64,000 bases of DNA, from NCBI GenBank assembly GCA_019638775.1, contig JAHBTD010000002.1:744001-808000 (forward strand). The letters are read 5' to 3'. This document shows positions 1-64,000 of this stretch, piece by piece. The notes beneath the pieces were generated by a model, which had not been told where the DNA came from, ran no database searches, and saw only the letters and a list, made by a program, of their open reading frames with translations. The stretch is from Fimbriimonadaceae bacterium. Lineage in GTDB: Bacteria; Armatimonadota; Fimbriimonadia; Fimbriimonadales; Fimbriimonadaceae. Numbering within the stretch: position 1 is the stretch's first letter; each line of letters opens with the position of its first letter. The position numbers and the translations under genes were made by a program.

Positions 1-880
1 GCGTGGGCATAGCCGTGATGCCGTACTTTTGGGAGACGGCGGGCTGCTGGTCGACGTCGATCTTGAGGAAAACAAAGTTCTTGCTGTATTCCTGCTTGAA
101 ATCTTCGGTTTGCAGCACTTCACGATCGAGCAGTTTGCACGGGCCGCACCACGACGCCATGAAGTCGCAGAAGATTTTGCGTCCGCTTCGGGCCGCATCC
201 TTCATCGCTTCATCAAGGTCGTAATACCACTTAGCCGACATGCGCTGATCCATCGTAAGCTCTTGAGCGCCAGCGGGCGCCTTGAACGCATACATGGAGG
301 CATCGCCTGCCTTCGCGCCGATCTCGAAGGACTTGGTGTCCATAAGAACGGGCTTCTCCATATCCTTGTACTTGAGCTCAGCTTGTCGGACTGTGTTGTC
401 TTCCGAGTTGATGTACAGAGTCATGACCTTGCCGCCACCAAAAGTTGCCTCAACAGTGTTGAGAGTCATGCCTTTTCGGTTCTTGCTGCCAAGGCTCTTG
501 GAGCTTACGGGCTTAAGCGCCTTTTCGTCGAAGAACGGTGCCCAAACATTGAAGGCATCGTCGCTCATCACTTCGCTCAACAGAGCAGGTGTTTGAGCAT
601 CCTTGTAATAGGTGTTCGTCTTCTTGTCATATCGCGTGACGAACTTGCCATCAGCGACGATTGTCTCTGCCTGCGTTTCAATCCGGGCCAAGTTCGGCTT
701 TGAAAAGTCGATTGAATATTGGTTGGCCGTGCCGCCAAGAACCTGGAGGGTATAGGTTGCCTTCAGGGTCTGTGCCTCGGTCATTGCCTTGTTATAGCCG
801 CCCAGGAGCTGGCTGCCGCCTTGTGCAAGCGCCAACACGGCGATTGCCGCTACCCCAAGGGTCCATTTAAGCTTTCTCAT
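1..880 (-). CDS. Secreted LolA-like domain fused to thioredoxin domain (3' part outside window)
   Basis: Reading the minus strand from ATG at 880 gives 293 residues with no stop before the window edge, so the C-terminus is missing. Residues 1-20 form a signal peptide ending at a LALAQ region. About residues 25-190 resemble the LolA / DUF2092 lipoprotein-carrier fold (a beta-rich domain with phrases such as IETQAETIVADGKFVTRYD). From about residue 215 a thioredoxin-like domain follows, with a WCGPC active site near residue 245 and the cis-Pro motif AMPT at the edge. The thioredoxin part suggests a periplasmic disulfide oxidoreductase; the role of the carrier-like part is unknown. The combination is inferred from motifs only. 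Confidence 0.75.
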   Translation of the reverse strand, partial: MRKLKWTLGVAAIAVLALAQGGSQLLGGYNKAMTEAQTLKATYTLQVLGGTANQYSIDFSKPNLARIETQAETIVADGKFVTRYDKKTNTYYKDAQTPALLSEVMSDDAFNVWAPFFDEKALKPVSSKSLGSKNRKGMTLNTVEATFGGGKVMTLYINSEDNTVRQAELKYKDMEKPVLMDTKSFEIGAKAGDASMYAFKAPAGAQELTMDQRMSAKWYYDLDEAMKDAARSGRKIFCDFMASWCGPCKLLDREVLQTEDFKQEYSKNFVFLKIDVDQQPAVSQKYGITAMPT

Positions 881-1011
881 GATTTCTAGTTTCTCCCTCA
901 GAACCTGTCTGCGTCTCGGGCAACGAATACTGTTGCTTGACCACAATAATACATCAGGCCTAAACTGAATGACGTATACAGGCCATAGATCATTTTCAGG
1001 TTTTTACTATT

Positions 1012-2472
1012 ATGGACTGGAAACGCTGGCTAATTCTCATTTTGTTGTTTCACTTCGGGCTTGCTCTTGTTTATTCGACAATCACACCTTATCGAACTGC
1101 AGGAATATTAAGATTTCAAGGTGGCGCTCCCGCTCAGGACATCGGAGCACCCGACGAGCGTCAGCACGCGAACTATGTCCAGCATCTGCTCGACGGCAAA
1201 GGCTTCCCCGTTTTCAAACCAGGCAGCCCCGATCTCTACGAAACGTATCAGAGCCACCAGCCTCCTCTTTACTATCTGCTGTCCGCTGGAATCGCCAAGG
1301 TAACGGGCCAAACCGACGTCGAGGAGAGATCAACGGGTTTGGTTTTGAGAGGGCTGAACGCGCTTCTTGGCGCACTGGCGATAGCGGGCATCTTCTTCAT
1401 CGGACTTTGGGGATTTCGCAACGAGTCTATCGGGCTGCTGGCCGCTGCATTTGCTGCGCTCCTCTCGATGAATGTCGCGTTGAGCGCCGCCATCACCAAT
1501 GATGTTCTCCTCATCGCCCTGTGCACATGGGCCTTGGCACTTGGGGCTAGAGCATCAAGAGATGGCTGGACCCTTAGCTCAGGCTTGCTTGTTGGTCTGC
1601 TGGCAGGGTTGGCTCTGCTCACCAAGACGTCAGCAATAGCGCTTCTTCCGGCTCTTGCATGTTTGTTCTTGATTAGGCGAGATACTGGCAAGCTCAAGCT
1701 TGAAATCAAACCCTTAGCAGCCGCAGTTGGATTGATGATTGTCCTTGCGGCACCCTGGTGGGTGAGAAACCAAAATCTCTATGGCGACCCTCTAGCGATG
1801 AAGGCGTTCGATCAAGCCTTCACCGGGACAGCCAAACCAACCGATCTCATCGTATCCCAACTCATCCAAACGGATCCACGATTTAACGCAGCCGCTAGCC
1901 AAATCGTCGAATCCAAGCCCGACATCACACCGAGACAGCTTAATGAGGAGGTCGTTCGCAAAGAGGGATTGCCTGCTAGCGCAGTTTACGATTATACGAT
2001 ACGATGGACGGGCTGGTGGACGTTTAGGAGCTTCTTTGGAGTGTTCGGCTACATGGACATCTTCCTGCCTTCCCCGCTCTACGCGGTGCTGGGGTTGTGT
2101 CTCCTTGGATTACTCATCTCCAACATCCTTGGTCGAAGAAGGTCCGAGGTTCAGGAAGCTGCAATTGTGCGACTTGCCTTATCCGTTTTCTTCATCGTCG
2201 TTCTTTTGCTCTTCATCCGCTTCAATATCCAATACTTCCAGGCACAGGCAAGATATCTCCTGCCTGCGATTGCGTCTATCGCCATTGCCGTCGGCTGTGG
2301 GGTCACTGCGATTCCGAAGTTCAAGCAAACCCTCGCCCTTGGAGTCTTAGGAGCGATCATGATAGGATTGAACATCTATATCTTAACGACCCTTCCTTCG
2401 GAGTTTGAGAGACGGGTTCAAACTGCGACAGCGGGTCTATCGGGAACCGTTCTTTTGCGTCAGGACGTATAA
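1012..2472 (+). CDS. GT-C superfamily membrane glycosyltransferase (PMT/ArnT-like)
   Basis: A 486-residue polytopic protein with about ten hydrophobic segments. The first extracytoplasmic loop holds an acidic pair in GAPDERQHANY, followed by SHQPPLYYLL, both hallmarks of GT-C enzymes (GT39/ArnT/DUF2142 families) that use polyprenyl-phosphate sugars on the periplasmic side. The loop at about residues 240-330 (ending in WTGWWTFRSFFGVFGYMD) is the usual long periplasmic insertion. Substrate and acceptor cannot be read from the sequence. It lies just upstream of the secreted STN protein on the same strand, 28 bp apart, so they may share a transcript. Confidence 0.75.
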   Translation: MDWKRWLILILLFHFGLALVYSTITPYRTAGILRFQGGAPAQDIGAPDERQHANYVQHLLDGKGFPVFKPGSPDLYETYQSHQPPLYYLLSAGIAKVTGQTDVEERSTGLVLRGLNALLGALAIAGIFFIGLWGFRNESIGLLAAAFAALLSMNVALSAAITNDVLLIALCTWALALGARASRDGWTLSSGLLVGLLAGLALLTKTSAIALLPALACLFLIRRDTGKLKLEIKPLAAAVGLMIVLAAPWWVRNQNLYGDPLAMKAFDQAFTGTAKPTDLIVSQLIQTDPRFNAAASQIVESKPDITPRQLNEEVVRKEGLPASAVYDYTIRWTGWWTFRSFFGVFGYMDIFLPSPLYAVLGLCLLGLLISNILGRRRSEVQEAAIVRLALSVFFIVVLLLFIRFNIQYFQAQARYLLPAIASIAIAVGCGVTAIPKFKQTLALGVLGAIMIGLNIYILTTLPSEFERRVQTATAGLSGTVLLRQDV

Positions 2473-2500
2473 TCTACGAAAGGCTTCTTAGAGGCATGTT

Positions 2501-4828
2501 ATGAAAAAGCGCGTTGAACTTATCATTGCCGTACTGGCTCTCACGGGCGTTTGCTGGGCCCGCCCCGTGCAGGAAGACCCCCTGCAAAAGAAGATTACGT
2601 TCGCGGTACACGCGACCACGATGAAGAACTTAATGCCGATTCTCCAGAAAGAGACCGGCATTGCCTTTAACGTTACTCCGCAAACGGCAAATGATGTCCT
2701 GCTGGTGTCTGTCAAAGACGTCACAGTGCAGCAGCTCATGGAGAAAATCGCTCAAGCGAGCGACGCCGAATGGGTGAAGGATAGCACCGGCTATCGACTC
2801 AGTCGGTCGCAAGGTTTGTCCAACACGCAGGAGCGGAAGTATCTAAACGCACGAGCCGCAGCGATGACAGACGCCATTTCAAAGCTGAAGGCCCCTGCTG
2901 GTTCAACGAGCAGCGAAGCTAAGGGCGAGCAGATTGTCAGCTCGACCATGAAGATCGAGAACGAGAACGGTCTTCAAGAGTATCGACTTCCCCCACCGCC
3001 AAAGTTAGGGGAAACGCCGGTTGGAAGAGCGCTGATTGCCGTATTGAGTCGAATGAATGTAAACGACATTGCGGCTATGGGTGAAGGCACGCGAGTCGTT
3101 TACGCAAGCGCCCCAACAAGAGTTCAGCGAGCAATGCCGGGCGCAGCTTTGAGAGAGCTTCAGAATTTTGCCGCAGAGCATCAAGCATACGTGCTCAAAC
3201 AAAAGCAGGCCCAGACGGAAGTTATGCCAGGAAAGTTTCTTTTCTTGGGACCGGGAGGCCAGACCTCAAATGAGATCAAGGGAGGCATCAGCAAAATCCT
3301 TCTTGTCCTCCAGAGGTTTGAGGACAGCGATGACGTGCAAGCGCAGATTCTTGTGGCCGACCAGGAAGGCAACATCGCTGCTTCAGCGTCAACCATGATT
3401 TCTGGGCGAATCGAAGATAAATCGAAACCGCTAACAGTTGATAGCAGCGAAAAGCCGATAGAGCTCTCCGACGAAGCAAAACTTCATGCCCAATTGATGG
3501 GGACCACAGCTTCCAACGACAATGTGCACTTTACGTTCAGCAGCGGAGGCGGGGGGACGTTCGTTACGGAGGCTATCGGAATCAAGTTGGTCGAGTCAGA
3601 GCCGGCGCAGGGATTCCAGCCCAAAGTCAAACCAACCCCTGAGTTGCTCGCCAAGATCCTTGAACCTGAAAAATACGACCCCTTAAGCTTTGCCGTATCC
3701 GAGTTCCTTTCCGGAATGGCGAATGGTCAGAACATTGTGGCAAGCATTCCCGACTCGCTTTTAATCCCCCTTTCTCGTCGAGCGGTGATCAATACTCGAC
3801 CAACCGAACTCCGTAACATCCTTTCATCAACCTTGAAGATGGAAACTGAAACAAAAGATGGATGGATGGTCGTCACGCCACGATTCTCACCTCTTGCGAG
3901 ACTTGATCGGGCCGACAGGCTCCCGGCTGGACAATTATTGAGATCGGTTAAGAACCGCCCAACACTTCCACTCGATGAAGCCGCTGAATATGCGTCACGC
4001 CACGGCGCTCCCCTTCAGAGAGATGGGTTTGAGATTCCTTACTTGAATGTGGTGAACAAAACGGCTGGCGGCTACCTATCTGGGCAAAGCCCCTATAACT
4101 GGAATCTCCTTAAGCTTTACGGCTCGATGAACCCACAGCAGCGACGCGACATGCTCACCGCAGGTCGGGTGAGAGCCTCCAACCTCAATCCGTTCCAGAT
4201 GGGCATCCTTGACCGCATGGTCTATGACGATGTCTCCGGCCCGCGATACATCAATCCAAATCCACCAGCGCCTCCTCGCCAAGGAAAGAGTGAAGAAGCC
4301 GTGTTTGTCACTATGGCGAACCTCGGGGGTGGTATGTCCGGATTTATGGGAATGGGACCGACAAAGCTACTCGACGAAAGGACCGAGTTTATGCCGACCG
4401 GCGTTCCACGCGATGCGATGATCAATCTCAGCATCTCCAACGACGAAGGTGTGTATGCAAGCAACGCCGATGGTTCAGAATCTAAGTTCATGTCGGCTGA
4501 GGAGTATGCGATGCAAAGCTGGATCGCTTCTCAAGGCAACCTTCAAGGACCGGTTTCCATGCCGAAATACGAGAAGTTTGTTCCGGCGACCATGTCGCGA
4601 TTAAACTTTGAGTTCCTTTTCAGCCCGATCGCAGCGATGTCGCGCTCGCTTGAGGATAATCGGATCGAAGGCTCAGGAAGTCTCATGCAATATGAGCAAC
4701 TTCCAGCAACCTTCCGCGAGCGGGTTCAGAAGATGCTCGAAAATCTGAACTCTAAACCTGGGCGCGGGGGCGAAAATGTTAAAGTTACAGTTGGTGGAGG
4801 CGGCAATAAGCCGCCTCGCGTAAGTTAA
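2501..4828 (+). CDS. Secreted protein with N-terminal STN/secretin-N-like domain, otherwise unknown
   Basis: This 775-residue protein has a signal peptide (residues 1-21, ending CWARP) and then, at about residues 30-100, a beta-alpha-beta unit (ITFAVHATTMKNLMPILQ ... VSVKDVTVQQLMEKIAQ ... YRLSR) with the layout of STN/secretin-N domains. A second, weaker unit may lie near residues 405-470 (FLSGMANGQNIVASIPDSL ... ILSSTLKMETETKDGWMVV). The remaining sequence has Gly- and Pro-rich stretches and no recognised enzyme motif. No TonB-type barrel or secretin core is evident. It precedes an ECF sigma/anti-sigma pair whose anti-sigma also carries an STN-like domain, which suggests that the three act together. 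Function unknown. Confidence 0.7.
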   Translation: MKKRVELIIAVLALTGVCWARPVQEDPLQKKITFAVHATTMKNLMPILQKETGIAFNVTPQTANDVLLVSVKDVTVQQLMEKIAQASDAEWVKDSTGYRLSRSQGLSNTQERKYLNARAAAMTDAISKLKAPAGSTSSEAKGEQIVSSTMKIENENGLQEYRLPPPPKLGETPVGRALIAVLSRMNVNDIAAMGEGTRVVYASAPTRVQRAMPGAALRELQNFAAEHQAYVLKQKQAQTEVMPGKFLFLGPGGQTSNEIKGGISKILLVLQRFEDSDDVQAQILVADQEGNIAASASTMISGRIEDKSKPLTVDSSEKPIELSDEAKLHAQLMGTTASNDNVHFTFSSGGGGTFVTEAIGIKLVESEPAQGFQPKVKPTPELLAKILEPEKYDPLSFAVSEFLSGMANGQNIVASIPDSLLIPLSRRAVINTRPTELRNILSSTLKMETETKDGWMVVTPRFSPLARLDRADRLPAGQLLRSVKNRPTLPLDEAAEYASRHGAPLQRDGFEIPYLNVVNKTAGGYLSGQSPYNWNLLKLYGSMNPQQRRDMLTAGRVRASNLNPFQMGILDRMVYDDVSGPRYINPNPPAPPRQGKSEEAVFVTMANLGGGMSGFMGMGPTKLLDERTEFMPTGVPRDAMINLSISNDEGVYASNADGSESKFMSAEEYAMQSWIASQGNLQGPVSMPKYEKFVPATMSRLNFEFLFSPIAAMSRSLEDNRIEGSGSLMQYEQLPATFRERVQKMLENLNSKPGRGGENVKVTVGGGGNKPPRVS

Positions 4829-4874
4829 GCCAGGACTCGGTGACATGACCGAGAACCCCTGCGTCTAACAAAAG

Positions 4875-5435
4875 GTGGTGTCGGTCATTCTTGACAAATC
4901 AAGGACAGGCGGGTTCGACGAGGATCTCATTCTCGTCGAACGTTTTCTCGGTGGTGATAGCGACAGCTTCGAGTCGCTCTACACAAAGTACTTCGATAAG
5001 GTCTTCGCGATCGCGCGTGGCATTCTCTTTGACGTTGAAGAGGCTACAGACGCTGTGCAGGAGATTTTTACACTCGTCTATCGCAACCTTCATAAGTTCG
5101 ATAGAAGGGCGAAATTCAGCACCTGGCTCTTTCGGATTGCCGTTAATCGCAGCATTCAAGAAACGCGCAAGCAGAAGCACCGCCCCCGAACTACTGAGCT
5201 TGACGAAGCCATCGCTCAGAGCATTCAAGAATCGCCTATCAGCTCCGATCCAAGGGTGGAGACAGCGATGGCCCAACTGGTGCCACAGGATAGGGCGATC
5301 CTGATTCTCTTTTATTGGGAAGAGCTGTCCTTAAACGAAATCGCCGACAGCATCGGCTGCAACGCAAACGCCGCCAAAACACGGCTTTACAGGGCGCGGG
5401 AGCGCTTTCGAGCGCTTTACGAGGAGACCGAATGA
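4875..5435 (+). CDS. ECF-type RNA polymerase sigma factor
   Basis: A 186-residue sigma-70 of the extracytoplasmic-function class. Region 2 spans about residues 20-100, with the DAVQEIFTLVYRNLHKF and FSTWLFRIAVNR motifs of the -10-binding helix. Region 4 spans about 128-182 with a helix-turn-helix (LNEIADSIGCNANAAKTRLY). Two in-frame GTG codons (4875 and 4878) can serve as start; both follow AAAAGG. A short hairpin (CTCGGT/ACCGAG, 4836-4853) sits in the gap after the preceding gene. The stop overlaps the next gene's ATG by four bases, so sigma and anti-sigma are probably translationally coupled. Confidence 0.92.
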   Translation: MVSVILDKSRTGGFDEDLILVERFLGGDSDSFESLYTKYFDKVFAIARGILFDVEEATDAVQEIFTLVYRNLHKFDRRAKFSTWLFRIAVNRSIQETRKQKHRPRTTELDEAIAQSIQESPISSDPRVETAMAQLVPQDRAILILFYWEELSLNEIADSIGCNANAAKTRLYRARERFRALYEETE

Positions 5436-6235
5436 AAAAGATTCCGCCAGAAATCGACTCGCTGATGTGGGCTGTCGCCGAATCGGGCGACATGACAGCA
5501 GTCGAAAACTTTGAAGCGCGCTACCCCGTACACAAGTACGAATTGGGTAAGCGCCTTGCCATGGTACGGGCTCTAAAAAGTTCGAAGCCGGAGAACAGCG
5601 CCATTCTCACTCAGCGATTTCGGCCGACCCAGGCTCCCGTAAGGCTCACCCGACATCGGCTCAGTTGGGTCCCTGTTGCGGCATTACTTAGCGCCCTCGC
5701 ATCGGCAGCATTCTTTGGCGGGATGTACGTTTTTAACCCAAAAAGCGACAAGCCGAACACTTCTGCACCGGTGGCGACAACGGAAAGATTTGATGGCTCG
5801 GGCAACACGCTTGAATACCGCCAAAACACACCACCGACAACGAACGTTCAACCCAACCAACCAAACCTACAGACTCCTCCTCCCGTTCAAATGGAAGGAA
5901 GATACACCGTCAAGTTGGAAGATGTCGGCCTGGTGAGTGCTTTAGAAATGATCGGCCTTCAATGCAACGCCGATGTTCAGGTTGCACCTGGATTTGAAAA
6001 CCCGACGATAACCGTTGACTACAAGGACATGACGATTGGAGAGATCCTTGCCGATCTTGGGCAGAAGTTCGGCTTTACGCCGTTAAAGCAAGGCGGTCGT
6101 GAGTATCTCTTGATTCCAGCGGTTGATAAAAGCACAGCGCCAAAAGCCAGCGACTCAAGGGATGCTGGGAGCAATGTCGGAATAGACGCGCGTACTCGAC
6201 CCAATAATGGTCAACCCGATAGCGACGAAAACTGA
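5432..6235 (+). CDS. Membrane anti-sigma-like protein with C-terminal STN-like domain
   Basis: The ATG at 5432 overlaps the sigma stop (ATGA), and a start here gives 267 residues; an upstream in-frame start would lie inside the sigma gene and is unlikely. Residues 1-60 are a small cytoplasmic helical domain, residues 79-101 a transmembrane segment, 105-155 a Pro/Asn/Thr-rich linker, and 157-230 an STN-like unit (YTVKLEDVGLVSALEMIG ... ITVDYKDMTIGEILADLG ... LLIPA). The arrangement recalls FecR-type anti-sigma proteins, but no zinc-binding HxxxCxxC motif is present. By position and topology it should hold the adjacent sigma factor and sense a periplasmic partner. The anti-sigma role is inferred. 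Confidence 0.75.
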   Translation: MKKIPPEIDSLMWAVAESGDMTAVENFEARYPVHKYELGKRLAMVRALKSSKPENSAILTQRFRPTQAPVRLTRHRLSWVPVAALLSALASAAFFGGMYVFNPKSDKPNTSAPVATTERFDGSGNTLEYRQNTPPTTNVQPNQPNLQTPPPVQMEGRYTVKLEDVGLVSALEMIGLQCNADVQVAPGFENPTITVDYKDMTIGEILADLGQKFGFTPLKQGGREYLLIPAVDKSTAPKASDSRDAGSNVGIDARTRPNNGQPDSDEN

Positions 6236-6314
6236 CATTATTGCCGGAACGTTTGGTTCCTTCAAGACCGTCGCTACATCTAGGTTGCATAATTAGAGTT
6301 GCACCAGTGGGGTC

Positions 6315-7100
6315 ATGTACATGAAGAGAACACGTCATATCGGCTTTACGCTCATAGAGTTGCTTGTCGTCATCGCGATCATCGCCATCCTTGCTGCGAT
6401 CCTCTTTCCCGTGTTTGCACGAGCCAAGGAAGCCGCGCTTGTAACCCGAGCCATCGCTCAAATGCGACAACTCTCGATGGGCGTCATGATGTATGCGAAC
6501 GACTATGACGATTATTTTGTGCCGTGCTCTCTAAGAACCACAGACCCTTCTGTCGATCCCATTCTTTGGCCCTCGCTTACCAACCCCTACGTGAAAAACG
6601 AACAGCTCTTTGTAGCCCCGGGATCGGACGGAACCTTCGCCAGCAACTGGGCTAACCGCCGAAACCAATCGATTGGATATAACGAGGCGACATCGTATGA
6701 TCCCCTCGGCTGTGTGCAAGGTGCAGGTGGGCCAGGCTGTGAAGGCTTCACTTCAGCAGCTAACTTCTCGCAGGCTGACGAAAGCTCCCGAGTAGCTTTG
6801 TTCGCCACAACTCCGAACAAAACAACCGGCAACTACCGTGGCTATACTTTCAACCCTTACAATGGGCCAACGCATCCGAGTGATCCGCTAAAAGGGTTGC
6901 CGCTGATTTCCGACCGTGACCTGATCGTTGAGCTTACTGCTCTTACTCCAGCGCAGCTCAAGCCTATCTATTGCCGGTATCAGCGTACGGGCAAGGACGA
7001 CGGGCGAAGCCCAATGATCTTTGCGGACGGCCACACGAAGACATACTCGGCTGCTCACATGAACAGCTTTGAATCAGGCGTTATTTTCCGCTTCCGCTAA
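6315..7100 (+). CDS. Type II secretion/type IV pilin-like protein with prepilin leader
   Basis: A 261-residue protein with a class III prepilin leader: a short basic stretch (KRTRHIG) cleaved before F, then FTLIELLVVIAIIAILAAIL and FPVFARAKEAA, followed by a C-terminal domain of the H-X9-DG / DUF1559-like type ending with FADGHTK. ATG codons at 6315 and 6321 are both usable. Such proteins are numerous in Armatimonadota and Planctomycetes and are thought to be surface pseudopilins processed by a prepilin peptidase. A strong terminator follows at 7121-7158. Confidence 0.88.
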   Translation: MYMKRTRHIGFTLIELLVVIAIIAILAAILFPVFARAKEAALVTRAIAQMRQLSMGVMMYANDYDDYFVPCSLRTTDPSVDPILWPSLTNPYVKNEQLFVAPGSDGTFASNWANRRNQSIGYNEATSYDPLGCVQGAGGPGCEGFTSAANFSQADESSRVALFATTPNKTTGNYRGYTFNPYNGPTHPSDPLKGLPLISDRDLIVELTALTPAQLKPIYCRYQRTGKDDGRSPMIFADGHTKTYSAAHMNSFESGVIFRFR

Positions 7101-7120
7101 GTAGTCCGGCGTGTTACAAT

Positions 7121-7158
7121 GAATCGGGCCGCGAGAATTCTCGGCCCGATTCTTTTTT
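7121..7158 (+). terminator. Rho-independent terminator after the pilin-like gene
   Basis: An 11-bp perfect stem (GAATCGGGCCG with CGGCCCGATTC, 7121-7131 and 7142-7152) is followed by CTTTTTT-type run at 7151-7158. It ends the transcript from the pilin-like gene and rules out a start for the next gene upstream of it. Confidence 0.9.
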
Positions 7159-7235
7159 GCTGTTCAGAAGGGCAGATTTGTTCGTCTGTTGTAATGACGG
7201 ATATTCCCGGCAACGGCACGGAGACTTGGATCGGT

Positions 7236-7955
7236 ATGTTCAAAAGAAAGTCGGACGTTTTGGAAGTGATCGGCGAGAAATCGTTGCTCTTTGGCATCGG
7301 CGGGATCATTGCCCTGCTCATCGGCATGCTTTTCTACTACTATCAGCGCGAGGGCGGCACAATGATCGGCTTTGCCTGGGTGATGATGATCGCCGGAGTT
7401 GCTGGAATCTTATATGGAGCTTACACTGCTCTCCAGGCTCGCAAGGTCACGGGAATTAGAATCACCTGCGTCTACGATGAATGCAAAGCGAAGAACGAAT
7501 TCACTGAGTTCCCCACCGAAGACTTTCGATGTGTAAAGTGCAACCGACTGGTCCCTGTTCTCGACGGCAAAGTCCTGCCTGTAGAGCAAGTACGGTGCGG
7601 TTATTGCAACACGCTCAACTACTATAGCGAGAAGAACGACCTGCTTGTTTGCGAGAGTTGCGACCGTGAGATTCCCCTTTCCACGGGAGCTCAGCAGCGT
7701 CACGTTGCCCGCGCGTACGCCATCACCGACGACGAGCGGCTCTACGAGTTGGTTTTAGTTGCTCAAGGCAACAAGACGGAAGAGGTCATAGCGACCCTGC
7801 AAACGATGTTGGCCCTCAACCGAAATCAGGTGAAGAACATCCTCGAAGATCTGCCAGCCGTACTGCTTACCGGAATCCCGCGCAAGAAGGCAGAGTTGCT
7901 CTCTGCTCAGCTTGCAATCCACGACGCGGCGGCGGAATTTCACCCGTTGAGTTAG
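7236..7955 (+). CDS. Membrane protein with zinc-ribbon domain, function unknown
   Basis: From ATG 7236 the product has 239 residues. ATG 7194 is in frame as an alternative; earlier starts fall within the terminator. GGAG lies 12 bases before 7236. Two transmembrane helices (about residues 13-31 and 42-62) are followed by two CxxC pairs, CVKCN and CGYCN, plus CESCD, which make a zinc-ribbon-like cluster. The C-terminal 90 residues include a helical region (EEVIATLQTMLALNRNQVKNILEDLP) that resembles ribosomal L7/L12 C-terminal-like modules seen in other membrane proteins; that comparison is tentative. Gene function unknown. Confidence 0.7.
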   Translation: MFKRKSDVLEVIGEKSLLFGIGGIIALLIGMLFYYYQREGGTMIGFAWVMMIAGVAGILYGAYTALQARKVTGIRITCVYDECKAKNEFTEFPTEDFRCVKCNRLVPVLDGKVLPVEQVRCGYCNTLNYYSEKNDLLVCESCDREIPLSTGAQQRHVARAYAITDDERLYELVLVAQGNKTEEVIATLQTMLALNRNQVKNILEDLPAVLLTGIPRKKAELLSAQLAIHDAAAEFHPLS

Positions 7956-7971
7956 GCCTGTCCCGAGTTAA

Positions 7972-8478
7972 TCAATCCTCGATCGCCATATCGAGGATCC
8001 CTTCGGCAACATAAATTGGTGCGTCGAAGCGGACGGCGATTGCGATGGCATCGGACGGGCGGGCATCGATCTCAAACTCATCTTTACTCACCTTCAAATA
8101 AACCTTTGCGTAGTAGATGGCATTCCAAAGGTCATCGATCACCACCCGGTCAACATCTCCACCAACTCGATCAACGATCGTCTTAAAAAGATCGTGCGTC
8201 ATCGGGCGGTCTGGAACGGCGCCATCAAGTGGAAGGCTGATCGCCTGCGCTTCAAACGGGCCGATCACGATAGGCAAGCGCCGACGTCCGTCGGTGACCA
8301 AGACAAATCGCGTGGTCTGACCGTTTGTCTCTGAGGCAAAAACGCCGTCGATCTGCACCTGAATGAGTTTGCCCAAGGAGCCTGGCTCCCGGACATGCTC
8401 ATTGAAGTCGACCGGAAAGAATGGCGGTGGCTCAGAGAAATCGCCTTGATCGTCAGACGGTTCGCGCTCGTCGGCCAT
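7972..8478 (-). CDS. Bifunctional nuclease family (DUF151/BFN) protein
   Basis: A 168-residue protein. Residues about 35-165 match the BFN domain: LVTDGRRRLPIVIGPFEAQAI near the start, the PMTHDLFKTIVDRVG segment, and the highly conserved IDARPSDAIAIAVR followed by APIYVAEGIL. The family is known for DNase/RNase activity in plants and is also found beside UvrB/C-type domains in bacteria. An acidic, Pro-rich N-terminus (EPSDDQGDFSEPPPFF) is unusual in length. It is transcribed toward and convergent with the preceding gene, 16 bp apart. Confidence 0.88.
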   Translation of the reverse strand: MADEREPSDDQGDFSEPPPFFPVDFNEHVREPGSLGKLIQVQIDGVFASETNGQTTRFVLVTDGRRRLPIVIGPFEAQAISLPLDGAVPDRPMTHDLFKTIVDRVGGDVDRVVIDDLWNAIYYAKVYLKVSKDEFEIDARPSDAIAIAVRFDAPIYVAEGILDMAIED

Positions 8479-8497
8479 ACCCTTACGATACCCCCGC

Positions 8498-9724
8498 CTA
8501 GCCGATGGTTACCCACACCAAGCGTCGGATCACCTTGCTTCCGACCTTTGCCTCAAGTCGGAAAGGAAAGGTTCCAGCCGTGTCTTTGGGGATGCGGACC
8601 TCAAAAACCCGACGAGAGCTTCCGCGTGCATTGGCGATAAAGAAGTCGGTGTCTTGGCCACTTTGAACATCCCAGCCCTCAGGCACGTACACGTGGAATC
8701 TTCCTTCAACGCGATCCTGTGTATTCGACTTGACGTAACAGGAGAACTTCGCCACGACGTCGATATTGTTAACCGAGCGACGCGCTGGCTGAACCAGATC
8801 GAACTCGACGACCGGCGCGACCTCCCAGGAGGTTTTAAGAACAGCCGACTGCCCCGTTTGATCCGTGACGATGACTCGCAACAATCGATACCCCTCTGTC
8901 GAAGTAGCCGGAACGGTGGTCTCATAGTCCACGAATGCGCGTCCCTTGTTATCAAACCTTGGGAATGGCTTCTCAAAGGTCAGCGCTTCGTCTCTGCCAA
9001 ATCCTTCAGTTCGCATACCGATCATCTTTAACCCCAGATCGTTGGTACCGTTGAACGTCACTCGGATGCGATAATTCGATGCCGGGCTTGTGGTTCTTGT
9101 AATCACCTGGACGTTCCACTTCATGCCGCCGGGCACGTTCGAGCCTCGGTTGTAAGTGAGCTCGACCGGCGTCATGATCCGGGGAGTAAGCGCCTCGCCC
9201 TCCGTATTCGCCGCAACGGTGTCTACCCGCACACCAATCGTCTTGCCGTTATCCGCAGGAAGCGAGTCGTCGCCGGGATCCTCCACCGACGTTTCTACAA
9301 ACCAACCGCCTTCGGTCGGTTGTGATGCCACTTGAACAGTGAGCCGGTATCTCTCGTCGTCGGTCCAGGTCGGTGCGTTGGGATTTGATGCATCAAGCAC
9401 CCGAACTTTGACAACCGGCTTACCCTCAACTATCCCAACCCGGATTTCAAGGTTGTCCTTCCCTACCAGCCAACCGTTGTTCTTGAAATCATAACTGACG
9501 ACAGCCGTATCGCCTTCCGCGACCAAACATGCCGCATAAAGCCGATCCGGCTCCCACTGCATATACGAGCCTCGCGCCAGCTCATCCCACTCCTCAACGT
9601 CCAGCTTGCCGTCGATCTTTGGCGTGAGCGCAAGGCGTTGTGTTTCCACAACTTGCATGGGTGTTGAAAAGCTATCCTGTCCGGGGAGAGCAAGGAATAC
9701 GAGGGCCGGCAAAAACGACAGCAT
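8498..9724 (-). CDS. Secreted protein with CBM9-like domain
   Basis: A 408-residue protein with a short signal peptide (MLSFLPALVFLALPGQ). Residues about 30-190 contain the CBM9/DOMON-like opening LTPKIDGKLDVEEWDELARG and DNLEIRVG, a fold that binds sugars or haem in other families. About 200-400 hold two beta-sandwich segments (ATSTEGYRLLRVIVTDQTG; VYVPEGWDVQSGQDTDFF) resembling NEW3/Ig-like modules. No catalytic motif is visible. It could be a surface carbohydrate-binding protein, but the ligand is unknown. The next gene downstream is the DUF151 protein, 19 bp away on the same strand. Confidence 0.7.
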   Translation of the reverse strand: MLSFLPALVFLALPGQDSFSTPMQVVETQRLALTPKIDGKLDVEEWDELARGSYMQWEPDRLYAACLVAEGDTAVVSYDFKNNGWLVGKDNLEIRVGIVEGKPVVKVRVLDASNPNAPTWTDDERYRLTVQVASQPTEGGWFVETSVEDPGDDSLPADNGKTIGVRVDTVAANTEGEALTPRIMTPVELTYNRGSNVPGGMKWNVQVITRTTSPASNYRIRVTFNGTNDLGLKMIGMRTEGFGRDEALTFEKPFPRFDNKGRAFVDYETTVPATSTEGYRLLRVIVTDQTGQSAVLKTSWEVAPVVEFDLVQPARRSVNNIDVVAKFSCYVKSNTQDRVEGRFHVYVPEGWDVQSGQDTDFFIANARGSSRRVFEVRIPKDTAGTFPFRLEAKVGSKVIRRLVWVTIG

Positions 9725-9764
9725 AACGCCATTATAGACGTCTCTTTGAGTCTGTTCGATGCGG

Positions 9765-10316
9765 TCAGTTTGCTCGCCCTAGGGCTTCCTCAAACGCTTC
9801 CTTGGTCAGGTAGGTCTGAACGGCATCCATATACCTTCCCCGTCGCCAATATCGCGCCGGAATCACCCCTGCCTGCACATAGCCGACCTTCGCCTGCATC
9901 TTCTCTGACCCGATATTTCCAACGAAAAACTCAGACATCAGCATTCGCAACCCCAACACGTCAAATGCATAGCGGGCACGAGTTCGGGCGGCATCCGTTC
10001 CGTATCCCCTTCCCCACTCTTCCCGCTCGCCAATAAGCGTTCCTGTAACGGCAGTCTTGTGCATGTGGCTGATCTGATGCAGTCCACTGTTGCCGATGTG
10101 CCGCCCGTCAAGCGTCTCGATGGCGAACATGATGTCGTTATCCCTTCCGGCGCATACGGCGTCGAACCAGTTCTTCTCGGCAAGGCGCGTCATGGGGTGC
10201 TCGGGATGAGCCAAGTACTCGGTGATCTCCGGATCGTTGATCCAACGGAGACAGTTCTCAAAGTGCTTTTCATAGTCCAGAGGGACGAGCTGGATTTTTT
10301 GACCTTGCCAAGCCAT
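9765..10316 (-). CDS. GNAT-family N-acetyltransferase (RimJ/RimL-like)
   Basis: A 183-residue acetyltransferase. The acetyl-CoA binding region shows as GREEWGRGYGTDAARTRARYAFDVLGL (the Q/RxxGxG/A variant is RGYGT), after the beta-strand IGNSGLHQISHMHKTAVTGTLIG and before LRMLMSEFFVGNIGSEKMQAKVGY, typical of ribosomal-protein-alanine acetyltransferase relatives. Substrate cannot be predicted. Its start is about 90 bp from a decayed RHS fragment on the same strand. Confidence 0.88.
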   Translation of the reverse strand: MAWQGQKIQLVPLDYEKHFENCLRWINDPEITEYLAHPEHPMTRLAEKNWFDAVCAGRDNDIMFAIETLDGRHIGNSGLHQISHMHKTAVTGTLIGEREEWGRGYGTDAARTRARYAFDVLGLRMLMSEFFVGNIGSEKMQAKVGYVQAGVIPARYWRRGRYMDAVQTYLTKEAFEEALGRAN

Positions 10317-10404
10317 GTGTTATTGTAACTGGAAGTTATGAGTGTGGCGCGGCTTGTGTCTTGGCCTTTTCCGCCCCACCCATCTCTGCCTATCCTAAGC
10401 ATGG

Positions 10405-10636
10405 AGAGTTTCACCCTGGGATCAGTGACAGTGCTGACATAGCTCAAGCCGTTGAGCGCAATGGTCACTGTGTTGGCGTTGCTGTCCTGGATGTTCGTCA
10501 TGTAGCCGGAGCTGTTGAAGTTCAGCTTCACCCCGTGCTTGGTCGTGAACGTCCACGTCCCGTTGCCGTTGAGGACACGTGTGTCCAAGATGCCCGCCCG
10601 CCTCGGCAAACGCCATGTCGCTACCGTCGTGATATC
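10405..10636 (-). pseudogene. Decayed RHS-repeat fragment
   Basis: Translations of this minus-strand stretch align with residues about 225-305 of the full-length RHS protein encoded at 14046-17939. Matching phrases are NGNGTWTFTTKHGVKLNF versus NTNGTWELKSKSGIKYLF, and NANTVTIALNG, shared by both. The first part (DGSDMAFAEAGG) lies in a different frame from the rest (ILDTRVLNGNGTW), so there is a frameshift near 10595. Similarity stops after VTDP near 10405. There is no start or toxin tail. It is a relic of an RHS gene and probably not expressed as protein. Confidence 0.8.
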
Positions 10637-10674
10637 AGAAGAAGGCCTCAGGACTGTAGCCGTTCGCTAACATC

Positions 10675-10905
10675 TCAATAATCAGAATCATTCCACCAAC
10701 GGTTAAAAGCAATCATTCCCATAATAACTAAGACTCCCGTAATCAACCATCCAAATCCATACTTTATTGCTCCCGTGCCCGAGTTAAGCGTAACATTGAC
10801 AAATGTCGTGTGCCCCTCATATAGAGTTATAGCACCTCTTAAAAAGCAAAAAATAGCTACAAAGAGAAGAGGGATGATCACATGCCATTTGGAAAGCTCA
10901 TTCAC
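10675..10905 (-). CDS. Small two-helix membrane protein in the RHS locus
   Basis: A 76-residue product with two hydrophobic helices, about residues 8-28 (VIIPLLFVAIFCFLRG) and 48-66 (FGWLITGVLVIMGMIAF). Its start overlaps the end of the lipoprotein gene by eight bases, so the pair is probably co-translated. AT-rich relative to the flanks. No family is recognised. Given its place directly after an orphan RHS toxin tail and a lipoprotein, an immunity or accessory role is possible but not shown. Confidence 0.6.
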   Translation of the reverse strand: MNELSKWHVIIPLLFVAIFCFLRGAITLYEGHTTFVNVTLNSGTGAIKYGFGWLITGVLVIMGMIAFNRWWNDSDY

Positions 10906-11386
10906 GTACGTAAAACACTCCTCTAATGATTTCTAATTGATCTTCTGACAGGCTTGAATCATTTGAGTTCACTCCAATTACCTCAAGGACTGAATCATTC
11001 ATGAATAAAACAGTATGTGCTATATGCCCTTTATAGGTCGTCGACAGATGTACTATCTCAGAGCCTTGATCCGAGGCAGACTTAGACTCAATTATATCAG
11101 TTGCTGTTCGATCATTATCCTTAAGATACTCCCTCAGCACTATTTCGCGTTGCTCTAGTGTCTTCGCCGGCATATCAATCAGACAAAACTGAAGAGTCCA
11201 GCCATGCCCTGCTTTGTTCTTTTTCAAACGCACAAGCTCCATATCATTAGAAATAGATGCCTCAATGCTATCATCATAGGGAATTCTCCAATTTCCCATA
11301 GCAAACGTCTGAATAGGCTGCCCCTCTTGCTTTGAGGCGCAGCCTATCAAAAACAGCATCACCGATAACAACCAAACGCTTTTCAT
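10898..11386 (-). CDS. Lipoprotein, candidate immunity protein for orphan RHS tail
   Basis: A 162-residue protein with a lipoprotein signal (VMLFLIGCASK, Cys at about residue 15), so it should be anchored in a membrane. The mature part has alternating strands and one helix (KTLEQREIVLREYLKDN) and no recognised family. Its ATG overlaps the stop of the orphan RHS gene by one base (TAATG), and its own stop overlaps the next small membrane gene. This tight coupling is typical of toxin-immunity pairs, and a membrane-anchored immunity protein would fit a toxin acting in the envelope. That role is an inference. Confidence 0.65.
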   Translation of the reverse strand: MKSVWLLSVMLFLIGCASKQEGQPIQTFAMGNWRIPYDDSIEASISNDMELVRLKKNKAGHGWTLQFCLIDMPAKTLEQREIVLREYLKDNDRTATDIIESKSASDQGSEIVHLSTTYKGHIAHTVLFMNDSVLEVIGVNSNDSSLSEDQLEIIRGVFYVRE

Positions 11387-12882
11387 TATCTTCTTAACCG
11401 ATCGCTCTCTACATATCTTCTCCTGTAAGATTCGCCTGCATCCCCTTCTAACCCATCATTGTTTCCGTCATAAAATTGATTATCAATCAAATCTTCGATT
11501 CGAGCCTTATGATTCGCGACTGGAGGTACACCCTGCGCACCCGTTGCTCCAGCACTCATTAGTGTCCATCCTGCTCCGCCAACAACGGCCGGTCCTCCGG
11601 GAACTCCCGCAGTCAAGCCCTCACCAGTTGCAGTCTGTACTAAACTCAGTCCGACATCATCTCTCAGATTTGGCTCTTTGTGTTCATTATCTCCTGGCCA
11701 TATTTCATCGTTTGGATTGTTCTCATTCGCAGTAGTGTACTCAAAGAAAGGCCTCCTATTTTGCAGTCCATACTCTGTCTCATATGCCATAATCCAGGAG
11801 TAAAGTAAACGACGTACGTAAAGACCATTAGGATCGGAAAAAATCAATGGATTATTTTCACAATAACTGTACCAATTCCTTCCATCCTTAATCGGATCCC
11901 TCGTCAGAAATCTCCCCGTACTCGGATCGTAGTACCGATGCCCAAGGAGCTTGTATCCGTGGTCCCCGTCCTCCTGATATCCGAACCCGCCTGCATAGCC
12001 GAACGGGCCGTTCCAGGTTCCACTGGAGGAGGTTAGATTTCCAAAGGCGTCGTATTGGCGCGTGGCACCGACAGTCTGGCTAGTCGTCCCCTGAGCCTCG
12101 GCGTTCTTGATGCCCGAGTGCATATATGTGGTCGTGCTTGAGCTTCGTTCAGAGACTCCCGGCGTGTAGACGGCCGAGCCGTCGCCAACGACAGGAGCCG
12201 TTACCCCAACACCGTCCCGCTTAAATGTAAAAGAGCCTGACGAGTCCGTCTTGGAGACCCGTGTGTCAAGTCCATAATACGAGAAGGAATTGGTCGTCAC
12301 GCCGGATCGGGTGATGCTGGTGATGCGATTCTCATAGTCATAGGCAAAGTTCGTTGCTGTACCGCCGTAGGTTATGGCTGTGGTTCTGCCCGCCGAGTCG
12401 TAGCTGTAAGACTTCGTCGTATTGCCGCCGACCGTGATACTCGTCAGCTTGTCGGCATTGTCGTAGTTGTAGCTTTCCGTGACGCTGTTAACCGTGCGCG
12501 TGGCACGGTTTCCATTGGCATCGTAAGTGTACGAGCCCGAGTAGCCAGTTCTGGATTCGGAAAGCAGCTGGTCGATGTCGTCGTAAGTGTAGGTCGTCGT
12601 TAGGCTGTCTTTTGTGTGCGTGAGCACGTTAGAGTTGTTGTCGTATGTGTACGACTGGCTCATAAGAGTTGCGTTGGATGAGTTCTTCAGCGAGATCGCC
12701 GTCACACGGGACATGGAGTCGTAGGTGAAGTCCTCGTACTGCCCGCTGTGAAGCGTGCGCTTCGTCAGCCGCGAAAGGTCGTCATACTCAAAGGTTGTAG
12801 ACTCGCCATAGCCGTTCTCAAGCTCGGTAAGCCGGGACAACGCGTCATAGGTATAAGTTGTGGTCAAGGAGCCGCCGACCAT
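11386..12882 (-). CDS. Orphan RHS core with variable C-terminal tail (5'-truncated RHS)
   Basis: A 498-residue product made of YD/RHS repeats from its first residues and lacking signal peptide and N-terminal domains. Its core (to about residue 335, through GHRYYDPSTGRFLTRDP, YCENNP and DPNGLY) is nearly the same as residues about 780-1135 of the full-length neighbour; long blocks of DNA match exactly, and similarity continues upstream to about 12900. The last 150 residues (after DPNGLY) are unrelated to the neighbour's tail and match no toxin family I recognise. It looks like a silent tail cassette that could be joined to the full-length gene by recombination. No ribosome-binding site is obvious at the first ATG. 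Confidence 0.75.
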   Translation of the reverse strand: MVGGSLTTTYTYDALSRLTELENGYGESTTFEYDDLSRLTKRTLHSGQYEDFTYDSMSRVTAISLKNSSNATLMSQSYTYDNNSNVLTHTKDSLTTTYTYDDIDQLLSESRTGYSGSYTYDANGNRATRTVNSVTESYNYDNADKLTSITVGGNTTKSYSYDSAGRTTAITYGGTATNFAYDYENRITSITRSGVTTNSFSYYGLDTRVSKTDSSGSFTFKRDGVGVTAPVVGDGSAVYTPGVSERSSSTTTYMHSGIKNAEAQGTTSQTVGATRQYDAFGNLTSSSGTWNGPFGYAGGFGYQEDGDHGYKLLGHRYYDPSTGRFLTRDPIKDGRNWYSYCENNPLIFSDPNGLYVRRLLYSWIMAYETEYGLQNRRPFFEYTTANENNPNDEIWPGDNEHKEPNLRDDVGLSLVQTATGEGLTAGVPGGPAVVGGAGWTLMSAGATGAQGVPPVANHKARIEDLIDNQFYDGNNDGLEGDAGESYRRRYVESDRLRR

Positions 12883-12992
12883 CGTCGCGCGGTCGCGGTC
12901 GTGGTGAAGGATAATAATGCTTGCGGATTGACTTAGTGATGATACTTGTATAGATTAAAAGCTGTGAAATGGTAATTGATCTCAAATAACAC

Positions 12993-13988
12993 TCATCTAT
13001 TTAATCTAATATAAGAAGGCGCATATGCACTATCCGCACCAAATTTTAAAGCATCCTTTGGGAATGCCATTAACCAACGCTTCTCAGGCCAATCTATGAG
13101 GTAAAAATGTTCAGGGGCGAAATTCTTAAGATTGATTTCGTTTGAATTTACAATAAAACCTGGCAATCCTCGCTTTTCAAAGAATAGGAGAACTTGAGGT
13201 CCTGTTGTGTATGCCCACCGCCCGTAATCATTTCCAGGCCAATCAAAGTCGTGTTGTGTTGGGATGTAGTTCCAGAGGAAATCCCAGCTCACACGACCTT
13301 GGGGTAGATCATATTCGGGAATATAAAGTCCACGTTCTATGAGTTGGTTCATAATCCACTTGTGCAAATAATTCATTTTTCGTGCAGAGATTGTCTCAAA
13401 AGTGCTAACGGCTGAATTTAAATACAATGATGCTGTATCTGCAGACGTGATCTGAGGCTTTATTCTTAGGAGTCTCCGATCAATTGACTGAGATAGCGAG
13501 TGAGGCAATTTAATACGTTCATTTGGAGCTATCTTCCATGGCCCGAAACCTTCATGATCAATGGCCCAGATACAATTTAGATCAGGCCATGGCAAAAGAT
13601 ATAGATCCGAACTTGAAATATTGGCAGAAGAAAGTGATTTGGTATCAACAATACGAGCTCCGCGAATAGGATTTTCATCTATTAGGACTAATTTATCAAA
13701 GCGAAGAATATCCTTCTTGAAATCTTCCCAGTCTGTGAATCGAGGCAATTCGGATGGAAAGTAATTCCATAAGTAGTCATTTCCTTTGCCATGCATCAAA
13801 GGCACTGTTGGTATCCATGGCATTGATTTATTTAGCATCTTTTGGAAATATTGTCTAAGTGCCATGGCGGATTCGCTGTCAAATTCTCTTAAGGAACTGT
13901 TTCCTATACATACGTTTAGTATCGATGACGTGGCGTTAGACAGCTCTTTGCAAATGATATCGCTGTAGGTTAGTTTTGATACATTCAT
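12993..13988 (-). CDS. Protein with two tandem related domains, candidate RHS immunity protein
   Basis: A 331-residue AT-rich gene directly downstream of the full-length RHS gene (58 bp away). The product is an internal duplication. Residues about 41-150 and 203-313 align, sharing phrases such as DYLWNYFPSE / DFLWNYIPTQ and LYLLPWPDLNCIWAID / FYLIDWPEKRWLMAFP. No signal peptide, membrane helix or known motif is seen, so it should be cytosolic. Position after the toxin tail, low GC and absence of paralogues in the window fit an immunity protein of the SMI1/SUKH style, but its family is not recognised. A 16-bp hairpin lies just before the start. Confidence 0.65.
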   Translation of the reverse strand: MNVSKLTYSDIICKELSNATSSILNVCIGNSSLREFDSESAMALRQYFQKMLNKSMPWIPTVPLMHGKGNDYLWNYFPSELPRFTDWEDFKKDILRFDKLVLIDENPIRGARIVDTKSLSSANISSSDLYLLPWPDLNCIWAIDHEGFGPWKIAPNERIKLPHSLSQSIDRRLLRIKPQITSADTASLYLNSAVSTFETISARKMNYLHKWIMNQLIERGLYIPEYDLPQGRVSWDFLWNYIPTQHDFDWPGNDYGRWAYTTGPQVLLFFEKRGLPGFIVNSNEINLKNFAPEHFYLIDWPEKRWLMAFPKDALKFGADSAYAPSYIRLNR

Positions 13989-13999
13989 AATATATACAT

Positions 14000-14035
14000 G
14001 ATAGCAGTTTTTCTCAGATGAGAAAAACTGCTATC
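14000..14035 (-). terminator. Long hairpin between RHS gene and downstream gene
   Basis: A perfect 16-bp inverted repeat (14000-14015 and 14020-14035, arms beginning GATAGCAG, with a four-base loop). It follows the RHS stop by ten bases and ends 11 bases before the next start. No long T-run follows on the minus strand, so it may be a processing or attenuation element rather than a full terminator. Confidence 0.6.
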
Positions 14036-14045
14036 TTGCCGTAAG

Positions 14046-17000
14046 TTAGAGCTTTTCGACTGGATCATCGAAAAAGCCGGGGTCTAATCCAGCTCTACCT
14101 CCATTAGTCCAGCCTCCGTAACCATATGCTGCTGCACCAACTGCTGGGTCTATGGCTGCACCGAGACCTTGCCCTGCCATGCCAGGATCTCTGAGAGCGA
14201 TTCCTCCTCCAAAGGCTAGGATACCGTTCCAAGGACTACTCCCCTTTCGCTTAATGGCATTCTCTCGCCAATTCTCCCAGCCTGGGGCAAACCTTTCTGC
14301 AGCATCGTCCGCGTAAGCATAGGTCGTCAGGTGAGGATGCGTATATTTGTCAGGGCCTTGACCATCGCCAATATGGTAATGTGGCGGCCCGCCATTGTGA
14401 CCATATTCATCGAATCTAAGCTTGGTCTTGCGTCCATACAACTCACGTGCAGCATCCTTGAGTTCTTTGTTAGTGGGAAATATCCAATAGGTAAGTTTCT
14501 TGCCATTGTGAAGTATCTCTTTCTCCCACCATAGACCCGTCGGATCCAACTGACTCACTGGATTGTTCCCGCAGTATCCATACCAATTCCTGCCATCCTT
14601 AACAGGATCCCGCGTCAGGAATCTTCCTGTGCTGGAATCGTAGTAACGGTGTCCAAGGAGTTTGTACCCGTGGTCCCCGTCCTCCTGGTACCCGAACCCG
14701 CCCGCATATCCGAAGGGTCCACTCCAGGAACCGGAAGAGGAGGTCAGGTTGCCGAAGGCGTCGTACTGGCGGGTTGCGCCAACGGTCTGGCTTGTCGTTC
14801 CTTGTGCTTCGGCGTTCTTGATGCCCGAGTGGATATATGTGGTCGTGCTGGACCGGCGTTCGGAAACTCCCGCCGTATAGACAGCCGAGCCGTCGCCAAC
14901 CACCGGAGCCGTGACTCCCACACCATCTCGCTTAAATGTAAAAGAGCCTGACGAGTCCGTCTTGGAGACCCGTGTGTCCATTCCATTATACGAGAAGGAG
15001 TTGGTCGTGACACCAGATCGCGTAATGCTCGTGATGCGGTTCTCATAGTCGTAGGCAAAGTTCGTGGCCGTACCGCCGTAGGTTATGGCCGTTGTTCTGC
15101 CCGCCGAGTCGTAGCTGTAAGACTTCGTCGTATTGCCGCCAACCGTGATACTCGTCAGCTTGTCAGCACTGTCGTAGTTGTACGTCTCCGTAGTCCCGCC
15201 CAACGCCTTTGTCGCCCGGTTTCCGTTCGCATCATAAGTGTAGGTGCAGGAATATCCAGTGCGCACCTCGGTCAGGAGCTGGTCGATGTCGTCGTAGGTG
15301 TAGGTCGTCGTTAGGCTGTCTTTGGTGTGCGTGAGCACGTTGGAACCGTTGTCGTAAGTGTACGACTGGCTCATCAAAGCCGCGTTCGACGAGTTCTTGA
15401 GCGAGATCGCCGTCACCCGAGACATGGAGTCGTAGGTGAAGTCTTCGTACTGCCCGCTGCTGAGCGTGCGCTTGGTCGTTCGCCCAAGAGCGTCGTACTG
15501 GAAGCTGGTCGTTTCGCTATACCCGTTCACCACCGAAGTGAGCTGAGAGAGCGAGTTATAGTTATAGGTCGTGGTCAAGGAGCCGTCGACCATCGTCGCC
15601 CGGCGGCCCAGAGTGTCATACGTGTAGCTCAGGTTGCCCTGCGGCGTGCTCAAGGCCGTCAACTCCGAAGCCGCGTTGTACGTCCAGCCGGTCGTGCCGC
15701 TGCCGTCCACCATTTGAGTCCGGCGATCGCCATTATCGTAGGTGAATGTCGTGTCGGTCCCTGTGGGGTAATCGACTGTGGTTAGCCGTCCCGCATCGTC
15801 GAAAACGTAAGCGATGGTTTCGCTCAGCGGGTTCGTGTAGGCGCTTGTTTGCCCGTTGGCATTGTAGGACCAGCTCTCCACCGAAGAGTCGGGCATGGTG
15901 AGCGAAGTTACTTCTCCACGGCTGTTGTAAGCATAGGTGCGCGTGTAGCTGCGTCCGTTAGTGATGCTCGTCAGCCAGCTATTGCTGTTGTAAGCAAAGG
16001 TGTGGGCCTCGCTCTTCGCATTGGTCGAGGAAGTGTTCCTTCCCGCTGCGTCGTAGACCATCGTCGAGGTCTTGCCACGCTCGTTGGTCGCAGAAGTCAC
16101 GTGCCCTTCGTTGTCGTAGACAGCGCTTGTCGTCGTGCTGTCGATGTTCGTCATCGTCACGCTGCGCATCCAGTTGTCGTAAGTGACGCTTGCTGTTTGG
16201 CTCAGTGCATTGGTCACCGACGTGATCCGGTTCAGTCCGTTGTACGCAGCTGTGGTTGAGTTGCTTGCCGGATCCGACACGCTGGTTACGTTTCCGTGGC
16301 TGTCGTAGCCGATCGTCGTTGTGTTGTTCTGCGCGTCTTTGGTCGTGTAGAGCTGTCCGTACGCGTCATACGTGTTCGTTACCGACGTGCGGTTCAGAGG
16401 ATCCACCACCGTCAGCAAGTTTCCTGTTGAGCTGTAAGTCATCGTCGTGACATTGCTCAAAGGATCGGTGATTGTCAGGGGCTGGCTAAACGCCGAATTG
16501 TACGTGATGGTCGTCGTGTGGTTCAGAGGATTCTTCGCCGTGAGCACGTTGCCCTTGCTGTCGTAGGTATACGTCCAGACCTTGCCTCTGCGGTCGGTGT
16601 GGGTCAAAACGTTCCTGTTCGTGTCGTAAGTGTAAGCGTCGCTGTAGGTTGCCGGGTCGACTTCCGAAGCAAGCAGCCCGCTAGAGTAGTTGTGGGTGAT
16701 GGTCTGGCTGCCGGGCAGGGTGATGACCGTGTTGGTCGAATTGTAAGTGTAAGTCGTCGAGTTCGAAAGCGGGTCTGCCCATGCAGTCTGTCGCTGGGTC
16801 GAATCGTAGGTGTTCGTCCAGGTATTGCCGCGCAGGTCCACTTCCGAAGTGATGTCGTGAGTGCTGTTGTAGCCGTAGGTCCGCGTCGGGGTCGTGCTGT
16901 TGATGGTTGGGTACGTGACGCCCGTCAAGTCCCCGCCGCTGCTGTAGGCAAAGCTCCACTCACGACTAAGCGGGTCGGTTATTGTCGAGACCCGTCCGTT

Positions 17001-17939
17001 GCTGTCGTAGGCAAAGGTCAAGACCTTGCCACCGGGATCGGTAACGGTGCTGACCTTGTTCGAGCCGTTGAGCGCGATGGTCACCGTGTTGGCGTTGCGG
17101 TCCTGGATACTGGTGAGATAGCCACCCGAGTTGAAGAGATATTTAATGCCGCTCTTGGACTTGAGTTCCCAGGTGCCGTTCGTGTTGTGCACAAGAGTCT
17201 CGAAGATGCCTGCCGGGGCGGAGAACACGCCGCCGGATTCCGTGTAAGCGATATCACTGCCGTCACCGTAGTGGACGATGGCGGTGCTTGCCGCGTAGTC
17301 GATCTTCCACTCATAGGAGTGCGTCCAAGCTGTGCCAAAAGCGCCGACCCAGCTATCGCCGAGCGAACTGTGGCTCAATACGAGGCCCACGCCAGTCTGA
17401 CCGACCGAGGACCAACCGACGATCGGGAGAGTCGTCAAACGATTGCCCGTGTGGGTGTTGACGGATGCTCCCATGCCGCTTGATGTTCGGCCAAAGCCGC
17501 CGGCCCCACCTTCACTACCTCCACCTGCGCCAAGGCCAGCGCCGCCTCCGCGACCACTGCCCTCACCGCCGCCTTCACCGCCGCCGCCAGAACCTCCAGG
17601 ACCTTGGAAAACTCCACCAGCAAGCAACGGGCTGATCGAGGCAAACCAAAACGCAGGGTTATCCGCTTGCTGCTGCATGCGAATGCTGCGAAAAACGGCA
17701 AGGGTCTTTGGCGTCCATCGGCCAGCCCGGTAAACCGGGTCCTTTCCAGGATTCGTGCCAAGAAAGATCTTGGTCGGGCGATCGGTGAAAACTCCAGGTC
17801 TTCGCAAGAACTGCTGAAGCTTCTCGTTCAGGGTCGATCCAACTGTACTTAGTCCAGCAGACGTCGCGCTGAAGGTTAGCGAAAAACACATCACCAAGCT
17901 AACTACCTTGGCAAATTTTGAGCACCTTGAAGCGTACAT
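14046..17939 (-). CDS. Full-length RHS-repeat polymorphic toxin protein
   Basis: A 1297-residue protein with a signal peptide (about residues 1-28), a Gly-rich stretch at about 115-160, and many YD repeats (TYDSxGN, YTYDANGNR) forming the RHS shell from about residue 170 to 1110. The RHS-associated core ends with GHRYYDSSTGRFLTRDP, NNP and DPTGLWW at about 1110-1137. A unique tail of about 160 residues follows. Its most notable motif is GHNGGPPHYHI near residue 1180, with a second His cluster (YTHPHL); such clustered His residues suggest a nuclease, but no family was recognised. The signal peptide means secretion to the periplasm or surface, as for other RHS/wall-associated toxins. Gly-rich N-terminal part and higher GC contrast with the AT-rich tail. 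Confidence 0.88.
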   Translation of the reverse strand: MYASRCSKFAKVVSLVMCFSLTFSATSAGLSTVGSTLNEKLQQFLRRPGVFTDRPTKIFLGTNPGKDPVYRAGRWTPKTLAVFRSIRMQQQADNPAFWFASISPLLAGGVFQGPGGSGGGGEGGGEGSGRGGGAGLGAGGGSEGGAGGFGRTSSGMGASVNTHTGNRLTTLPIVGWSSVGQTGVGLVLSHSSLGDSWVGAFGTAWTHSYEWKIDYAASTAIVHYGDGSDIAYTESGGVFSAPAGIFETLVHNTNGTWELKSKSGIKYLFNSGGYLTSIQDRNANTVTIALNGSNKVSTVTDPGGKVLTFAYDSNGRVSTITDPLSREWSFAYSSGGDLTGVTYPTINSTTPTRTYGYNSTHDITSEVDLRGNTWTNTYDSTQRQTAWADPLSNSTTYTYNSTNTVITLPGSQTITHNYSSGLLASEVDPATYSDAYTYDTNRNVLTHTDRRGKVWTYTYDSKGNVLTAKNPLNHTTTITYNSAFSQPLTITDPLSNVTTMTYSSTGNLLTVVDPLNRTSVTNTYDAYGQLYTTKDAQNNTTTIGYDSHGNVTSVSDPASNSTTAAYNGLNRITSVTNALSQTASVTYDNWMRSVTMTNIDSTTTSAVYDNEGHVTSATNERGKTSTMVYDAAGRNTSSTNAKSEAHTFAYNSNSWLTSITNGRSYTRTYAYNSRGEVTSLTMPDSSVESWSYNANGQTSAYTNPLSETIAYVFDDAGRLTTVDYPTGTDTTFTYDNGDRRTQMVDGSGTTGWTYNAASELTALSTPQGNLSYTYDTLGRRATMVDGSLTTTYNYNSLSQLTSVVNGYSETTSFQYDALGRTTKRTLSSGQYEDFTYDSMSRVTAISLKNSSNAALMSQSYTYDNGSNVLTHTKDSLTTTYTYDDIDQLLTEVRTGYSCTYTYDANGNRATKALGGTTETYNYDSADKLTSITVGGNTTKSYSYDSAGRTTAITYGGTATNFAYDYENRITSITRSGVTTNSFSYNGMDTRVSKTDSSGSFTFKRDGVGVTAPVVGDGSAVYTAGVSERRSSTTTYIHSGIKNAEAQGTTSQTVGATRQYDAFGNLTSSSGSWSGPFGYAGGFGYQEDGDHGYKLLGHRYYDSSTGRFLTRDPVKDGRNWYGYCGNNPVSQLDPTGLWWEKEILHNGKKLTYWIFPTNKELKDAARELYGRKTKLRFDEYGHNGGPPHYHIGDGQGPDKYTHPHLTTYAYADDAAERFAPGWENWRENAIKRKGSSPWNGILAFGGGIALRDPGMAGQGLGAAIDPAVGAAAYGYGGWTNGGRAGLDPGFFDDPVEKL

Positions 17940-18281
17940 GACCTGGTTTATATCACAGGTTCTTCAAAACACCAAGGCTATTCTTGCAAAATAATCAAAT
18001 AAGTACAAAGATTAATTGTTACAACTTACAATTTCGTTACGGGCCAATAACGTATTTACTCCAGAATTTTTAGATGGGCCATGAGTTCAAAGAACGAGCC
18101 GAGGGAGACATTTTGAACTCATAAGAGCAATTTCCTCCCCTTTCTACCGACTTCACAATGAGCGGAGAGAAATATCTTGCCCTGTAGTTTCAGGCACCAT
18201 TTGTTGCAATACATGCGCAGATCCATGATCCAAGTAACGAAGTTCGCACTGATCAGCTATTTGTGCAGTTCACATATATAA

Positions 18282-18305
18282 TTTTGATCATACTTTTTGA
18301 TCATA
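18282..18305. repeat. 11-bp direct repeat with palindromic core
   Basis: TTTTGATCATA occurs at 18282-18292 and again at 18295-18305; each copy contains the palindrome TGATCA. The 13-base spacing and location upstream of the RHS gene would suit a regulator binding site, but this is weak evidence. Confidence 0.35.
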
Positions 18306-18400
18306 ATGATTAGATTTATATAGAATCATTTTAGAGTGAATGTTTCTCGCGGCAATCATTTGTTTGTCATCGACAATAGTTGAGTCATTGGAATGGCATT

Positions 18401-18442
18401 TCCTAAAAAGAAAAAGTCCCCGAGCAAAATGCTCAGGGACTT
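18401..18442 (-). terminator. Rho-independent terminator after the BNR-repeat gene
   Basis: A 12-bp stem (AAGTCCCCGAGC, 18414-18425, with GCTCAGGGACTT, 18431-18442; one wobble pair), followed on the minus strand by a T-rich run (TTTTTCTTTTT at 18405-18415). It lies 30 bases after the stop of the minus-strand gene at 18473-21097. Confidence 0.85.
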
Positions 18443-18472
18443 CTATCAAGTACAGTTGTGCCGTTCTTGTCC

Positions 18473-21097
18473 TTACCCGCCGAAGCCAAAGCTCCCAGGG
18501 AATGCCCCGCCAGGAATCAGGCTCTCCACCGTAACCCGGGTAGTGAACTCCTTTTCCCCAAGCTTCAGCGTCACGCGGTATTCGCCCGGCACTCGACCGG
18601 AACGCCGACCTTGCCCTCCTTGCGATCCGCCATTCCAGCGCACAACGTTAAGACCCGCCTTTTCCGAGCCCGTTGTCTGCCACACCACATTTCCAGCAAC
18701 GTCGGTGATGATTACCTTCACACTATTCGCCGCTTGATCGGCCTTCAGATAGTACTGAATCTCAGTTCCCGGCTGGGTGTTTTGTGCGTTCCACTGACGG
18801 TCGCCATACCCACCATCTTGCATCCCATTGGGCAATATGTAGACATTCTGAGGGGTACCAATCACAGCATCGGCCTTCATAGCATCTTCCGTCATCGCCT
18901 CAATGCCAGAGACGTTCATCGTCCAAATGCCGCGGCCGTGCGTGGCGAGGATGAGGTCGAGGTCGCGCGGGTGAACCTGCACATCGTGAACAGGTGTCGC
19001 CGGGAATTGGCTTAGCCGATTCCAAGTAGCTCCACGATCAACTGAGATATAGAGACCAACCTCTGTGCCGAGATAAAGGGCATTGGGGTTGTTCGTGCCC
19101 TCGCGGACGCAGTGGATTACGTGTCCGTTCGGCAGGCTCTCTGCAAGTTTCTTCCAGGTCTTACCCAGGTCTTCCGTAACATATAGATACGGCTTGAAAT
19201 TGCCTCGGCGGTGGTCATCGAAGGAGACATAGCAGCGGTTCGCCGCAAACTTAGAAGGCATCACTCGCGTGCACCACATACCTTCGGGAAGGTCAGGAAT
19301 GTTCGTAGTAACGTTCTCCCAAGTCTTGCCACCATCTGAAGTGACATGCACCAGGCCATCATCAGTGCCGACCCAGATCATGTCACGACGGCTCTGCGAC
19401 TCGGCAACCGTAACGATTGTACAGTGAACCTCAGCGCCAGTGTTCTCAGGGTTGACGCTCCCCAGGCCGGGGCGCTGTTTGTCAGGGTTGTTAGTCGTCA
19501 GGTCAGGGCTGATCGCCTCCCAAGAATCGCCACGACTCGTCGACTTCATAAGCCTGTTTGAGCCCATGTAGACAGTCGTACTGACCCAAGGTGAAAGAGC
19601 AATAGGAGCGCTCCAGTTGAAGCGAATACGCTCACCTGCTACACGCGGTCGAACGCTACGGCTTTCGCCCGTCAGAAGGTTGGTCCTTTGAGCGGCTCCG
19701 CCTTGCGACTCATGATATACGGTTGTCCAATCATTCGGGTCGAACTGGACAAAGAAGCCGTCGCCACCGCCAAGGTTGTACCAATTCGAGAACGTGGTAA
19801 ACCCTGCATCGCCCTGCGAAGGCGCCATCCAGCACTGGTTGTCCTGAAGACCGCCGCCTACCCAGTAAGGCTTTCGCATGTCGTAGTGAACGGCATAGAA
19901 TTGAGAGATCACCATCGAGTTGATGTGCTCCCACTTCACTCCTCTGTCGCGAGATTGATAAAGCCCTCCGTCGTTGCCCACGATAATGTGGTTGCTGTCC
20001 TTTGGGTCGATCCACATGGCGTGATAGTCAACGTGAACAGTTCGGTTAATGGGCATCGTTGTAAACGTCTTGCCCTGATCGCTGCTCATGTGCAGGTTCG
20101 TTCCTGCAACATAGATCCGATCAAGGTCGGACGGGTCTTGCCTAGGAAGACTAAAGTAGAACGGCCTCGGGTTTAGATTGTTGACCTTGGTCCACGACTC
20201 TCCTCCATCAGTGCTTCGGTAGGTTCCACCGCCCGTATTGGTGACTCCGCCACCGCCGCCACCGCCGCCTGAAGCGTTCGACTCAATGAGTGCAACGACA
20301 ACTTTGGGATTCTTACGGTAGTAGTCCAGACCGATACGGCCGATATTGCCCTCAGGCATACCGTTCGTGATTTTCTTCCAGGTCTTCCCCGCATCGACCG
20401 TCTTATAAATCGCGCTGCTTGGACCGCCGTTCAGCAGGCTCCAAGGGTAGCGAATCTTCTGCCACATGCCAACGAGGATCTCCTTCGGGTTCGAAGGGTT
20501 CATCACCATGTCGCCAGGACCAGTCTTGTCGTCGACATAAAGTATCTTCGTCCAGTTCTTGCCACCGTCTGTGGACTTGTACACACCTCGATTCTCGCTT
20601 GGGTTCCAAAGCGGTCCAAGACCTGCGACGTAGATGGTGTTTTCGTCCTTGGGGTCAATAATGATGTCAGCCATAAACTGGACTTCTTTCAAGCCCATGT
20701 TCGTAAAGGTCTTGCCGCCATCAGTGGACTTATAAATCCCATCTCCCCAAGAAACCGAGTTTCGACTAGCGGGCTCACCCGTGGCAACCCAGACCACGTC
20801 TGGATTCGTTTGGCTAACTTCGACATCGCCAAGTCCGGGCTGGCCAAACTGGTCAAACATCGGCTCCATCGTGATGCCGGCGTTCACTGTTTTCCAAAGT
20901 CCACCAGCTGCGCTTGCAACGTAGAAAATGCGCGGTTCTTTCTCATAAACGGAGATGTCCGCAATGCGTCCGCCCATTGTCGTGGGCCCGATCGCTCGCG
21001 GACGCAAATTTGAAAGGAGATCGGTCTGTGAGACGGCTGTCGAGACAACCGAAATCAGTAGCCCCGCCGCCAAGGCATAACGTAATCGTAGAAACAT
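18473..21097 (-). CDS. Secreted BNR/Asp-box repeat (VPS10/sortilin-like) protein
   Basis: An 874-residue secreted protein with a signal peptide (about residues 1-23). At least ten Asp-box/BNR motifs (for example STDGGKTF, STDGGKNW, STDGGESW, TSDGGKTW, TEDLGKTW, SVDRGATW) spread over residues about 110-690, indicating one or two beta-propellers as in the VPS10/sortilin and YCF48 families. The C-terminal 110 residues, with VKVIITDVAGNVV and GLNVVRWNG, look like a FlgD-type Ig domain. Propellers of this kind bind or hydrolyse glycans or act as scaffolds; no catalytic residues could be assigned. The gene is monocistronic with its own terminator. Confidence 0.82.
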   Translation of the reverse strand: MFLRLRYALAAGLLISVVSTAVSQTDLLSNLRPRAIGPTTMGGRIADISVYEKEPRIFYVASAAGGLWKTVNAGITMEPMFDQFGQPGLGDVEVSQTNPDVVWVATGEPASRNSVSWGDGIYKSTDGGKTFTNMGLKEVQFMADIIIDPKDENTIYVAGLGPLWNPSENRGVYKSTDGGKNWTKILYVDDKTGPGDMVMNPSNPKEILVGMWQKIRYPWSLLNGGPSSAIYKTVDAGKTWKKITNGMPEGNIGRIGLDYYRKNPKVVVALIESNASGGGGGGGGVTNTGGGTYRSTDGGESWTKVNNLNPRPFYFSLPRQDPSDLDRIYVAGTNLHMSSDQGKTFTTMPINRTVHVDYHAMWIDPKDSNHIIVGNDGGLYQSRDRGVKWEHINSMVISQFYAVHYDMRKPYWVGGGLQDNQCWMAPSQGDAGFTTFSNWYNLGGGDGFFVQFDPNDWTTVYHESQGGAAQRTNLLTGESRSVRPRVAGERIRFNWSAPIALSPWVSTTVYMGSNRLMKSTSRGDSWEAISPDLTTNNPDKQRPGLGSVNPENTGAEVHCTIVTVAESQSRRDMIWVGTDDGLVHVTSDGGKTWENVTTNIPDLPEGMWCTRVMPSKFAANRCYVSFDDHRRGNFKPYLYVTEDLGKTWKKLAESLPNGHVIHCVREGTNNPNALYLGTEVGLYISVDRGATWNRLSQFPATPVHDVQVHPRDLDLILATHGRGIWTMNVSGIEAMTEDAMKADAVIGTPQNVYILPNGMQDGGYGDRQWNAQNTQPGTEIQYYLKADQAANSVKVIITDVAGNVVWQTTGSEKAGLNVVRWNGGSQGGQGRRSGRVPGEYRVTLKLGEKEFTTRVTVESLIPGGAFPGSFGFGG

Positions 21098-21296
21098 ATC
21101 TTCCTCAGTCCATCGGCTGCCCCAGAATGCAACCGGTTCAAAGCGTTTTACCCCGGAATGATTGCCAGGGGTCAGAGTTCAGTAACGAGCAGTAAAGATT
21201 CAGTGAGGATTGTAGAGGCAAAGGGTTGCAAAGCCGTTCATTCCGCACCAGAACATTGCTCAGAGCAACCTATTCTCAGCCGTCCGTCATCGGCAT

Positions 21297-21343
21297 CCAA
21301 TCCAATCCAATCCAATCCAAAATCTACAATCTACAATCCAAAA
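21297..21343. repeat. Simple TCCAA/ATCTACA repeat tract
   Basis: Near-perfect repeats of the pentamer TCCAA (four and a half copies, about 21298-21321) are followed by AATCTACA repeats up to 21343, directly at the 3' end of the minus-strand NTF2-like gene. No known element family. Confidence 0.7.
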
Positions 21344-21916
21344 TCACTCACCGCCCCCCTTCAAGTACTTCTCCGGTATCAAATCCTGTGGACCCTCTGG
21401 CTCCCAAAAAACGGTCACGATCCACCAGCGCTTTCCATCGTTATAGAGTTGGATGCTGTTGATCCCGCGCTGAAAAGGCTTCTCATCTTCTTTCTTCGAC
21501 CGGCTCTCGTAAGTGCTCCATACCTGGGCCATGTCTCGGAACTGCTCTGTACGCCGAGCAACCTCAGTTTCAAAGAACCCACGCTCCTCGAGCATCGCGC
21601 CAGACATCGTGATGTACTCCTCCGGCGAGAATGCTCGTCGTACCACTTCCCCATTCGGACGTTTGCCATAAGCCGCCATCGAAGCATCAGGAGAGAAGAG
21701 CGATCTAAACCGGTCCCAATCGCGCTTTTGTCCGGCTGGTCCAGAAATGACGTCATAAAGGGCCTTGATAATGGAGTCAACCGACTTCACATCCTCAGGC
21801 TTGGCTTGAGCGGGTTTGGCGTCAGCCGGCGGCCCTTGGGGAGACTTGGTGGTTTGAGAAAAGGCGCTTGCGGCAAACATGCCACAAACAGCGATCGAAA
21901 AAAGCACACGCTTCAT
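21344..21916 (-). CDS. Secreted NTF2/SnoaL-like protein
   Basis: From ATG 21916 the product has 190 residues; an upstream TTG in frame is unlikely since the signal peptide (MKRVLFSIAVCGMFAASAFSQ) starts at this Met. A Pro/Ala/Lys linker precedes an NTF2-like (DUF4440/SnoaL) domain at about residues 45-170, showing LYDVISGPAGQKRDWDRFRSLFSPDASM near the start and INSIQLYNDGKRWWIVTVFWEPE at the end. Such domains can be small-molecule enzymes or binding modules; no active site is recognisable. The gene is separated by about 250 bases of non-coding DNA on each side. Confidence 0.75.
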   Translation of the reverse strand: MKRVLFSIAVCGMFAASAFSQTTKSPQGPPADAKPAQAKPEDVKSVDSIIKALYDVISGPAGQKRDWDRFRSLFSPDASMAAYGKRPNGEVVRRAFSPEEYITMSGAMLEERGFFETEVARRTEQFRDMAQVWSTYESRSKKEDEKPFQRGINSIQLYNDGKRWWIVTVFWEPEGPQDLIPEKYLKGGGE

Positions 21917-22183
21917 AACGCTATCTTTGCGCAAATGTGACCAGAGATGGTTCCGTCAGCCAAAAATATACACTCCATGTGCCTCAACACTTGCAGCTTG
22001 GAAGCTCAGCTTTAGTTGGTCTGCCACAACATTAATGTCGCGTCGGCCCAACCGACGAACGTGCTCCAATAGCGATCAGCCAGCTGTTCAAGATAACCCG
22101 CGCTAAGCCTTCACGCCCTAAACCTTCGCCTCGCAAAGTAAACTGTAGGCAGATTCAACCCAGGCCATAGGAGTCCACAACAC

Positions 22184-23341
22184 ATGCCCCGATATCACAA
22201 ACTCGGCGAAACGCCCCGCAAGCACCATATCCAGTTCCGCAAACCCGACGGCACCCTCTACCCCGAAGAGCTTTTTAGCACACGTGGTTTCGACGGCCCG
22301 ATGTCCACCATTTACTACCACTATCGGCCGACAGAGGTGTTGGGCTGGGAGGATATGGGCTCGGTGAAGGTGGAGTTCCTCGACGACGAGCCTCTGCGCC
22401 ATCGGCACCTCAAGACGGCGAACATGGTGCCGATGGGCAATGCCATCAGTGGACGCATCCCGCTGATGGGCAACCAGGACCTGATCTGGTTTCAGGTCCG
22501 CGTCGCCGAACCGATGCCCTGGTTCTACAAGAATTCGGAGGGCGACGAGTGCCTGTTCGTCCATGACGGTTCCGGCAAGTTCACCTCCATGTTCGGCGTG
22601 ATCGACTTTCGCCCGGGCGACTACATCGTCATTCCGCGCGGCACCATCTGGAAGATCGACTTCGACCAGTATCCCGTCAAGATGCTCGCCGTCGAAAGCC
22701 ACGGGCCGATTACTACGCCGCGTCGATACCGCAACGAGTACGGCCAGTATCTTGAGCATGCCCCCTACAAGGAGCGCGACTTCCGGCCTCCGCATGAGCT
22801 GATTACCGACGACCGCCGGGTCGAGCACAAGGTCTTGATCAAGGCGCGCAATCGGCACACGCTCTACACCTATCCGTTCAGCCCGCTGAACGTGGTGGGC
22901 TGGGACGGCTACTGCTATCCCTACGCCTTCAACATCAACGACTTTCAGCCGATCACGGGCAAAATCCACATGCCTCCGCCCATCCATCAGACTTTCCAAG
23001 GGCAAGGCTTTGTGATCTGCTCGTTCTGCCCGCGCCTGCTCGACTTCCATCCCGAAGCCGTGCCGATCCCTTACAACCATTCCAACGTGGACTCGGACGA
23101 GGTGCTGTACTATTGCAACGACAAGTTCGGCAGCCGTCGAGGCATCGAAGAGGGCTCGATTACTCTGCACCCTCTTGGCATTCCGCACGGTCCCCAGCCC
23201 GGCGCAGTCGAGGCGTCCCTTGGAGCGACAAAGACCGAAGAGCTTGCCGTGATGGTAGATACTTTCCACCCACTGAAACTGACGAAACAGGCAATTGAGC
23301 TTGAGGATCCCGAGTACTGGAAGAGTTGGCAGACGCGCTAA
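22184..23341 (+). CDS. hmgA: Homogentisate 1,2-dioxygenase
   Basis: A 385-residue protein. The cupin core carries the conserved block HMPPPIHQTFQGQGFVICSFCPR (about residue 265 onward), NHSNVDSDEVLYY with the Glu iron ligand, and HPLGIPHGPQPG with the His ligands. N-terminal RHHHIQFRKPDG-like text (HKLGETPRKHHIQF) also fits. The enzyme opens homogentisate to maleylacetoacetate in tyrosine and phenylalanine catabolism. It is shorter than the about 440-residue human and Pseudomonas enzymes, as in other short bacterial forms. No other gene of the pathway is adjacent. GC is higher here than in surrounding genes. AGGAG lies 11 bases before the ATG. Confidence 0.93.
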   Translation: MPRYHKLGETPRKHHIQFRKPDGTLYPEELFSTRGFDGPMSTIYYHYRPTEVLGWEDMGSVKVEFLDDEPLRHRHLKTANMVPMGNAISGRIPLMGNQDLIWFQVRVAEPMPWFYKNSEGDECLFVHDGSGKFTSMFGVIDFRPGDYIVIPRGTIWKIDFDQYPVKMLAVESHGPITTPRRYRNEYGQYLEHAPYKERDFRPPHELITDDRRVEHKVLIKARNRHTLYTYPFSPLNVVGWDGYCYPYAFNINDFQPITGKIHMPPPIHQTFQGQGFVICSFCPRLLDFHPEAVPIPYNHSNVDSDEVLYYCNDKFGSRRGIEEGSITLHPLGIPHGPQPGAVEASLGATKTEELAVMVDTFHPLKLTKQAIELEDPEYWKSWQTR

Positions 23342-23772
23342 TCGTCCGACTTGCTTGAAACAGCCCTTTTCATCAGCACAAACTGCCCGACGTGATAAGC
23401 GTTGTGCACAGCAATCTGAGCAAGGGTCGAGATCGCTTCCTCGTCGGACTTCATCTTGTGCGTGAATGGTTCCGATTCGGCGATCCGTAAGGCTTCCTCA
23501 AAGTTCTTTAGGAATCGCTCACGAACTGTGGGCCACTCTTCGTGGGCGGGAACGCGCCAGTCTTTCATGAAGTTCTCGGCCTTCTCCCCCTTAAGGTGGG
23601 CAAGCCAAATCCTCTGCCAAAAGTCAGTGTGTTCGACAAGAGTTAAGAGTGAGTATTTGAATCCGGGCGGGAGGGCAGCGGCTTGCTCGACCGTAACGCG
23701 GCTAAGGACGCTCTTTGGAGAGCGAAAATCCTTCCCTTCCCAGATTTGGCGTAGGGCAACTGCGGCGCTCAT
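23338..23772 (-). CDS. DinB-family protein
   Basis: A 144-residue protein of the DinB/YfiT four-helix fold. The metal-ligand histidines appear as LVEHTDFWQR (near residue 47), and AVHNAYHVGQFVLM near 120-135. This fold includes mycothiol- and bacillithiol-dependent transferases; the exact substrate cannot be inferred. It shares its 3' end with homogentisate dioxygenase by overlap of four bases on the opposite strand. Confidence 0.85.
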   Translation of the reverse strand: MSAAVALRQIWEGKDFRSPKSVLSRVTVEQAAALPPGFKYSLLTLVEHTDFWQRIWLAHLKGEKAENFMKDWRVPAHEEWPTVRERFLKNFEEALRIAESEPFTHKMKSDEEAISTLAQIAVHNAYHVGQFVLMKRAVSSKSDD

Positions 23773-23780
23773 GCCTTATG

Positions 23781-25115
23781 CTATCCCGTAGCCGCCTCTT
23801 CCAGCGACTTCTTCTCACCCGACAGTTTCGACACACACGCCGCAATCGTTACATCACCGACGACGTTCAGCACTGTGCGGCTCATATCCAAGATACGGTC
23901 GATACCAAGAACAAGACCGATGCCAGCAGCGGGAATGTTGTACTTCGTCAAGATAATGGCGATTACAGGCCATGCGCCTCCAGGAACACCGGCTGTACCC
24001 ACACCAGCAAGGATTGCCAGACCCATGATGCCCAACTGGTCAGCAATGGTGAGTGGCACTCCGAAGAGCTGAGCAAGGAACAAGATTGTGATCCCCTCAA
24101 ACAGAGCGGTTCCGTTCTGGTTTGCCGTAGCGCCAACGGTCAAAACAAACGAGCTGACATCGCGCGGCAGCCCTACCTCCTCATCGGCAACCTTTAAGGC
24201 TGTCGGAAGAGTTGCGTTGGACGAACTTGTGGCAAACGCCGTAAAGATAACCTGCTTGACTTGGCGGAAGAAAGTGATCGGATTTCGGCCTGCGATGAAC
24301 CTGAGCGCCAGGGAATACACGCCAAACATATGAATGGCAAGAGCCACCAAAACCAACGCCACATATAGTCCAAGGGCCTGAATCGCGTCCAGCCCCAAAA
24401 CCAATCCGGCCGAAAAAGTAAGCCCGAAGACGCCTATTGGGGCAAGCTTCATTGCAAAGTCGATGACCCTCAACGAAACGTGGAAGATTCCGTCGAGGAA
24501 GCGCTTCACAGGTTGAGCACGCTCTTGTTCAATTGAGCCTAATGCTAATCCGAACACAAGGGCAAAGAACATGAAAGCAAGAATGTTGTCCTTGACGATC
24601 GCGTCTATTGGATTCTTCGGAACAATGTCAACGATCGTATCGGCGACAGTCTTCCCTTCTTTTGCCTGAGCAAGGCGTTTCTCCGTCTCGGCCTTGTTTT
24701 TAGAAGCGTATTGCTGCATCAGCTGTTCGCGTTTAACTTCTGGAATGCCCGCTCCTGGCTTGATGGTATTGACGCCGATCAAACCAATACCAACGGCTAT
24801 GCTGCTTAGGACGACCGTGAGCGCCAACGAATACAGCCCGACCTTTCCGACTTTTTTCGCATCTCCAATTTCGGTCACACCCAGGACAAGGGCCGAGAAA
24901 AGGAGTGGAATCACGATCATGAAGATCATGTTTAGGAAAATGCTTCCAGCGGGCTTGGCAAGATTATCGTTAAAGAACCCGATGGCGTCCTTGCTTCCTT
25001 GCGCTGCCTCTGGGTTGTTGACCATCTGCTGGCAGATCAGTCCGGCTACAAAACCGAGGACCAAAGAAATCAGAATCTTGATGTGTAGCGGCATCCCGCG
25101 CTTTGCCCTGCTCAT
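23781..25115 (-). CDS. Dicarboxylate/amino acid:cation symporter (DAACS family)
   Basis: From ATG 25115 a 444-residue membrane protein (a GTG nine bases further upstream is an alternative). It has about eight transmembrane helices and the family signatures, including the serine-rich HP1 hairpin (VIFTAFATSSSNATLPTA), the TM7 motif NQNGTALF, and the HP2 region AGVGTAGVPGGAW. It should carry glutamate, aspartate or C4-dicarboxylates with Na+ or H+. The N-terminal half carries an unusually long charged loop (about residues 125-180, KREQLMQQYASKNKAETEK). Confidence 0.93.
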   Translation of the reverse strand: MSRAKRGMPLHIKILISLVLGFVAGLICQQMVNNPEAAQGSKDAIGFFNDNLAKPAGSIFLNMIFMIVIPLLFSALVLGVTEIGDAKKVGKVGLYSLALTVVLSSIAVGIGLIGVNTIKPGAGIPEVKREQLMQQYASKNKAETEKRLAQAKEGKTVADTIVDIVPKNPIDAIVKDNILAFMFFALVFGLALGSIEQERAQPVKRFLDGIFHVSLRVIDFAMKLAPIGVFGLTFSAGLVLGLDAIQALGLYVALVLVALAIHMFGVYSLALRFIAGRNPITFFRQVKQVIFTAFATSSSNATLPTALKVADEEVGLPRDVSSFVLTVGATANQNGTALFEGITILFLAQLFGVPLTIADQLGIMGLAILAGVGTAGVPGGAWPVIAIILTKYNIPAAGIGLVLGIDRILDMSRTVLNVVGDVTIAACVSKLSGEKKSLEEAATG

Positions 25116-25253
25116 AAATCCCACGTCCCGAGTCCCAATGTTCTACCTGTTAATTGGGCTCGAAAGTTACCTTTTCACCTTCGGGCTTGATGAGACAAGG
25201 AAAAGCGAGAGTCACCAACACAAGCTGGCAAACATCAAATTGCGAGGGCTTTC

Positions 25254-25631
25254 TCAGAAATCGCGGAGTCGCTGAGACACCGTGCTCTGCCGAAAACCCT
25301 TCACCGATTTCCGGGCATATAGGATCGCCATCAGCTGACGGTGGTGCAGATGGATGAGATACCCAGCGGCCAAGACGAGCGGCAGGTAAGCCCACCATAC
25401 CAAAGCTAAGTGGTGAAAAATGGCAGCGATCAGAGAATGGGACAAGCCAACGATAAACAGCAGGACTCCGACGCAAACGAACGCCCCAAAAAATGTTCGA
25501 AAAGCCTGCACCGACTCTCGGGAAACGATACTGCCATTATTGTGCTGACCGCAATTTGGGCAACTGGAAAGCTCCTCTGCATACTCGCAGTGGCAACCTT
25601 GGCAGTACAGAACCTCAGAACCCATGCTCAT
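25254..25631 (-). CDS. Small zinc-ribbon membrane protein
   Basis: The ATG at 25631 (preceded by AGAAAGAAG) is preferred over a start further upstream. The 125-residue product opens with a zinc ribbon (YCQGCHCEYAEELSSCPNCG) followed by two hydrophobic helices (GAFVCVGVLLFIVGLSHSLI and YLPLVLAAGYLIHL) and a basic C-terminus. This is the layout of small zinc-ribbon membrane proteins of unknown function, and a similar protein follows on the same strand. Confidence 0.7.
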   Translation of the reverse strand: MSMGSEVLYCQGCHCEYAEELSSCPNCGQHNNGSIVSRESVQAFRTFFGAFVCVGVLLFIVGLSHSLIAAIFHHLALVWWAYLPLVLAAGYLIHLHHRQLMAILYARKSVKGFRQSTVSQRLRDF

Positions 25632-25787
25632 TTCGACACTTCTTCTTTCTACAACACTAGCATAGGCAAATCTCTCCCAAGAAGTGCAAAAGTTACGATT
25701 CAATTTGCTAGTACCTTCTCGAATCGAATCTTTTCTTCAGCAGAATAGCTAAGCCTCCTGTCAGTGGTTCGAATGCTCCTTGCCCAA

Positions 25788-26114
25788 CTAAAGCTTCCGT
25801 TTCAGCTCGCGATAGAGCTCCCAAGAAAGGAAGGCAAAGATCGGCAAGGCGATCAAACCAAAGACTTGCAATCCAAGCCACGACTCTGAATTCGTCATCC
25901 GCAAAGATGGAGATGCCATAGCTACAACGCTGATGAGCCCAATGAAGGCACATGGAATGCCGATGAGCACAAAGAGAATGACGACTGAGGGACGAGTGAT
26001 CTCAGAGTCACGTGTCCGGCTTCGCTTCAATAGCTGGCCACAGCTTGGGCAATACATCAAACCTTCCGAAACTGCCAAGCCGCAACGGGGACATGCGTTA
26101 GATCTCGCTTTCAT
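25788..26114 (-). CDS. Small zinc-ribbon membrane protein
   Basis: ATG 26114 follows GGAGG seven bases upstream, giving a 108-residue product; earlier in-frame codons are not needed. It has a zinc ribbon (CPRCGLAVSEGLMYCPSCG) then two transmembrane segments (VVILFVLIGIPCAFIGLISVV and GLQVFGLIALPIFAFLSW) and a short basic tail. Same architecture as the neighbour at 25254-25631, though the helices are not closely similar. Function unknown. Confidence 0.72.
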   Translation of the reverse strand: MKARSNACPRCGLAVSEGLMYCPSCGQLLKRSRTRDSEITRPSVVILFVLIGIPCAFIGLISVVAMASPSLRMTNSESWLGLQVFGLIALPIFAFLSWELYRELKRKL

Positions 26115-26304
26115 GAGTGACCTCCAAAGCCACACATGCGAATGAAAGGAAAGTGAATTGACCAGAGGTTGATTTAGCTGGCGATTATGCAGTCTGACGC
26201 TGCTTTACAATCTGTTTCTACGCTCCCCAAAAGCTGCTCGTGACACGTATTTCACTGTCAGCTTAGCGAGCAGGCCAAAACTCCCGGTACATTCTCTCAA
26301 AGCA

Positions 26305-26970
26305 ATGAGCCTGTCCTACGAAGAACTTAAGCTGAATCTCCGCGATATTCAGGAGCGGATAAGGTCAGCCGCAGGTTCAGTGAATCGAAATCCAGAAGAC
26401 ATCAAGCTCATCGCTGTCACAAAAACAGTGCCGATCGAAACGATCCAGTTAGCCTACGACCTCGGCCTTCGTACATTCGGCGAAAGCCGCTTGCAAGAGG
26501 CCTTGCCAAAGATTGAGGCTCTCCCAAAGGACATCGACTGGCACTTCATAGGAAAGCTTCAATCGAACAAACTACGTAGGGCAGCTAGCGATTTTTCCGT
26601 GTTTCACACCATCGAATCGGAATCCCAGCTCAAGGAACTTACAAAGTTAGACCGAAAGATCGACGTTCTGGTTGAAGTGAATATTGCGAATGAGGTGCAA
26701 AAATCCGGCATATCACTAGAAAACCTAGAGATATTTGTGAAACGTGTGTTAGAATGTACGCAAGCAAATTTCCGAGGGCTGATGGCAATCGGTCCGAACG
26801 AAAAAAACCCGGAAGCGATGCGACCTTTCTTTAAGAAGCTTCGTCTAGAGGGAAAGCGGTTCGGAAGCGAATGGCTTAGTATCGGAATGAGCGGTGACTT
26901 TGAAGTGGCGATCCAGGAAGGATCAACCCATGTCAGAGTCGGGAGCGCCCTCTTCGGGCCTCGAAACTGA
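26305..26970 (+). CDS. yggS: YggS-family pyridoxal phosphate homeostasis protein
   Basis: A 221-residue PLP-binding protein of the alanine racemase-like TIM-barrel family (YggS/PROSC/YlmE). The PLP lysine is in IKLIAVTKTVP (about residue 35), and the family signatures FGESRLQEALPKIE, WHFIGKLQSNK, and WLSIGMSGDFEVAIQEGSTHVRVGSALFG are all present. It maintains vitamin B6 pools and lacks racemase activity in studied members. It is followed 22 bp downstream by sepF, a gene order (ylmE-ylmF) also found in Gram-positive and cyanobacterial division clusters. Confidence 0.94.
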   Translation: MSLSYEELKLNLRDIQERIRSAAGSVNRNPEDIKLIAVTKTVPIETIQLAYDLGLRTFGESRLQEALPKIEALPKDIDWHFIGKLQSNKLRRAASDFSVFHTIESESQLKELTKLDRKIDVLVEVNIANEVQKSGISLENLEIFVKRVLECTQANFRGLMAIGPNEKNPEAMRPFFKKLRLEGKRFGSEWLSIGMSGDFEVAIQEGSTHVRVGSALFGPRN

Positions 26971-26991
26971 ATATGTCACGGAGTAGAAATC

Positions 26992-27408
26992 ATGGAAGAG
27001 CTCGAACTCCAGGAAAAGCCTGGTCTATTTTCACGTTTGACCAACCTCTTTGGACAAAGAGAAGAGGTTGATGAGATGGATGCTGACATCCCCTCCACTG
27101 TTGCGGGCAACGCATACCAGCTCAAGGCTGCGTATCGATACCACGTCACTGTCCGGCAACACATCACCAATTTTGAAGAGGCATACTCTGCTGCCAACGG
27201 CCTAAAGCGCGGCGAACAGCAGATCGTAAACCTCGCCAACACCGAGCCCGTTTTGCGCCAAAAAATCGTCGACTTTATGTCGGGCGTCGCCTTTGCGCAA
27301 GATGCCAATTGGGAGCAGATCGGCGAGCATATCTACCTTGTCGCCCCTGCAAGCGCCTTTGTGGAAGTTGCATCTGCAACGCCCAAGACCGGACTTTTTC
27401 GCAACTAG
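26992..27408 (+). CDS. sepF: Cell division protein SepF
   Basis: A 138-residue protein. Residues 1-45 form the membrane-binding helix and acidic linker (KPGLFSRLTNLFGQ), and residues about 55-130 the SepF domain, with RQHITNFEEAYSAANGLKRGEQQIVNLANT and the VDFMSGVAFA helix. SepF binds FtsZ and anchors it to the membrane. Its ATG is preceded by GGAG (ACGGAGTAGAAATC). Neighbour yggS and the SepF core make this a confident call. In a diderm lineage this supports a SepF-dependent divisome. Confidence 0.92.
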   Translation: MEELELQEKPGLFSRLTNLFGQREEVDEMDADIPSTVAGNAYQLKAAYRYHVTVRQHITNFEEAYSAANGLKRGEQQIVNLANTEPVLRQKIVDFMSGVAFAQDANWEQIGEHIYLVAPASAFVEVASATPKTGLFRN

Positions 27409-27484
27409 CTCAATAGCAAACCAAAGGTAAAAACCAGAGAACAAGTAAATACCCGCGCGTTCGCCTTGTGTCGGCCCTTCTTTC

Positions 27485-27516
27485 CCCGGCATCAGGAAGG
27501 AATGGCGGGATTTTTT
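27485..27516 (+). terminator. Rho-independent terminator after sepF
   Basis: An 8-bp stem with one mismatch (CCCGGCAT, 27485-27492, with ATGGCGGG, 27502-27509) followed by a six-T run (27511-27516). It ends the yggS-sepF transcript. Confidence 0.8.
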
Positions 27517-27638
27517 GCGTCTGAATGTTTGTGAGGGGTTAGGATTGCACGGCAAGAGATAAGTGGAAAAAGACTTTCACCGTGCCTGGTCCAGCAAATG
27601 TGAACGACTATTCTGTATCTCCAAACGCCTTACAATCC

Positions 27639-30302
27639 TTACTTTTCTCTATGCACCGTTGCCCAGACTTCCCTCTTCGCGTCCAAATCTCGGGGCTGTT
27701 TTCTGCCCTCAACAATGTCCAGATACAAAGTTGCTATCTCGTGCGGCCGCATCTTGAATTTAAGCTTTGATGATGCGCCAGTGAAGGGATGGCGCACAAC
27801 TTCATTTTCAGGTCCTCTCTCCCCTTGAGGGGAAGGAACCGAGGGAGGGGTGGCCTCAAGAGTCCCCTGCGCAGGGGTAGAGGTCAGCGTCTCTGCCCGA
27901 ACACTTGCAGAAGGTCCTCCCTCCCCTCGACGGGGAGGGACCGAGGGAGGGGTGGCACCCTGGATGACCTCAACCTCTAACTCTTCCTCAACCTCCCCCA
28001 TCAGATTCGTCCGGAACGCCTTCGCCACCGTCCCTGCAACAGTCAGCTCACACTCGTCCCCTTCCCCATTCCACTCCACCAGCCGCAGAACATACGGGTA
28101 CCCCATCCCCTTGCCCGCATAAGCCTCCAGCCCGATGCCTGAATAATCCTCCGTCTCCCGATAAAACGCAGAGACAATCGTACTGGCAGCTTGCAAGGCA
28201 AGCGAGCCAAAAGCTGGCGGCAGCCGATCCCCTTCCGACTCCTTATACTCCTCGATCGGGGGATTCCAAATCTCTTGGGCGGTCTTCCAGGAATGGACGG
28301 GAGTCCGCGGAGAATGAAGCTGCAAGGCAAACCGGGCGACGAAATCGCGCCGGACTGTCGCCTCATCCCAAGGACATTCCAGCGTGACCACCATCTCGGG
28401 AACGCCGCTGTCGCTCCAAAACCATTGGCGAGTGCGATCATGCGTCACGAGCAACCCACCGCTGCCTAGCTCAAAATCGACCAGCGAATTTGCTGAAAAA
28501 GCCCCGTCCACCTTCTCAAACCACTGCTCCGAAGTCATCCAGTCGCCCTTCGGATACTTACGCACTCCAGCAACTGACGGAACAGCTTCCGCCATCGCAT
28601 AAGCGGTATCGCATTGTGCTCTCTTGCCAGACAACGCTGGAAATCGTGAGCGCAAAGCCCCCTGAAAGCCCGGCTTCTCAAGCTGCAGATAAGAACATCT
28701 GACCTCAATGGACAAAGCCTCGTGGACGGGGTCAACAGTAAGCATGTACTCGAAATATTCGCCATCCTCGACAACGCATCGCCACGCCAACAAGCCGCGT
28801 TCGGCATGGACTTTTTTGATTTCCGTCTTGCCGGGGTGCGATGGCAACGCCATCACCGGAACCTCGGCGGACCCAATCTCGCCGACCCCCGTTCGCGCCA
28901 ATCGAACAATGCGCAGAGTTTCAAACTCCACTTCAAAAACCAAGCCTTTGTAGTCGTAGGTGGCACGGCCAAACCCAAGTGTCCACTTTCCTTTCTCAAA
29001 ATCGGGCATATCTGGCGTGACCAGAGCATAGCCGTGAGCAGGGACATTGACCATCGTCCATGCGCCCTCGCGGTGCACGATCCATGCTGTCTGCGCCCAG
29101 CCGAGTGAATTGAAAACGACTGCAGAATCCGCCGGTCCCGAAACATCTTCGGCGAGCGAACTGACATGGCGATCAATGGTTCTCTCGGCAAGGAGCGCGG
29201 CCCGTTTGTAAGAAGCCACACCTACCCGCCCGCACAAGCCCTCGCACTCGTCGTTATCATGGTGCTGTGCGCTAAGGAGTTCGCGCCATCCCTCTTCCAA
29301 TTCCCAAGTCGGATAGACATCCCACTGCACGTAAGGCCTGCCCAAAAGCCCTGCCATTGAAGCCAGACTCTCCGCCTGCACCAGACTTCGCTCCGTGCTG
29401 GCGCTGAGCTCTCGCATGTAGTCCCCGTTCTTCCCCAGACTCAGCCCATGCCAAACATCTCCCATCCCATACTGGCGCACGGGCAAATCCTTCCCCTTGT
29501 GCAAAGCCAAGTACTCTCCAAGCGTCGCCACCTTCACCTCAAACCGGGGATCGCTCATCAGCTCCCGCATCTTGGGCAGCAGCACCTCGGACCGACACAT
29601 CCAGTCCGGTGAAGGCATCAGCTCCAGCCATTGCAGGATCAGTGGGGGGACGTCGTCAATCCCACTGACTGGTGATTCGCCACGGCTGAGCTGGTCCAGC
29701 AGTATCTGCATGTCCTCGGGCCATTGGTGGAGGTTCAGTTCATTGCGGGGAGCGCACAAGAGCCGCGAGCCGTCTACGCCCTCCCACCAGACCGCGCTCA
29801 CCGGCTCCTTCGGCACCTCCGGCGTGTGCCACGTCCATTGGAAGAATAGCGACGAATACTCAAACCCGCACCCTTTCAGCATCTGTGGAAGCTGGGGGAA
29901 GAAGTCGAACTCCTCCTCCCAGAACGTTTTGGGGCGCACGCCGAACAGCCGCAAACATGCCCGCACCCCATAGATGCGCTGGCGAACGTTCGACTCCCCA
30001 CCGTGAAACAAGCCATAAGGCTGTCCATAGGAGCCCCCCACCACCTCCACCTGCCCCGACCGGATCGCTTCTCTCAACTCCTGAAACGCTTCCGGATTCT
30101 CCGAGGCCAGCTTTTCATAGCCGATGCCGTCGAAGTTGACGTTGCCCCTGGCTCCGGTCTCCTTGCAGAAGAGGAGCATGTCGCGCACCGAGCCAGGAAG
30201 GACATGGTAGCCCCAGAGCCACTCCATATCGACCCAATGCATGTGATTCCCGAAGGTGTAGTAAAGCGGGGTGGGTTCACTCATCGGCGGTATCTCGCTC
30301 AA
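27639..30302 (-). CDS. GH38-like alpha-mannosidase-family protein
   Basis: An 887-residue protein. The N-terminal barrel matches GH38: GNHMHWVDMEWLWGYH near residue 18, WEEEFDFFPQLPQMLKGCGF (about 138-157, the region of the nucleophile Asp in GH38), and a middle three-helix bundle at about 300-380. Beta domains fill the rest. It should act on alpha-mannosides or related glycans. No signal peptide is seen, so a cytosolic role in glycan turnover is likely. A Pro/Arg/Gly-rich 60-residue insertion near residue 780-830 is encoded by palindromic repeat copies. The gene begins inside the SpoU gene's last 26 bases; ATG 30284 is an alternative start. Confidence 0.8.
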   Translation of the reverse strand: MSEIPPMSEPTPLYYTFGNHMHWVDMEWLWGYHVLPGSVRDMLLFCKETGARGNVNFDGIGYEKLASENPEAFQELREAIRSGQVEVVGGSYGQPYGLFHGGESNVRQRIYGVRACLRLFGVRPKTFWEEEFDFFPQLPQMLKGCGFEYSSLFFQWTWHTPEVPKEPVSAVWWEGVDGSRLLCAPRNELNLHQWPEDMQILLDQLSRGESPVSGIDDVPPLILQWLELMPSPDWMCRSEVLLPKMRELMSDPRFEVKVATLGEYLALHKGKDLPVRQYGMGDVWHGLSLGKNGDYMRELSASTERSLVQAESLASMAGLLGRPYVQWDVYPTWELEEGWRELLSAQHHDNDECEGLCGRVGVASYKRAALLAERTIDRHVSSLAEDVSGPADSAVVFNSLGWAQTAWIVHREGAWTMVNVPAHGYALVTPDMPDFEKGKWTLGFGRATYDYKGLVFEVEFETLRIVRLARTGVGEIGSAEVPVMALPSHPGKTEIKKVHAERGLLAWRCVVEDGEYFEYMLTVDPVHEALSIEVRCSYLQLEKPGFQGALRSRFPALSGKRAQCDTAYAMAEAVPSVAGVRKYPKGDWMTSEQWFEKVDGAFSANSLVDFELGSGGLLVTHDRTRQWFWSDSGVPEMVVTLECPWDEATVRRDFVARFALQLHSPRTPVHSWKTAQEIWNPPIEEYKESEGDRLPPAFGSLALQAASTIVSAFYRETEDYSGIGLEAYAGKGMGYPYVLRLVEWNGEGDECELTVAGTVAKAFRTNLMGEVEEELEVEVIQGATPPSVPPRRGEGGPSASVRAETLTSTPAQGTLEATPPSVPSPQGERGPENEVVRHPFTGASSKLKFKMRPHEIATLYLDIVEGRKQPRDLDAKREVWATVHREK
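27814..27854. repeat. 41-bp palindromic repeat, copy 1 (in GH38 gene)
   Basis: A pyrimidine/purine palindromic element with the core CTCCCCTTGAGGGGAAGG followed by ACCGAGGGAGGGGTGGC. It lies within the GH38-like coding region in frame and matches the copy at 27916-27956 with few changes. A separate 14-bp palindrome (CCCCTGCGCAGGGG, 27864-27877) sits between the two copies. Confidence 0.8.
27916..27956. repeat. 41-bp palindromic repeat, copy 2 (in GH38 gene)
   Basis: Second copy, with core CTCCCCTCGACGGGGAGG, then GACCGAGGGAGGGGTGGC. Both copies are read in the same frame, giving ATPPSVPPRRGEGGP and ATPPSVPSPQGERGP in the protein. Confidence 0.8.
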
Positions 30303-30813
30303 GCAGAGCGTTGAAGGCTACCACAGCCCCAGCAACGTGTACATTCATCGACCGCCCTTTCCCAAACTGGGGGATAAAGACCACAGCATCCGCCTTCTTC
30401 ATCACGTTCGTGTAGATGCCTCGCTCTTCGTTGCCCAGCACAAAGCAAACCTTCTCGGGATAGTCGAACTCGGAGTAAGGAACCGCACCCTCGGCGATTT
30501 CGATCATCACCAGCGCAAAGCCCGCTTGCTTGATCGCGTCCACAGCGTCATCGTGCTTATCGAAGTGATGATAAGGAATCCGTCGGTGGTGGCCCATCGA
30601 CGTCACGCCGATCATCGGAGAATTGAGGTCGGGCGTACGTCCGCTGGAAAAGATTTCTACCGCTCCGCAAGCGTCTGCGACGCGAAACATTCCGCCGACG
30701 TTGTAGGCATCCTCCCAGTCTTGCAGAAAGAAGGCGATCTCCATCCTGCGCCCCTGCGCCTTGGCGGCCTTGTGAAACTTGCGAACCTGGGCTTTTTTGT
30801 GGAGGGGTTTCAT
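30277..30813 (-). CDS. SpoU/TrmH-family RNA 2'-O-methyltransferase
   Basis: ATG 30813 gives 178 residues; in-frame codons upstream only translate the repeat array at 30832-30985 and are rejected. The three SpoU motifs are present: NVGGMFRVADACGA (motif 1), CFVLGNEERGIY (motif 2), and IPQFGKGRSMNVHVAGAVVAFN (motif 3), forming the SAM-binding knot. It should methylate ribose 2'-O in tRNA or rRNA, target unknown. Its stop overlaps the following GH38 gene start by 26 bases. Confidence 0.88.
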   Translation of the reverse strand: MKPLHKKAQVRKFHKAAKAQGRRMEIAFFLQDWEDAYNVGGMFRVADACGAVEIFSSGRTPDLNSPMIGVTSMGHHRRIPYHHFDKHDDAVDAIKQAGFALVMIEIAEGAVPYSEFDYPEKVCFVLGNEERGIYTNVMKKADAVVFIPQFGKGRSMNVHVAGAVVAFNALLERDTADE

Positions 30814-30831
30814 TGCTTTCAGTTGCGCTGG

Positions 30832-30985
30832 CAGGTTGCTATCAGGTTGTTGGCAGGTGACTGGCAGGTTGTTCACAGGTAACTGACAGATTTGCTGCGA
30901 ACCATTTGCCGACAACCTGCCAACCACTTGCTGACTACTTGCCGACTACTTGCCGACTACTTGCCGACCACTTGCCGACAACCTG
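30832..30985. repeat. 11-bp degenerate repeat array with inverted halves
   Basis: The left half (30832-30896) has five 11-base units such as CAGGTTGTTGG. The right half (30907-30985) has five units such as ACTTGCCGACT (30926-30980) flanked by ACAACCTG. The two halves are inverted versions of the same unit (GGCAGGTTGTT against GGCAAGTAGTC). It lies between the SpoU and holA genes. Confidence 0.85.
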
Positions 30986-31000
30986 TCAACGCCTCCTAAA

Positions 31001-32083
31001 CTACCTTCTCCCCACCACTCCAATCATCTCCATCGTCATCCGCTCAAGGGTCTCCAGAGCAGAATACGACGGCAAAGCGCCCTTGAGCCGAGCCTCAGCA
31101 TCCGACAAAGCCGTAAAGCATCCTCGCAGCTTGTCATAAGTTATCGTGCGCGCTGAAGTCATCAATCGCCGCTGCCTCCATTCAGGCTCGCTTGCAATCC
31201 CCTTGGCAGGAAATTGGAGCGCCAACGTTTCTGGAATGGCTGAGGGTGCAACCCGATGATCCAAACACATACGAGCCTGCCAAAGCATCCTCAGCTGGCG
31301 AAGCAGTGTCGGAAAGATACGGGAGAAAATAGTCTCTTCTGGACGCGGTTGCGAGCCTACAAGTATGCGTATCTGCTTTAGAGCTTCGGTCGTCTGTCCA
31401 GCAACAATGGCATCCGTCATCCGATAGACGTTCCATTCACGCGAAGGCATGACCACCTGCTTAACATCCGCATCGCGAATCTCAGGTTCATCCCCCACGA
31501 ATAGACTCAGCTTGTCAATCTCTTCTAGTCCACGACTCAAGCTGCCGCCAGTCATCTCAATCAGGGTTTCAAGCGCCGTGTCCGACATTCGCTTGTTGAT
31601 CCGAAAAAGCTCAACCTTAAGCGACTCCTTGATCTGTTTGGGATCGGACTCAAACGAGACCACCAAGCCAAGCCCGTCGCGAACGGCTTTTTCCCACTGC
31701 TTTCGCAACGCTTTATACTTCTCCTGATCCTTCTCTTCGTTCGTTTCTTCGTCCGCCACGAGAATTAGGAAAGCAGACTCTGGCAGATCGGCAAACCCAG
31801 TACCAACACCTTCTAAGGCCTCCTTGGGTGACTTTGCCCTGAGTAAGTTGCGCACCACGACAGTTCTACGAGGAGAAAGAAATGGAGCCGTCATCGCTGA
31901 GCCAAACCACTGGTTCACCGAAGCATCGCCTGCAATAAGCGTTTCGAGATCAAATTCGTCACCCGCGGTGGCTTGATCGATGAGGTCCGTCAGGGCGCGA
32001 CGTCTAAGAGTCTCTTCCGTTCCGGAAAGCAGCACAACACGCGCGGCAAGGGCATTGTCTGGAACCGTCAAGCTGCTCTCCAA
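31001..32083 (-). CDS. holA: DNA polymerase III delta subunit
   Basis: A 360-residue clamp-loader delta subunit. N-terminal LSGTEETLRRRALTDLI is the degenerate Walker-type strand-helix; AFLILVADEETNEEKD corresponds to the AAA core; the middle shows DTALETLIEMTGGSLSRGLEEIDKLSLFVGD (delta-specific collar lead) and the C-terminal helices match (MLWQARMCLDHRV, YDKLRGCFTALSDAEARLKG). It opens the beta clamp together with delta-prime and tau/gamma. It overlaps the upstream transglutaminase gene's end by 16 bases. Confidence 0.85.
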   Translation of the reverse strand: MESSLTVPDNALAARVVLLSGTEETLRRRALTDLIDQATAGDEFDLETLIAGDASVNQWFGSAMTAPFLSPRRTVVVRNLLRAKSPKEALEGVGTGFADLPESAFLILVADEETNEEKDQEKYKALRKQWEKAVRDGLGLVVSFESDPKQIKESLKVELFRINKRMSDTALETLIEMTGGSLSRGLEEIDKLSLFVGDEPEIRDADVKQVVMPSREWNVYRMTDAIVAGQTTEALKQIRILVGSQPRPEETIFSRIFPTLLRQLRMLWQARMCLDHRVAPSAIPETLALQFPAKGIASEPEWRQRRLMTSARTITYDKLRGCFTALSDAEARLKGALPSYSALETLERMTMEMIGVVGRR

Positions 32084-34119
32084 AGATCCTTGGAAACCAA
32101 GTTCGCTTCATTTTTTAGCGATCGAACGGATTCATCCGTCATTTCGGCAGCTCCATAGAACGAGTCAATGAATTGACGGTTCAACGTATCTGCCTTATCG
32201 GCAAGGTCGCCAAGCGCTTCCTTCACAGCTTCAAAATACTCTGTTGGCGTCTCACTTAGCCGCTTTAACCGTCCCGACTTCACTTCCATCGCCCTAACAA
32301 ACTTCAAGTAGGCAGCCGTCATCGCATTGATACGGCGGCTCTTCACGTCCTTCTGCCTTCGATAGCTCTGGACGCCCACCCAGGCCCCGAGCAGGAGGCC
32401 GCCAAGAATGACGATATTCAGGATCATTAAGAACCAGGGGCGCCGATACCATGGGCCTGTCTCCGTCGATAACCCACGCTCACCACCTTCGACGGCCCTT
32501 GCCCCAGAAGTGGGATCGAAAACCACCCAACCAAGATCGCGGAAGTACAACTCGCACCACATGTGAGCATCGGCCCCACGCAATTCGTACCAGCCGTCGT
32601 TAGTGCCAGATTGATTTGGGTAATAGCCCGAAGCCACCCGCGACGGAATTCCAATCGACCGTGCCATCAAAGCCATCGAACTCGCAAACATGTCACAGTA
32701 CGCCTGCCGAACATCGCCAAACAAGAACCATTCGACGGCGTCCCTATCCCTAGGCGCGCCCTCTGCCCTAAGGTTATACATACACCGCTGCTGAATCTCC
32801 AACATCAGCATGTTGGCCTTTTCGTAGTCGTTCCTTCCCTCTGCCGAGACCTCTTTGGCCAGGTTCATCACCGATTCTGGGATGTTTTCTTGCGATACAA
32901 ATGGGACAAGGTGCTTTGGGAGAGTCCCATCTGTTGCACGCTCAGAAACTGTCGGCTGAACCATCCCTGTCGGGACAAAGGCAGTACCCTCTATCAGGCT
33001 TCCAACCGCGCCGGTCCGCATACGCAGATTGCCGTCTGCCAACGGGTCGAAAAGCGTCGGCTCTTTGAGGGTATTAAGCTCGCCTGGGATAGGCAGACGA
33101 TCAAGGCGAAAATCAAGCAGCCGAACTTGGAAAGGAACGGACTCAAAGGCCGCCCGATTGCTCACGATCGTAGAACGGTCGATGAACGAATCGGGAGCTG
33201 CGCCGATAGAGGTTATCGCGCTATCTCCTTGATCTCCCCATCCATTGCCCGTATAGCTCGCATAAGTTGTCGTGCGGAGGTATCTTGGCTCATCGAGCTT
33301 AGCCCGGAAAACCACGCTTTCCGAAAGCAAAGGCGGACCGTTCCCAATCCGAACTGAAGCTGCTGCGCGAACAGACCCCGCGCCGGTCGTACTTGAAGGC
33401 GGTCGCGGTTGCGGAATGTTGATGACAATCCCACGAGCAAGGCCACCCATCGATTCCTTAACAAGCGGACCGAACACAAAGCTAATCAGCCCAACAGCTA
33501 TCGCTGAAATCAGAGCGAGGCGCGTCCCCGCCATCGCCCGCCAAGGGCCATCTTTAATCGCTCTGGTATCCGTATATCCCGCCTGCTGAGCAACCCGGAG
33601 CATGGCGCGGGTATGAACTCGCGCAAAGAGAGTCCCCCAAATAACGATGTAGATGAAAAAGACGATTGGAGCCGCAAGGTAGGTGTTAAACGCCCCGATC
33701 AGCCCAAACAGAGCTAGCCCTGGAATAGCCTGAAATAGCATCGTCGAGTCACGCCAAAGCGTGTAGCTCCCCAGAAGCAACATCCAGCTCAAAATGCCAG
33801 TAATGAGCAGATCACGGGGAAAGCCCTCATCAGGCAAGAAATTGTTGAACGCTCTCGATCCGTAAATCGCCACCAAAGCGATCACGATATACAGCACCGC
33901 ATCCCAGCGAGTTCGTTGCTTGGAAAATCCAAGAATATGGATGATATAGCTGATCAGAATCCCGCCGAGAGAAGCGGAAACGAAAACTAGACCCAACGTG
34001 GGTCGCGAAAGCGCGATCCCAACAGAGTTAAGCGGTAGAGCTGTGCCCAGTGCGGCAAGCACATAGTCAAGCCAGTTCAGCTCAGAAACTGTTCTTTGCG
34101 CTTGACGTAAGACAATCAT
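32068..34119 (-). CDS. Membrane transglutaminase-like protein (TgpA family)
   Basis: A 683-residue protein. About eight transmembrane helices occupy residues 15-240 and one follows at about 560. The transglutaminase-like domain at about 400-520 has the catalytic triad region: Cys in VRQAYCDMFASSMALMARSIGIPSRV, His in GADAHMWCELYF, Asp in WVVFDPTSGA. This matches the DUF3488/TgpA family, which forms operons with DUF58 and MoxR genes. Its substrate in the periplasm is not established. Start overlaps the DUF58 gene by four bases (ATGA style). Confidence 0.92.
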   Translation of the reverse strand: MIVLRQAQRTVSELNWLDYVLAALGTALPLNSVGIALSRPTLGLVFVSASLGGILISYIIHILGFSKQRTRWDAVLYIVIALVAIYGSRAFNNFLPDEGFPRDLLITGILSWMLLLGSYTLWRDSTMLFQAIPGLALFGLIGAFNTYLAAPIVFFIYIVIWGTLFARVHTRAMLRVAQQAGYTDTRAIKDGPWRAMAGTRLALISAIAVGLISFVFGPLVKESMGGLARGIVINIPQPRPPSSTTGAGSVRAAASVRIGNGPPLLSESVVFRAKLDEPRYLRTTTYASYTGNGWGDQGDSAITSIGAAPDSFIDRSTIVSNRAAFESVPFQVRLLDFRLDRLPIPGELNTLKEPTLFDPLADGNLRMRTGAVGSLIEGTAFVPTGMVQPTVSERATDGTLPKHLVPFVSQENIPESVMNLAKEVSAEGRNDYEKANMLMLEIQQRCMYNLRAEGAPRDRDAVEWFLFGDVRQAYCDMFASSMALMARSIGIPSRVASGYYPNQSGTNDGWYELRGADAHMWCELYFRDLGWVVFDPTSGARAVEGGERGLSTETGPWYRRPWFLMILNIVILGGLLLGAWVGVQSYRRQKDVKSRRINAMTAAYLKFVRAMEVKSGRLKRLSETPTEYFEAVKEALGDLADKADTLNRQFIDSFYGAAEMTDESVRSLKNEANLVSKDLWRAA

Positions 34120-35309
34120 GCAAACACTCCAAGCTCGACGATCTCCGTCTTGGCCCCCGCCATGCTCAGCTCGTCGATGTACGCTTTATCAGCCGCATAG
34201 CCTGAGCGAGCAGCTTTGCTTCGTGTGGGGTCTTGGAGCCGGTAAACGACAACAAATACCGGGTGGCCAATCGCGCACAACGTGCTGATATAACCAGGCA
34301 GATTCGCTTCCGCAAGCGTCATGAAGAGGTAGATCGCCGTTCCAGAGGGCAGGCGTGGCACCTCGGCGTGCAACTGTTCCGTCAACGTCTCCTTCGCATC
34401 CGCCTCTAAACTCGCCAAAGCAACCTGCAAGTCCCACTCGTTTCCAAACGCGCTCTGCTGTTGATTGGTCTCAACGAGTCCAGGTAGATAGACTTCAAGG
34501 TTCTTCCGACAGAAGCGTTCAATGAGATAAGCCATGTGCCCGCAGATGTGGTCAAGTGTCGTAAAATCACTCCCCATCTCGCTGCCAACGGTCGTTTGAG
34601 CAATCATCGCAATCGCTGCCTGCGATCCCGTCTCAAACTCCTTCACCAGCATCTTCCCTGCTTTAGCCGACGACTTCCAATGGATGTACCGCATGGCATC
34701 GCCAGGACTATATTCACGAACACCACGAGGCTCGAGTCCTTGACCGCGACTAAGACCATGCTCGGTCTCTTCAAATCCCCAGCCTGTCGCTGAGGGCATC
34801 TCAATATCGATCGGAATTGGCGCTGGCAGCACGATGAGTTCGGTGGGGGGTGTCTTGTACTCCCGTGGCACACGGGCAATTCCAAAGGAATCCACGCCAA
34901 TAACGGTCAGCGTGTCCCACTTGTATCGACCCCGCCTTTCGATTCTAAAGCTGTAAGTTGAGATTACAGGCTCGCCAAATCCCGGTGCAACCGGAACAGC
35001 TCTTGTCATCTCACTCGTTCGCATCCGATTCGGGACGTGGTCTTGCAACATCACGAGAGATCGCTGGATTGCCCGCTCGCTCATCGCCAACAACTCAATG
35101 GTTACCGTATCGCCGACCCGCACGATCTGCGGAGCGCGACGCTCGAACCGCAAGAATCGTGAAGCGATGATCGCTTGAACACGTGTCGAGACGATGGCGC
35201 CGACAAGCGCCATGCTCATATAGAACAAGGCAGCCGAATTCAGCATCACTCCAACTACCAGAAGGAAGAGCGATGCGGTCGTTATGGCGACAGCGGCGAT
35301 GTTGCCCAT
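34116..35309 (-). CDS. DUF58 domain-containing membrane protein
   Basis: A 397-residue protein with two N-terminal transmembrane helices (about residues 3-40), an unstructured beta region, and the DUF58 core: RGVREYSPGDAMRYIHWKSSAKAGKMLVKEFE (about 195-226) with a VWA-like remainder. It is the middle gene of a MoxR-DUF58-transglutaminase operon. Such sets are thought to assist assembly or activation of membrane proteins. Start is preceded by the 19-bp gap after the MoxR gene. Confidence 0.92.
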   Translation of the reverse strand: MGNIAAVAITTASLFLLVVGVMLNSAALFYMSMALVGAIVSTRVQAIIASRFLRFERRAPQIVRVGDTVTIELLAMSERAIQRSLVMLQDHVPNRMRTSEMTRAVPVAPGFGEPVISTYSFRIERRGRYKWDTLTVIGVDSFGIARVPREYKTPPTELIVLPAPIPIDIEMPSATGWGFEETEHGLSRGQGLEPRGVREYSPGDAMRYIHWKSSAKAGKMLVKEFETGSQAAIAMIAQTTVGSEMGSDFTTLDHICGHMAYLIERFCRKNLEVYLPGLVETNQQQSAFGNEWDLQVALASLEADAKETLTEQLHAEVPRLPSGTAIYLFMTLAEANLPGYISTLCAIGHPVFVVVYRLQDPTRSKAARSGYAADKAYIDELSMAGAKTEIVELGVFA

Positions 35310-35328
35310 ATCTCTTTTTTACGCGCAA

Positions 35329-36318
35329 CTACTTCGCAGTCGGCACGGGTGCCGGCAAGGTACTAAGAATGTTCGAGATGACTTCCCTTGAGGAAGCGCC
35401 TCGAGTACGCAAGTCCGTCTTCGGGAGTACACGGTGCGAAAGGATGTACGGCCCAACCGCCTTGACATCGTCCGGCATCACAAAGTCTGCTCCACGCATC
35501 GCTGCGTGTGCCTGAGCCGCCCGCATCACCTGCAGTGAACCTCTCGGGGAAGCTCCAGCTTGGAGTTGAGGATGTCCACGAGTCTGGCGAATAAGATCGA
35601 CGATGTAGCCCCGAACCGTTTCGTGTACGAACAATTCACGGACGGCGTGCTGGGCGCTCACCATTCTCGACAGCGTTGTGACCTGCTCGACCGACTCGAT
35701 CGGGTGCACGACCTGCTGCTGACCAAGAATGTGAACTTCGTCATCCCGCTCCGGATAACCAAGCGAGAGCATTGAAAAGAACCGGTCAAGCTGAGCTTCG
35801 GGCAATGGATAGGTACCCGTCATCTCAATGTTGTTCTGGGTGGCGATAACAAAAAACGGTTCCGGGAGATTGCGCGTCACGCCATCGCTCGTGATCTGCC
35901 GCTCCTCCATCGCCTCAAGAAGAGCAGACTGCGTCTTCGGCGTTGCACGGTTGATCTCATCGACGAGGACGATATTGCCGAACAACGGACCGGGCTTGAA
36001 CTCAAAATCACCCTTCGACTGGTTGTAGATTGAGGTCCCCGTAACGTCGGCAGGCAGCAGGTCGGGCGTAAACTGCACACGTCGAAAGTCACCGCCAATG
36101 CTAAGTGCGAGGGCTTTAGCTAGGGTCGTCTTACCAACACCCGGAATATCCTCAAGCAACAGATGCCCACCACAAAGCATCGTCAGAACAGATAGCCGGA
36201 TGGTCTCAGACTTTCCGACGATTACTTTTTCAACTTCAGCAATGATCTTGTTTGCTTCTTCGGCGACATCTGCAACAGCCAGTGCAGGCCGAGCATCCTG
36301 GCCTTCTTCTTGAGACAT
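35329..36318 (-). CDS. MoxR-family AAA+ ATPase
   Basis: From ATG 36318 (GGGAGGAAT upstream) 329 residues. Walker A LLEDIPGVGKTTLAKAL, Walker B IVLVDEINRATPKTQSALLEAME, the sensor region FFVIATQNNIEMTGTYPLPEAQLDRF, and C-terminal helices with MRGADFVMPDDVKAVGPYILSHRV. MoxR ATPases act with DUF58/VWA partners to mature substrates. An extra 24 residues would be added by starting at 36390, without ribosome-binding support. Confidence 0.93.
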   Translation of the reverse strand: MSQEEGQDARPALAVADVAEEANKIIAEVEKVIVGKSETIRLSVLTMLCGGHLLLEDIPGVGKTTLAKALALSIGGDFRRVQFTPDLLPADVTGTSIYNQSKGDFEFKPGPLFGNIVLVDEINRATPKTQSALLEAMEERQITSDGVTRNLPEPFFVIATQNNIEMTGTYPLPEAQLDRFFSMLSLGYPERDDEVHILGQQQVVHPIESVEQVTTLSRMVSAQHAVRELFVHETVRGYIVDLIRQTRGHPQLQAGASPRGSLQVMRAAQAHAAMRGADFVMPDDVKAVGPYILSHRVLPKTDLRTRGASSREVISNILSTLPAPVPTAK

Positions 36319-36458
36319 TTGAATCAATATTCCTCCCGAGGGTCCCCCTGACCATTTTAGCGAATTGGCACGCCCGTACACTCTCGGCATACGCCAATCG
36401 GCACATAACGGCTTCTTTCCGTTACGCTTTAGGGTCCTTCGACGTTCCCGATGCTAGA

Positions 36459-37487
36459 ATGGTTACCGTGCAGGATAGGTTCGTCGTCGGTGTTGATCTT
36501 GGCGGAACCAATGTCCGTGCGTGTGCTTATAGCTTGGACGGGGTCCCTGCCGGTCCAAAGTTCGATCAGCCATCGAATGCGCAGTCGGGAACGGACGCAA
36601 TCATCCAATCCATTGCTGATGTCGTACGACTCGCTGTGAGCTCATGCCAATCCCGACCCGAGGCCGTTGGTATCGCTGTTCCGGGCCATATCGACATGAG
36701 AACCGGGGTCGTTCGATGGGCGCCCAATTTCGGCGAGGAGCGAGACGGCGTTTTCTATAGTTGGTTTGACGTGCCGCTGGGTGCGCTCCTTTCCCCACAC
36801 ATCGACATTCCAATTTTTCTCGGAAACGATGCAAACCTCGCCGCCCTCGGAGAATACAGATTTGGCTCTGGGAAAAACTCAGCGAAATGCCTTGTCCTCC
36901 TAACCATCGGTACAGGAATCGGGGGAGGCGTCGTTATGACTCCTGATTGCGTTCAAGGCACAGCCTCAGGTCCTCTGCTGCTCTTGGGAGCGAACCACGG
37001 CGGAGCAGAGTTAGGACACACGATGATTCAATACGGTGGGCTTGACTGCAATGCAGGCACCTACGGCCCTATCGAATCCTACTGCCAACGCGATTCAATC
37101 GTGAAACGCGCCGTTCACCGACTCCAACGTGGAAGACCTTCAATCATGCGCGAGATGATCGGCGGTGATCTTTCCAAGGTCACTCCGAAGATCATCGACT
37201 CCGCAGCAGACGAGGGCGATGAACTGGCTCTGGAGGTTTGGCACGAAGTCGGGACCTATCTCGGCGCGGGCATAGGCTCGCTCATCAACGTGTTCGCCCC
37301 GGACGTTTTTGCCATCGGCGGTCAGATAGCCAAAGCGGGAGAACACCTTCTCGGCCCCGCGCGGCGATCTGCAGCAAACGTTGCCGTACCCTCACTGTGG
37401 TCCGACGTTAACGTTGTACAAGCCGAGCAGATTGACGATGCCGGGATGCTTGGCGGCGCAGCGCTTGCGATGATGCGATTGGGCTGA
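36459..37487 (+). CDS. ROK-family sugar kinase
   Basis: ATG 36459 precedes the domain start (VGVDLGGTNVRACAYS); a longer in-frame extension overlaps the MoxR gene on the other strand and is rejected. The 342-residue protein shows the ROK phosphate-binding loops (DLGGTNVRA; TIGTGIGGGVVM) and catalytic Asp region (FLGNDANLAALGEYRFGSG). The usual zinc motif CxCGxxGCxE reads CNAGTYGPIE here, so two of the three cysteines are replaced. Glucose or another hexose could be the substrate. Divergent from the MoxR operon. Confidence 0.85.
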   Translation: MVTVQDRFVVGVDLGGTNVRACAYSLDGVPAGPKFDQPSNAQSGTDAIIQSIADVVRLAVSSCQSRPEAVGIAVPGHIDMRTGVVRWAPNFGEERDGVFYSWFDVPLGALLSPHIDIPIFLGNDANLAALGEYRFGSGKNSAKCLVLLTIGTGIGGGVVMTPDCVQGTASGPLLLLGANHGGAELGHTMIQYGGLDCNAGTYGPIESYCQRDSIVKRAVHRLQRGRPSIMREMIGGDLSKVTPKIIDSAADEGDELALEVWHEVGTYLGAGIGSLINVFAPDVFAIGGQIAKAGEHLLGPARRSAANVAVPSLWSDVNVVQAEQIDDAGMLGGAALAMMRLG

Positions 37488-37572
37488 GCTTTGATAGCGT
37501 TTTGTGTCGAAATGTAGTAAGACACTTGTTGACACGGAGATATTCTCGGCTTAGGGGTTCACGCTCAACACC

Positions 37573-37607
37573 CAACTATACTCAGTATACTTTTGAATGT
37601 ATAGTTG
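37573..37607. promoter_or_regulatory. Perfect 9-bp inverted repeat upstream of the E2 gene
   Basis: CAACTATAC (37573-37581) and GTATAGTTG (37599-37607) are exact inverted copies 17 bases apart, 47 bases before the E2 start. It could be an operator or a leader hairpin; no binding protein is suggested by the sequence. Confidence 0.45.
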
Positions 37608-37653
37608 CATCCAGACACCTGGTATCCTTGTTCTTGTCTGACGGAGCAACACA

Positions 37654-38907
37654 ATGACTGAAGTGATCATGCCCAAGATGGGCGACGGAATGGAAGAAGG
37701 CACTCTTCTGGAATGGCTCAAGAAAGATGGCGACAAGGTCAAATCCGGTGATATCATCGGCACGATCCAGACAGACAAGGCCACCCTTGAGTTGGAGTCA
37801 CCCGGGAGTGGAAGCCTAACTGGATTCCTAATCAAAGAGGGAGACACCGTACCCGTCGGCAAACCGATTGCCATCCTTCTCAAAGAGGGTGAAGCGCTGC
37901 CTGAGAATTGGGGATCAGGTAGCTCGCCGGCGTCGAAGTCGGAAGAAAAAACCACGGAGCCAGCCCCCGCCGCGAACGGTGCATCCACTGCCTCAGCTCC
38001 TACTGCAGCATCGACTGCCCCATCTCAAGCCTCAACCGCGCCAGCTGGCCGTGTGAAAGCAAGTCCACTTGCCAAAAGAATCGCAGCTGAGCTCGGCGTT
38101 GATCTCACCGCCATAAGCGGCTCCGGTCCTGGTGGACGCATTGTCGAGAAAGATGTCAGAGCCGCTGCTGGATCGACAACCGCAAAGACCGCACCTGCCA
38201 CAGCCGCAGCTATCAATGCCACTGCTGAAGATCAGCTCATACCCCTCAACAAGATTCGCCAAATCACAGCTCAGCGTACCGTTGAATCGAAGCAACAAAT
38301 CCCGCACTTCTACGTCACCGTCGACGTCGATGTTGACCGGCTTATGGCCCTGCGCAAAACATTTGAAGAGGAAGGCGCTGGCAAGGTTTCCGTCAACGAC
38401 TTCGTTGTGAAGGCTTGTGCGCTCGCCCTCCGCGAAATGCCGATGGTGAACTCAAGCTATCAAGGCGACAAGCTGATTCAATATGGAGCCGTCAACATCG
38501 GAATGGCAGTGGCCCTTGACGATGGGCTCACGGTTGCGGTGATTCGAAACGCGGACCAGATGACACTCCGCCAAATAAATGCTCGTGCTAAAGAACTCGC
38601 TGGCAAAGCAAGGGAGAACAGACTCTCTATGGACGAGCTTACGGGAAGTACCTTCAGCATCTCCAACATGGGCATGCTCGACGTCGATAGTTTCATCGCA
38701 ATCGTGAACCAACCAAACTCTGGCATTCTCGCGGTCAGTTCCGCCCGAAAAACGGTAGTCGTAAATCACGAGGAGCAGGTCGTCATCAGCACAAGGATGA
38801 ATATCTCGGCCTCCTTCGATCATCGAGTTGTCGATGGCGCAATCGGAGCCAAGTTTATCAACGTGGTGCGGAGCTACCTTGAAAATCCGACCCGACTGCT
38901 GTCGTAG
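37654..38907 (+). CDS. 2-oxoacid dehydrogenase E2 (dihydrolipoamide acyltransferase)
   Basis: A 417-residue E2 with one lipoyl domain (residues 1-80; lipoyl Lys42 in QTDKATLELES), an Ala/Pro/Thr-rich linker, a peripheral-subunit-binding domain (about 128-170, SPLAKRIAAELGVDL and GPGGRIVEKDV), a second linker, and the catalytic acyltransferase domain, with the active-site His in SFDHRVVDG at about residue 390. It is the core of a pyruvate or branched-chain dehydrogenase complex. Upstream an inverted repeat and GGAG before ATG. No E1 or E3 gene is adjacent, so the substrate is uncertain. The gene symbol is left open. Confidence 0.92.
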   Translation: MTEVIMPKMGDGMEEGTLLEWLKKDGDKVKSGDIIGTIQTDKATLELESPGSGSLTGFLIKEGDTVPVGKPIAILLKEGEALPENWGSGSSPASKSEEKTTEPAPAANGASTASAPTAASTAPSQASTAPAGRVKASPLAKRIAAELGVDLTAISGSGPGGRIVEKDVRAAAGSTTAKTAPATAAAINATAEDQLIPLNKIRQITAQRTVESKQQIPHFYVTVDVDVDRLMALRKTFEEEGAGKVSVNDFVVKACALALREMPMVNSSYQGDKLIQYGAVNIGMAVALDDGLTVAVIRNADQMTLRQINARAKELAGKARENRLSMDELTGSTFSISNMGMLDVDSFIAIVNQPNSGILAVSSARKTVVVNHEEQVVISTRMNISASFDHRVVDGAIGAKFINVVRSYLENPTRLLS

Positions 38908-38966
38908 CGCAGAAGCGACTCAGAACCGGTGAGATCAGCCTGTGAACTGCGTAAGTGATAGGCGTG

Positions 38967-39362
38967 CTATCTTGCCGGTTCAGCCACTGAAAACTCCTTT
39001 TCAGCGAGCAGATCATCCGCTGCTTCGAGGAGCTTTGCCTGGAATTCAGCCCGTTCAGCATCGCTCATGCGTCGAGTGAATGACTGAAAACTGTTGTCCG
39101 CCCAGTGCTCGACAACCTTCCTCTTCAACTCCTTTGTCCCCTTGACAAACTCATCTCTCTGAATCGCCTCTAAAAACTCGCGATCACTCAGCGCTATGGT
39201 CACAAAATCGTCCAGCCCTAAAGCGATGCCAGAACTCTGCAAACTGGTGTCAGGTTCTCTTCGGGGAGAACAAGATGGACGATACAAGAGAACTGCGAGC
39301 AGGACGAAATTGAGCAACAAAAACCCACTGAGAATATATGCAGTTCTAGAGGAGTTATTCAT
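38967..39362 (-). CDS. Small membrane-anchored protein, function unknown
   Basis: A 131-residue product with a single N-terminal hydrophobic helix (about residues 9-28, YILSGFLLLNFVLLAVLLY) and a predominantly helical, charged remainder (LKRKVVEHWADNSFQSFTRRMSDAERAEFQAKLLEAADDLLAEKE). It may be a membrane-anchored periplasmic protein. No family recognised. It is convergent with the E2 gene and divergent from the secreted protein at 39508. Confidence 0.65.
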   Translation of the reverse strand: MNNSSRTAYILSGFLLLNFVLLAVLLYRPSCSPRREPDTSLQSSGIALGLDDFVTIALSDREFLEAIQRDEFVKGTKELKRKVVEHWADNSFQSFTRRMSDAERAEFQAKLLEAADDLLAEKEFSVAEPAR

Positions 39363-39507
39363 CTTCTGCGAAGCGACCGATTCTCGCTATCCAGTCTATT
39401 CAGTATAGGTCAGTTTGTCTGAGCAGGAACCATACAATTTTCCAAATCTCAACTCTCAAGGAACATCTACGATGCTTGTCGTAGTAGCTTGTCGTTGAGG
39501 TCTACTC

Positions 39508-40131
39508 ATGAAACTAAAACACATCATTTTTTGTGCACTGTGTGCACTTATCGTATCTCTTTCGACTGCCCAAGTCATGGTCACCGCAGCGGGCGCTCAA
39601 CCGGGTGCCTTACTACTTCGCCAGGATGTTCAGGATGATCTGAAGCTCTCAAAGGAGGTCCGGCAAAAGCTCCAAACTGCTTACAGCGACACATTCCGCG
39701 AGCATGGCTTTGAAGTCGAGGACCAAGGACAAGGACGACATTCGATGCGTGGCGGTGGAAACATCAAGAAAGCTCATGAAGACTTTGAGGGCAGGGCTTT
39801 CAAGCTAATTACTGCGGCCCAAAAGAAGAGGCTCTTCGAGATCGTCTATCAAATTGGCAGCTATAGCGTCATCGACCGTGAGGAAGTGAGTAAAGCTCTG
39901 AAACTCACCGACACCCAGTTGACAAAGATCAAGACACTAAAGTCCAAAGCTCAGCAGGAGCAAAATGAACTGGTAAGCGGGAGCGGAGGAAGAATCGACA
40001 GCGGGCTGATCGAAGATATCAAGAAAATTCAGCAGCGCCTCACCACTGAACTCAGCAAAGTTTTAACACAAGCTCAGGATGCGGAGTTCAAACAACTTCA
40101 GGGCAAGCCGTTCAAAGGCAGTAAGAGCTGA
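39508..40131 (+). CDS. Secreted helical protein (Spy/CpxP-like layout)
   Basis: A 207-residue protein with a signal peptide (about residues 1-22, IIFCALCALIVSLSTAQ) and a helical body containing repeated short phrases: QPGALLLRQDVQDDLKLSKEVRQKL, AQKKRLFEIVYQIGSYSVIDREEVSKALKLTDTQL. This resembles the LTxxQ/Spy-like periplasmic chaperone layout common in Planctomycetes. Function unassigned. Its last 34 bases overlap the 3' end of the opposite-strand M56 peptidase gene. Confidence 0.65.
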   Translation: MKLKHIIFCALCALIVSLSTAQVMVTAAGAQPGALLLRQDVQDDLKLSKEVRQKLQTAYSDTFREHGFEVEDQGQGRHSMRGGGNIKKAHEDFEGRAFKLITAAQKKRLFEIVYQIGSYSVIDREEVSKALKLTDTQLTKIKTLKSKAQQEQNELVSGSGGRIDSGLIEDIKKIQQRLTTELSKVLTQAQDAEFKQLQGKPFKGSKS

Positions 40132-41363
40132 TTGCTGGCGGTGCCCTGAACTTCGATAAAGCCAGCGGTGCCGCTTTTTTCAAACTCATAAACTGCCGAG
40201 GTTGAGCTAACAGAATGACCATTCGAGGCCTCTGAACTACTGTCAATCCGAATGAATATCATCTGCTTTGTCGACAGATTTCTGCCCTCGACAACACGGA
40301 GCGTATCAATCAATCTCCCGGGGCTGATAGTGGCATGCTGGAATTTTGCCTCCCCTGTCGTCACGCGGAGTAGTCCATTTTGATAAGCTTTGTGAACGGG
40401 CGAAACGTAAACAGTCGCGGTCTTTGTACTAGCCGCAGCTTTCGCGGCAACAAAAGTGACAGCGCCAAGCAAAACGAGGGTGATGGCAATCCCGAATCCC
40501 GAACGTAGTGTCATTTTCTGGGGTTTCCAGATCGCCAAGCTGCGCATGCGCGACTGAACATCACCATCATCCGCCGCCAAGCTTAGAGCGGCACGCCCCG
40601 AATTCTGAATCGCCAATCTGCCAAGCGCGATCGCCAATCCTTTCCCTGTTTGCAAGGCTTCAGCCGCCAGTTCGTCTGCTGCCTTCTCACGCTCATGCCG
40701 GAGTCGTGCCCCAATCCAAAGCGCGGCTGGATTGCACCACATCAGAGCTTCGAGCGCACGCTGGAGCAAGTGAAGCGCATAATCGTTGCGCTGGATGTGT
40801 GCCAATTCATGCGCCATGAAGGCTTCATTCTCTGTGTCGGACATCCTGTCAAAACCGCCTGCTGGCCAAACAACGATTGGACGTGCAGTTCCGATTGTCG
40901 CGGGGGCTTGCACGGCATGACTTGTTCGCACGCGCACATATCTCCGAACTGCCATCCGCTCAAGCACTCTGTCGCGAACTTCACGCAACTCGGGACAAGC
41001 TGGTTCACAAGTCCTCGAAAAAGTGTGCACCCGAACCCACTCGATAAAGAGTCTGACTATCCCGTACACCGCACCACAAGCCCAGAAAAGAAGGATCGAC
41101 TGCGCCCAGTTGATACTTGGTCCAACCGTCGGTGTCGCGACCCCAGGAGCCGCGATAAATGCCTCAACTCTGCTTGGAGCAGCAACATAGTAAGCAAATG
41201 GCAGCATGACAACTGCCGACATCGCCCCCCACAGAAGGGCATAGCGATGTCTCGCAGCGAGTATCCAGCGCAAAGCGAAACATACGATCGCAGCAACCAC
41301 AAACCCTTGCCAGAGCCCATGCAGCAAAGCTGCACTCACTGGTGAGAGCGAGTCCATGCTCAT
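40098..41363 (-). CDS. BlaR1-type M56 metallopeptidase sensor
   Basis: A 421-residue membrane protein of the M56 family. Residues 1-100 carry four transmembrane helices, followed by the zinc peptidase motif EAFMAHELAHIQRNDYALHLL (HExxH) and downstream helix HEREKAADELAAEAL. The C-terminus (from about residue 285) is extracytoplasmic, but lacks the penicillin-binding domain of BlaR1. It is paired with the BlaI-like repressor upstream (start overlaps its stop), so it likely senses a signal and inactivates the repressor. Target signal unknown. Confidence 0.9.
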   Translation of the reverse strand: MSMDSLSPVSAALLHGLWQGFVVAAIVCFALRWILAARHRYALLWGAMSAVVMLPFAYYVAAPSRVEAFIAAPGVATPTVGPSINWAQSILLFWACGAVYGIVRLFIEWVRVHTFSRTCEPACPELREVRDRVLERMAVRRYVRVRTSHAVQAPATIGTARPIVVWPAGGFDRMSDTENEAFMAHELAHIQRNDYALHLLQRALEALMWCNPAALWIGARLRHEREKAADELAAEALQTGKGLAIALGRLAIQNSGRAALSLAADDGDVQSRMRSLAIWKPQKMTLRSGFGIAITLVLLGAVTFVAAKAAASTKTATVYVSPVHKAYQNGLLRVTTGEAKFQHATISPGRLIDTLRVVEGRNLSTKQMIFIRIDSSSEASNGHSVSSTSAVYEFEKSGTAGFIEVQGTASNQLLLPLNGLP

Positions 41364-41752
41364 TTCGCCTCCGACTCAAGCTCTTCAAGCATTTTGCGAA
41401 TCTCGGCAAGTTCATCGCGAGAAAGCGTCTTGTCCGTCATGGCCCGCATGACAAGGTCCTTCGATGAGCCTCCAAAAACACGTTTCACCATGTCGCTGAC
41501 CATGCTTCCCTGAGCGGTTACAGCAGGTTGCGTCGCTTCATAAATATGCGCCTTCCCCGCTTCTTCTCGGCGCACAAGCCCCTTGGCAAACATAATCTGC
41601 AGTAGCTTCAAAACGGTGGTATAGCCAATCCCCTTCTCCGCGCCAAAGGCATCATGGATTTCGCGAACACTGGATTTTCCTCGGCTCCATAGAACCTGAA
41701 GAATCTCCAACTCGGCAGGGGTCGGCAGCGAATGGCTTCGGTCTCGCTTCAC
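41360..41752 (-). CDS. BlaI/MecI-family transcriptional repressor
   Basis: A 130-residue winged-helix protein. The typical opening PTPAELEILQVLWSRGKSSVREIHDAFGAEKGIGYTTVLKLLQIMFAKGLVRREE is the DNA-binding domain, and the C-terminal helix (MVSDMVKRVFGGSSKDLVMRAM ... LSRDELAEIRKMLEELE) is for dimers and proteolytic control. It usually represses its own operon and is cleaved or inactivated by a BlaR1-type partner, here encoded directly downstream with a four-base overlap. Confidence 0.92.
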   Translation of the reverse strand: MKRDRSHSLPTPAELEILQVLWSRGKSSVREIHDAFGAEKGIGYTTVLKLLQIMFAKGLVRREEAGKAHIYEATQPAVTAQGSMVSDMVKRVFGGSSKDLVMRAMTDKTLSRDELAEIRKMLEELESEAK

Positions 41753-41792
41753 GGTACTAAGATATACGAAATGACTCGTTGATTGGTTCCTG

Positions 41793-43076
41793 TTAGACCT
41801 TTGGCTTAGGAAATGCCCCGCTCATATAACCTTTCTTTGTGCTCAGCTTAAAGACGCTTGAAGGGATGGGTTGCCCTAACCCTATGTATTTGAACTTCAA
41901 CTCCGAAACGATAACCTCGTCTGTCCCTGGGAACCGATTCTCAGTCCGAATCTCGATAGGCAGGTGATTGTCGGCGCGGAGCGTAAGCAAGTGTCGCAGA
42001 CCCATCCCATTCGATTCCAAGAGGTCGCATTTGACGCCCGCAAGCACGATTGTGCCGTTGTGCTCGACGGTCAAACCCTCACGTAAGAGCGAGTTGAGCG
42101 GGTTTCGCCGCATCAAGAGTGTGCGAACGAAGGGGGTGGCCTCCATCTTCACATCGGCTAACGAGTCAACCGCAGAACTGCGACCTTTACGCGACGCGTA
42201 GTGGCGCTTTGCTGTGTCGACGAGTGCGGTTAATGTGGCCCCATCATAAGCCCAAGAGCGCCCCTTCAGCTCTTCCCGAATCATCCCCGCCGACAACCAC
42301 ACCTTGGATGTGCCATCCTCCGTTGTCAGCGTAAAATGAGCGTTCTTAAGTCTATCAAGAGCGACAATTGCTGCTGTTCCCACTCGTTTGGCCGTCGCGT
42401 CCTTGTACTTCGGTGGCATGATGCGCTCTTTGAACTCGCTCACCGCAACCGCACTCGGAGGTGGAGTATATGCTGCGCTCTTAGGAGTAGGCCCGTAGGA
42501 ATAAGACCAATCCATTGTTGATCCCGCAACAAGCGTCAGCTTCTTCAGAAGAAAAGTCTTTCCGTCGATTTGCCAGCGAGCGCTCGATTGCGAGCCAGTC
42601 CGTCGCACCAAAACCACATCGGCCCCTTCTTTCGAGACGGTCCAATCCTTCAAATCTCGAAACGGTTTCATGATCTCTGTAAGGCGTTTGGGATCAAGAA
42701 CCGCCATGACTGAGTCATTGACCGAAGGGATCACCGCCGACAACTTCTCAGCGATATCGCCGCTCCCTTCCAAAGTGAGAGAGAGCTTCTCGTCAACGGT
42801 CGCATCATAAGCCGTCACCCGATTCCCAACAATGGCAAAGGTGCGATTGCTTGCGGCCTGTTCGTTGACGGCTGGGTTTATGATCTGTAGCCGGACCTGA
42901 CTGGGTTTGACAAACACCAGGCGAAAGGTTCCGGGCTTAGATGGATCGCCGACGGCAGTATTCGAGCGAATCGTCACATCCGCCGCCTTCAAAGCGGTAT
43001 GAGCCTTGAGGCACTTTGAAAAGTAATCCGCTGGCTTGGTCTGGCCAAGAATCAATACGACTATTGCTGTAAGCAC
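41793..43076 (-). CDS. Secreted LolA/DUF2092-like protein
   Basis: A 427-residue protein with a signal peptide (MLTAIVVLILGQTK). Two LolA-like modules are suggested: residues about 20-210 (RTFAIVGNRVTAYDATVDEKLSLTLEG) and about 225-420 (DGTSKVWLSAGMIREELKGRSWAYDGATLTALVDTAKRHYASRKG), both with the phrase pattern in which a sugar/lipid carrier sheet is built. It shares a domain with the first gene in the window. In Gram-negative bacteria LolA carries lipoproteins across the periplasm, but the role here is not established. Confidence 0.65.
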   Translation of the reverse strand: MLTAIVVLILGQTKPADYFSKCLKAHTALKAADVTIRSNTAVGDPSKPGTFRLVFVKPSQVRLQIINPAVNEQAASNRTFAIVGNRVTAYDATVDEKLSLTLEGSGDIAEKLSAVIPSVNDSVMAVLDPKRLTEIMKPFRDLKDWTVSKEGADVVLVRRTGSQSSARWQIDGKTFLLKKLTLVAGSTMDWSYSYGPTPKSAAYTPPPSAVAVSEFKERIMPPKYKDATAKRVGTAAIVALDRLKNAHFTLTTEDGTSKVWLSAGMIREELKGRSWAYDGATLTALVDTAKRHYASRKGRSSAVDSLADVKMEATPFVRTLLMRRNPLNSLLREGLTVEHNGTIVLAGVKCDLLESNGMGLRHLLTLRADNHLPIEIRTENRFPGTDEVIVSELKFKYIGLGQPIPSSVFKLSTKKGYMSGAFPKPKV

Positions 43077-43102
43077 GATAATGCAGGGTACCGCATCACG
43101 TT

Positions 43103-44338
43103 TTACGGAGTATCGGCTTTACCATCGAGCGGCTTCTCGTCAGCCTTTTCTTGCTTCAAAGGCCGTTCGATTGCAGGCTTCTCGGGCTGCTTGTTTTGCT
43201 TGAACTTTCGGCTGATATCGATAAAGAGCACACTGCCAAACATGAAAACGATAGCAATCACCCCAATCGTAGCGATACGCTCCTGGGCCTTGTAGCTCAA
43301 CCGTCTGCCACGTCGCAGCATTTCGACGAAGGCGACGCACATGTGCCCCCCGTCCAAAACACCAACCACGGGCAGCAGGTTAAAGATCCCCAGCATGATG
43401 CTAAGCAATCCGGCGAAGATGATCAGCGGGCCGATTCCCGTGTCCATGCTGCTGCGTGTCATCTCGAAGATCGTCACGGGACCGCCGACCTGGTGTTGGA
43501 TCGTCGACGGTGCGGCAAACATCGCGAAGATGCCTTCTACCATTCTCAAAGGCAGCTCAAAGGCTTTTTGTGAGGCTTGACCTATCGAAAGACTTACATG
43601 CTTTCTGGGGGGATCAATACCAAGCAAACTCTGATACTTCAGAACGGGGGTGAGTTCTAAATTAGAATCAAGAACAGGTGTGGGTGCCTCTCTTCTGTAG
43701 GTTGTAACCACAGTTTGAGACTGCTTCCCATCACGCTCATAGACGACCGCAAACTCTTGTGGGGGCAAATCTCTGACAGTCTCAACGATATTGAAGAATG
43801 TGTTTATGGGCTTGCCATCGATCGAGATGATCTTGTCGCCCTCCTTCAGACCAGCCACTGCGGCCGGACCCTCGGCACCAACTTCTCCCAAAAATGGCTC
43901 GTTGATCGGTTTTTCAATGCCCGTGATCGTGTATGCAGGAATCAGCAAAACCCAGCCGGCGAGAATGCTAAAAACTGGGCCAGCAAAAAGGACAAGGAAC
44001 CTCTGAATAGGCGGCTTGCTAAAGAACCCGCCGGGGATCTTCGTTTCGCTGCCGTCCTCTTCCGGCAACATCCCTTTGATCCGAACGAATCCGCCAAGGG
44101 GCACCGGCCGGAACGTGTACTCCGTGGTTTCGATGACCGGATTGCCCTCATCATCTAAGTGCTCCGTTGTGAAGCTCTTCCTTTTCCAAACCCATTTCGG
44201 ACGTCCAAAACCAACTGCAAACTCCTCGACGCCCATTTTGAACATACGCGCGATGAGGTAGTGACCCAATTCATGAGCCGCTACAAGCAGTGTTAGCATG
44301 GTGAGGAAAACGATGATTGAGAGGAGAGTCATCAACAT
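43103..44338 (-). CDS. rseP: Site-2 protease family protein RseP
   Basis: A 411-residue intramembrane zinc protease. HELGHYL in the first helix (about residue 22) is the HExxH active site, GGFVRIKG and the PDZ domain (about 165-215, EVGAEGPAAVAGLKEGDKIISIDGKPI) follow, and NLLPVVGVLDGGHM (the LDG motif) is the third metal-ligand region. It cuts anti-sigma or signal peptides. It is followed upstream by dxr, as in many bacterial genomes. Lys-rich C-tail. Confidence 0.94.
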   Translation of the reverse strand: MLMTLLSIIVFLTMLTLLVAAHELGHYLIARMFKMGVEEFAVGFGRPKWVWKRKSFTTEHLDDEGNPVIETTEYTFRPVPLGGFVRIKGMLPEEDGSETKIPGGFFSKPPIQRFLVLFAGPVFSILAGWVLLIPAYTITGIEKPINEPFLGEVGAEGPAAVAGLKEGDKIISIDGKPINTFFNIVETVRDLPPQEFAVVYERDGKQSQTVVTTYRREAPTPVLDSNLELTPVLKYQSLLGIDPPRKHVSLSIGQASQKAFELPLRMVEGIFAMFAAPSTIQHQVGGPVTIFEMTRSSMDTGIGPLIIFAGLLSIMLGIFNLLPVVGVLDGGHMCVAFVEMLRRGRRLSYKAQERIATIGVIAIVFMFGSVLFIDISRKFKQNKQPEKPAIERPLKQEKADEKPLDGKADTP

Positions 44339-44348
44339 AACGGTCTAT

Positions 44349-45470
44349 TCACGCTCGGGCTGCCCTTGCCAATTCTCGGAATCGGGTGCGCGCCCATTTA
44401 TCGGTATCTAATAAGGACTCCAAACTTGCCTTCTCTGTACGATGGTCCTGCATAACACGTTCCACTGAGTCGGCTATCGTAAGAAATCCAATCTCGCCCC
44501 TCAGAAACGCATTGGCGGCCTCTTCATTTGCTGCATTCATCGCGCACGGCATCGTACCACCGTATCTCGAAGCTTCGCGTGCAAGCCCAAGACAGCGGAA
44601 GGTCCTTTCATCCACTGGCTCGAAGGTCAAGCTTGGAGAGTCCAAAGGACTCCAGGGCAGAAGATCGTTCTCCGCCCGCTCGGGATACAGCAATGCGTAT
44701 TGTATGGGAAGTCGCATATTCGGCCAGCCAATTTGACCCAATACGCTTCCATCCTTAAACTTCACGAATGAATGAACGATGCTCTGAGGGTGAACAGCAA
44801 CCGACACCTGGCTGATCTCCACACCAAACAACCACTTCGCCTCAATCGTCTCCAAGCCCTTGTTCATCAGGGTCGCCGAGTCAATCGTGATCTTCCCGCC
44901 CATATTCCAAGTAGGGTGATTGAGCGCCTCATCCACCGTGACAGCCGAGAGCTGCTCCAAGCTCCAACCCCGGAACGGTCCCCCGCTCGCCGTGAGGATC
45001 AACTCTTCGATTTGATAGGTCTGATATCCCTGCAAGCACTGAAACAGAGCGCTGTGCTCACTGTCGATAGGCAGTATCCGAACACCATGCTTCTCAGCAA
45101 GCGGCATCACTATCTCTCCCGCCGCAACAAGAACCTCTTTGCTCGCAAGCGCGATAGTCTTCCCTGCCTTGATCGCCTCAAATGTTGGCAGCAGGCCAAT
45201 CACGCCCGCAACACAAACCACGACGATGTCCACGTCTGGCATCGTGGCGAGATCGACGATAGCTTGCATCCCGCTTGGGATGTCGGATTCGGGCGAATCA
45301 TACAACGCAAGCTTTGCTTCGGGGTACTCGACGGCCTGCTTGCGCAGAGCTGGAGCATTGCGCCCTGCCGCCATGCCTACGACTTGAAGCTTGTCCGAGT
45401 GCTGGCGAATGATATCGAGCGTCTGTGTGCCTATGCTGCCGGTGGAACCAAGAATGACGACCCGTATCAC
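44349..45470 (-). CDS. dxr: 1-deoxy-D-xylulose 5-phosphate reductoisomerase
   Basis: A 373-residue enzyme. NADPH-binding ILGSTGSIGTQTLD opens the protein; the active site shows LPIDSEHSALFQCLQG (metal-binding Asp/Glu), LTASGGPFRGWS and HPTWNMGGKITIDSATLMNKGLE. It makes MEP, the first committed step of non-mevalonate isoprenoid synthesis. Overlaps the upstream lipid kinase start by four bases; rseP is 10 bp downstream. Confidence 0.96.
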   Translation of the reverse strand: MIRVVILGSTGSIGTQTLDIIRQHSDKLQVVGMAAGRNAPALRKQAVEYPEAKLALYDSPESDIPSGMQAIVDLATMPDVDIVVVCVAGVIGLLPTFEAIKAGKTIALASKEVLVAAGEIVMPLAEKHGVRILPIDSEHSALFQCLQGYQTYQIEELILTASGGPFRGWSLEQLSAVTVDEALNHPTWNMGGKITIDSATLMNKGLETIEAKWLFGVEISQVSVAVHPQSIVHSFVKFKDGSVLGQIGWPNMRLPIQYALLYPERAENDLLPWSPLDSPSLTFEPVDERTFRCLGLAREASRYGGTMPCAMNAANEEAANAFLRGEIGFLTIADSVERVMQDHRTEKASLESLLDTDKWARTRFRELARAARA

Positions 45471-46441
45471 TCAGGCATTGTATCCGATACAAGCAGTCTC
45501 GGCAGGGCAATCCGTAAGGCTTGGGGCACGATTTTGAACTCAACCGGGGTCGTCCCCAGCAACTCTCCATCGACGAGCACCGGTAGAGCCTTTTCGGATT
45601 CAATCTTCACACGCTTGGCTCGAAGACCGACATACTTCGAATGCTTCACATGCGTACCTTTAAAGACACTGGGAAAAGCTCTGAGAAACCCAATTTTGCC
45701 GATCTCCTTTACCACGGAGATATCGAACAGCCCGTCGTCCATCTCTGCCTCTGGGCTGATCATCATCCCCCCACCGTAGAATCGTGCATTGGCAACCGCG
45801 CACAACATAGCGTTAAGTTGGAGCGTGTCTGTATCCGTTGTGATGGTTAGTTGGGCGGCCTTGTATTGGGCGAGGGTTCTCAGCACAGCTGCAACATAAG
45901 CAGAAGTTCCCCGCAAGTAGCGATAACCCTTGTTGATCCGGTCCGCAACGACAGCGTCAAAGCCACAGCCCGCAACATTCAAAAAGTAGCGATCATTAAC
46001 CTTGCCCACGTCAATCAATTTCACTTCACCGCTGACCGCAACCTCTACCAGCTCTTTCAGGCTCCCGCGTATTCCCGCACTCCGAGCAAAGTCATTGCCT
46101 GTACCTGCTGGAATAAGTCCAAGAACCGTTTGCGCACCGACCAGTGCGTTAGCGACCTCGTGTAGAGTCCCATCTCCTCCAACTGCGATGACACGCTGAT
46201 AACCCTGGCGAATTGCAGATTGTGCAAGTTCGAAAGCGCTGGAGCGCCAACCTGATTCAGTACTGTGACTGGGTGAATTTCGTGCTTGGAAAGGCGTTGT
46301 CAGGGCCACGGTACACGACGAGACCTGCGGAGAGTTCTCGATATGACGGGCTAGCTCAGAAACAAGCCGACCGCCCGAGCCTCGCCCGGAAGTTGGGTTA
46401 GCGATCACGTAGACGTCTATTGGGGGTTGGTCCGACGGCAT
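45467..46441 (-). CDS. YegS/diacylglycerol kinase-like lipid kinase
   Basis: A 324-residue protein of the DAG-kinase catalytic family. The nucleotide-binding segments are NPTSGRGSGGRL (near residue 16), AVGGDGTLHEVANALVG, and PAGTGNDFARSAGIRG, followed by FYGGGMMISPEAEMDDGLFDISVVKE in the C-terminal beta domain. It would phosphorylate a lipid such as diacylglycerol, with phosphatidylglycerol recycling as a plausible role. Forms an operon with dxr and rseP. Confidence 0.92.
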   Translation of the reverse strand: MPSDQPPIDVYVIANPTSGRGSGGRLVSELARHIENSPQVSSCTVALTTPFQARNSPSHSTESGWRSSAFELAQSAIRQGYQRVIAVGGDGTLHEVANALVGAQTVLGLIPAGTGNDFARSAGIRGSLKELVEVAVSGEVKLIDVGKVNDRYFLNVAGCGFDAVVADRINKGYRYLRGTSAYVAAVLRTLAQYKAAQLTITTDTDTLQLNAMLCAVANARFYGGGMMISPEAEMDDGLFDISVVKEIGKIGFLRAFPSVFKGTHVKHSKYVGLRAKRVKIESEKALPVLVDGELLGTTPVEFKIVPQALRIALPRLLVSDTMPE

Positions 46442-46509
46442 GCGAAGTCAGTGTCGCACATTGGACAGTGCACAAAGACTAGGGGTACCAGAGAATTCCG
46501 CCTGAAAAC

Positions 46510-46821
46510 TTAGCGGACGTAGTGGATTTTTGGCTGCTCAAGCTCATCAAGGAGCATGAGCGCGATAACTGGCAGAGGACGTGCCTTAGCCACATCCCGA
46601 GCGCCATCGAATGTCGTTTCCAGGATAACCATCCCGCCTAATTCGATCCACTCGCCAAAACGGACAGCCGCAGCCTCAGAGCTAAAACAGGCTAAACCGT
46701 GGACGCCTTGGAAGCAGTAGCAGCCGTATCGCCCGGTCGATGGGTGATGAAGCACAAATAGCTCGGCAGGAAACTCTTCGTCGAGTCCTAAGAGCGGTTG
46801 AACAAGTGTATCGACCTGCAT
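46510..46821 (-). CDS. Small protein of unknown function
   Basis: From ATG 46821 a 103-residue product (a TTG 60 bases upstream is in frame but lacks support). It reads as a compact alpha/beta protein, with HHPSTGRYGCYCFQGVHGLACF, GEWIELGGMVILETTFDGA and PVIALMLLDELEQPKIHYVR. No motif or signal. No ribosome-binding site is obvious, so confidence is modest. Confidence 0.55.
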   Translation of the reverse strand: MQVDTLVQPLLGLDEEFPAELFVLHHPSTGRYGCYCFQGVHGLACFSSEAAAVRFGEWIELGGMVILETTFDGARDVAKARPLPVIALMLLDELEQPKIHYVR

Positions 46822-46998
46822 GCTAGTATTTTTGTCGGGTGTCAGACCAAGAATCTTCAGAGATCGCCTGAGGTTTCTCAATCGGAAACGTCGCGTCCGT
46901 AAGGTTTACCCCATTTTCTGGAATCGACATGTCAACGAACTAAGGGACGAAACGGCCCGCATGCCAAATGATCTCAAGGGTACAATTCAGCGTCCCGC

Positions 46999-47074
46999 GC
47001 GGACGTAGCTCAATGGATAGAGCATCAGTCTTCGGAACTGAGGGTTGGGGGTTCGAATCCCTTCGTCCGCGCCA
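46999..47074 (+). tRNA. tRNA-Arg (anticodon TCG)
   Basis: A 76-base cloverleaf including encoded CCA: acceptor GCGGACG/CGTCCGC, D stem GCTC/GAGC, anticodon stem TCAGT/ACTGA with loop CTTCGGA (anticodon TCG, codon CGA), variable loop GGGTT, T loop TTCGAAT. It lies between two minus-strand genes. Confidence 0.95.
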
Positions 47075-47089
47075 ACTTCTTCAAGAGAT

Positions 47090-47113
47090 CGGAGATCTGA
47101 AATCAGATCTCCG
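47090..47113 (+). terminator. Hairpin after the tRNA gene
   Basis: A 10-bp perfect stem (CGGAGATCTG with CAGATCTCCG) and four-base loop directly follows the tRNA by 15 bases and precedes the 3' end of the porin gene on the other strand. Only short T-rich sequence follows, so it may serve both directions. Confidence 0.6.
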
Positions 47114-47134
47114 AATTCATTTCTCAATTTCGGT

Positions 47135-48238
47135 TTAGAACCGAACTCCGAACCCGACGTTGAATGTCGATTGGTTCTTCGACGTACCCGACGTATTTGT
47201 AAAGAGCGCCGTGTCCGCCCAATCTTTTCGGTATTCCGCACGCAACGTGAAGAGCGGGTTCAGTCGATAATCCGCGCCAAGCGAGAACGAGCCGACTGTT
47301 GCCGGAACTCCCAATCGCAGACCATCGCGGTCCGCAACAGACTCGATGCGAAGGGCGACCGACACCTTGTCCGAGGCCTCATAGCGAGCATGGCCTGCCC
47401 ACCCCGACCACTGACCGTCCTTTCCAGCCCCGTCAACCGACGCGACATCGGCATTCAAAGCCAGCTTCAACTTCGGCGAGTACTGATAGGTGTAAACCAC
47501 GTCTACGAGATCAGTTTGAGCACGGCCCGTGCTTCCAAAGCCGATGCCGCCGAAACTGCCAGAACGATTTGTCGTACCATCACCCTCTTTGCCAGAGATC
47601 ACTCCAACCGACAAAAAGCTCTTGTCGTTGGGCGTGTAGCGAATCTGCCCCCCAAGAGTCAGCCCCTCACCGGTCGATTCAGACTGATTCCAGCCCTGCG
47701 TCGCAAAGAGTGAAGCTCCCCACTGGTCGTTCATAGGTATCGTCAATCTTCCGCCAGTGTGATAAGCCGGCTGCGCCAGCGTGTACAAGAAACCTCGGCT
47801 GTAGAGATCATCGTCCAGGCTCTCAGCGCCCTCATATCCGATCCAGGAATAGAACTTACCAAGATCGAGGCTCAAGCCAGACCGCTTCTCATTGATCGTG
47901 GCGAAGCCCTGAGCAAGATGCTTAATCAGACCGGAGTCTGACGGGTCTGTCGCAAACAAAATCTTTGTGTTGTCGCCGATGAAAGGCGAGAACGTAAATC
48001 CATATCCACCGCTCGGGTGAGTGTAAACAAAGGTTAGCTGCGCATTTGCCAGCCGAATCTGCTCATTGCGAACGTCGAATTGACGCCCAAATCGTGTCAG
48101 CCCCTTGCCTTGGTCAGGCGACGAATTGCCCCAGTATCCGTCGACAAATCCCGAAATCTTCCACGGGCTTTCCGATTCCTGCCCGTGAGCGCATGCGACC
48201 GTACAGACAGCCGCAATCGCAATAATTTGTAGTCTCAT
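47135..48238 (-). CDS. Outer-membrane beta-barrel porin (BBP2-like)
   Basis: ATG 48238 follows GGAG (nine bases) and opens a signal peptide (MRLQIIAIAAVCTVACAHGQ). The 367-residue product has alternating amphipathic strands ending in Phe (FNVGFGVRF), the classic C-terminal signature for outer-membrane insertion. The opening WKISGFVDGYWGN and internal RLTIPMNDQWGASLFATQGWNQ match porin-2 family proteins. It shows that the organism has an outer membrane. Solute unknown. Confidence 0.85.
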   Translation of the reverse strand: MRLQIIAIAAVCTVACAHGQESESPWKISGFVDGYWGNSSPDQGKGLTRFGRQFDVRNEQIRLANAQLTFVYTHPSGGYGFTFSPFIGDNTKILFATDPSDSGLIKHLAQGFATINEKRSGLSLDLGKFYSWIGYEGAESLDDDLYSRGFLYTLAQPAYHTGGRLTIPMNDQWGASLFATQGWNQSESTGEGLTLGGQIRYTPNDKSFLSVGVISGKEGDGTTNRSGSFGGIGFGSTGRAQTDLVDVVYTYQYSPKLKLALNADVASVDGAGKDGQWSGWAGHARYEASDKVSVALRIESVADRDGLRLGVPATVGSFSLGADYRLNPLFTLRAEYRKDWADTALFTNTSGTSKNQSTFNVGFGVRF

Positions 48239-48601
48239 CAAGATTCTCCGTGTGTTGTTCAACCCCCACAGCTTAACGAGCTGCTCGGGCCACATCGAGT
48301 ACCGCCACCCATCCAGTCAAATCCTGGCCCCCACTATGCGATTTAGCAATACTCCAATGCGTTCGAAAGGATTGTCGGCACTCCAATCCAACTTGAACAG
48401 ATACCTGCGCTTTTTCTGCTTGAATGCACGAGCTAATTGGTAGGCAATCTCCCGTAATCTGCCGTTGAGATTGTAATGAGTAAGGGTGATGCGGAAACCG
48501 CGCACACGCACTTCTACCAAAGAGTGGAACTGTTACCGTTGTCACTGTGAGATTGCCGTCGAGGCCACTCCTAACGCCCCAAAAGTGGTATCACATCCGA
48601 C
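48239..48601. other. Intergenic region between porin and aminotransferase genes
   Basis: 363 bases with no well-supported gene. A minus-strand frame at 48317-48520 would encode 67 basic residues but begins with TTG without a ribosome-binding site; it is listed separately with low confidence. Confidence 0.4.
48317..48520 (-). CDS. Doubtful small basic protein
   Basis: A possible 67-residue product (VRGFRITLTHYNLNGRLREI, then a basic helix) with a TTG start and no visible ribosome-binding site. It may be chance. No homologue is recognised, and other frames here are equally open. Confidence 0.2.
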   Translation of the reverse strand: MVEVRVRGFRITLTHYNLNGRLREIAYQLARAFKQKKRRYLFKLDWSADNPFERIGVLLNRIVGARI

Positions 48602-49855
48602 ATGCTTGCCGAGTCCAACTCCGCCTTTCGTCAACTCCCTTACATGGGCGTCATTCGCGTCAACGTCGAAGCCATCACTGAGCACGGTTACCAAATGGGT
48701 GATCCTGCCTGGTCAAACCTCGGTCAGGGTCAGCCAGAAGTCGGAGACATGGACGGCGCACCTCCACGGATCGGGACCCTACCTATCCTTTCAGAGGATC
48801 ACGCTTACGGCCCAATCGAGGGCATTCCCGAACTGCGAGAATCCATCGCGGCTCACTACAACCGCCTCTACCGCAAAGGCAAAGCTTCCCAGTACACAGC
48901 CGAAAACGTTGCCATAGCTCCGGGCGGACGAGCCGCCCTGACCCGAATCGGGGCGACCCTTGAGAAGATGAAGTTGGGCTACTTCACGCCCGACTACACC
49001 GCCTACGAAGACCTGCTCACCACCTTCCCCCGAATCCAGCCACACTGGATCGAACTCCTTCCCGAAAACGGATTCCGCATCAATCCCGACGATTTGGACG
49101 CCCTCGTGAAGAGAGAGGGCCTGGGTTCCCTTCTCATCAGCAACCCGTGCAATCCGACTGGCACGGTGGTCAAAGGCGAAGAGCTGGCTGAGTGGGCAGA
49201 AATGGCCCGACGTCGGAACTGCACCCTCCTGATGGACGAGTTTTATTCGCACTTCATCTACGATGGCTCCGACAGAGGCGTCAGTGCCGCCGAGTACATC
49301 GACGACGTGAACACTGACCCGATTGTTGTCATTGACGGCCTTACCAAATCCTTCCGATATCCAGGCTGGCGCGTGGGTTGGGTGCTTGCTCCCAAGCACA
49401 TCATCAACGCCCTTGCCGCTGCGGGAAGCTTCCTGGATGGTGGTTCTTGCAGACCGATGCAGCGTGCAGCGATCCTTGCCCTGGAACCAAATCAGGCTGA
49501 TCAGGAAACTGCTGCCGTTCGCCAGGTCTTCGCGGAAAAGCAGAACCTGACTCTCACAAAGCTCCGCGAAATGGGTGTTGAATTCCCCCATAATCCGCAG
49601 TCCACGTTCTATGCCTTCGGTTATGTGGGCAATCTGCCCGCCCCCATCAATGATGGACAGGGATTCATGCGTGAGGCTTTCAAGCACAAAGTCTTGACCG
49701 TCCCCGGTGAATTCTTCGACGTGAACCCCTACCGACAGCGAACCGGCGACTCGCCGCTTAACCCGTGGGTTCGATTCTCCTTCGGCCCGCCCCGCCCGAA
49801 TCTGGCGGCTGGATTAGAAAGACTTGGCGAGATGGTTGCCCGAATTAGAGAGTAA
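48602..49855 (+). CDS. PLP-dependent aminotransferase (class I/II)
   Basis: A 417-residue fold-type I aminotransferase. NPCNPTG (about residue 180), MDEFYSHFIYDG (Asp/Tyr of the cofactor site) and the PLP lysine in DGLTKSFRYPGWRVGW are conserved, as is the C-terminal Arg in WVRFSFGPPR. It should transfer an amino group from an amino acid to a 2-oxo acid; the substrate cannot be read. A repeat-containing region follows, convergent with parB. Confidence 0.9.
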   Translation: MLAESNSAFRQLPYMGVIRVNVEAITEHGYQMGDPAWSNLGQGQPEVGDMDGAPPRIGTLPILSEDHAYGPIEGIPELRESIAAHYNRLYRKGKASQYTAENVAIAPGGRAALTRIGATLEKMKLGYFTPDYTAYEDLLTTFPRIQPHWIELLPENGFRINPDDLDALVKREGLGSLLISNPCNPTGTVVKGEELAEWAEMARRRNCTLLMDEFYSHFIYDGSDRGVSAAEYIDDVNTDPIVVIDGLTKSFRYPGWRVGWVLAPKHIINALAAAGSFLDGGSCRPMQRAAILALEPNQADQETAAVRQVFAEKQNLTLTKLREMGVEFPHNPQSTFYAFGYVGNLPAPINDGQGFMREAFKHKVLTVPGEFFDVNPYRQRTGDSPLNPWVRFSFGPPRPNLAAGLERLGEMVARIRE

Positions 49856-49856
49856 A

Positions 49857-49942
49857 GATTGTAAGGAGTAAGGATTGCAAGGAGAGAATCCCACTTCGCG
49901 TAGGGTTCCTTACAGTCCTTACGATCCTTACCCCTTACACTT
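49857..49942. repeat. Inverted 7-9-bp GTAAGGA-type repeat element
   Basis: Left part (49858-49886) reads GATTGTAAGGAGTAAGG, then ATTGCAAGGAG; right part (49908-49940) reads TTCCTTACAGTCCTTACGA then TCCTTACCCCTTAC, which is the inverse of the left. It fills the space between the convergent aminotransferase and parB genes and may form a hairpin. Confidence 0.75.
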
Positions 49943-49944
49943 CC

Positions 49945-50808
49945 CTAAAGCCTAATCCCCAACACATCCAAAATCCGGGTCAGATCATCTTCCGAATAAA
50001 ACTCAACCTGCAGTTTGCCGCCGACCTCTCCTCGCTCAATCTTCACCGGCGATCCAAAATATGTGGAAAGAGCCTCTTCCAACATCTGTGTATCGGCATC
50101 CTTCGTCGCTTCCACGCGCGGTCGTCCACCCTTCGTTGCTCGTGCTGTCTTGGTCGAAGTGGCTTGTGAGGTCTTCTCGACATCTCGGACGGTCAGCCCC
50201 TGCTCAAGGATCTTGTCGTAGATGGCAAGCTGCATCACTGGGCTCTCCAGCCCGAGCAAAGCCCGTGCATGCCCCTCGGTGATCTTCCCTTCCTCAAGCC
50301 CCTTCAAAATCTTAGGCTGCAGCTTTAAAAGACGAACCGTATTCGTAACCGCAACCCGCGATTTCCCAACCTTCTCCGCGACCTGCTCTTGCGTAAGACC
50401 AAACTCATCAATGAGCCGACGATAGGCCCGCGCCATTTCAAGCGGCGTAATATCGGCACGCTGGATATTCTCAATCAGCGACCATTCCAGAGCATCGACG
50501 TTCGCCGCCGAACGGACAATCACAGGAACGGTCGTTAAGCCTGCCAGCTTAGCCGCCCGCCAACGTCGTTCACCCGCGATGAGTTCGTACTTGCCCTCTG
50601 CGATGGGACGAACCAAGATCGGCTGTAAAATGCCGTGCTCCTTGATCGAATCCGCAAGCTCCTGCAGAGCCGTCTCATCAAAGAACTGCCTAGGCTGGCG
50701 CTCGTTCGGCACGATGGAATCAATAGAGACCTCTTGCGACCCAGGCTCCATCTGCTCGACCTGTTCACCGATAAGTTGCGATAATCCTTTGCCTAGCGCA
50801 CGTCGCAT
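49945..50808 (-). CDS. parB: Chromosome partitioning protein ParB
   Basis: A 287-residue ParB/Spo0J. The N-terminal RALGKGLSQLIG binds ParA, box I includes QPRQFF and IKEHGILQPILVRP, the CTPase motif GERRWRAA and ENIQRAD follow, and a helix-turn-helix (LTQEQVAEKVGKSRVAVTNTVRLLKL) precedes the C-terminal dimer region. It binds parS sites; none is evident in the window. Start overlaps parA by 16 bases. Confidence 0.95.
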   Translation of the reverse strand: MRRALGKGLSQLIGEQVEQMEPGSQEVSIDSIVPNERQPRQFFDETALQELADSIKEHGILQPILVRPIAEGKYELIAGERRWRAAKLAGLTTVPVIVRSAANVDALEWSLIENIQRADITPLEMARAYRRLIDEFGLTQEQVAEKVGKSRVAVTNTVRLLKLQPKILKGLEEGKITEGHARALLGLESPVMQLAIYDKILEQGLTVRDVEKTSQATSTKTARATKGGRPRVEATKDADTQMLEEALSTYFGSPVKIERGEVGGKLQVEFYSEDDLTRILDVLGIRL

Positions 50809-51578
50809 TCTGTAAGTACCTCGTTCACAAAACTGTAGTAGGCTGTTGCGCCTTTGCTCGTCGGGAATCGGGTCACGGCTGCCTGACCAAAACTCGGCGC
50901 TTCGCTCAGCCGAACGTTCCGAGGGATTGTGGTCCTTGCCACCTTGCCGCCGAAATAGTCGACGACCTCCTTCTTCACCTGCAAAGTAAGACGGTTGCGC
51001 GGGTCATACATCGTCAGCAAAACCTTGGCGATGCTCAAGGATGGGTTAATCCGCCTACGCACAACATCAATGGTCTTGATCAGCTGGCTCAAGCCCTCCA
51101 GCGCATAGAACTCGCACTGCATAGGTACGAGCACACAATCCGCCGCGCTGAGGATATTGATCGTCAGCAGACCGAGACTCGGAGGAGCGTCCAATATTAT
51201 CCAGTCGTATTCGCTCTTTACCGGCTCCAGAGCATCGCGCAAAATCAACTCCTTGCCGACGGCATTCAACAGCACGGGCTCAGCCCCGGCAAGGTCCAGA
51301 GTTGCTGGCACAACGTCCAAATGAGGATCGACCTTCATGATCGCTCGCCGGATCGTATCGGTCGTGTCGGGATTGTCAACCACGGAGCTGATCACTTCAA
51401 ACAAAGTCAGCGGAGCCTTTTGCTTGTCCACGCCCAGGCCGGTGGTCGCATTGCCTTGCGGATCGCAATCGATCAAGAGTGTCTTCTTTCCACGCGATGC
51501 CAAGCCTGCGGCAAGGTTGACGGCAGTGGTCGTCTTGCCCACTCCACCCTTTTGATTCACTACACCCCAGATTCCCAC
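50793..51578 (-). CDS. parA: Chromosome partitioning ATPase ParA/Soj
   Basis: A 261-residue ParA with the deviant Walker A motif (VVNQKGGVGKTTTAVNLA), Walker B (YDWIILDAPPSLGLLT) and switch residues DCDPQGN. GTG start at 51578. Absence of an N-terminal DNA-binding extension marks the short chromosomal Soj type. It drives segregation with the ParB encoded downstream. Confidence 0.95.
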   Translation of the reverse strand: MGIWGVVNQKGGVGKTTTAVNLAAGLASRGKKTLLIDCDPQGNATTGLGVDKQKAPLTLFEVISSVVDNPDTTDTIRRAIMKVDPHLDVVPATLDLAGAEPVLLNAVGKELILRDALEPVKSEYDWIILDAPPSLGLLTINILSAADCVLVPMQCEFYALEGLSQLIKTIDVVRRRINPSLSIAKVLLTMYDPRNRLTLQVKKEVVDYFGGKVARTTIPRNVRLSEAPSFGQAAVTRFPTSKGATAYYSFVNEVLTECDVR

Positions 51579-51789
51579 CGCTCTATTATGGCGGTGTTAA
51601 TGAGCTGTTCGGGGTCAATCTGGGCGATGTGTGGATTACTCTTTGACCCTTCACTTTTCTGATGACCTAGTCGCATTAAAAGAGCTTCGCCAGGGAACAC
51701 GATCAGGGCTTAGCCGGATCGTGATATGGCAAGCGACGAATCTTTCCCCGATTGGAAACGATCTCTGCCCCTAAACTGTCTTTGACAAT

Positions 51790-52260
51790 GTGAGCGAAGA
51801 AAACCTATCTGTAGCCAGTTCAAAAAGGGGCGTCCCCAAGGCGCTGATCGGTGTCATCGTCGCCGTTTTGGTCCTTGCCGTGGCTTACGCAGCCTACGTC
51901 AGGGTCCCCCAAGTCTACGTCCCCCCGATTGCAAACGCGGCAGCAAACGGCGACCAGGAAAAGGTTCTCAAACTGCTCAGAGAAGGCGCAAACCCCGACG
52001 AGCGGGACGGAAACGGAGTTTCGCCGTTGCAGTACGCCCTGCTCAATGGAAATATCGCGGTTGCCGATACCCTGTGTGTCGCAGGTGCCCGGGTCGATGC
52101 TAAAGACAACAACGGCAAGACCATCATGGATCACCTTCAAGCCCCTCTCAAAACGAAGGATTCAATCGAAGAGAAGAAGCGAAAAATCGCGATCGAGTGG
52201 TTAAAGAAGCAAACGGATCAGATGACTCAGCCACGCACTAGACCAAGTATCGGAACCTAA
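51790..52260 (+). CDS. Membrane-anchored ankyrin-repeat protein
   Basis: A 156-residue protein from GTG 51790 with one transmembrane helix (about residues 19-38, LIGVIVAVLVLAVAYAAYV) and two to three ankyrin repeats at about 48-115 (AAANGDQEKVLKLLREGANP; GVSPLQYALLNGNIAVADTL; DAKDNNGKTIMDHLQ). The repeats should face the periplasm and bind a protein partner. No partner is evident. Confidence 0.8.
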   Translation: MSEENLSVASSKRGVPKALIGVIVAVLVLAVAYAAYVRVPQVYVPPIANAAANGDQEKVLKLLREGANPDERDGNGVSPLQYALLNGNIAVADTLCVAGARVDAKDNNGKTIMDHLQAPLKTKDSIEEKKRKIAIEWLKKQTDQMTQPRTRPSIGT

Positions 52261-52459
52261 CTCTGCCTACGGATTGTGCGCCTTTCCGGCGATCAAAGCT
52301 GGCACAACTTGGCGCCGGCCTGTCTTGTGAAGAAGAACTATCATGCTACAGGGTGTGCACGCATCTCACCACTCTCTTGCCCGATCGCCCAACCCTGTGG
52401 CTAAAACCAACGACTAAACTCACTTTCCAAGTGTACGACGATTCCTGCCGATCCAGGCA

Positions 52460-53335
52460 TCAGTCCAACCGACTAACATACTCACTCAAGCACTCCCCGA
52501 CCGAGCGCATACCTTCAACACCTTGGTCACGAAGCTTGGCATTGGAAAGCACGCTGTACTTCGGCCTCTGCGCGGGAGTCGGATAAGCCTCCGTCGGGAT
52601 CGGCTCAATCTCCACTTCCCTACTCTCCCTCAATTCCTCACGACAGTACGTCTCGATCGCCAGCTTGGCAAAGCCATGCCACGACATGACATCTTCGCCG
52701 GTTGCATGAAAAATCCCCGGCATCATCTCCTTCTCCGTTATATCGACCAGTGTGCGCGCAAGGTCGGCGGTGTAGGTGGGGCACCCGGTCTGGTCAGCAA
52801 CTACACGAAGCTGCTTCCCTGCCAGATAGGCGTTGATCATAGTTCTCGGGAAGCTCTTACCATTGGGACCGTATAGCCAGGATGTTCGCACGATCACACT
52901 GCTCGCATTCGCGGCCATAACACTCTGCTCCCCCGCCAACTTTGACCGCCCATAGACTCCGAGTGGATTCGTCTTGTCTGTCTCAGTATAAGGCTCTGTC
53001 TTAACGCCGTCGAACACAAAATCGGTCGAAACGTGGATCAACCGCACCCCAGCCATCTGACAAACGTTCGCCAAGTATCCCGGCCCAAGGGCGTTCACCG
53101 TCATGGCCTGGTCAGACTCCGACTCAGCCAAATCGACCGCCGTGTAAGCGGCACAGTTGATGCACCAACGGATGTTCTTACCAAACACGCCAGTCACGAC
53201 CTGAGCCACCGACTCGGGATTCGTAATATCAAGCTCGACAGAGGACGGAGCTGCAACCTCGTGCCGGCGCTTCTTCAGCTCGGCAACGACGTCCGACCCA
53301 AGCATTCCTGTTCCTCCGACGACGAGAAAGTTCAC
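52460..53335 (-). CDS. rmlD: dTDP-4-dehydrorhamnose reductase (RmlD-like)
   Basis: The GTG at 53335 starts directly at the Rossmann fold (NFLVVGGTGMLGSDVV); an upstream extension in frame is not supported by any homology. The 291-residue product has the SDR glycine motif, NCAAYTAVDLAESE, STDFVFDG, and the YxxxK catalytic pair (YGRSKLAGE). It makes dTDP-L-rhamnose for surface polysaccharide. No other rml gene is adjacent. The start lies beside a repeat element. Confidence 0.88.
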   Translation of the reverse strand: MNFLVVGGTGMLGSDVVAELKKRRHEVAAPSSVELDITNPESVAQVVTGVFGKNIRWCINCAAYTAVDLAESESDQAMTVNALGPGYLANVCQMAGVRLIHVSTDFVFDGVKTEPYTETDKTNPLGVYGRSKLAGEQSVMAANASSVIVRTSWLYGPNGKSFPRTMINAYLAGKQLRVVADQTGCPTYTADLARTLVDITEKEMMPGIFHATGEDVMSWHGFAKLAIETYCREELRESREVEIEPIPTEAYPTPAQRPKYSVLSNAKLRDQGVEGMRSVGECLSEYVSRLD

Positions 53336-53345
53336 GGGGATAGGA

Positions 53346-53520
53346 TACCGTTGATTGTAAAGATTGTAAGGAGTAAGGATGGTAAGGACGCTGACACGAA
53401 AAAGTGGGTGCTTTCTGGGGCCGTAGTACCGCGACAGTGTTCGTTCGATGCCTTCCTCGGCTGAATTCCCCGTGCTTGGACAATCCTTACTACCCTTACT
53501 CCTTACTACCCTTACGGCCC
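53346..53520. repeat. Inverted GTAAGGA-type repeat element in divergent promoter
   Basis: Left part (53347-53390) has GATTGTAAAGATTGTAAGGAGTAAGG-type units broken here for length; right part (53484-53516) has ACAATCCTTACTACCC and TTACTCCTTACTACCC units, the inverse of the left. The space between (about 93 bases) has no gene. It lies between divergent rmlD and gcvT starts. Confidence 0.7.
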
Positions 53521-53548
53521 AGCCGTCATCCCAGATATACTTCCCACC

Positions 53549-54655
53549 ATGTCCGAAACGATGGATGCCGCCAACCTCCGCACAGCCCTTTACGACGCTC
53601 ATTTGGCGCTGAACGCCCGAATGGTGCCCTTCACCGGTTACGACATGCCGGTTCAATACACGAGCATCATCGCCGAGTCGACTGCCGTCCGCGAAGGAGC
53701 GGGCATGTTCGACGTGAGCCACATGGCGCGGCTTTGGCTGAAGGGCGACCGCGTGGTCGAATTCCTGGAGCAGATCACCACCAACGACATCAGCAAGCTC
53801 ACCAACGGGCGCGGGCAGTATTCCCTGCTCCCCAACCTAAACGGCGGCCTGGTGGACGACATCATCGTGTACCGCATCACCGAGACCGTCTTCCGCATGG
53901 CCGTCAACGCGGCGAACCATGAGAAGGACGTGAACTGGATCAAGGCCGAGAACGAGCGCGGCGGCTACGGCGTGGAGATCACCGACGAGACCGACGACAC
54001 CGCGATGATCGCGGTGCAGGGCCCCAAGGCCGCCGAGATCATCGCCGGACTCAGCGACGCGGCGGAAGCCCTGAACGCGGCTCCGATGTTCGGCATCGTG
54101 GAGTGCAATATTGCCGGAGTTCCCTGCTTCGCGCCCCGGTCTGGCTATACGGGCGAGGACGGCTTTGAACTCGTCTGTCCGGCTTCGGGAGCCGTTCAGC
54201 TTTGGGATGCCCTGCTTGCGGCGGGGGTTGCAGCCTGCGGCCTGGGTTCGCGCGACGTTTTGCGCGTCGAAGCCGGACTGCCTCTGTATGGGCACGAACT
54301 GGGCGACGACATGTCCCCCATCTCGGCAGGCTTGGGCTGGGTCATCAGCAAGACCAAGAGCTTCAACAGTTCCGACGCCTTCAACAAAGACCGCGCCGAA
54401 GGCACCCCGACCAAGCTGCTCGGCGTCAAACTGGAGTCGAAGCGACTGACCATGCCGGGCATGAAGGTTTATCAGAACGGACAGGAGATCGGCGAACTGT
54501 CGTCGGGCGTGTATTCCCCGCTTCTGGAGTGCGGCATCGCCTTTGCCTTCTTGAAGGCGGATACGGAGCTGGACACGCCGTGCGAGGTGGACGTCCGGGG
54601 CAAGATGGAGCCTGGGACGGTGGTAAACAAGCGGTTCTTCAAGAGGGGAAAGTAG
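53549..54655 (+). CDS. gcvT: Glycine cleavage system aminomethyltransferase (T protein)
   Basis: A 368-residue GcvT. The N-terminal domain includes MVPFTGYDMPVQY, DVSHMARLWLKGDRV, and GGLVDDIIVYRITE; the folate-binding region has YTGEDGFELVCPA, with ARLEAGLPLYGHEL (here VLRVEAGLPLYGHEL) and the C-terminal beta-barrel domain. It releases ammonia from the methylamine on H protein, giving methylene-THF. H and P genes are not adjacent here. Confidence 0.95.
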   Translation: MSETMDAANLRTALYDAHLALNARMVPFTGYDMPVQYTSIIAESTAVREGAGMFDVSHMARLWLKGDRVVEFLEQITTNDISKLTNGRGQYSLLPNLNGGLVDDIIVYRITETVFRMAVNAANHEKDVNWIKAENERGGYGVEITDETDDTAMIAVQGPKAAEIIAGLSDAAEALNAAPMFGIVECNIAGVPCFAPRSGYTGEDGFELVCPASGAVQLWDALLAAGVAACGLGSRDVLRVEAGLPLYGHELGDDMSPISAGLGWVISKTKSFNSSDAFNKDRAEGTPTKLLGVKLESKRLTMPGMKVYQNGQEIGELSSGVYSPLLECGIAFAFLKADTELDTPCEVDVRGKMEPGTVVNKRFFKRGK

Positions 54656-54712
54656 GTTCCGTTTACGAAGCGATTAAGTGTTGAGTTTTGAGGACAGAAC
54701 GCCGAGCACCCT

Positions 54713-56272
54713 TTATCGCATTCCCTTCAGCGTCTTTGCCGCCGTTACTTCCCGCAAGAAGATCAGCCCGCGATAGAATTCACCCGCTTTGAGTGGCCCC
54801 ACATAAGCGCCGCTTCGAGTGGAATCATAGTTGGATCCGATATTCCTTGTCGTATGCGCGGACAACAGCCACGTATGCAAAGCAGGCGTAGCACAGTTGA
54901 TAAAGAATGCAGAGTGCTTCACCTTGCTCAGCGTCCTATCCAGCGTCCCACCCGATTCAAGATCGACAGTAAATGAAACGAGAGGCCTCCAGCCAGTATC
55001 TGGATCATACTGGCCTCTTGCGACAAAAGAACCGGCTCCAAAAGCAAATCCTATCGGATAGTAGCGCTTCCCAATTCTACGATTGAGTTCTGTTCCGCAT
55101 GATTCGGGCAGCGGGGCTTCCGTTCTCGCTATGTGATAGTTGTGCCCCCAGAGCATCGCTTTCTTTTTGGGCAGATACTTTTCCACCGCCCAGATGGTGT
55201 TTTCAGCCATAAAAACATCGCGCGGATTCTGCTTGATTGCTGCGAGATATTTGGGAAGATAGATCATGAAATCGAGCACAATAGCTACGTTCTTGTAATC
55301 CTCTTCAAACATCTTTCGAAGTTGGCCCTGTTCTCGAATCTGCGCGACACCCTTTATAAGCTTGTCGACATCATAGGTAGGCTCGATCACCGATCTTGTG
55401 GAAGACTTGACGATGTCGATGGCGTAGCGTGCCTCCTCAGGAAGTGATTTTGCATCCTCTTGGATAGCGTCAATGCGGTTTTTGAGAGTTGCAAACGGCT
55501 CCATTGCCATATCTCTAACTTCGTAAAAGTCATCAATCACAACCGACTGCTGCTGCAGCTCATCCGCCTGTACAAAGACGCGTGCGCACTGCTTAAAGAA
55601 AGTCGCTCGCTCTTTGCCCAGCAATTCCTCAACTTTCGGCAAAGCGTCTTTGACAATCTGGTCCAGCTCGTTCAGCGCCGCTTCTCGCCCCTTCTCGTGG
55701 CGGACCCGGGGAAACCAAAGCAGGTCTTCAACGATCTGTCCGCCGATCTTGGCATCCTTCAGCGTCTGAACGATAGAGTCCAACGCACCCTCGCGATCCT
55801 GCATGTCCACGCCGACGATCCTCAGCTTGCTCTTGTGCTTTGCATCGGCGTTGTAAGCGCGCATCCACTTGACGAGGTCCAGAACCTCTTCGGTCGACCA
55901 CGTCCAGAATCCCTGCGCCTTCAAAGCCTCTGCCGGATCGCCTTCTCCTGAGGTCACATACCGATCAAGTGCCACACAGCCAGGCACACTCGCTTCTAGG
56001 GCCAAGGTCGTATAGCCCATTCTCTCAACTAGGAATTGAAAGAGTCTCGCCTTCGTCTCGAAAATCTCTCGCGAGCCGTGAGTACACTCACCCGCTCCAA
56101 CGATAGTCACACTTCCCAATAACTTTTCTAGAGGGGCAAACTCCTTCCAGGACCCTTTTGAGGCACTGCCACCTAGAGGGACGCACGCCTTCTCCAATGC
56201 CGCGAGGATCACCGGTTCATCCGTGCGTACGCCGATGGCTATCGAAACGGAGCATAGGAGTGGCAGCAGCAT
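54713..56272 (-). CDS. Erythromycin esterase-like protein
   Basis: A 519-residue protein of the Ere family. A short signal-like segment (MLLPLLCSVSIAIGV) opens it. The family block VGAGECTHGSREIFETKARLFQFLVERMGYTTLALEAS carries the active-site His/Glu; GHNYHIART near residue 375 is the second conserved block. In characterised Ere proteins this opens macrolide lactone rings, but many relatives have other substrates. The start is 16 codons from the hydrophobic stretch; no resistance gene context surrounds it. Confidence 0.82.
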   Translation of the reverse strand: MLLPLLCSVSIAIGVRTDEPVILAALEKACVPLGGSASKGSWKEFAPLEKLLGSVTIVGAGECTHGSREIFETKARLFQFLVERMGYTTLALEASVPGCVALDRYVTSGEGDPAEALKAQGFWTWSTEEVLDLVKWMRAYNADAKHKSKLRIVGVDMQDREGALDSIVQTLKDAKIGGQIVEDLLWFPRVRHEKGREAALNELDQIVKDALPKVEELLGKERATFFKQCARVFVQADELQQQSVVIDDFYEVRDMAMEPFATLKNRIDAIQEDAKSLPEEARYAIDIVKSSTRSVIEPTYDVDKLIKGVAQIREQGQLRKMFEEDYKNVAIVLDFMIYLPKYLAAIKQNPRDVFMAENTIWAVEKYLPKKKAMLWGHNYHIARTEAPLPESCGTELNRRIGKRYYPIGFAFGAGSFVARGQYDPDTGWRPLVSFTVDLESGGTLDRTLSKVKHSAFFINCATPALHTWLLSAHTTRNIGSNYDSTRSGAYVGPLKAGEFYRGLIFLREVTAAKTLKGMR

Positions 56273-56328
56273 CTATTGAATTATGGGCCAGGTTCTTAGT
56301 TCATGCAAACCAGTCAGAACAAATAGAA

Positions 56329-56364
56329 AGCCCTCCCTCATCAGAAGCGACGAGGGAGGGCTTC
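56329..56364 (-). terminator. Rho-independent terminator after the S9 peptidase gene
   Basis: A 12-bp stem (AAGCCCTCCCTC with GAGGGAGGGCTT), loop of 12 bases, with a U-rich stretch on the minus side. It lies 20 bases past the stop of the minus-strand S9 peptidase. Confidence 0.8.
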
Positions 56365-56383
56365 TTTATCCAGCGCTTATTCG

Positions 56384-58939
56384 CTACCTTCCCCCTTTGT
56401 CCTTCATCTCGGCATTGCGAGAGTAGTCATCTCCTAAGAGATGCTGTGCAAAATACTCCCAACTCATTTGCTGGAAATATCCGCTATACGGGCCAAAGCC
56501 GTGAGCCTGCCCCGGCATCAACATAAAGTCGAACCGCTTGTTCGCTTTTATCAGCTCGTTCGCAAGGCGGATAGAGCCTGCGGGGTGAACGTTGTTGTCC
56601 ATGTCGCCATGAACGATCAGCAATTTGCCGCGCAGATTCGGTGCAAGCTCCTGAGTTGTCGGGACCTTGATTTCGAACTTGGTCTCGATCGCCGGTGCGT
56701 CGAAGAACTGCTCCCAGAAGACCTCATCGGGTGAAGGGCCAAACTCGTCTCCTCCTCCACCACGGCCTCCGCCGCCACCACCGCGTCCACCGCGACCGCC
56801 ACCTTGACCGGTACCCTGACCGCCGGTCCCGCCAGTCTGCTGGTTCACTGCAACTTCTCGCAAGCCGTGATGCTGCTCGCTCCAGTTCCAGTTATAGATG
56901 TTGTTGTCGTGGTTGCCCGCCGACGACACTCCTACCTTGAAAAAGTCGTTGTACGGCGGGAGCATCATCGCGGCAGCAGTCATAAAGCCACCACCCGAGT
57001 GTCCGTATATACCGATGCGGTTGATGTCGATCCAGCTGTACTTGGCAGCCAGCTGCTCGACTCCTGCCTTCTTGTCGGCAAGGCCATAGTCGCGCAGGTT
57101 GTAGTAGCCAAAGCTGTGATAGGCGTTTGACCGTGATGGGTTGCCGCCACGGTTTCCGATCTGGATCACGATAAACCCAAGCTGTGCTAGCTGCTGAGTC
57201 GAGCTATAGGCCGAGAAGTTCGCGGTCACGCTCTCGGTCTGCGGGCCAGGATAGACGTTCAGGATGATGGGATATTTCTTGCTTGGGTTGAAGTCAAACG
57301 GCTTCCAAATGTTGCCGTAGATATTCGTCGTTGCGTCAGCTGCCTTGACCACAAAGGTCTCGGGCATCTTCCAGCCCGTCTCCATCAATCGGGACAAGTC
57401 CGTTTGCTCCAGAGCCATGATTACAGACCCCTTGGAATCGCGTACGACCGCTGTGGGCGCCATGTCAACACGGGTAGCGTTGTCCACGATGTACTGCTTG
57501 CTCGTTGAAAGCCGGGAGCTGTGGTTCGCGTCGCCAGCATCCAAAAGGGTTAACCCAGTGCCATCAAGATTGACCCGATAGAGATGGGTGTAGTAGGGGT
57601 TCTCTCCACGCTCGCGGCCTACAGCCGTGAACCACACCATGTTCTTTTCTTTATCAACGTCAACAACGCTCTCCACTCGGAAAGCCCCTCGTGTGAGCTG
57701 CTGCTTGAGCTTCCCATCGGGGCCGTAGAGATACAAATGTCCCCAACCAGAGCGCTCAGACCACCAGACGAAGTCCTCACCCATCTTGTCATTGACCAGA
57801 TAGCGCATGTTCGAGGTCATCTCAAAAACCTCAAGGAATGCGTTCTCAACCGACTCTGTCAGCAATTCTGTGATCTTTCCCGTAGCCGGATCAAGATCGA
57901 CCAAATCGGCGTTTCTCTGAAGGCGGTCACGTCGTAACATCCGAATCTTGTCGGACTTGTCTGACCAATCGGGACGAATAATGGACTGATCTTTGAACTT
58001 GGAGATGTCCATCTTCTTAAGCTGCTTGTCCGCACGATTAAACACGAAGAACTCCTGGATCGTTATGTCGGGGTCACCCGGCATCGCGTACTTGTATTCC
58101 AAGAGAGTCGGTCGAGGATCGGCGATATTGTTCACAAGCCAAAGAGGCTTAACCTTTCTCGAATCGGATCGCATGATGTAGAACCAATTCGAATCGGGAG
58201 ACCAAGAGACATTAGCTCGAACCCGCTTTTCGTTGGGAACAGGTGGAGGCGTTCCACCGATCACACGCTGCGAGCCTGATCCGGTAGCTGAGCCAAAGCT
58301 GTAATACTCCTCACCGTCTTTGGTCAGCTGGATCGGCTCCTGCTCTTTGTTGTCGACGATTTCGACATAGTACAGGTTGTGATCCATCGCATAGACGCAC
58401 GCTTTCTTGTCTGGCGAGTAGTTTCGGAAGTTCGGCAGCGGTCGCGGCTCGGGCTTGATATCCTCGATCTTTGTAAGTGTCTCTTTGTCAAGATCGTATT
58501 CGTATCGAACTCTCTCAACCACAAACCGTATCGCGTTCGTTTTCTCTTGGAACTCGACATCCGTAAACGGCAGGTTGCTCGCCTCATACGGCTTCTTGAC
58601 TGCCTCTGACAGCAGTTCCGCCATCTTGACGTGGTCAAACAAGGGCCGTTTGATCTTCGCCTTGGGGTTCACAAAATGGAAAGTGACCCCATCGCCATCG
58701 CGCCATGTGTACCAAAAGTTGTCGGTCTTGCCGATAAATCTCGGATTTACCGAAGTGCTCCCAACATACAGATTGATGTTTTGGGGAGAAAACCGGTTTG
58801 CAAGCTCCCAGTTGGCATTGTTCTGGCCCACCGCCAGAGCTGTCAACTGGAAAAGACACAAAGCAAGGAGAGATGCTGGCTTCATACGAAGCGAACCCGG
58901 CTTAAGCCGGGCTTGGGATGCAATTGAATTCTTCGACAT
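56384..58939 (-). CDS. S9-family (dipeptidyl peptidase IV-like) serine peptidase
   Basis: An 851-residue secreted peptidase. Signal peptide region begins either at residue 1 or more likely at Met19 (ATG 58885, MKPASLLALCLFQLTALAVGQ). An N-terminal beta-propeller (about 60-540) precedes an alpha/beta-hydrolase domain with the nucleophile in GIYGHSGGGFM (about 640-650), Asp in IVHGDMDNNVHPAGS and His in PGQAHGFG near the end. It removes dipeptides from peptide N-termini or acts on related peptides. A Gly/Arg-rich run (about residues 705-735) lies between nucleophile and acid. A 16-bp palindrome (CCCGGCTTAAGCCGGG, 58896-58911) sits in the N-terminal coding region. Confidence 0.9.
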   Translation of the reverse strand: MSKNSIASQARLKPGSLRMKPASLLALCLFQLTALAVGQNNANWELANRFSPQNINLYVGSTSVNPRFIGKTDNFWYTWRDGDGVTFHFVNPKAKIKRPLFDHVKMAELLSEAVKKPYEASNLPFTDVEFQEKTNAIRFVVERVRYEYDLDKETLTKIEDIKPEPRPLPNFRNYSPDKKACVYAMDHNLYYVEIVDNKEQEPIQLTKDGEEYYSFGSATGSGSQRVIGGTPPPVPNEKRVRANVSWSPDSNWFYIMRSDSRKVKPLWLVNNIADPRPTLLEYKYAMPGDPDITIQEFFVFNRADKQLKKMDISKFKDQSIIRPDWSDKSDKIRMLRRDRLQRNADLVDLDPATGKITELLTESVENAFLEVFEMTSNMRYLVNDKMGEDFVWWSERSGWGHLYLYGPDGKLKQQLTRGAFRVESVVDVDKEKNMVWFTAVGRERGENPYYTHLYRVNLDGTGLTLLDAGDANHSSRLSTSKQYIVDNATRVDMAPTAVVRDSKGSVIMALEQTDLSRLMETGWKMPETFVVKAADATTNIYGNIWKPFDFNPSKKYPIILNVYPGPQTESVTANFSAYSSTQQLAQLGFIVIQIGNRGGNPSRSNAYHSFGYYNLRDYGLADKKAGVEQLAAKYSWIDINRIGIYGHSGGGFMTAAAMMLPPYNDFFKVGVSSAGNHDNNIYNWNWSEQHHGLREVAVNQQTGGTGGQGTGQGGGRGGRGGGGGGRGGGGDEFGPSPDEVFWEQFFDAPAIETKFEIKVPTTQELAPNLRGKLLIVHGDMDNNVHPAGSIRLANELIKANKRFDFMLMPGQAHGFGPYSGYFQQMSWEYFAQHLLGDDYSRNAEMKDKGGR

Positions 58940-59181
58940 ACGCTAACCACCCATGAAGTGCTCAACAGATTTCAGCATAGCCCAAAACTCCCCATTTGAG
59001 GCTATCTGAGAGAGACAGTCACAAAATACGCACATTCAGGGCCTGTTCATCTCCAAACCCCTGTAGAAATGCGAGGACGTGCCGATACCACTGATAAGCC
59101 GACTTAGAAGTAGTTGGCTCGAAGTTCCAAGGATGCGGAACTTGATTCAGCTAAGGACAGCGCAGACGGTGGATATCAGTC

Positions 59182-59559
59182 GTGCGCATACTGGACAACC
59201 TATTTGGACCCCATATCGATAACCTCAGCGATGCCTTGCATAAGGCGTCGGAGAGGCACGGGCTGTTGGCAGAAAACCTTGCCAACGTCAATACGCCTGG
59301 CTACAAGCGTAAGGATATGGACTTCAACATCGTTCTCAAGGGTGAGCAAAAGAAGCTCCTGCTTGCGGATAACGATCTCCATTCTCGACGGTTTGTAAAC
59401 GGAGCCGAGAACGCGAGCGTTCGCGTTGACGGCAGCAGCGTCGACCTTGAAAAAGAGGTCATGTCCATTGCCGAAACGGAACTCCGCTACCAGGCACTCA
59501 CCGACTTCACCAATCGCTATTTCAGCGGTCTGCGCAACGTTATTAGGGAGGGCAAATAA
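59182..59559 (+). CDS. flgB: Flagellar basal-body rod protein FlgB
   Basis: A 125-residue rod protein from GTG 59182. The N-terminal rod motif includes LLAENLANVNTPGYKRKDMDF (about residues 28-48), the standard flgB/flgC signature. The C-terminus (ELRYQALTDFTNRYFSGLRNVIREGK) is the matching coiled half. It is the first gene of a flagellar operon; the proximal rod subunit, exported by the type III system. Stop overlaps flgC start (TAATG). Confidence 0.95.
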   Translation: MRILDNLFGPHIDNLSDALHKASERHGLLAENLANVNTPGYKRKDMDFNIVLKGEQKKLLLADNDLHSRRFVNGAENASVRVDGSSVDLEKEVMSIAETELRYQALTDFTNRYFSGLRNVIREGK

Positions 59560-59951
59560 TGTCACCAATCAGCCGCGCCATGCGCATTAGCTCCTCCGGT
59601 CTCACCGCCGAGCGGTTCCGGATGGATGTGATCTCCAGCAACATCGCCAACGCAAACTCCGTTGGCATCAAAGGCCAAGACCCGTATCGACGTCGCGACG
59701 TCGTTCTCGAAGCCGGGACAGACGGTGTCCAGATCGTAAAGATCCAAGAGGACGATGCTCCCTTCCGTACGGAGTACGACCCCAATAACGAAAACGCCGA
59801 TGCTGAGGGATTCGTGAAGTACTCGAACGTTCAGCCTATCTACGAGATGGTGAACATGATCTCCGCAACCCGTGCATACGAAGCAAACTTGGCCGCATTT
59901 AACACGGCTAAGGGAATGGCCAAAGCCGCCTTGAATATCGGAAAGATGTAA
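59559..59951 (+). CDS. flgC: Flagellar basal-body rod protein FlgC
   Basis: A 130-residue rod protein. N-terminal SSGLTAERFRMDVISSNIANANS and C-terminal YSNVQPIYEMVNMISATRAYEANLAAFNTAKGMAKAAL are the FlgC signatures. It forms the proximal rod with FlgB and FliE. Overlaps flgB by one base. Confidence 0.95.
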   Translation: MSPISRAMRISSSGLTAERFRMDVISSNIANANSVGIKGQDPYRRRDVVLEAGTDGVQIVKIQEDDAPFRTEYDPNNENADAEGFVKYSNVQPIYEMVNMISATRAYEANLAAFNTAKGMAKAALNIGKM

Positions 59952-59990
59952 GTAGTGAGCAGTAGTAGCTAACAGCAAAGAGAAAACGTC

Positions 59991-60293
59991 ATGAGAATCC
60001 AAGACCTCGCAGCCCAATTCGACACAAGCCGACTTGAGAACCTCAAGCCGAAGGTCGATGGCGGCGAGAATAGCGACGACTTCGCAAACACTCTGATGGA
60101 CGTCCTGAAGGAAGTGAACGAGTCTCAGCTCAACGCTAGAGACAAGCAAAACGCCTTTATGACGGGTCAGAACGTGGATCTAAGTGACGTAATGATTGCC
60201 GCAGAGCGTGCGGGAATTGCAATGCAGTTGACGATGCAGGTGCGCAATAAGCTCCTGGAAGCGTATCAAGAGATTGCAAGAACCCAGATCTAG
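59991..60293 (+). CDS. fliE: Flagellar hook-basal body complex protein FliE
   Basis: A 100-residue FliE. The C-terminal half, LSDVMIAAERAGIAMQLTMQVRNKLLEAYQEIART, is the family's conserved block joining the MS ring to the rod. 39 bp after flgC, before fliF. Confidence 0.94.
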   Translation: MRIQDLAAQFDTSRLENLKPKVDGGENSDDFANTLMDVLKEVNESQLNARDKQNAFMTGQNVDLSDVMIAAERAGIAMQLTMQVRNKLLEAYQEIARTQI

Positions 60294-60409
60294 GCAATTG
60301 ACGGATGATGATGTGCGATTGGTGATTTCGGGACTGGTTCCTTAAGTCGTGAATGGCAAGTCATATTTCGATTTCGTCGCCCGATCCGCATAGGAAGAAA
60401 TCCTAAGCC

Positions 60410-62152
60410 ATGGGCGGAATCTTTATTAAAATCAGAGCCTGGTGGGAAACAGCCGATCGCACACAGCGGGTTGTCTCCATCTTTGGCAGTGCGTTCCTCG
60501 TTCTCTTACTTGGAGCAACATTCTTCATCTCGACGCGGCCTAAAATGGCGGTGGCGTATGGTGGCCTCGACCCCGCGACGATGGGCAAAGTCGTCGCCGA
60601 AATACAAGGCATGGGGATCGGGGTTGAATATGACACGGTCAGCGGCACGGTTCGAGTCCCCGATAACAAGCTTGATGAAGTCAAGACGCGGCTAGCAACA
60701 TCCGGCGCGGCCCCAACTTCAAGCCACATCGGGAATGAGGCTCTCGGAAACATCAGCTTGATGACCTCCTCCGATGTTGAGAAAGCACGACTCGTCGCCA
60801 TTCAGCAAGGGGAGATCGCCCGTGCCCTCGAAGGACTAGAGAACGTTAGCGCCGCAACCGTCATCATCAACCCTGGTGAGAAGGGCAAGTTCGCCGTCGA
60901 AGATGTGCCAGCCTCGGCAAGCGTGACAATCACGCCCAAGGGCGGCTATGACATCGGAGGCGACAACGCCCAGGCCATGGCTGCTCTCGTGGCACGCGCC
61001 GTGCCTGGACTGAATAAGAAAGATGTGGTGATCCTCGGATCGGATGGATCGCAGCTCTTCGACGGCAGTCAAGAAGGAATCCAAGGCGCCGCAAACAAGA
61101 AGATTTCTGCCGAAGTCTCTGCCGCGCGAAAAATGCGCGGAGAGCTCCAGCAGGTTCTCGACCGATGGTGCGGCCCAGGCCAAACGCTGATCACAACCCG
61201 CGTGGAAATGGACTGGGACGAGACCCAGGAAGAGTCCGTTGTTTATCAGCGAGCTGAAGAGCCTGGAAGTGTCAGCCAAGTCACCGAGACCGTTGGAGAC
61301 GGCGGATCGACGGCTGGATCGACGGGCGGACCTGCCGGTGCAACCGCCAATACGACTCCCCCAAATACGACCGGAACGGGCACGACAAACTCTGGCTACT
61401 CCGGAACCCAAAAGAAAGAAGATTATCGATACAACTCCAAAACCACCAAGAAGGAGAAGACTCCCGGTGCAGTTACCAATGTCGCTCTGAGTGTGGTTAT
61501 CAACTCCGCAACGCCGAAGCCAAAGCCGGGACAAAAGCCAGAGGATGTGATTCAGCCCCCTTCCAGGGAAGCGGTTGAGCAGTTCCTCAATGGACACCTT
61601 GGGCTCGTCAAAGTCGGCAACGACTACCAACTCAAGAACGCAGGCAAAGACTCTCCAACCTACAGCGTCACAGTAGTCGAATCGGCATTTCATCCCGTCG
61701 ATAACACGGCTGTCTCAACGGCTGCTGCCCAAGAACGAACTCAGCAGTTGTTCTCACTCCTCCCAATCGCCGCCCTCTTCATCGTCGCGTTTGTCGTGCT
61801 GAAAGCAATTGCCAAAGTCGCCAAGACCAAGGACGTCGTCGTGACCGCGATGGCCGGAGGACATGTACTGCAATCGGGCGGTACCGCCGCCCTAACGATG
61901 GGGAGTGGAAGCCGGTCGCTTGCCCCTCTCGCTCCTGGAGAAACCGAGGAGCTTGCAGAGGATGAGACGTGGGTCGAGGAAGAAGACGAAGAGACCCAAA
62001 AGCCAGTTCGCAAGAAGAAGAAGAAAGTCGATGTAGGTGAGATCGACGAAAAACTCAACATCCCTCTCGAGCAGATTCGAAAGATGGCCGAAGAGCGACC
62101 CGATACCGTTGCCCTGCTGCTTAAGAGCTGGCTCACGGAGGAACGACGATGA
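60410..62152 (+). CDS. fliF: Flagellar MS-ring protein FliF
   Basis: A 580-residue MS-ring protein. A first transmembrane helix near residues 22-43 (VVSIFGSAFLVLLLGATFFI), ring-building domains containing VEYDTVSGTVRVPDNKLDEVKTRLA and ARALEGLENVSAATVIINPGE, a Thr/Gly-rich region, a second helix near 450-467 (SLLPIAALFIVAFVVLKAI), and the acidic/basic C-tail with a FliG-binding helix (LNIPLEQIRKMAEERPDTVALLLKSWL). It forms the first ring of the motor. Its stop overlaps fliG by four bases. Confidence 0.95.
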   Translation: MGGIFIKIRAWWETADRTQRVVSIFGSAFLVLLLGATFFISTRPKMAVAYGGLDPATMGKVVAEIQGMGIGVEYDTVSGTVRVPDNKLDEVKTRLATSGAAPTSSHIGNEALGNISLMTSSDVEKARLVAIQQGEIARALEGLENVSAATVIINPGEKGKFAVEDVPASASVTITPKGGYDIGGDNAQAMAALVARAVPGLNKKDVVILGSDGSQLFDGSQEGIQGAANKKISAEVSAARKMRGELQQVLDRWCGPGQTLITTRVEMDWDETQEESVVYQRAEEPGSVSQVTETVGDGGSTAGSTGGPAGATANTTPPNTTGTGTTNSGYSGTQKKEDYRYNSKTTKKEKTPGAVTNVALSVVINSATPKPKPGQKPEDVIQPPSREAVEQFLNGHLGLVKVGNDYQLKNAGKDSPTYSVTVVESAFHPVDNTAVSTAAAQERTQQLFSLLPIAALFIVAFVVLKAIAKVAKTKDVVVTAMAGGHVLQSGGTAALTMGSGSRSLAPLAPGETEELAEDETWVEEEDEETQKPVRKKKKKVDVGEIDEKLNIPLEQIRKMAEERPDTVALLLKSWLTEERR

Positions 62153-63159
62153 GACGCAAGGAAGATATTTCATCCCGACAAAAAGCAGCAATCATGCTGA
62201 TGATTCTTGGCCCGGAGCAATCGGGCAGCATGATGCGCTTCTTCAAGGAAGAGCAAGTCGAGCAGCTCTCCATTGAGGTCGCCCGTCTTGAGCGCGTCAC
62301 CCCCGAGCAAAGAGCCCAGGTCATCCACGAGTTCCATGAGCTTGCCATTGCGCAGGAATACATGGCTGAGGGCGGCATCGAGCATGCAAAGCGTGTGCTC
62401 GAACAGGCCTTTGGCGCGGAAAGAGCCGAGTCGATCATAGAGAAAGTCGTCACAGCCATGCAGGTTGTGCCGTTTGAGTTCCTCAAAAAAGCAGACCCCG
62501 CACAGGTTCTTAGCTTTATTCAGGACGAGCACCCTCAAACCATCGCGCTCATCCTTGCTTACATGCCCATCAACGCAGCCGCCCAGATCGTATCGAAGCT
62601 CCCACAAGATCTTCGTGTTGAGGTTGCTGCTCGAATCGCAAGCATGGAGCAGACGCCTCCTGAAGTTGTCCGACGTATCGAGCAAGTTCTGGAAAAGAAG
62701 ATTTCGACCGTTCTCAGCCAAGAGATGACCTATGCCGGAGGCCCCAAAGCTCTCGTAGACCTCTTAAACCGAGTGGATCGAACAACGGAACGGCTTATCA
62801 TGGACTCGATCTCCGAATCAGATCCTGAACTTGCCGATACCGTCAAGAATATGATGTTCGTCTTCGAGGACATCATCCAACTCGACGACCGCGCGCTGCA
62901 GCAAGTCCTCAAAGAAGTTGATATGAAGGAGCTTGCAACAGCGTTAAAGGGCACTGGCGTTGAGGTTCAAAACAAGTTCTACAAGAACATGTCGGAACGC
63001 GCCGTGGCAATGCTGAAAGAGGACATGGAATTCATGGGACCCGTTCGACTCAAGATCGTCGAAGAAGCTCAGCAGAAGATTGTTGCTGCCATTCGCAGAC
63101 TGGAAGAAGCAGGCGAGATCACTATTTCCCGCGCTGGCGAGGAGGATGTGCTTGTCTAA
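62149..63159 (+). CDS. fliG: Flagellar motor switch protein FliG
   Basis: A 336-residue switch protein. The N-terminal domain (KAAIMLMILGPEQSGSMMRFF), the middle domain with the EHPQTIALILAYM motif, and the C-terminal charged torque helix (FEDIIQLDDRALQQVLKEVDMKELATALKG) are all typical. It sits on FliF and interacts with the stator. Overlaps fliF and, at its end, fliH. Confidence 0.96.
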   Translation: MRRKEDISSRQKAAIMLMILGPEQSGSMMRFFKEEQVEQLSIEVARLERVTPEQRAQVIHEFHELAIAQEYMAEGGIEHAKRVLEQAFGAERAESIIEKVVTAMQVVPFEFLKKADPAQVLSFIQDEHPQTIALILAYMPINAAAQIVSKLPQDLRVEVAARIASMEQTPPEVVRRIEQVLEKKISTVLSQEMTYAGGPKALVDLLNRVDRTTERLIMDSISESDPELADTVKNMMFVFEDIIQLDDRALQQVLKEVDMKELATALKGTGVEVQNKFYKNMSERAVAMLKEDMEFMGPVRLKIVEEAQQKIVAAIRRLEEAGEITISRAGEEDVLV

Positions 63160-63829
63160 AACCTTTTTGACAGGCGATCATGCTCATGGAGCCTCATCTT
63201 ACTTGCACACGCTTCAACCCGTAGAGGACGCCGTGGATGCTGCCCGCAGACAAGGCAGCACGGACCTCCGAACGAAGTTCAAAAGCGAGCTGGATGGGAT
63301 GCTCAAGCAGGCCCAGGAAGATGGCTTCCACAAGGGTTATGAGGACGGTTATCGAACAGGACGGCTTGAGGGTCAACAGGCCGTTGCCGACGAGCAGGCC
63401 GAATACTTGGCCCGATTTCAGGCTGAGCTGAACGAAGCGCGCGATACGGTCATTCAATCGATTGATCGCTGGTACGAAGCCGCCGAGCCAGAACTCGCCG
63501 AACTTGCCGTATACATTGCATCAAGAATCGTTGGGAACGAACTGACAACCAACCCAGAAGTTATCCTTGGAATCACCAAAGAAGCCCTCGCTGAAATTAC
63601 CAATACCGAAAAAGTTCGTATCCGCGTGAATCCCTTCGATTCGCCAACCTTGAACGAACACAAAGCATCCTTGATGGCGATTTCGCCCAGCGTACGGCAG
63701 GTCGAGATCATCGAAGACCCCTCAATCACGGGTGGCTGCCTAATCGAGTCCGACAGCGGCGCTGCGGATGCGACTGTTCAAACAAAGGTTGAAGCGATCT
63801 TAAACACCCTCCGAGGAGAAGCAGCGTGA
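63152..63829 (+). CDS. fliH: Flagellar assembly protein FliH
   Basis: The TTG at 63152 (SKTFLTGDHAHGASSYLH) is preferred: GGAGG at 63141-63145 is six bases ahead, whereas ATG 63146 would touch it. The 225-residue protein has an N-terminal coiled coil with GxxxG-rich segment (EDGFHKGYEDGYRTGRLEGQQ) and C-terminal ELAVYIASRIVGNELTTNP and VRIRVNPFD blocks of FliH/YscL. It regulates the FliI ATPase. It overlaps fliG by eight and fliI by four bases. Confidence 0.88.
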   Translation: MSKTFLTGDHAHGASSYLHTLQPVEDAVDAARRQGSTDLRTKFKSELDGMLKQAQEDGFHKGYEDGYRTGRLEGQQAVADEQAEYLARFQAELNEARDTVIQSIDRWYEAAEPELAELAVYIASRIVGNELTTNPEVILGITKEALAEITNTEKVRIRVNPFDSPTLNEHKASLMAISPSVRQVEIIEDPSITGGCLIESDSGAADATVQTKVEAILNTLRGEAA

Positions 63830-64000
63830 GTGTAATCGCGCCCACTTTCCGCGAAGCGCGCAAGCGCATCGACGCTTCTCCACGAATGCGTGTCTATGGC
63901 AGAGTCGTCCAAGTTGTCGGACTCATCGTTGAATCGAGCGGCCCCAACGCCAGGGTCGGTGACTTATGTCTGATCGAGTCAAATCACGGAGAGCTTGTCC
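63826..64000 (+). CDS. fliI: Flagellar export ATPase FliI (N-terminal part; 3' end outside window)
   Basis: GTG at 63826 overlaps the fliH stop, with GGAG nearby upstream (GAGGAGAAGCAGC). The 58 codons seen include RVYGRVVQVVGLIVESSGP and ARVGDLCLIES, the beta-barrel N-terminal domain of FliI/YscN ATPases. Walker motifs lie beyond the edge. Confidence 0.9.
   Translation, partial: MSVIAPTFREARKRIDASPRMRVYGRVVQVVGLIVESSGPNARVGDLCLIESNHGELV

Follow-up and report, generated by a model that had tools for sequence, protein, structure and literature searches.

The window (the whole stretch of DNA analysed here, 64,000 nucleotides) contains a gene pair coding for an ECF sigma factor and a membrane-bound anti-sigma factor. 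We propose, with moderate confidence, that this pair constitutes an autoregulated module of the cell-surface-signalling type, in which the periplasmic sensor consists of an STN unit only and no TonB receptor participates. This proposal is based on the co-encoding and conservation of the pair, the transmembrane helix and STN fold of the anti-sigma factor, a conserved promoter upstream of the pair and a matching site upstream of a neighboring pilin-like gene. Coordinates refer to the window, and all features are located on its forward strand unless otherwise indicated.

Architecture of the sigma/anti-sigma pair

The sigma gene (4875–5435) codes for an ordinary ECF protein of 186 amino acids containing Pfam regions 2 and 4 (Sigma70_r2, E 1.6e-15; r4_2, E 8e-13), and it is followed by the anti-sigma gene (5432–6235), whose ATG at 5432 overlaps the TGA stop codon of the sigma gene. 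This generates the four-base overlap ATGA that had been reported in the preliminary description, which also proposed that the anti-sigma factor had one helix and a periplasmic STN-like unit. Both elements were recovered in an AlphaFold2 model based on the alignment of 41 orthologues. The modeled protein starts with a three-helix cytoplasmic domain (residues 6–18, 21–30, and 32–50), followed by a single transmembrane helix (residues ~80–100; 5669–5731), a Pro-rich linker without strands and of low confidence (residues 101–150), and a compact beta-alpha-beta-beta-alpha-beta-beta domain (residues 158–229; 5903–6118; pLDDT ~94–98). Positive charges flank the transmembrane helix on its N-terminal side, and the N-terminus is therefore predicted to be inside the cell. 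The orthologue alignment revealed a conserved N-terminal signature, DxLMWxxAExxDPxAxxxFxxRYPxxRxELxxRxxMV. The second protein would inhibit the first.

When the window proteins were analyzed singly, Pfam and NCBIfam did not call an STN domain on either the anti-sigma factor or the secreted protein encoded upstream of the sigma factor (P0001; see below), and consequently profiles and folds were used. Pfam STN was touched by four of the 41 anti-sigma orthologues (best E 0.003), being the most recurrent family there; a PDB profile search matched the unit to the N0 domain of GspD/XcpQ (E 0.01), and the top Foldseek match was the N0 domain of PilQ. In structure comparisons the closest protein was the FecR-type anti-sigma factor BDI_1681 (4m0n; Z 10.9, rmsd 1.8 over 73), followed by FoxA (Z 10.6), PilQ N0 (10.2), PupR (10.1), and FecA (8.8). 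The STN assignment of the preliminary description was borne out at the level of orthologues, profiles and folds, and not by Pfam on the single proteins. On the basis of the model we are confident in assigning residues 158–229 to the STN/N0 fold, with FecR-type anti-sigma factors, FoxA and secretins as nearest relatives. The FecR Pfam family was absent in all 41 anti-sigma members at E values up to 1, and neither this search nor the model revealed an all-beta juxtamembrane FecR subdomain between the transmembrane helix and the STN unit.

At the beginning of the sigma coding sequence (4913–4941) there is a 13-pair inverted repeat, GTTCGACGAGGAT-CTC-ATTCTCGTCGAAC, followed by a short T-rich stretch; it could be a chance product of the codons for FDEDLILVE.

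Conservation of the pair, its promoter and a probable target gene

The sigma gene was located directly before the anti-sigma gene in all 41 loci, which come from two families of the same bacterial order (40 detected by script and one recovered separately). Full-length matches to the anti-sigma profile occurred throughout families f1 and f5 of the order, while those in other families of the phylum were mainly to the C-terminal STN unit, in other proteins. Several genes recurred around the pair. Upstream, a homologue of the PMT_2-type membrane glycosyltransferase (1012–2472; Pfam PMT_2, E 5e-13) was found in 22 of the 41 loci. A gene for a prepilin-like protein (6315–7100; Pfam N_methyl, E 2e-8) followed the anti-sigma gene directly in 14 loci, and a homologue of a membrane protein with a Cys-rich part (7119–7955; no Pfam hit) was present downstream in 21. 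The latter was often followed by an open reading frame of ~1100 amino acids, which in L233, where it was tested, corresponded to a membrane pyrophosphatase. The full order of glycosyltransferase, STN protein, sigma factor, anti-sigma factor and pilin-like gene was observed in two genomes assembled as a single contig (G007 and G010). A MAG labeled as Fimbriimonas ginsengisoli contained one sigma orthologue (64% identical, using the sigma factor as query) and showed the pair and its promoter without the STN protein and without the pilin-like gene.

Upstream of the sigma gene, a predicted promoter of the form GTGAC-N17-CGTCTAA was identified (4840–4868; window sequence GTGACATGACCGAGAACCCCTGCGTCTAA). 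The pattern GT[A/G]AC-N17/18-CGTC-NAA was present before the sigma gene in 34 of 38 loci at a near-constant distance, with a spacing of 17–18 in 33 of them, and it had five matches genome-wide. The shorter AAC-N17/18-CGTC preceded the sigma gene in 24 of the 38 loci, in comparison to ~0.7 in shuffled sequences. Since the operon has its own conserved promoter in 34 of the 38 loci, it is very likely that the sigma/anti-sigma operon is autoregulated.

A candidate ECF promoter, GGAAC-N18-CGTC, was also located upstream of the pilin-like gene (6246–6272), with sites in orthologous positions: AAC-N18-CGTC was detected before the adjacent pilin-like gene in 8 of 14 loci, the shuffled mean being 0.15 and the maximum 2 in 200 runs. 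Based on this difference, the adjacent pilin-like gene is probably a target of the sigma factor, in support of the control suggested for it in the preliminary description. Both sites have a similar spacing and differ in their -35 elements (GTAAC/GTGAC in the sigma site versus GAAC in the pilin site). GGAAC-N17/18-CGTC was discarded as a genome-wide regulon motif, since 69 sites were found versus 104 in a reversed control, and the GTAAC version showed no genome-wide enrichment either. Control of many prepilin-like genes by the sigma factor was equally discarded, as only 2 of the 30 examined in the genome of the window carry such a site; the regulon therefore looks small and local. The differing -35 elements and the lack of genome-wide enrichment of GGAAC-N17/18-CGTC, together with the adjacency of P0001 in only 7 of the 41 loci, were counted against the proposed module.

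The secreted STN protein and other candidate partners

P0001 (2501–4828), a protein of 775 amino acids, carries a Sec-type signal peptide and, near its N-terminus, an STN unit (residues ~30–102; 2588–2806), so that its early description as a secreted protein with an STN-like unit was borne out. Its AlphaFold2 model (pLDDT 82.5 and pTM 0.82 overall; ~97 in the STN unit) showed an anti-sigma-like fold at residues 31–101, with Z scores of 8.8 to PupR and 8.2 to 4m0n and PilQ N0. The comparison of both STN units that had been suggested at that stage gave an hhalign probability of 97.3% (E 2.2e-11, 80 columns), with control pairs at 8% or below, which indicates that the STN units of the anti-sigma factor and P0001 are homologous. 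A possible second STN unit at residues 380–466 was rejected (hhalign only 7.7%). The remaining ~670 residues gave no clear match in Pfam or among the listed fold matches, and a TolA/TonB-like C-terminal domain was likewise absent from Pfam and from the fold matches listed.

The preliminary description had considered the three genes as a signaling group. In the relatives the sigma/anti-sigma pair was constant and the STN protein was not, since a P0001-type gene was located directly before the sigma gene in only 7 of the 41 loci. Moreover, the adjacent members belong to different branches of a multi-copy family: they are not monophyletic on the tree (5 label changes), and a single origin of the adjacency was rejected (AU test, p 0.002), the branches of the tree being long. 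Two genomes carrying the pair essentially lack the family. In G019 it was absent by profile search, and in G009 a single match of 64 positions was found inside a 1022-amino-acid frame, which is more likely to be the STN segment of a secretin. Because the pair is maintained in these genomes, P0001 should be regarded as an optional partner candidate and not as a defining part of the module; its role as a signal partner is plausible. Among the ~10 P0001 paralogues of the genome of the window, five are arranged in tandem (L220:4489–15747, contig C3 of G000), with no sigma gene beside the array. Small proteins of ~220–410 amino acids with one or two STN-like units were also observed in many relatives (L194–L208), and no sigma gene was recognized near them.

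It is possible, though not the outcome we expect, that P0001 is an output or an incidental neighbor instead of an input, being one of many secreted paralogues that is here perhaps transcribed by the sigma factor. The number of paralogues, the mixed origin of the adjacent members and the low frequency of adjacency would agree with this, as would a weak ECF-type candidate promoter before the gene, GGAACC-N-CGTATAAT (2443–2473). This site was seen in the window only: none of the other sigma-adjacent homologues is preceded by it, which ruled it out as a general promoter of P0001-type genes. In addition, P0001-type genes from unrelated branches occur recurrently between the glycosyltransferase and the sigma gene, far above chance (we estimate ~0.1 adjacencies over 41 genomes, for ~10 genes in some 3000), and the first domain of P0001 is homologous to the sensor domain of the anti-sigma factor. 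That such genes have come to lie at the same locus more than once speaks for a functional connection.

Another reading, which we consider unlikely, leaves P0001 outside the relay: the input would be a secretin of a type IV pilus or a type II secretion system, whose state the anti-sigma STN unit would sense at the N0 domains, and the module would match expression of the prepilin-like gene to this machine. Several observations point in this direction, namely that sequence and Foldseek searches of the anti-sigma unit reached the N0 domains of GspD and PilQ first, that the genome codes for secretin-like proteins with STN/N0 domains (L001 and L002), that the probable target gene is pilin-like, and that the pair persists where the P0001 family is essentially absent. 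However, no secretin gene was recognized beside the module in the 41 loci, and the structure is equally close to FecR-type anti-sigma factors (Z 10.9), a likeness of fold that says nothing about function. Finally, it is quite improbable that the STN unit serves only for self-association or as a structural element, with the anti-sigma factor sensing membrane or periplasmic stress alone and having no STN partner: secretin STN domains form oligomers (PMC11637429) and no obligatory partner gene was found, but nothing argues positively for it, and the STN units of known anti-sigma factors work through that of a partner.

TonB receptors were also considered as partners. The preliminary description had noted neither a TonB receptor nor a barrel; no TonB receptor was seen among the open reading frames examined in the window (1–14000), and none was found in the neighboring genes that were labeled or Pfam-scanned in the 41 loci. 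A Plug domain was present in only 21 of 85 family genomes; G007, G010, G032, and G167 had no Plug hits, and the Plug-free genomes included single-contig ones carrying the module. Seven Plug hits were detected elsewhere in the assembly of the window (G000), all on small contigs. Among the small contigs carrying TonB-receptor genes (C14, C30, C41, C66, and C67), the first four were tested and showed a GC content of ~0.60 and a tetranucleotide correlation to the window of 0.73–0.78, versus 0.92–0.95 for the main contigs. These four are probably contaminants of the assembly, and since they look foreign, TonB receptors can likely be dismissed as hidden partners in it. Judged from these genomes, a TonB receptor would not be an obligatory part of the module, and the term receptor-less holds at the family level.

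Comparison with known systems and proposed mechanism

The module resembles the FecI/FecR/FecA type in that an ECF sigma factor is co-encoded with a single-pass anti-sigma factor that, like FecR, PupR, and FoxR (Z 10.9 to 4m0n and 10.1 to PupR), has a cytoplasmic anti-sigma domain, one transmembrane helix and a C-terminal STN subdomain. In contrast to those systems, no TonB-dependent outer membrane transducer with an STN extension (FecA, PupB, FoxA) was found, and the Pro-rich linker occupies the place of the all-beta juxtamembrane subdomain. Secretin N0 domains (PilQ, GspD/XcpQ) share fold and weak sequence likeness with both STN units; unlike in secretins, no secretin channel domain was found in either protein. 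A barrel-less STN system has been described in Pseudomonas aeruginosa, VreA-VreI-VreR (PUMA3), which is linked to secretion genes and likewise comprises an ECF sigma factor, a membrane anti-sigma factor and a secreted N-terminal-STN protein without a beta-barrel (PMC2729926). Such a protein was located next to the sigma gene in 7 of our 41 loci. VreA is small (23 kDa) and has a TolA/TonB-like C-terminal domain, whereas P0001 has 775 amino acids and gave no clear match beyond its STN unit; a further difference from the Vre system is that the anti-sigma factor has no recognizable FecR juxtamembrane subdomain. A receptor-less relay therefore has a precedent in VreA, and the earlier statement that it would be new was too strong. 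The module is a case of cell-surface signaling that is new in its STN-only anti-sigma factor, lacking both the juxtamembrane subdomain and a TonB receptor; no paper on such modules in Armatimonadota was found.

In the Fox system, the signaling domain of the receptor binds the anti-sigma factor before the signal, probably by STN-STN contact; the STN domain of FoxA is predicted to touch that of FoxR, and the FoxA signaling domain shields FoxR from proteolysis (PMC11637429). By analogy, in the cell-surface-signalling model proposed here the anti-sigma factor would hold the sigma factor at the inner membrane, and a periplasmic STN-STN contact would protect or stabilize it. Loss or change of this contact would leave the anti-sigma factor open to proteolysis, and the freed sigma factor would then transcribe both the operon to which it belongs and the prepilin-like gene. 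As partner, the adjoining STN-bearing secreted protein would be the best candidate in this genome and in six relatives; in other genomes a P0001 paralogue may act in trans, or a secretin of a pilus or secretion system may take this role with its N0 domain. The STN subdomain of PupR alone does not bind its partner, both the juxtamembrane and STN subdomains being needed (PMC7186176), and the juxtamembrane subdomain, which is not recognizable here, is the main structural difference and also the main doubt. A wider proposal, advanced only tentatively, is that the order (presumably Fimbriimonadales) uses a family of soluble periplasmic STN proteins as interchangeable transducers in place of TonB receptors. 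They would all dock on a single STN-only anti-sigma factor and thereby direct the expression of pilin-like surface genes, and one or another of the paralogues would have come to lie next to the sigma gene on repeated occasions. If so, STN-mediated transmembrane signaling would require neither TonB receptors nor the FecR juxtamembrane domain, it would extend to a little-studied phylum, and one of many prepilin-like genes would be given a regulator.

Two further observations were made. In a genome from another family of the phylum (L209:4455–6671, G255), an ECF sigma gene is followed by a gene for a 508-amino-acid protein ending in an anti-sigma-like STN unit, possibly an independent STN anti-sigma factor. 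Within the window, positions 10000–20000 showed a tetranucleotide correlation of 0.777, versus 0.91–0.96 in the rest; this stretch of odd composition, which includes an RHS-repeat protein gene on the reverse strand (11386–12882), is possibly a foreign island.
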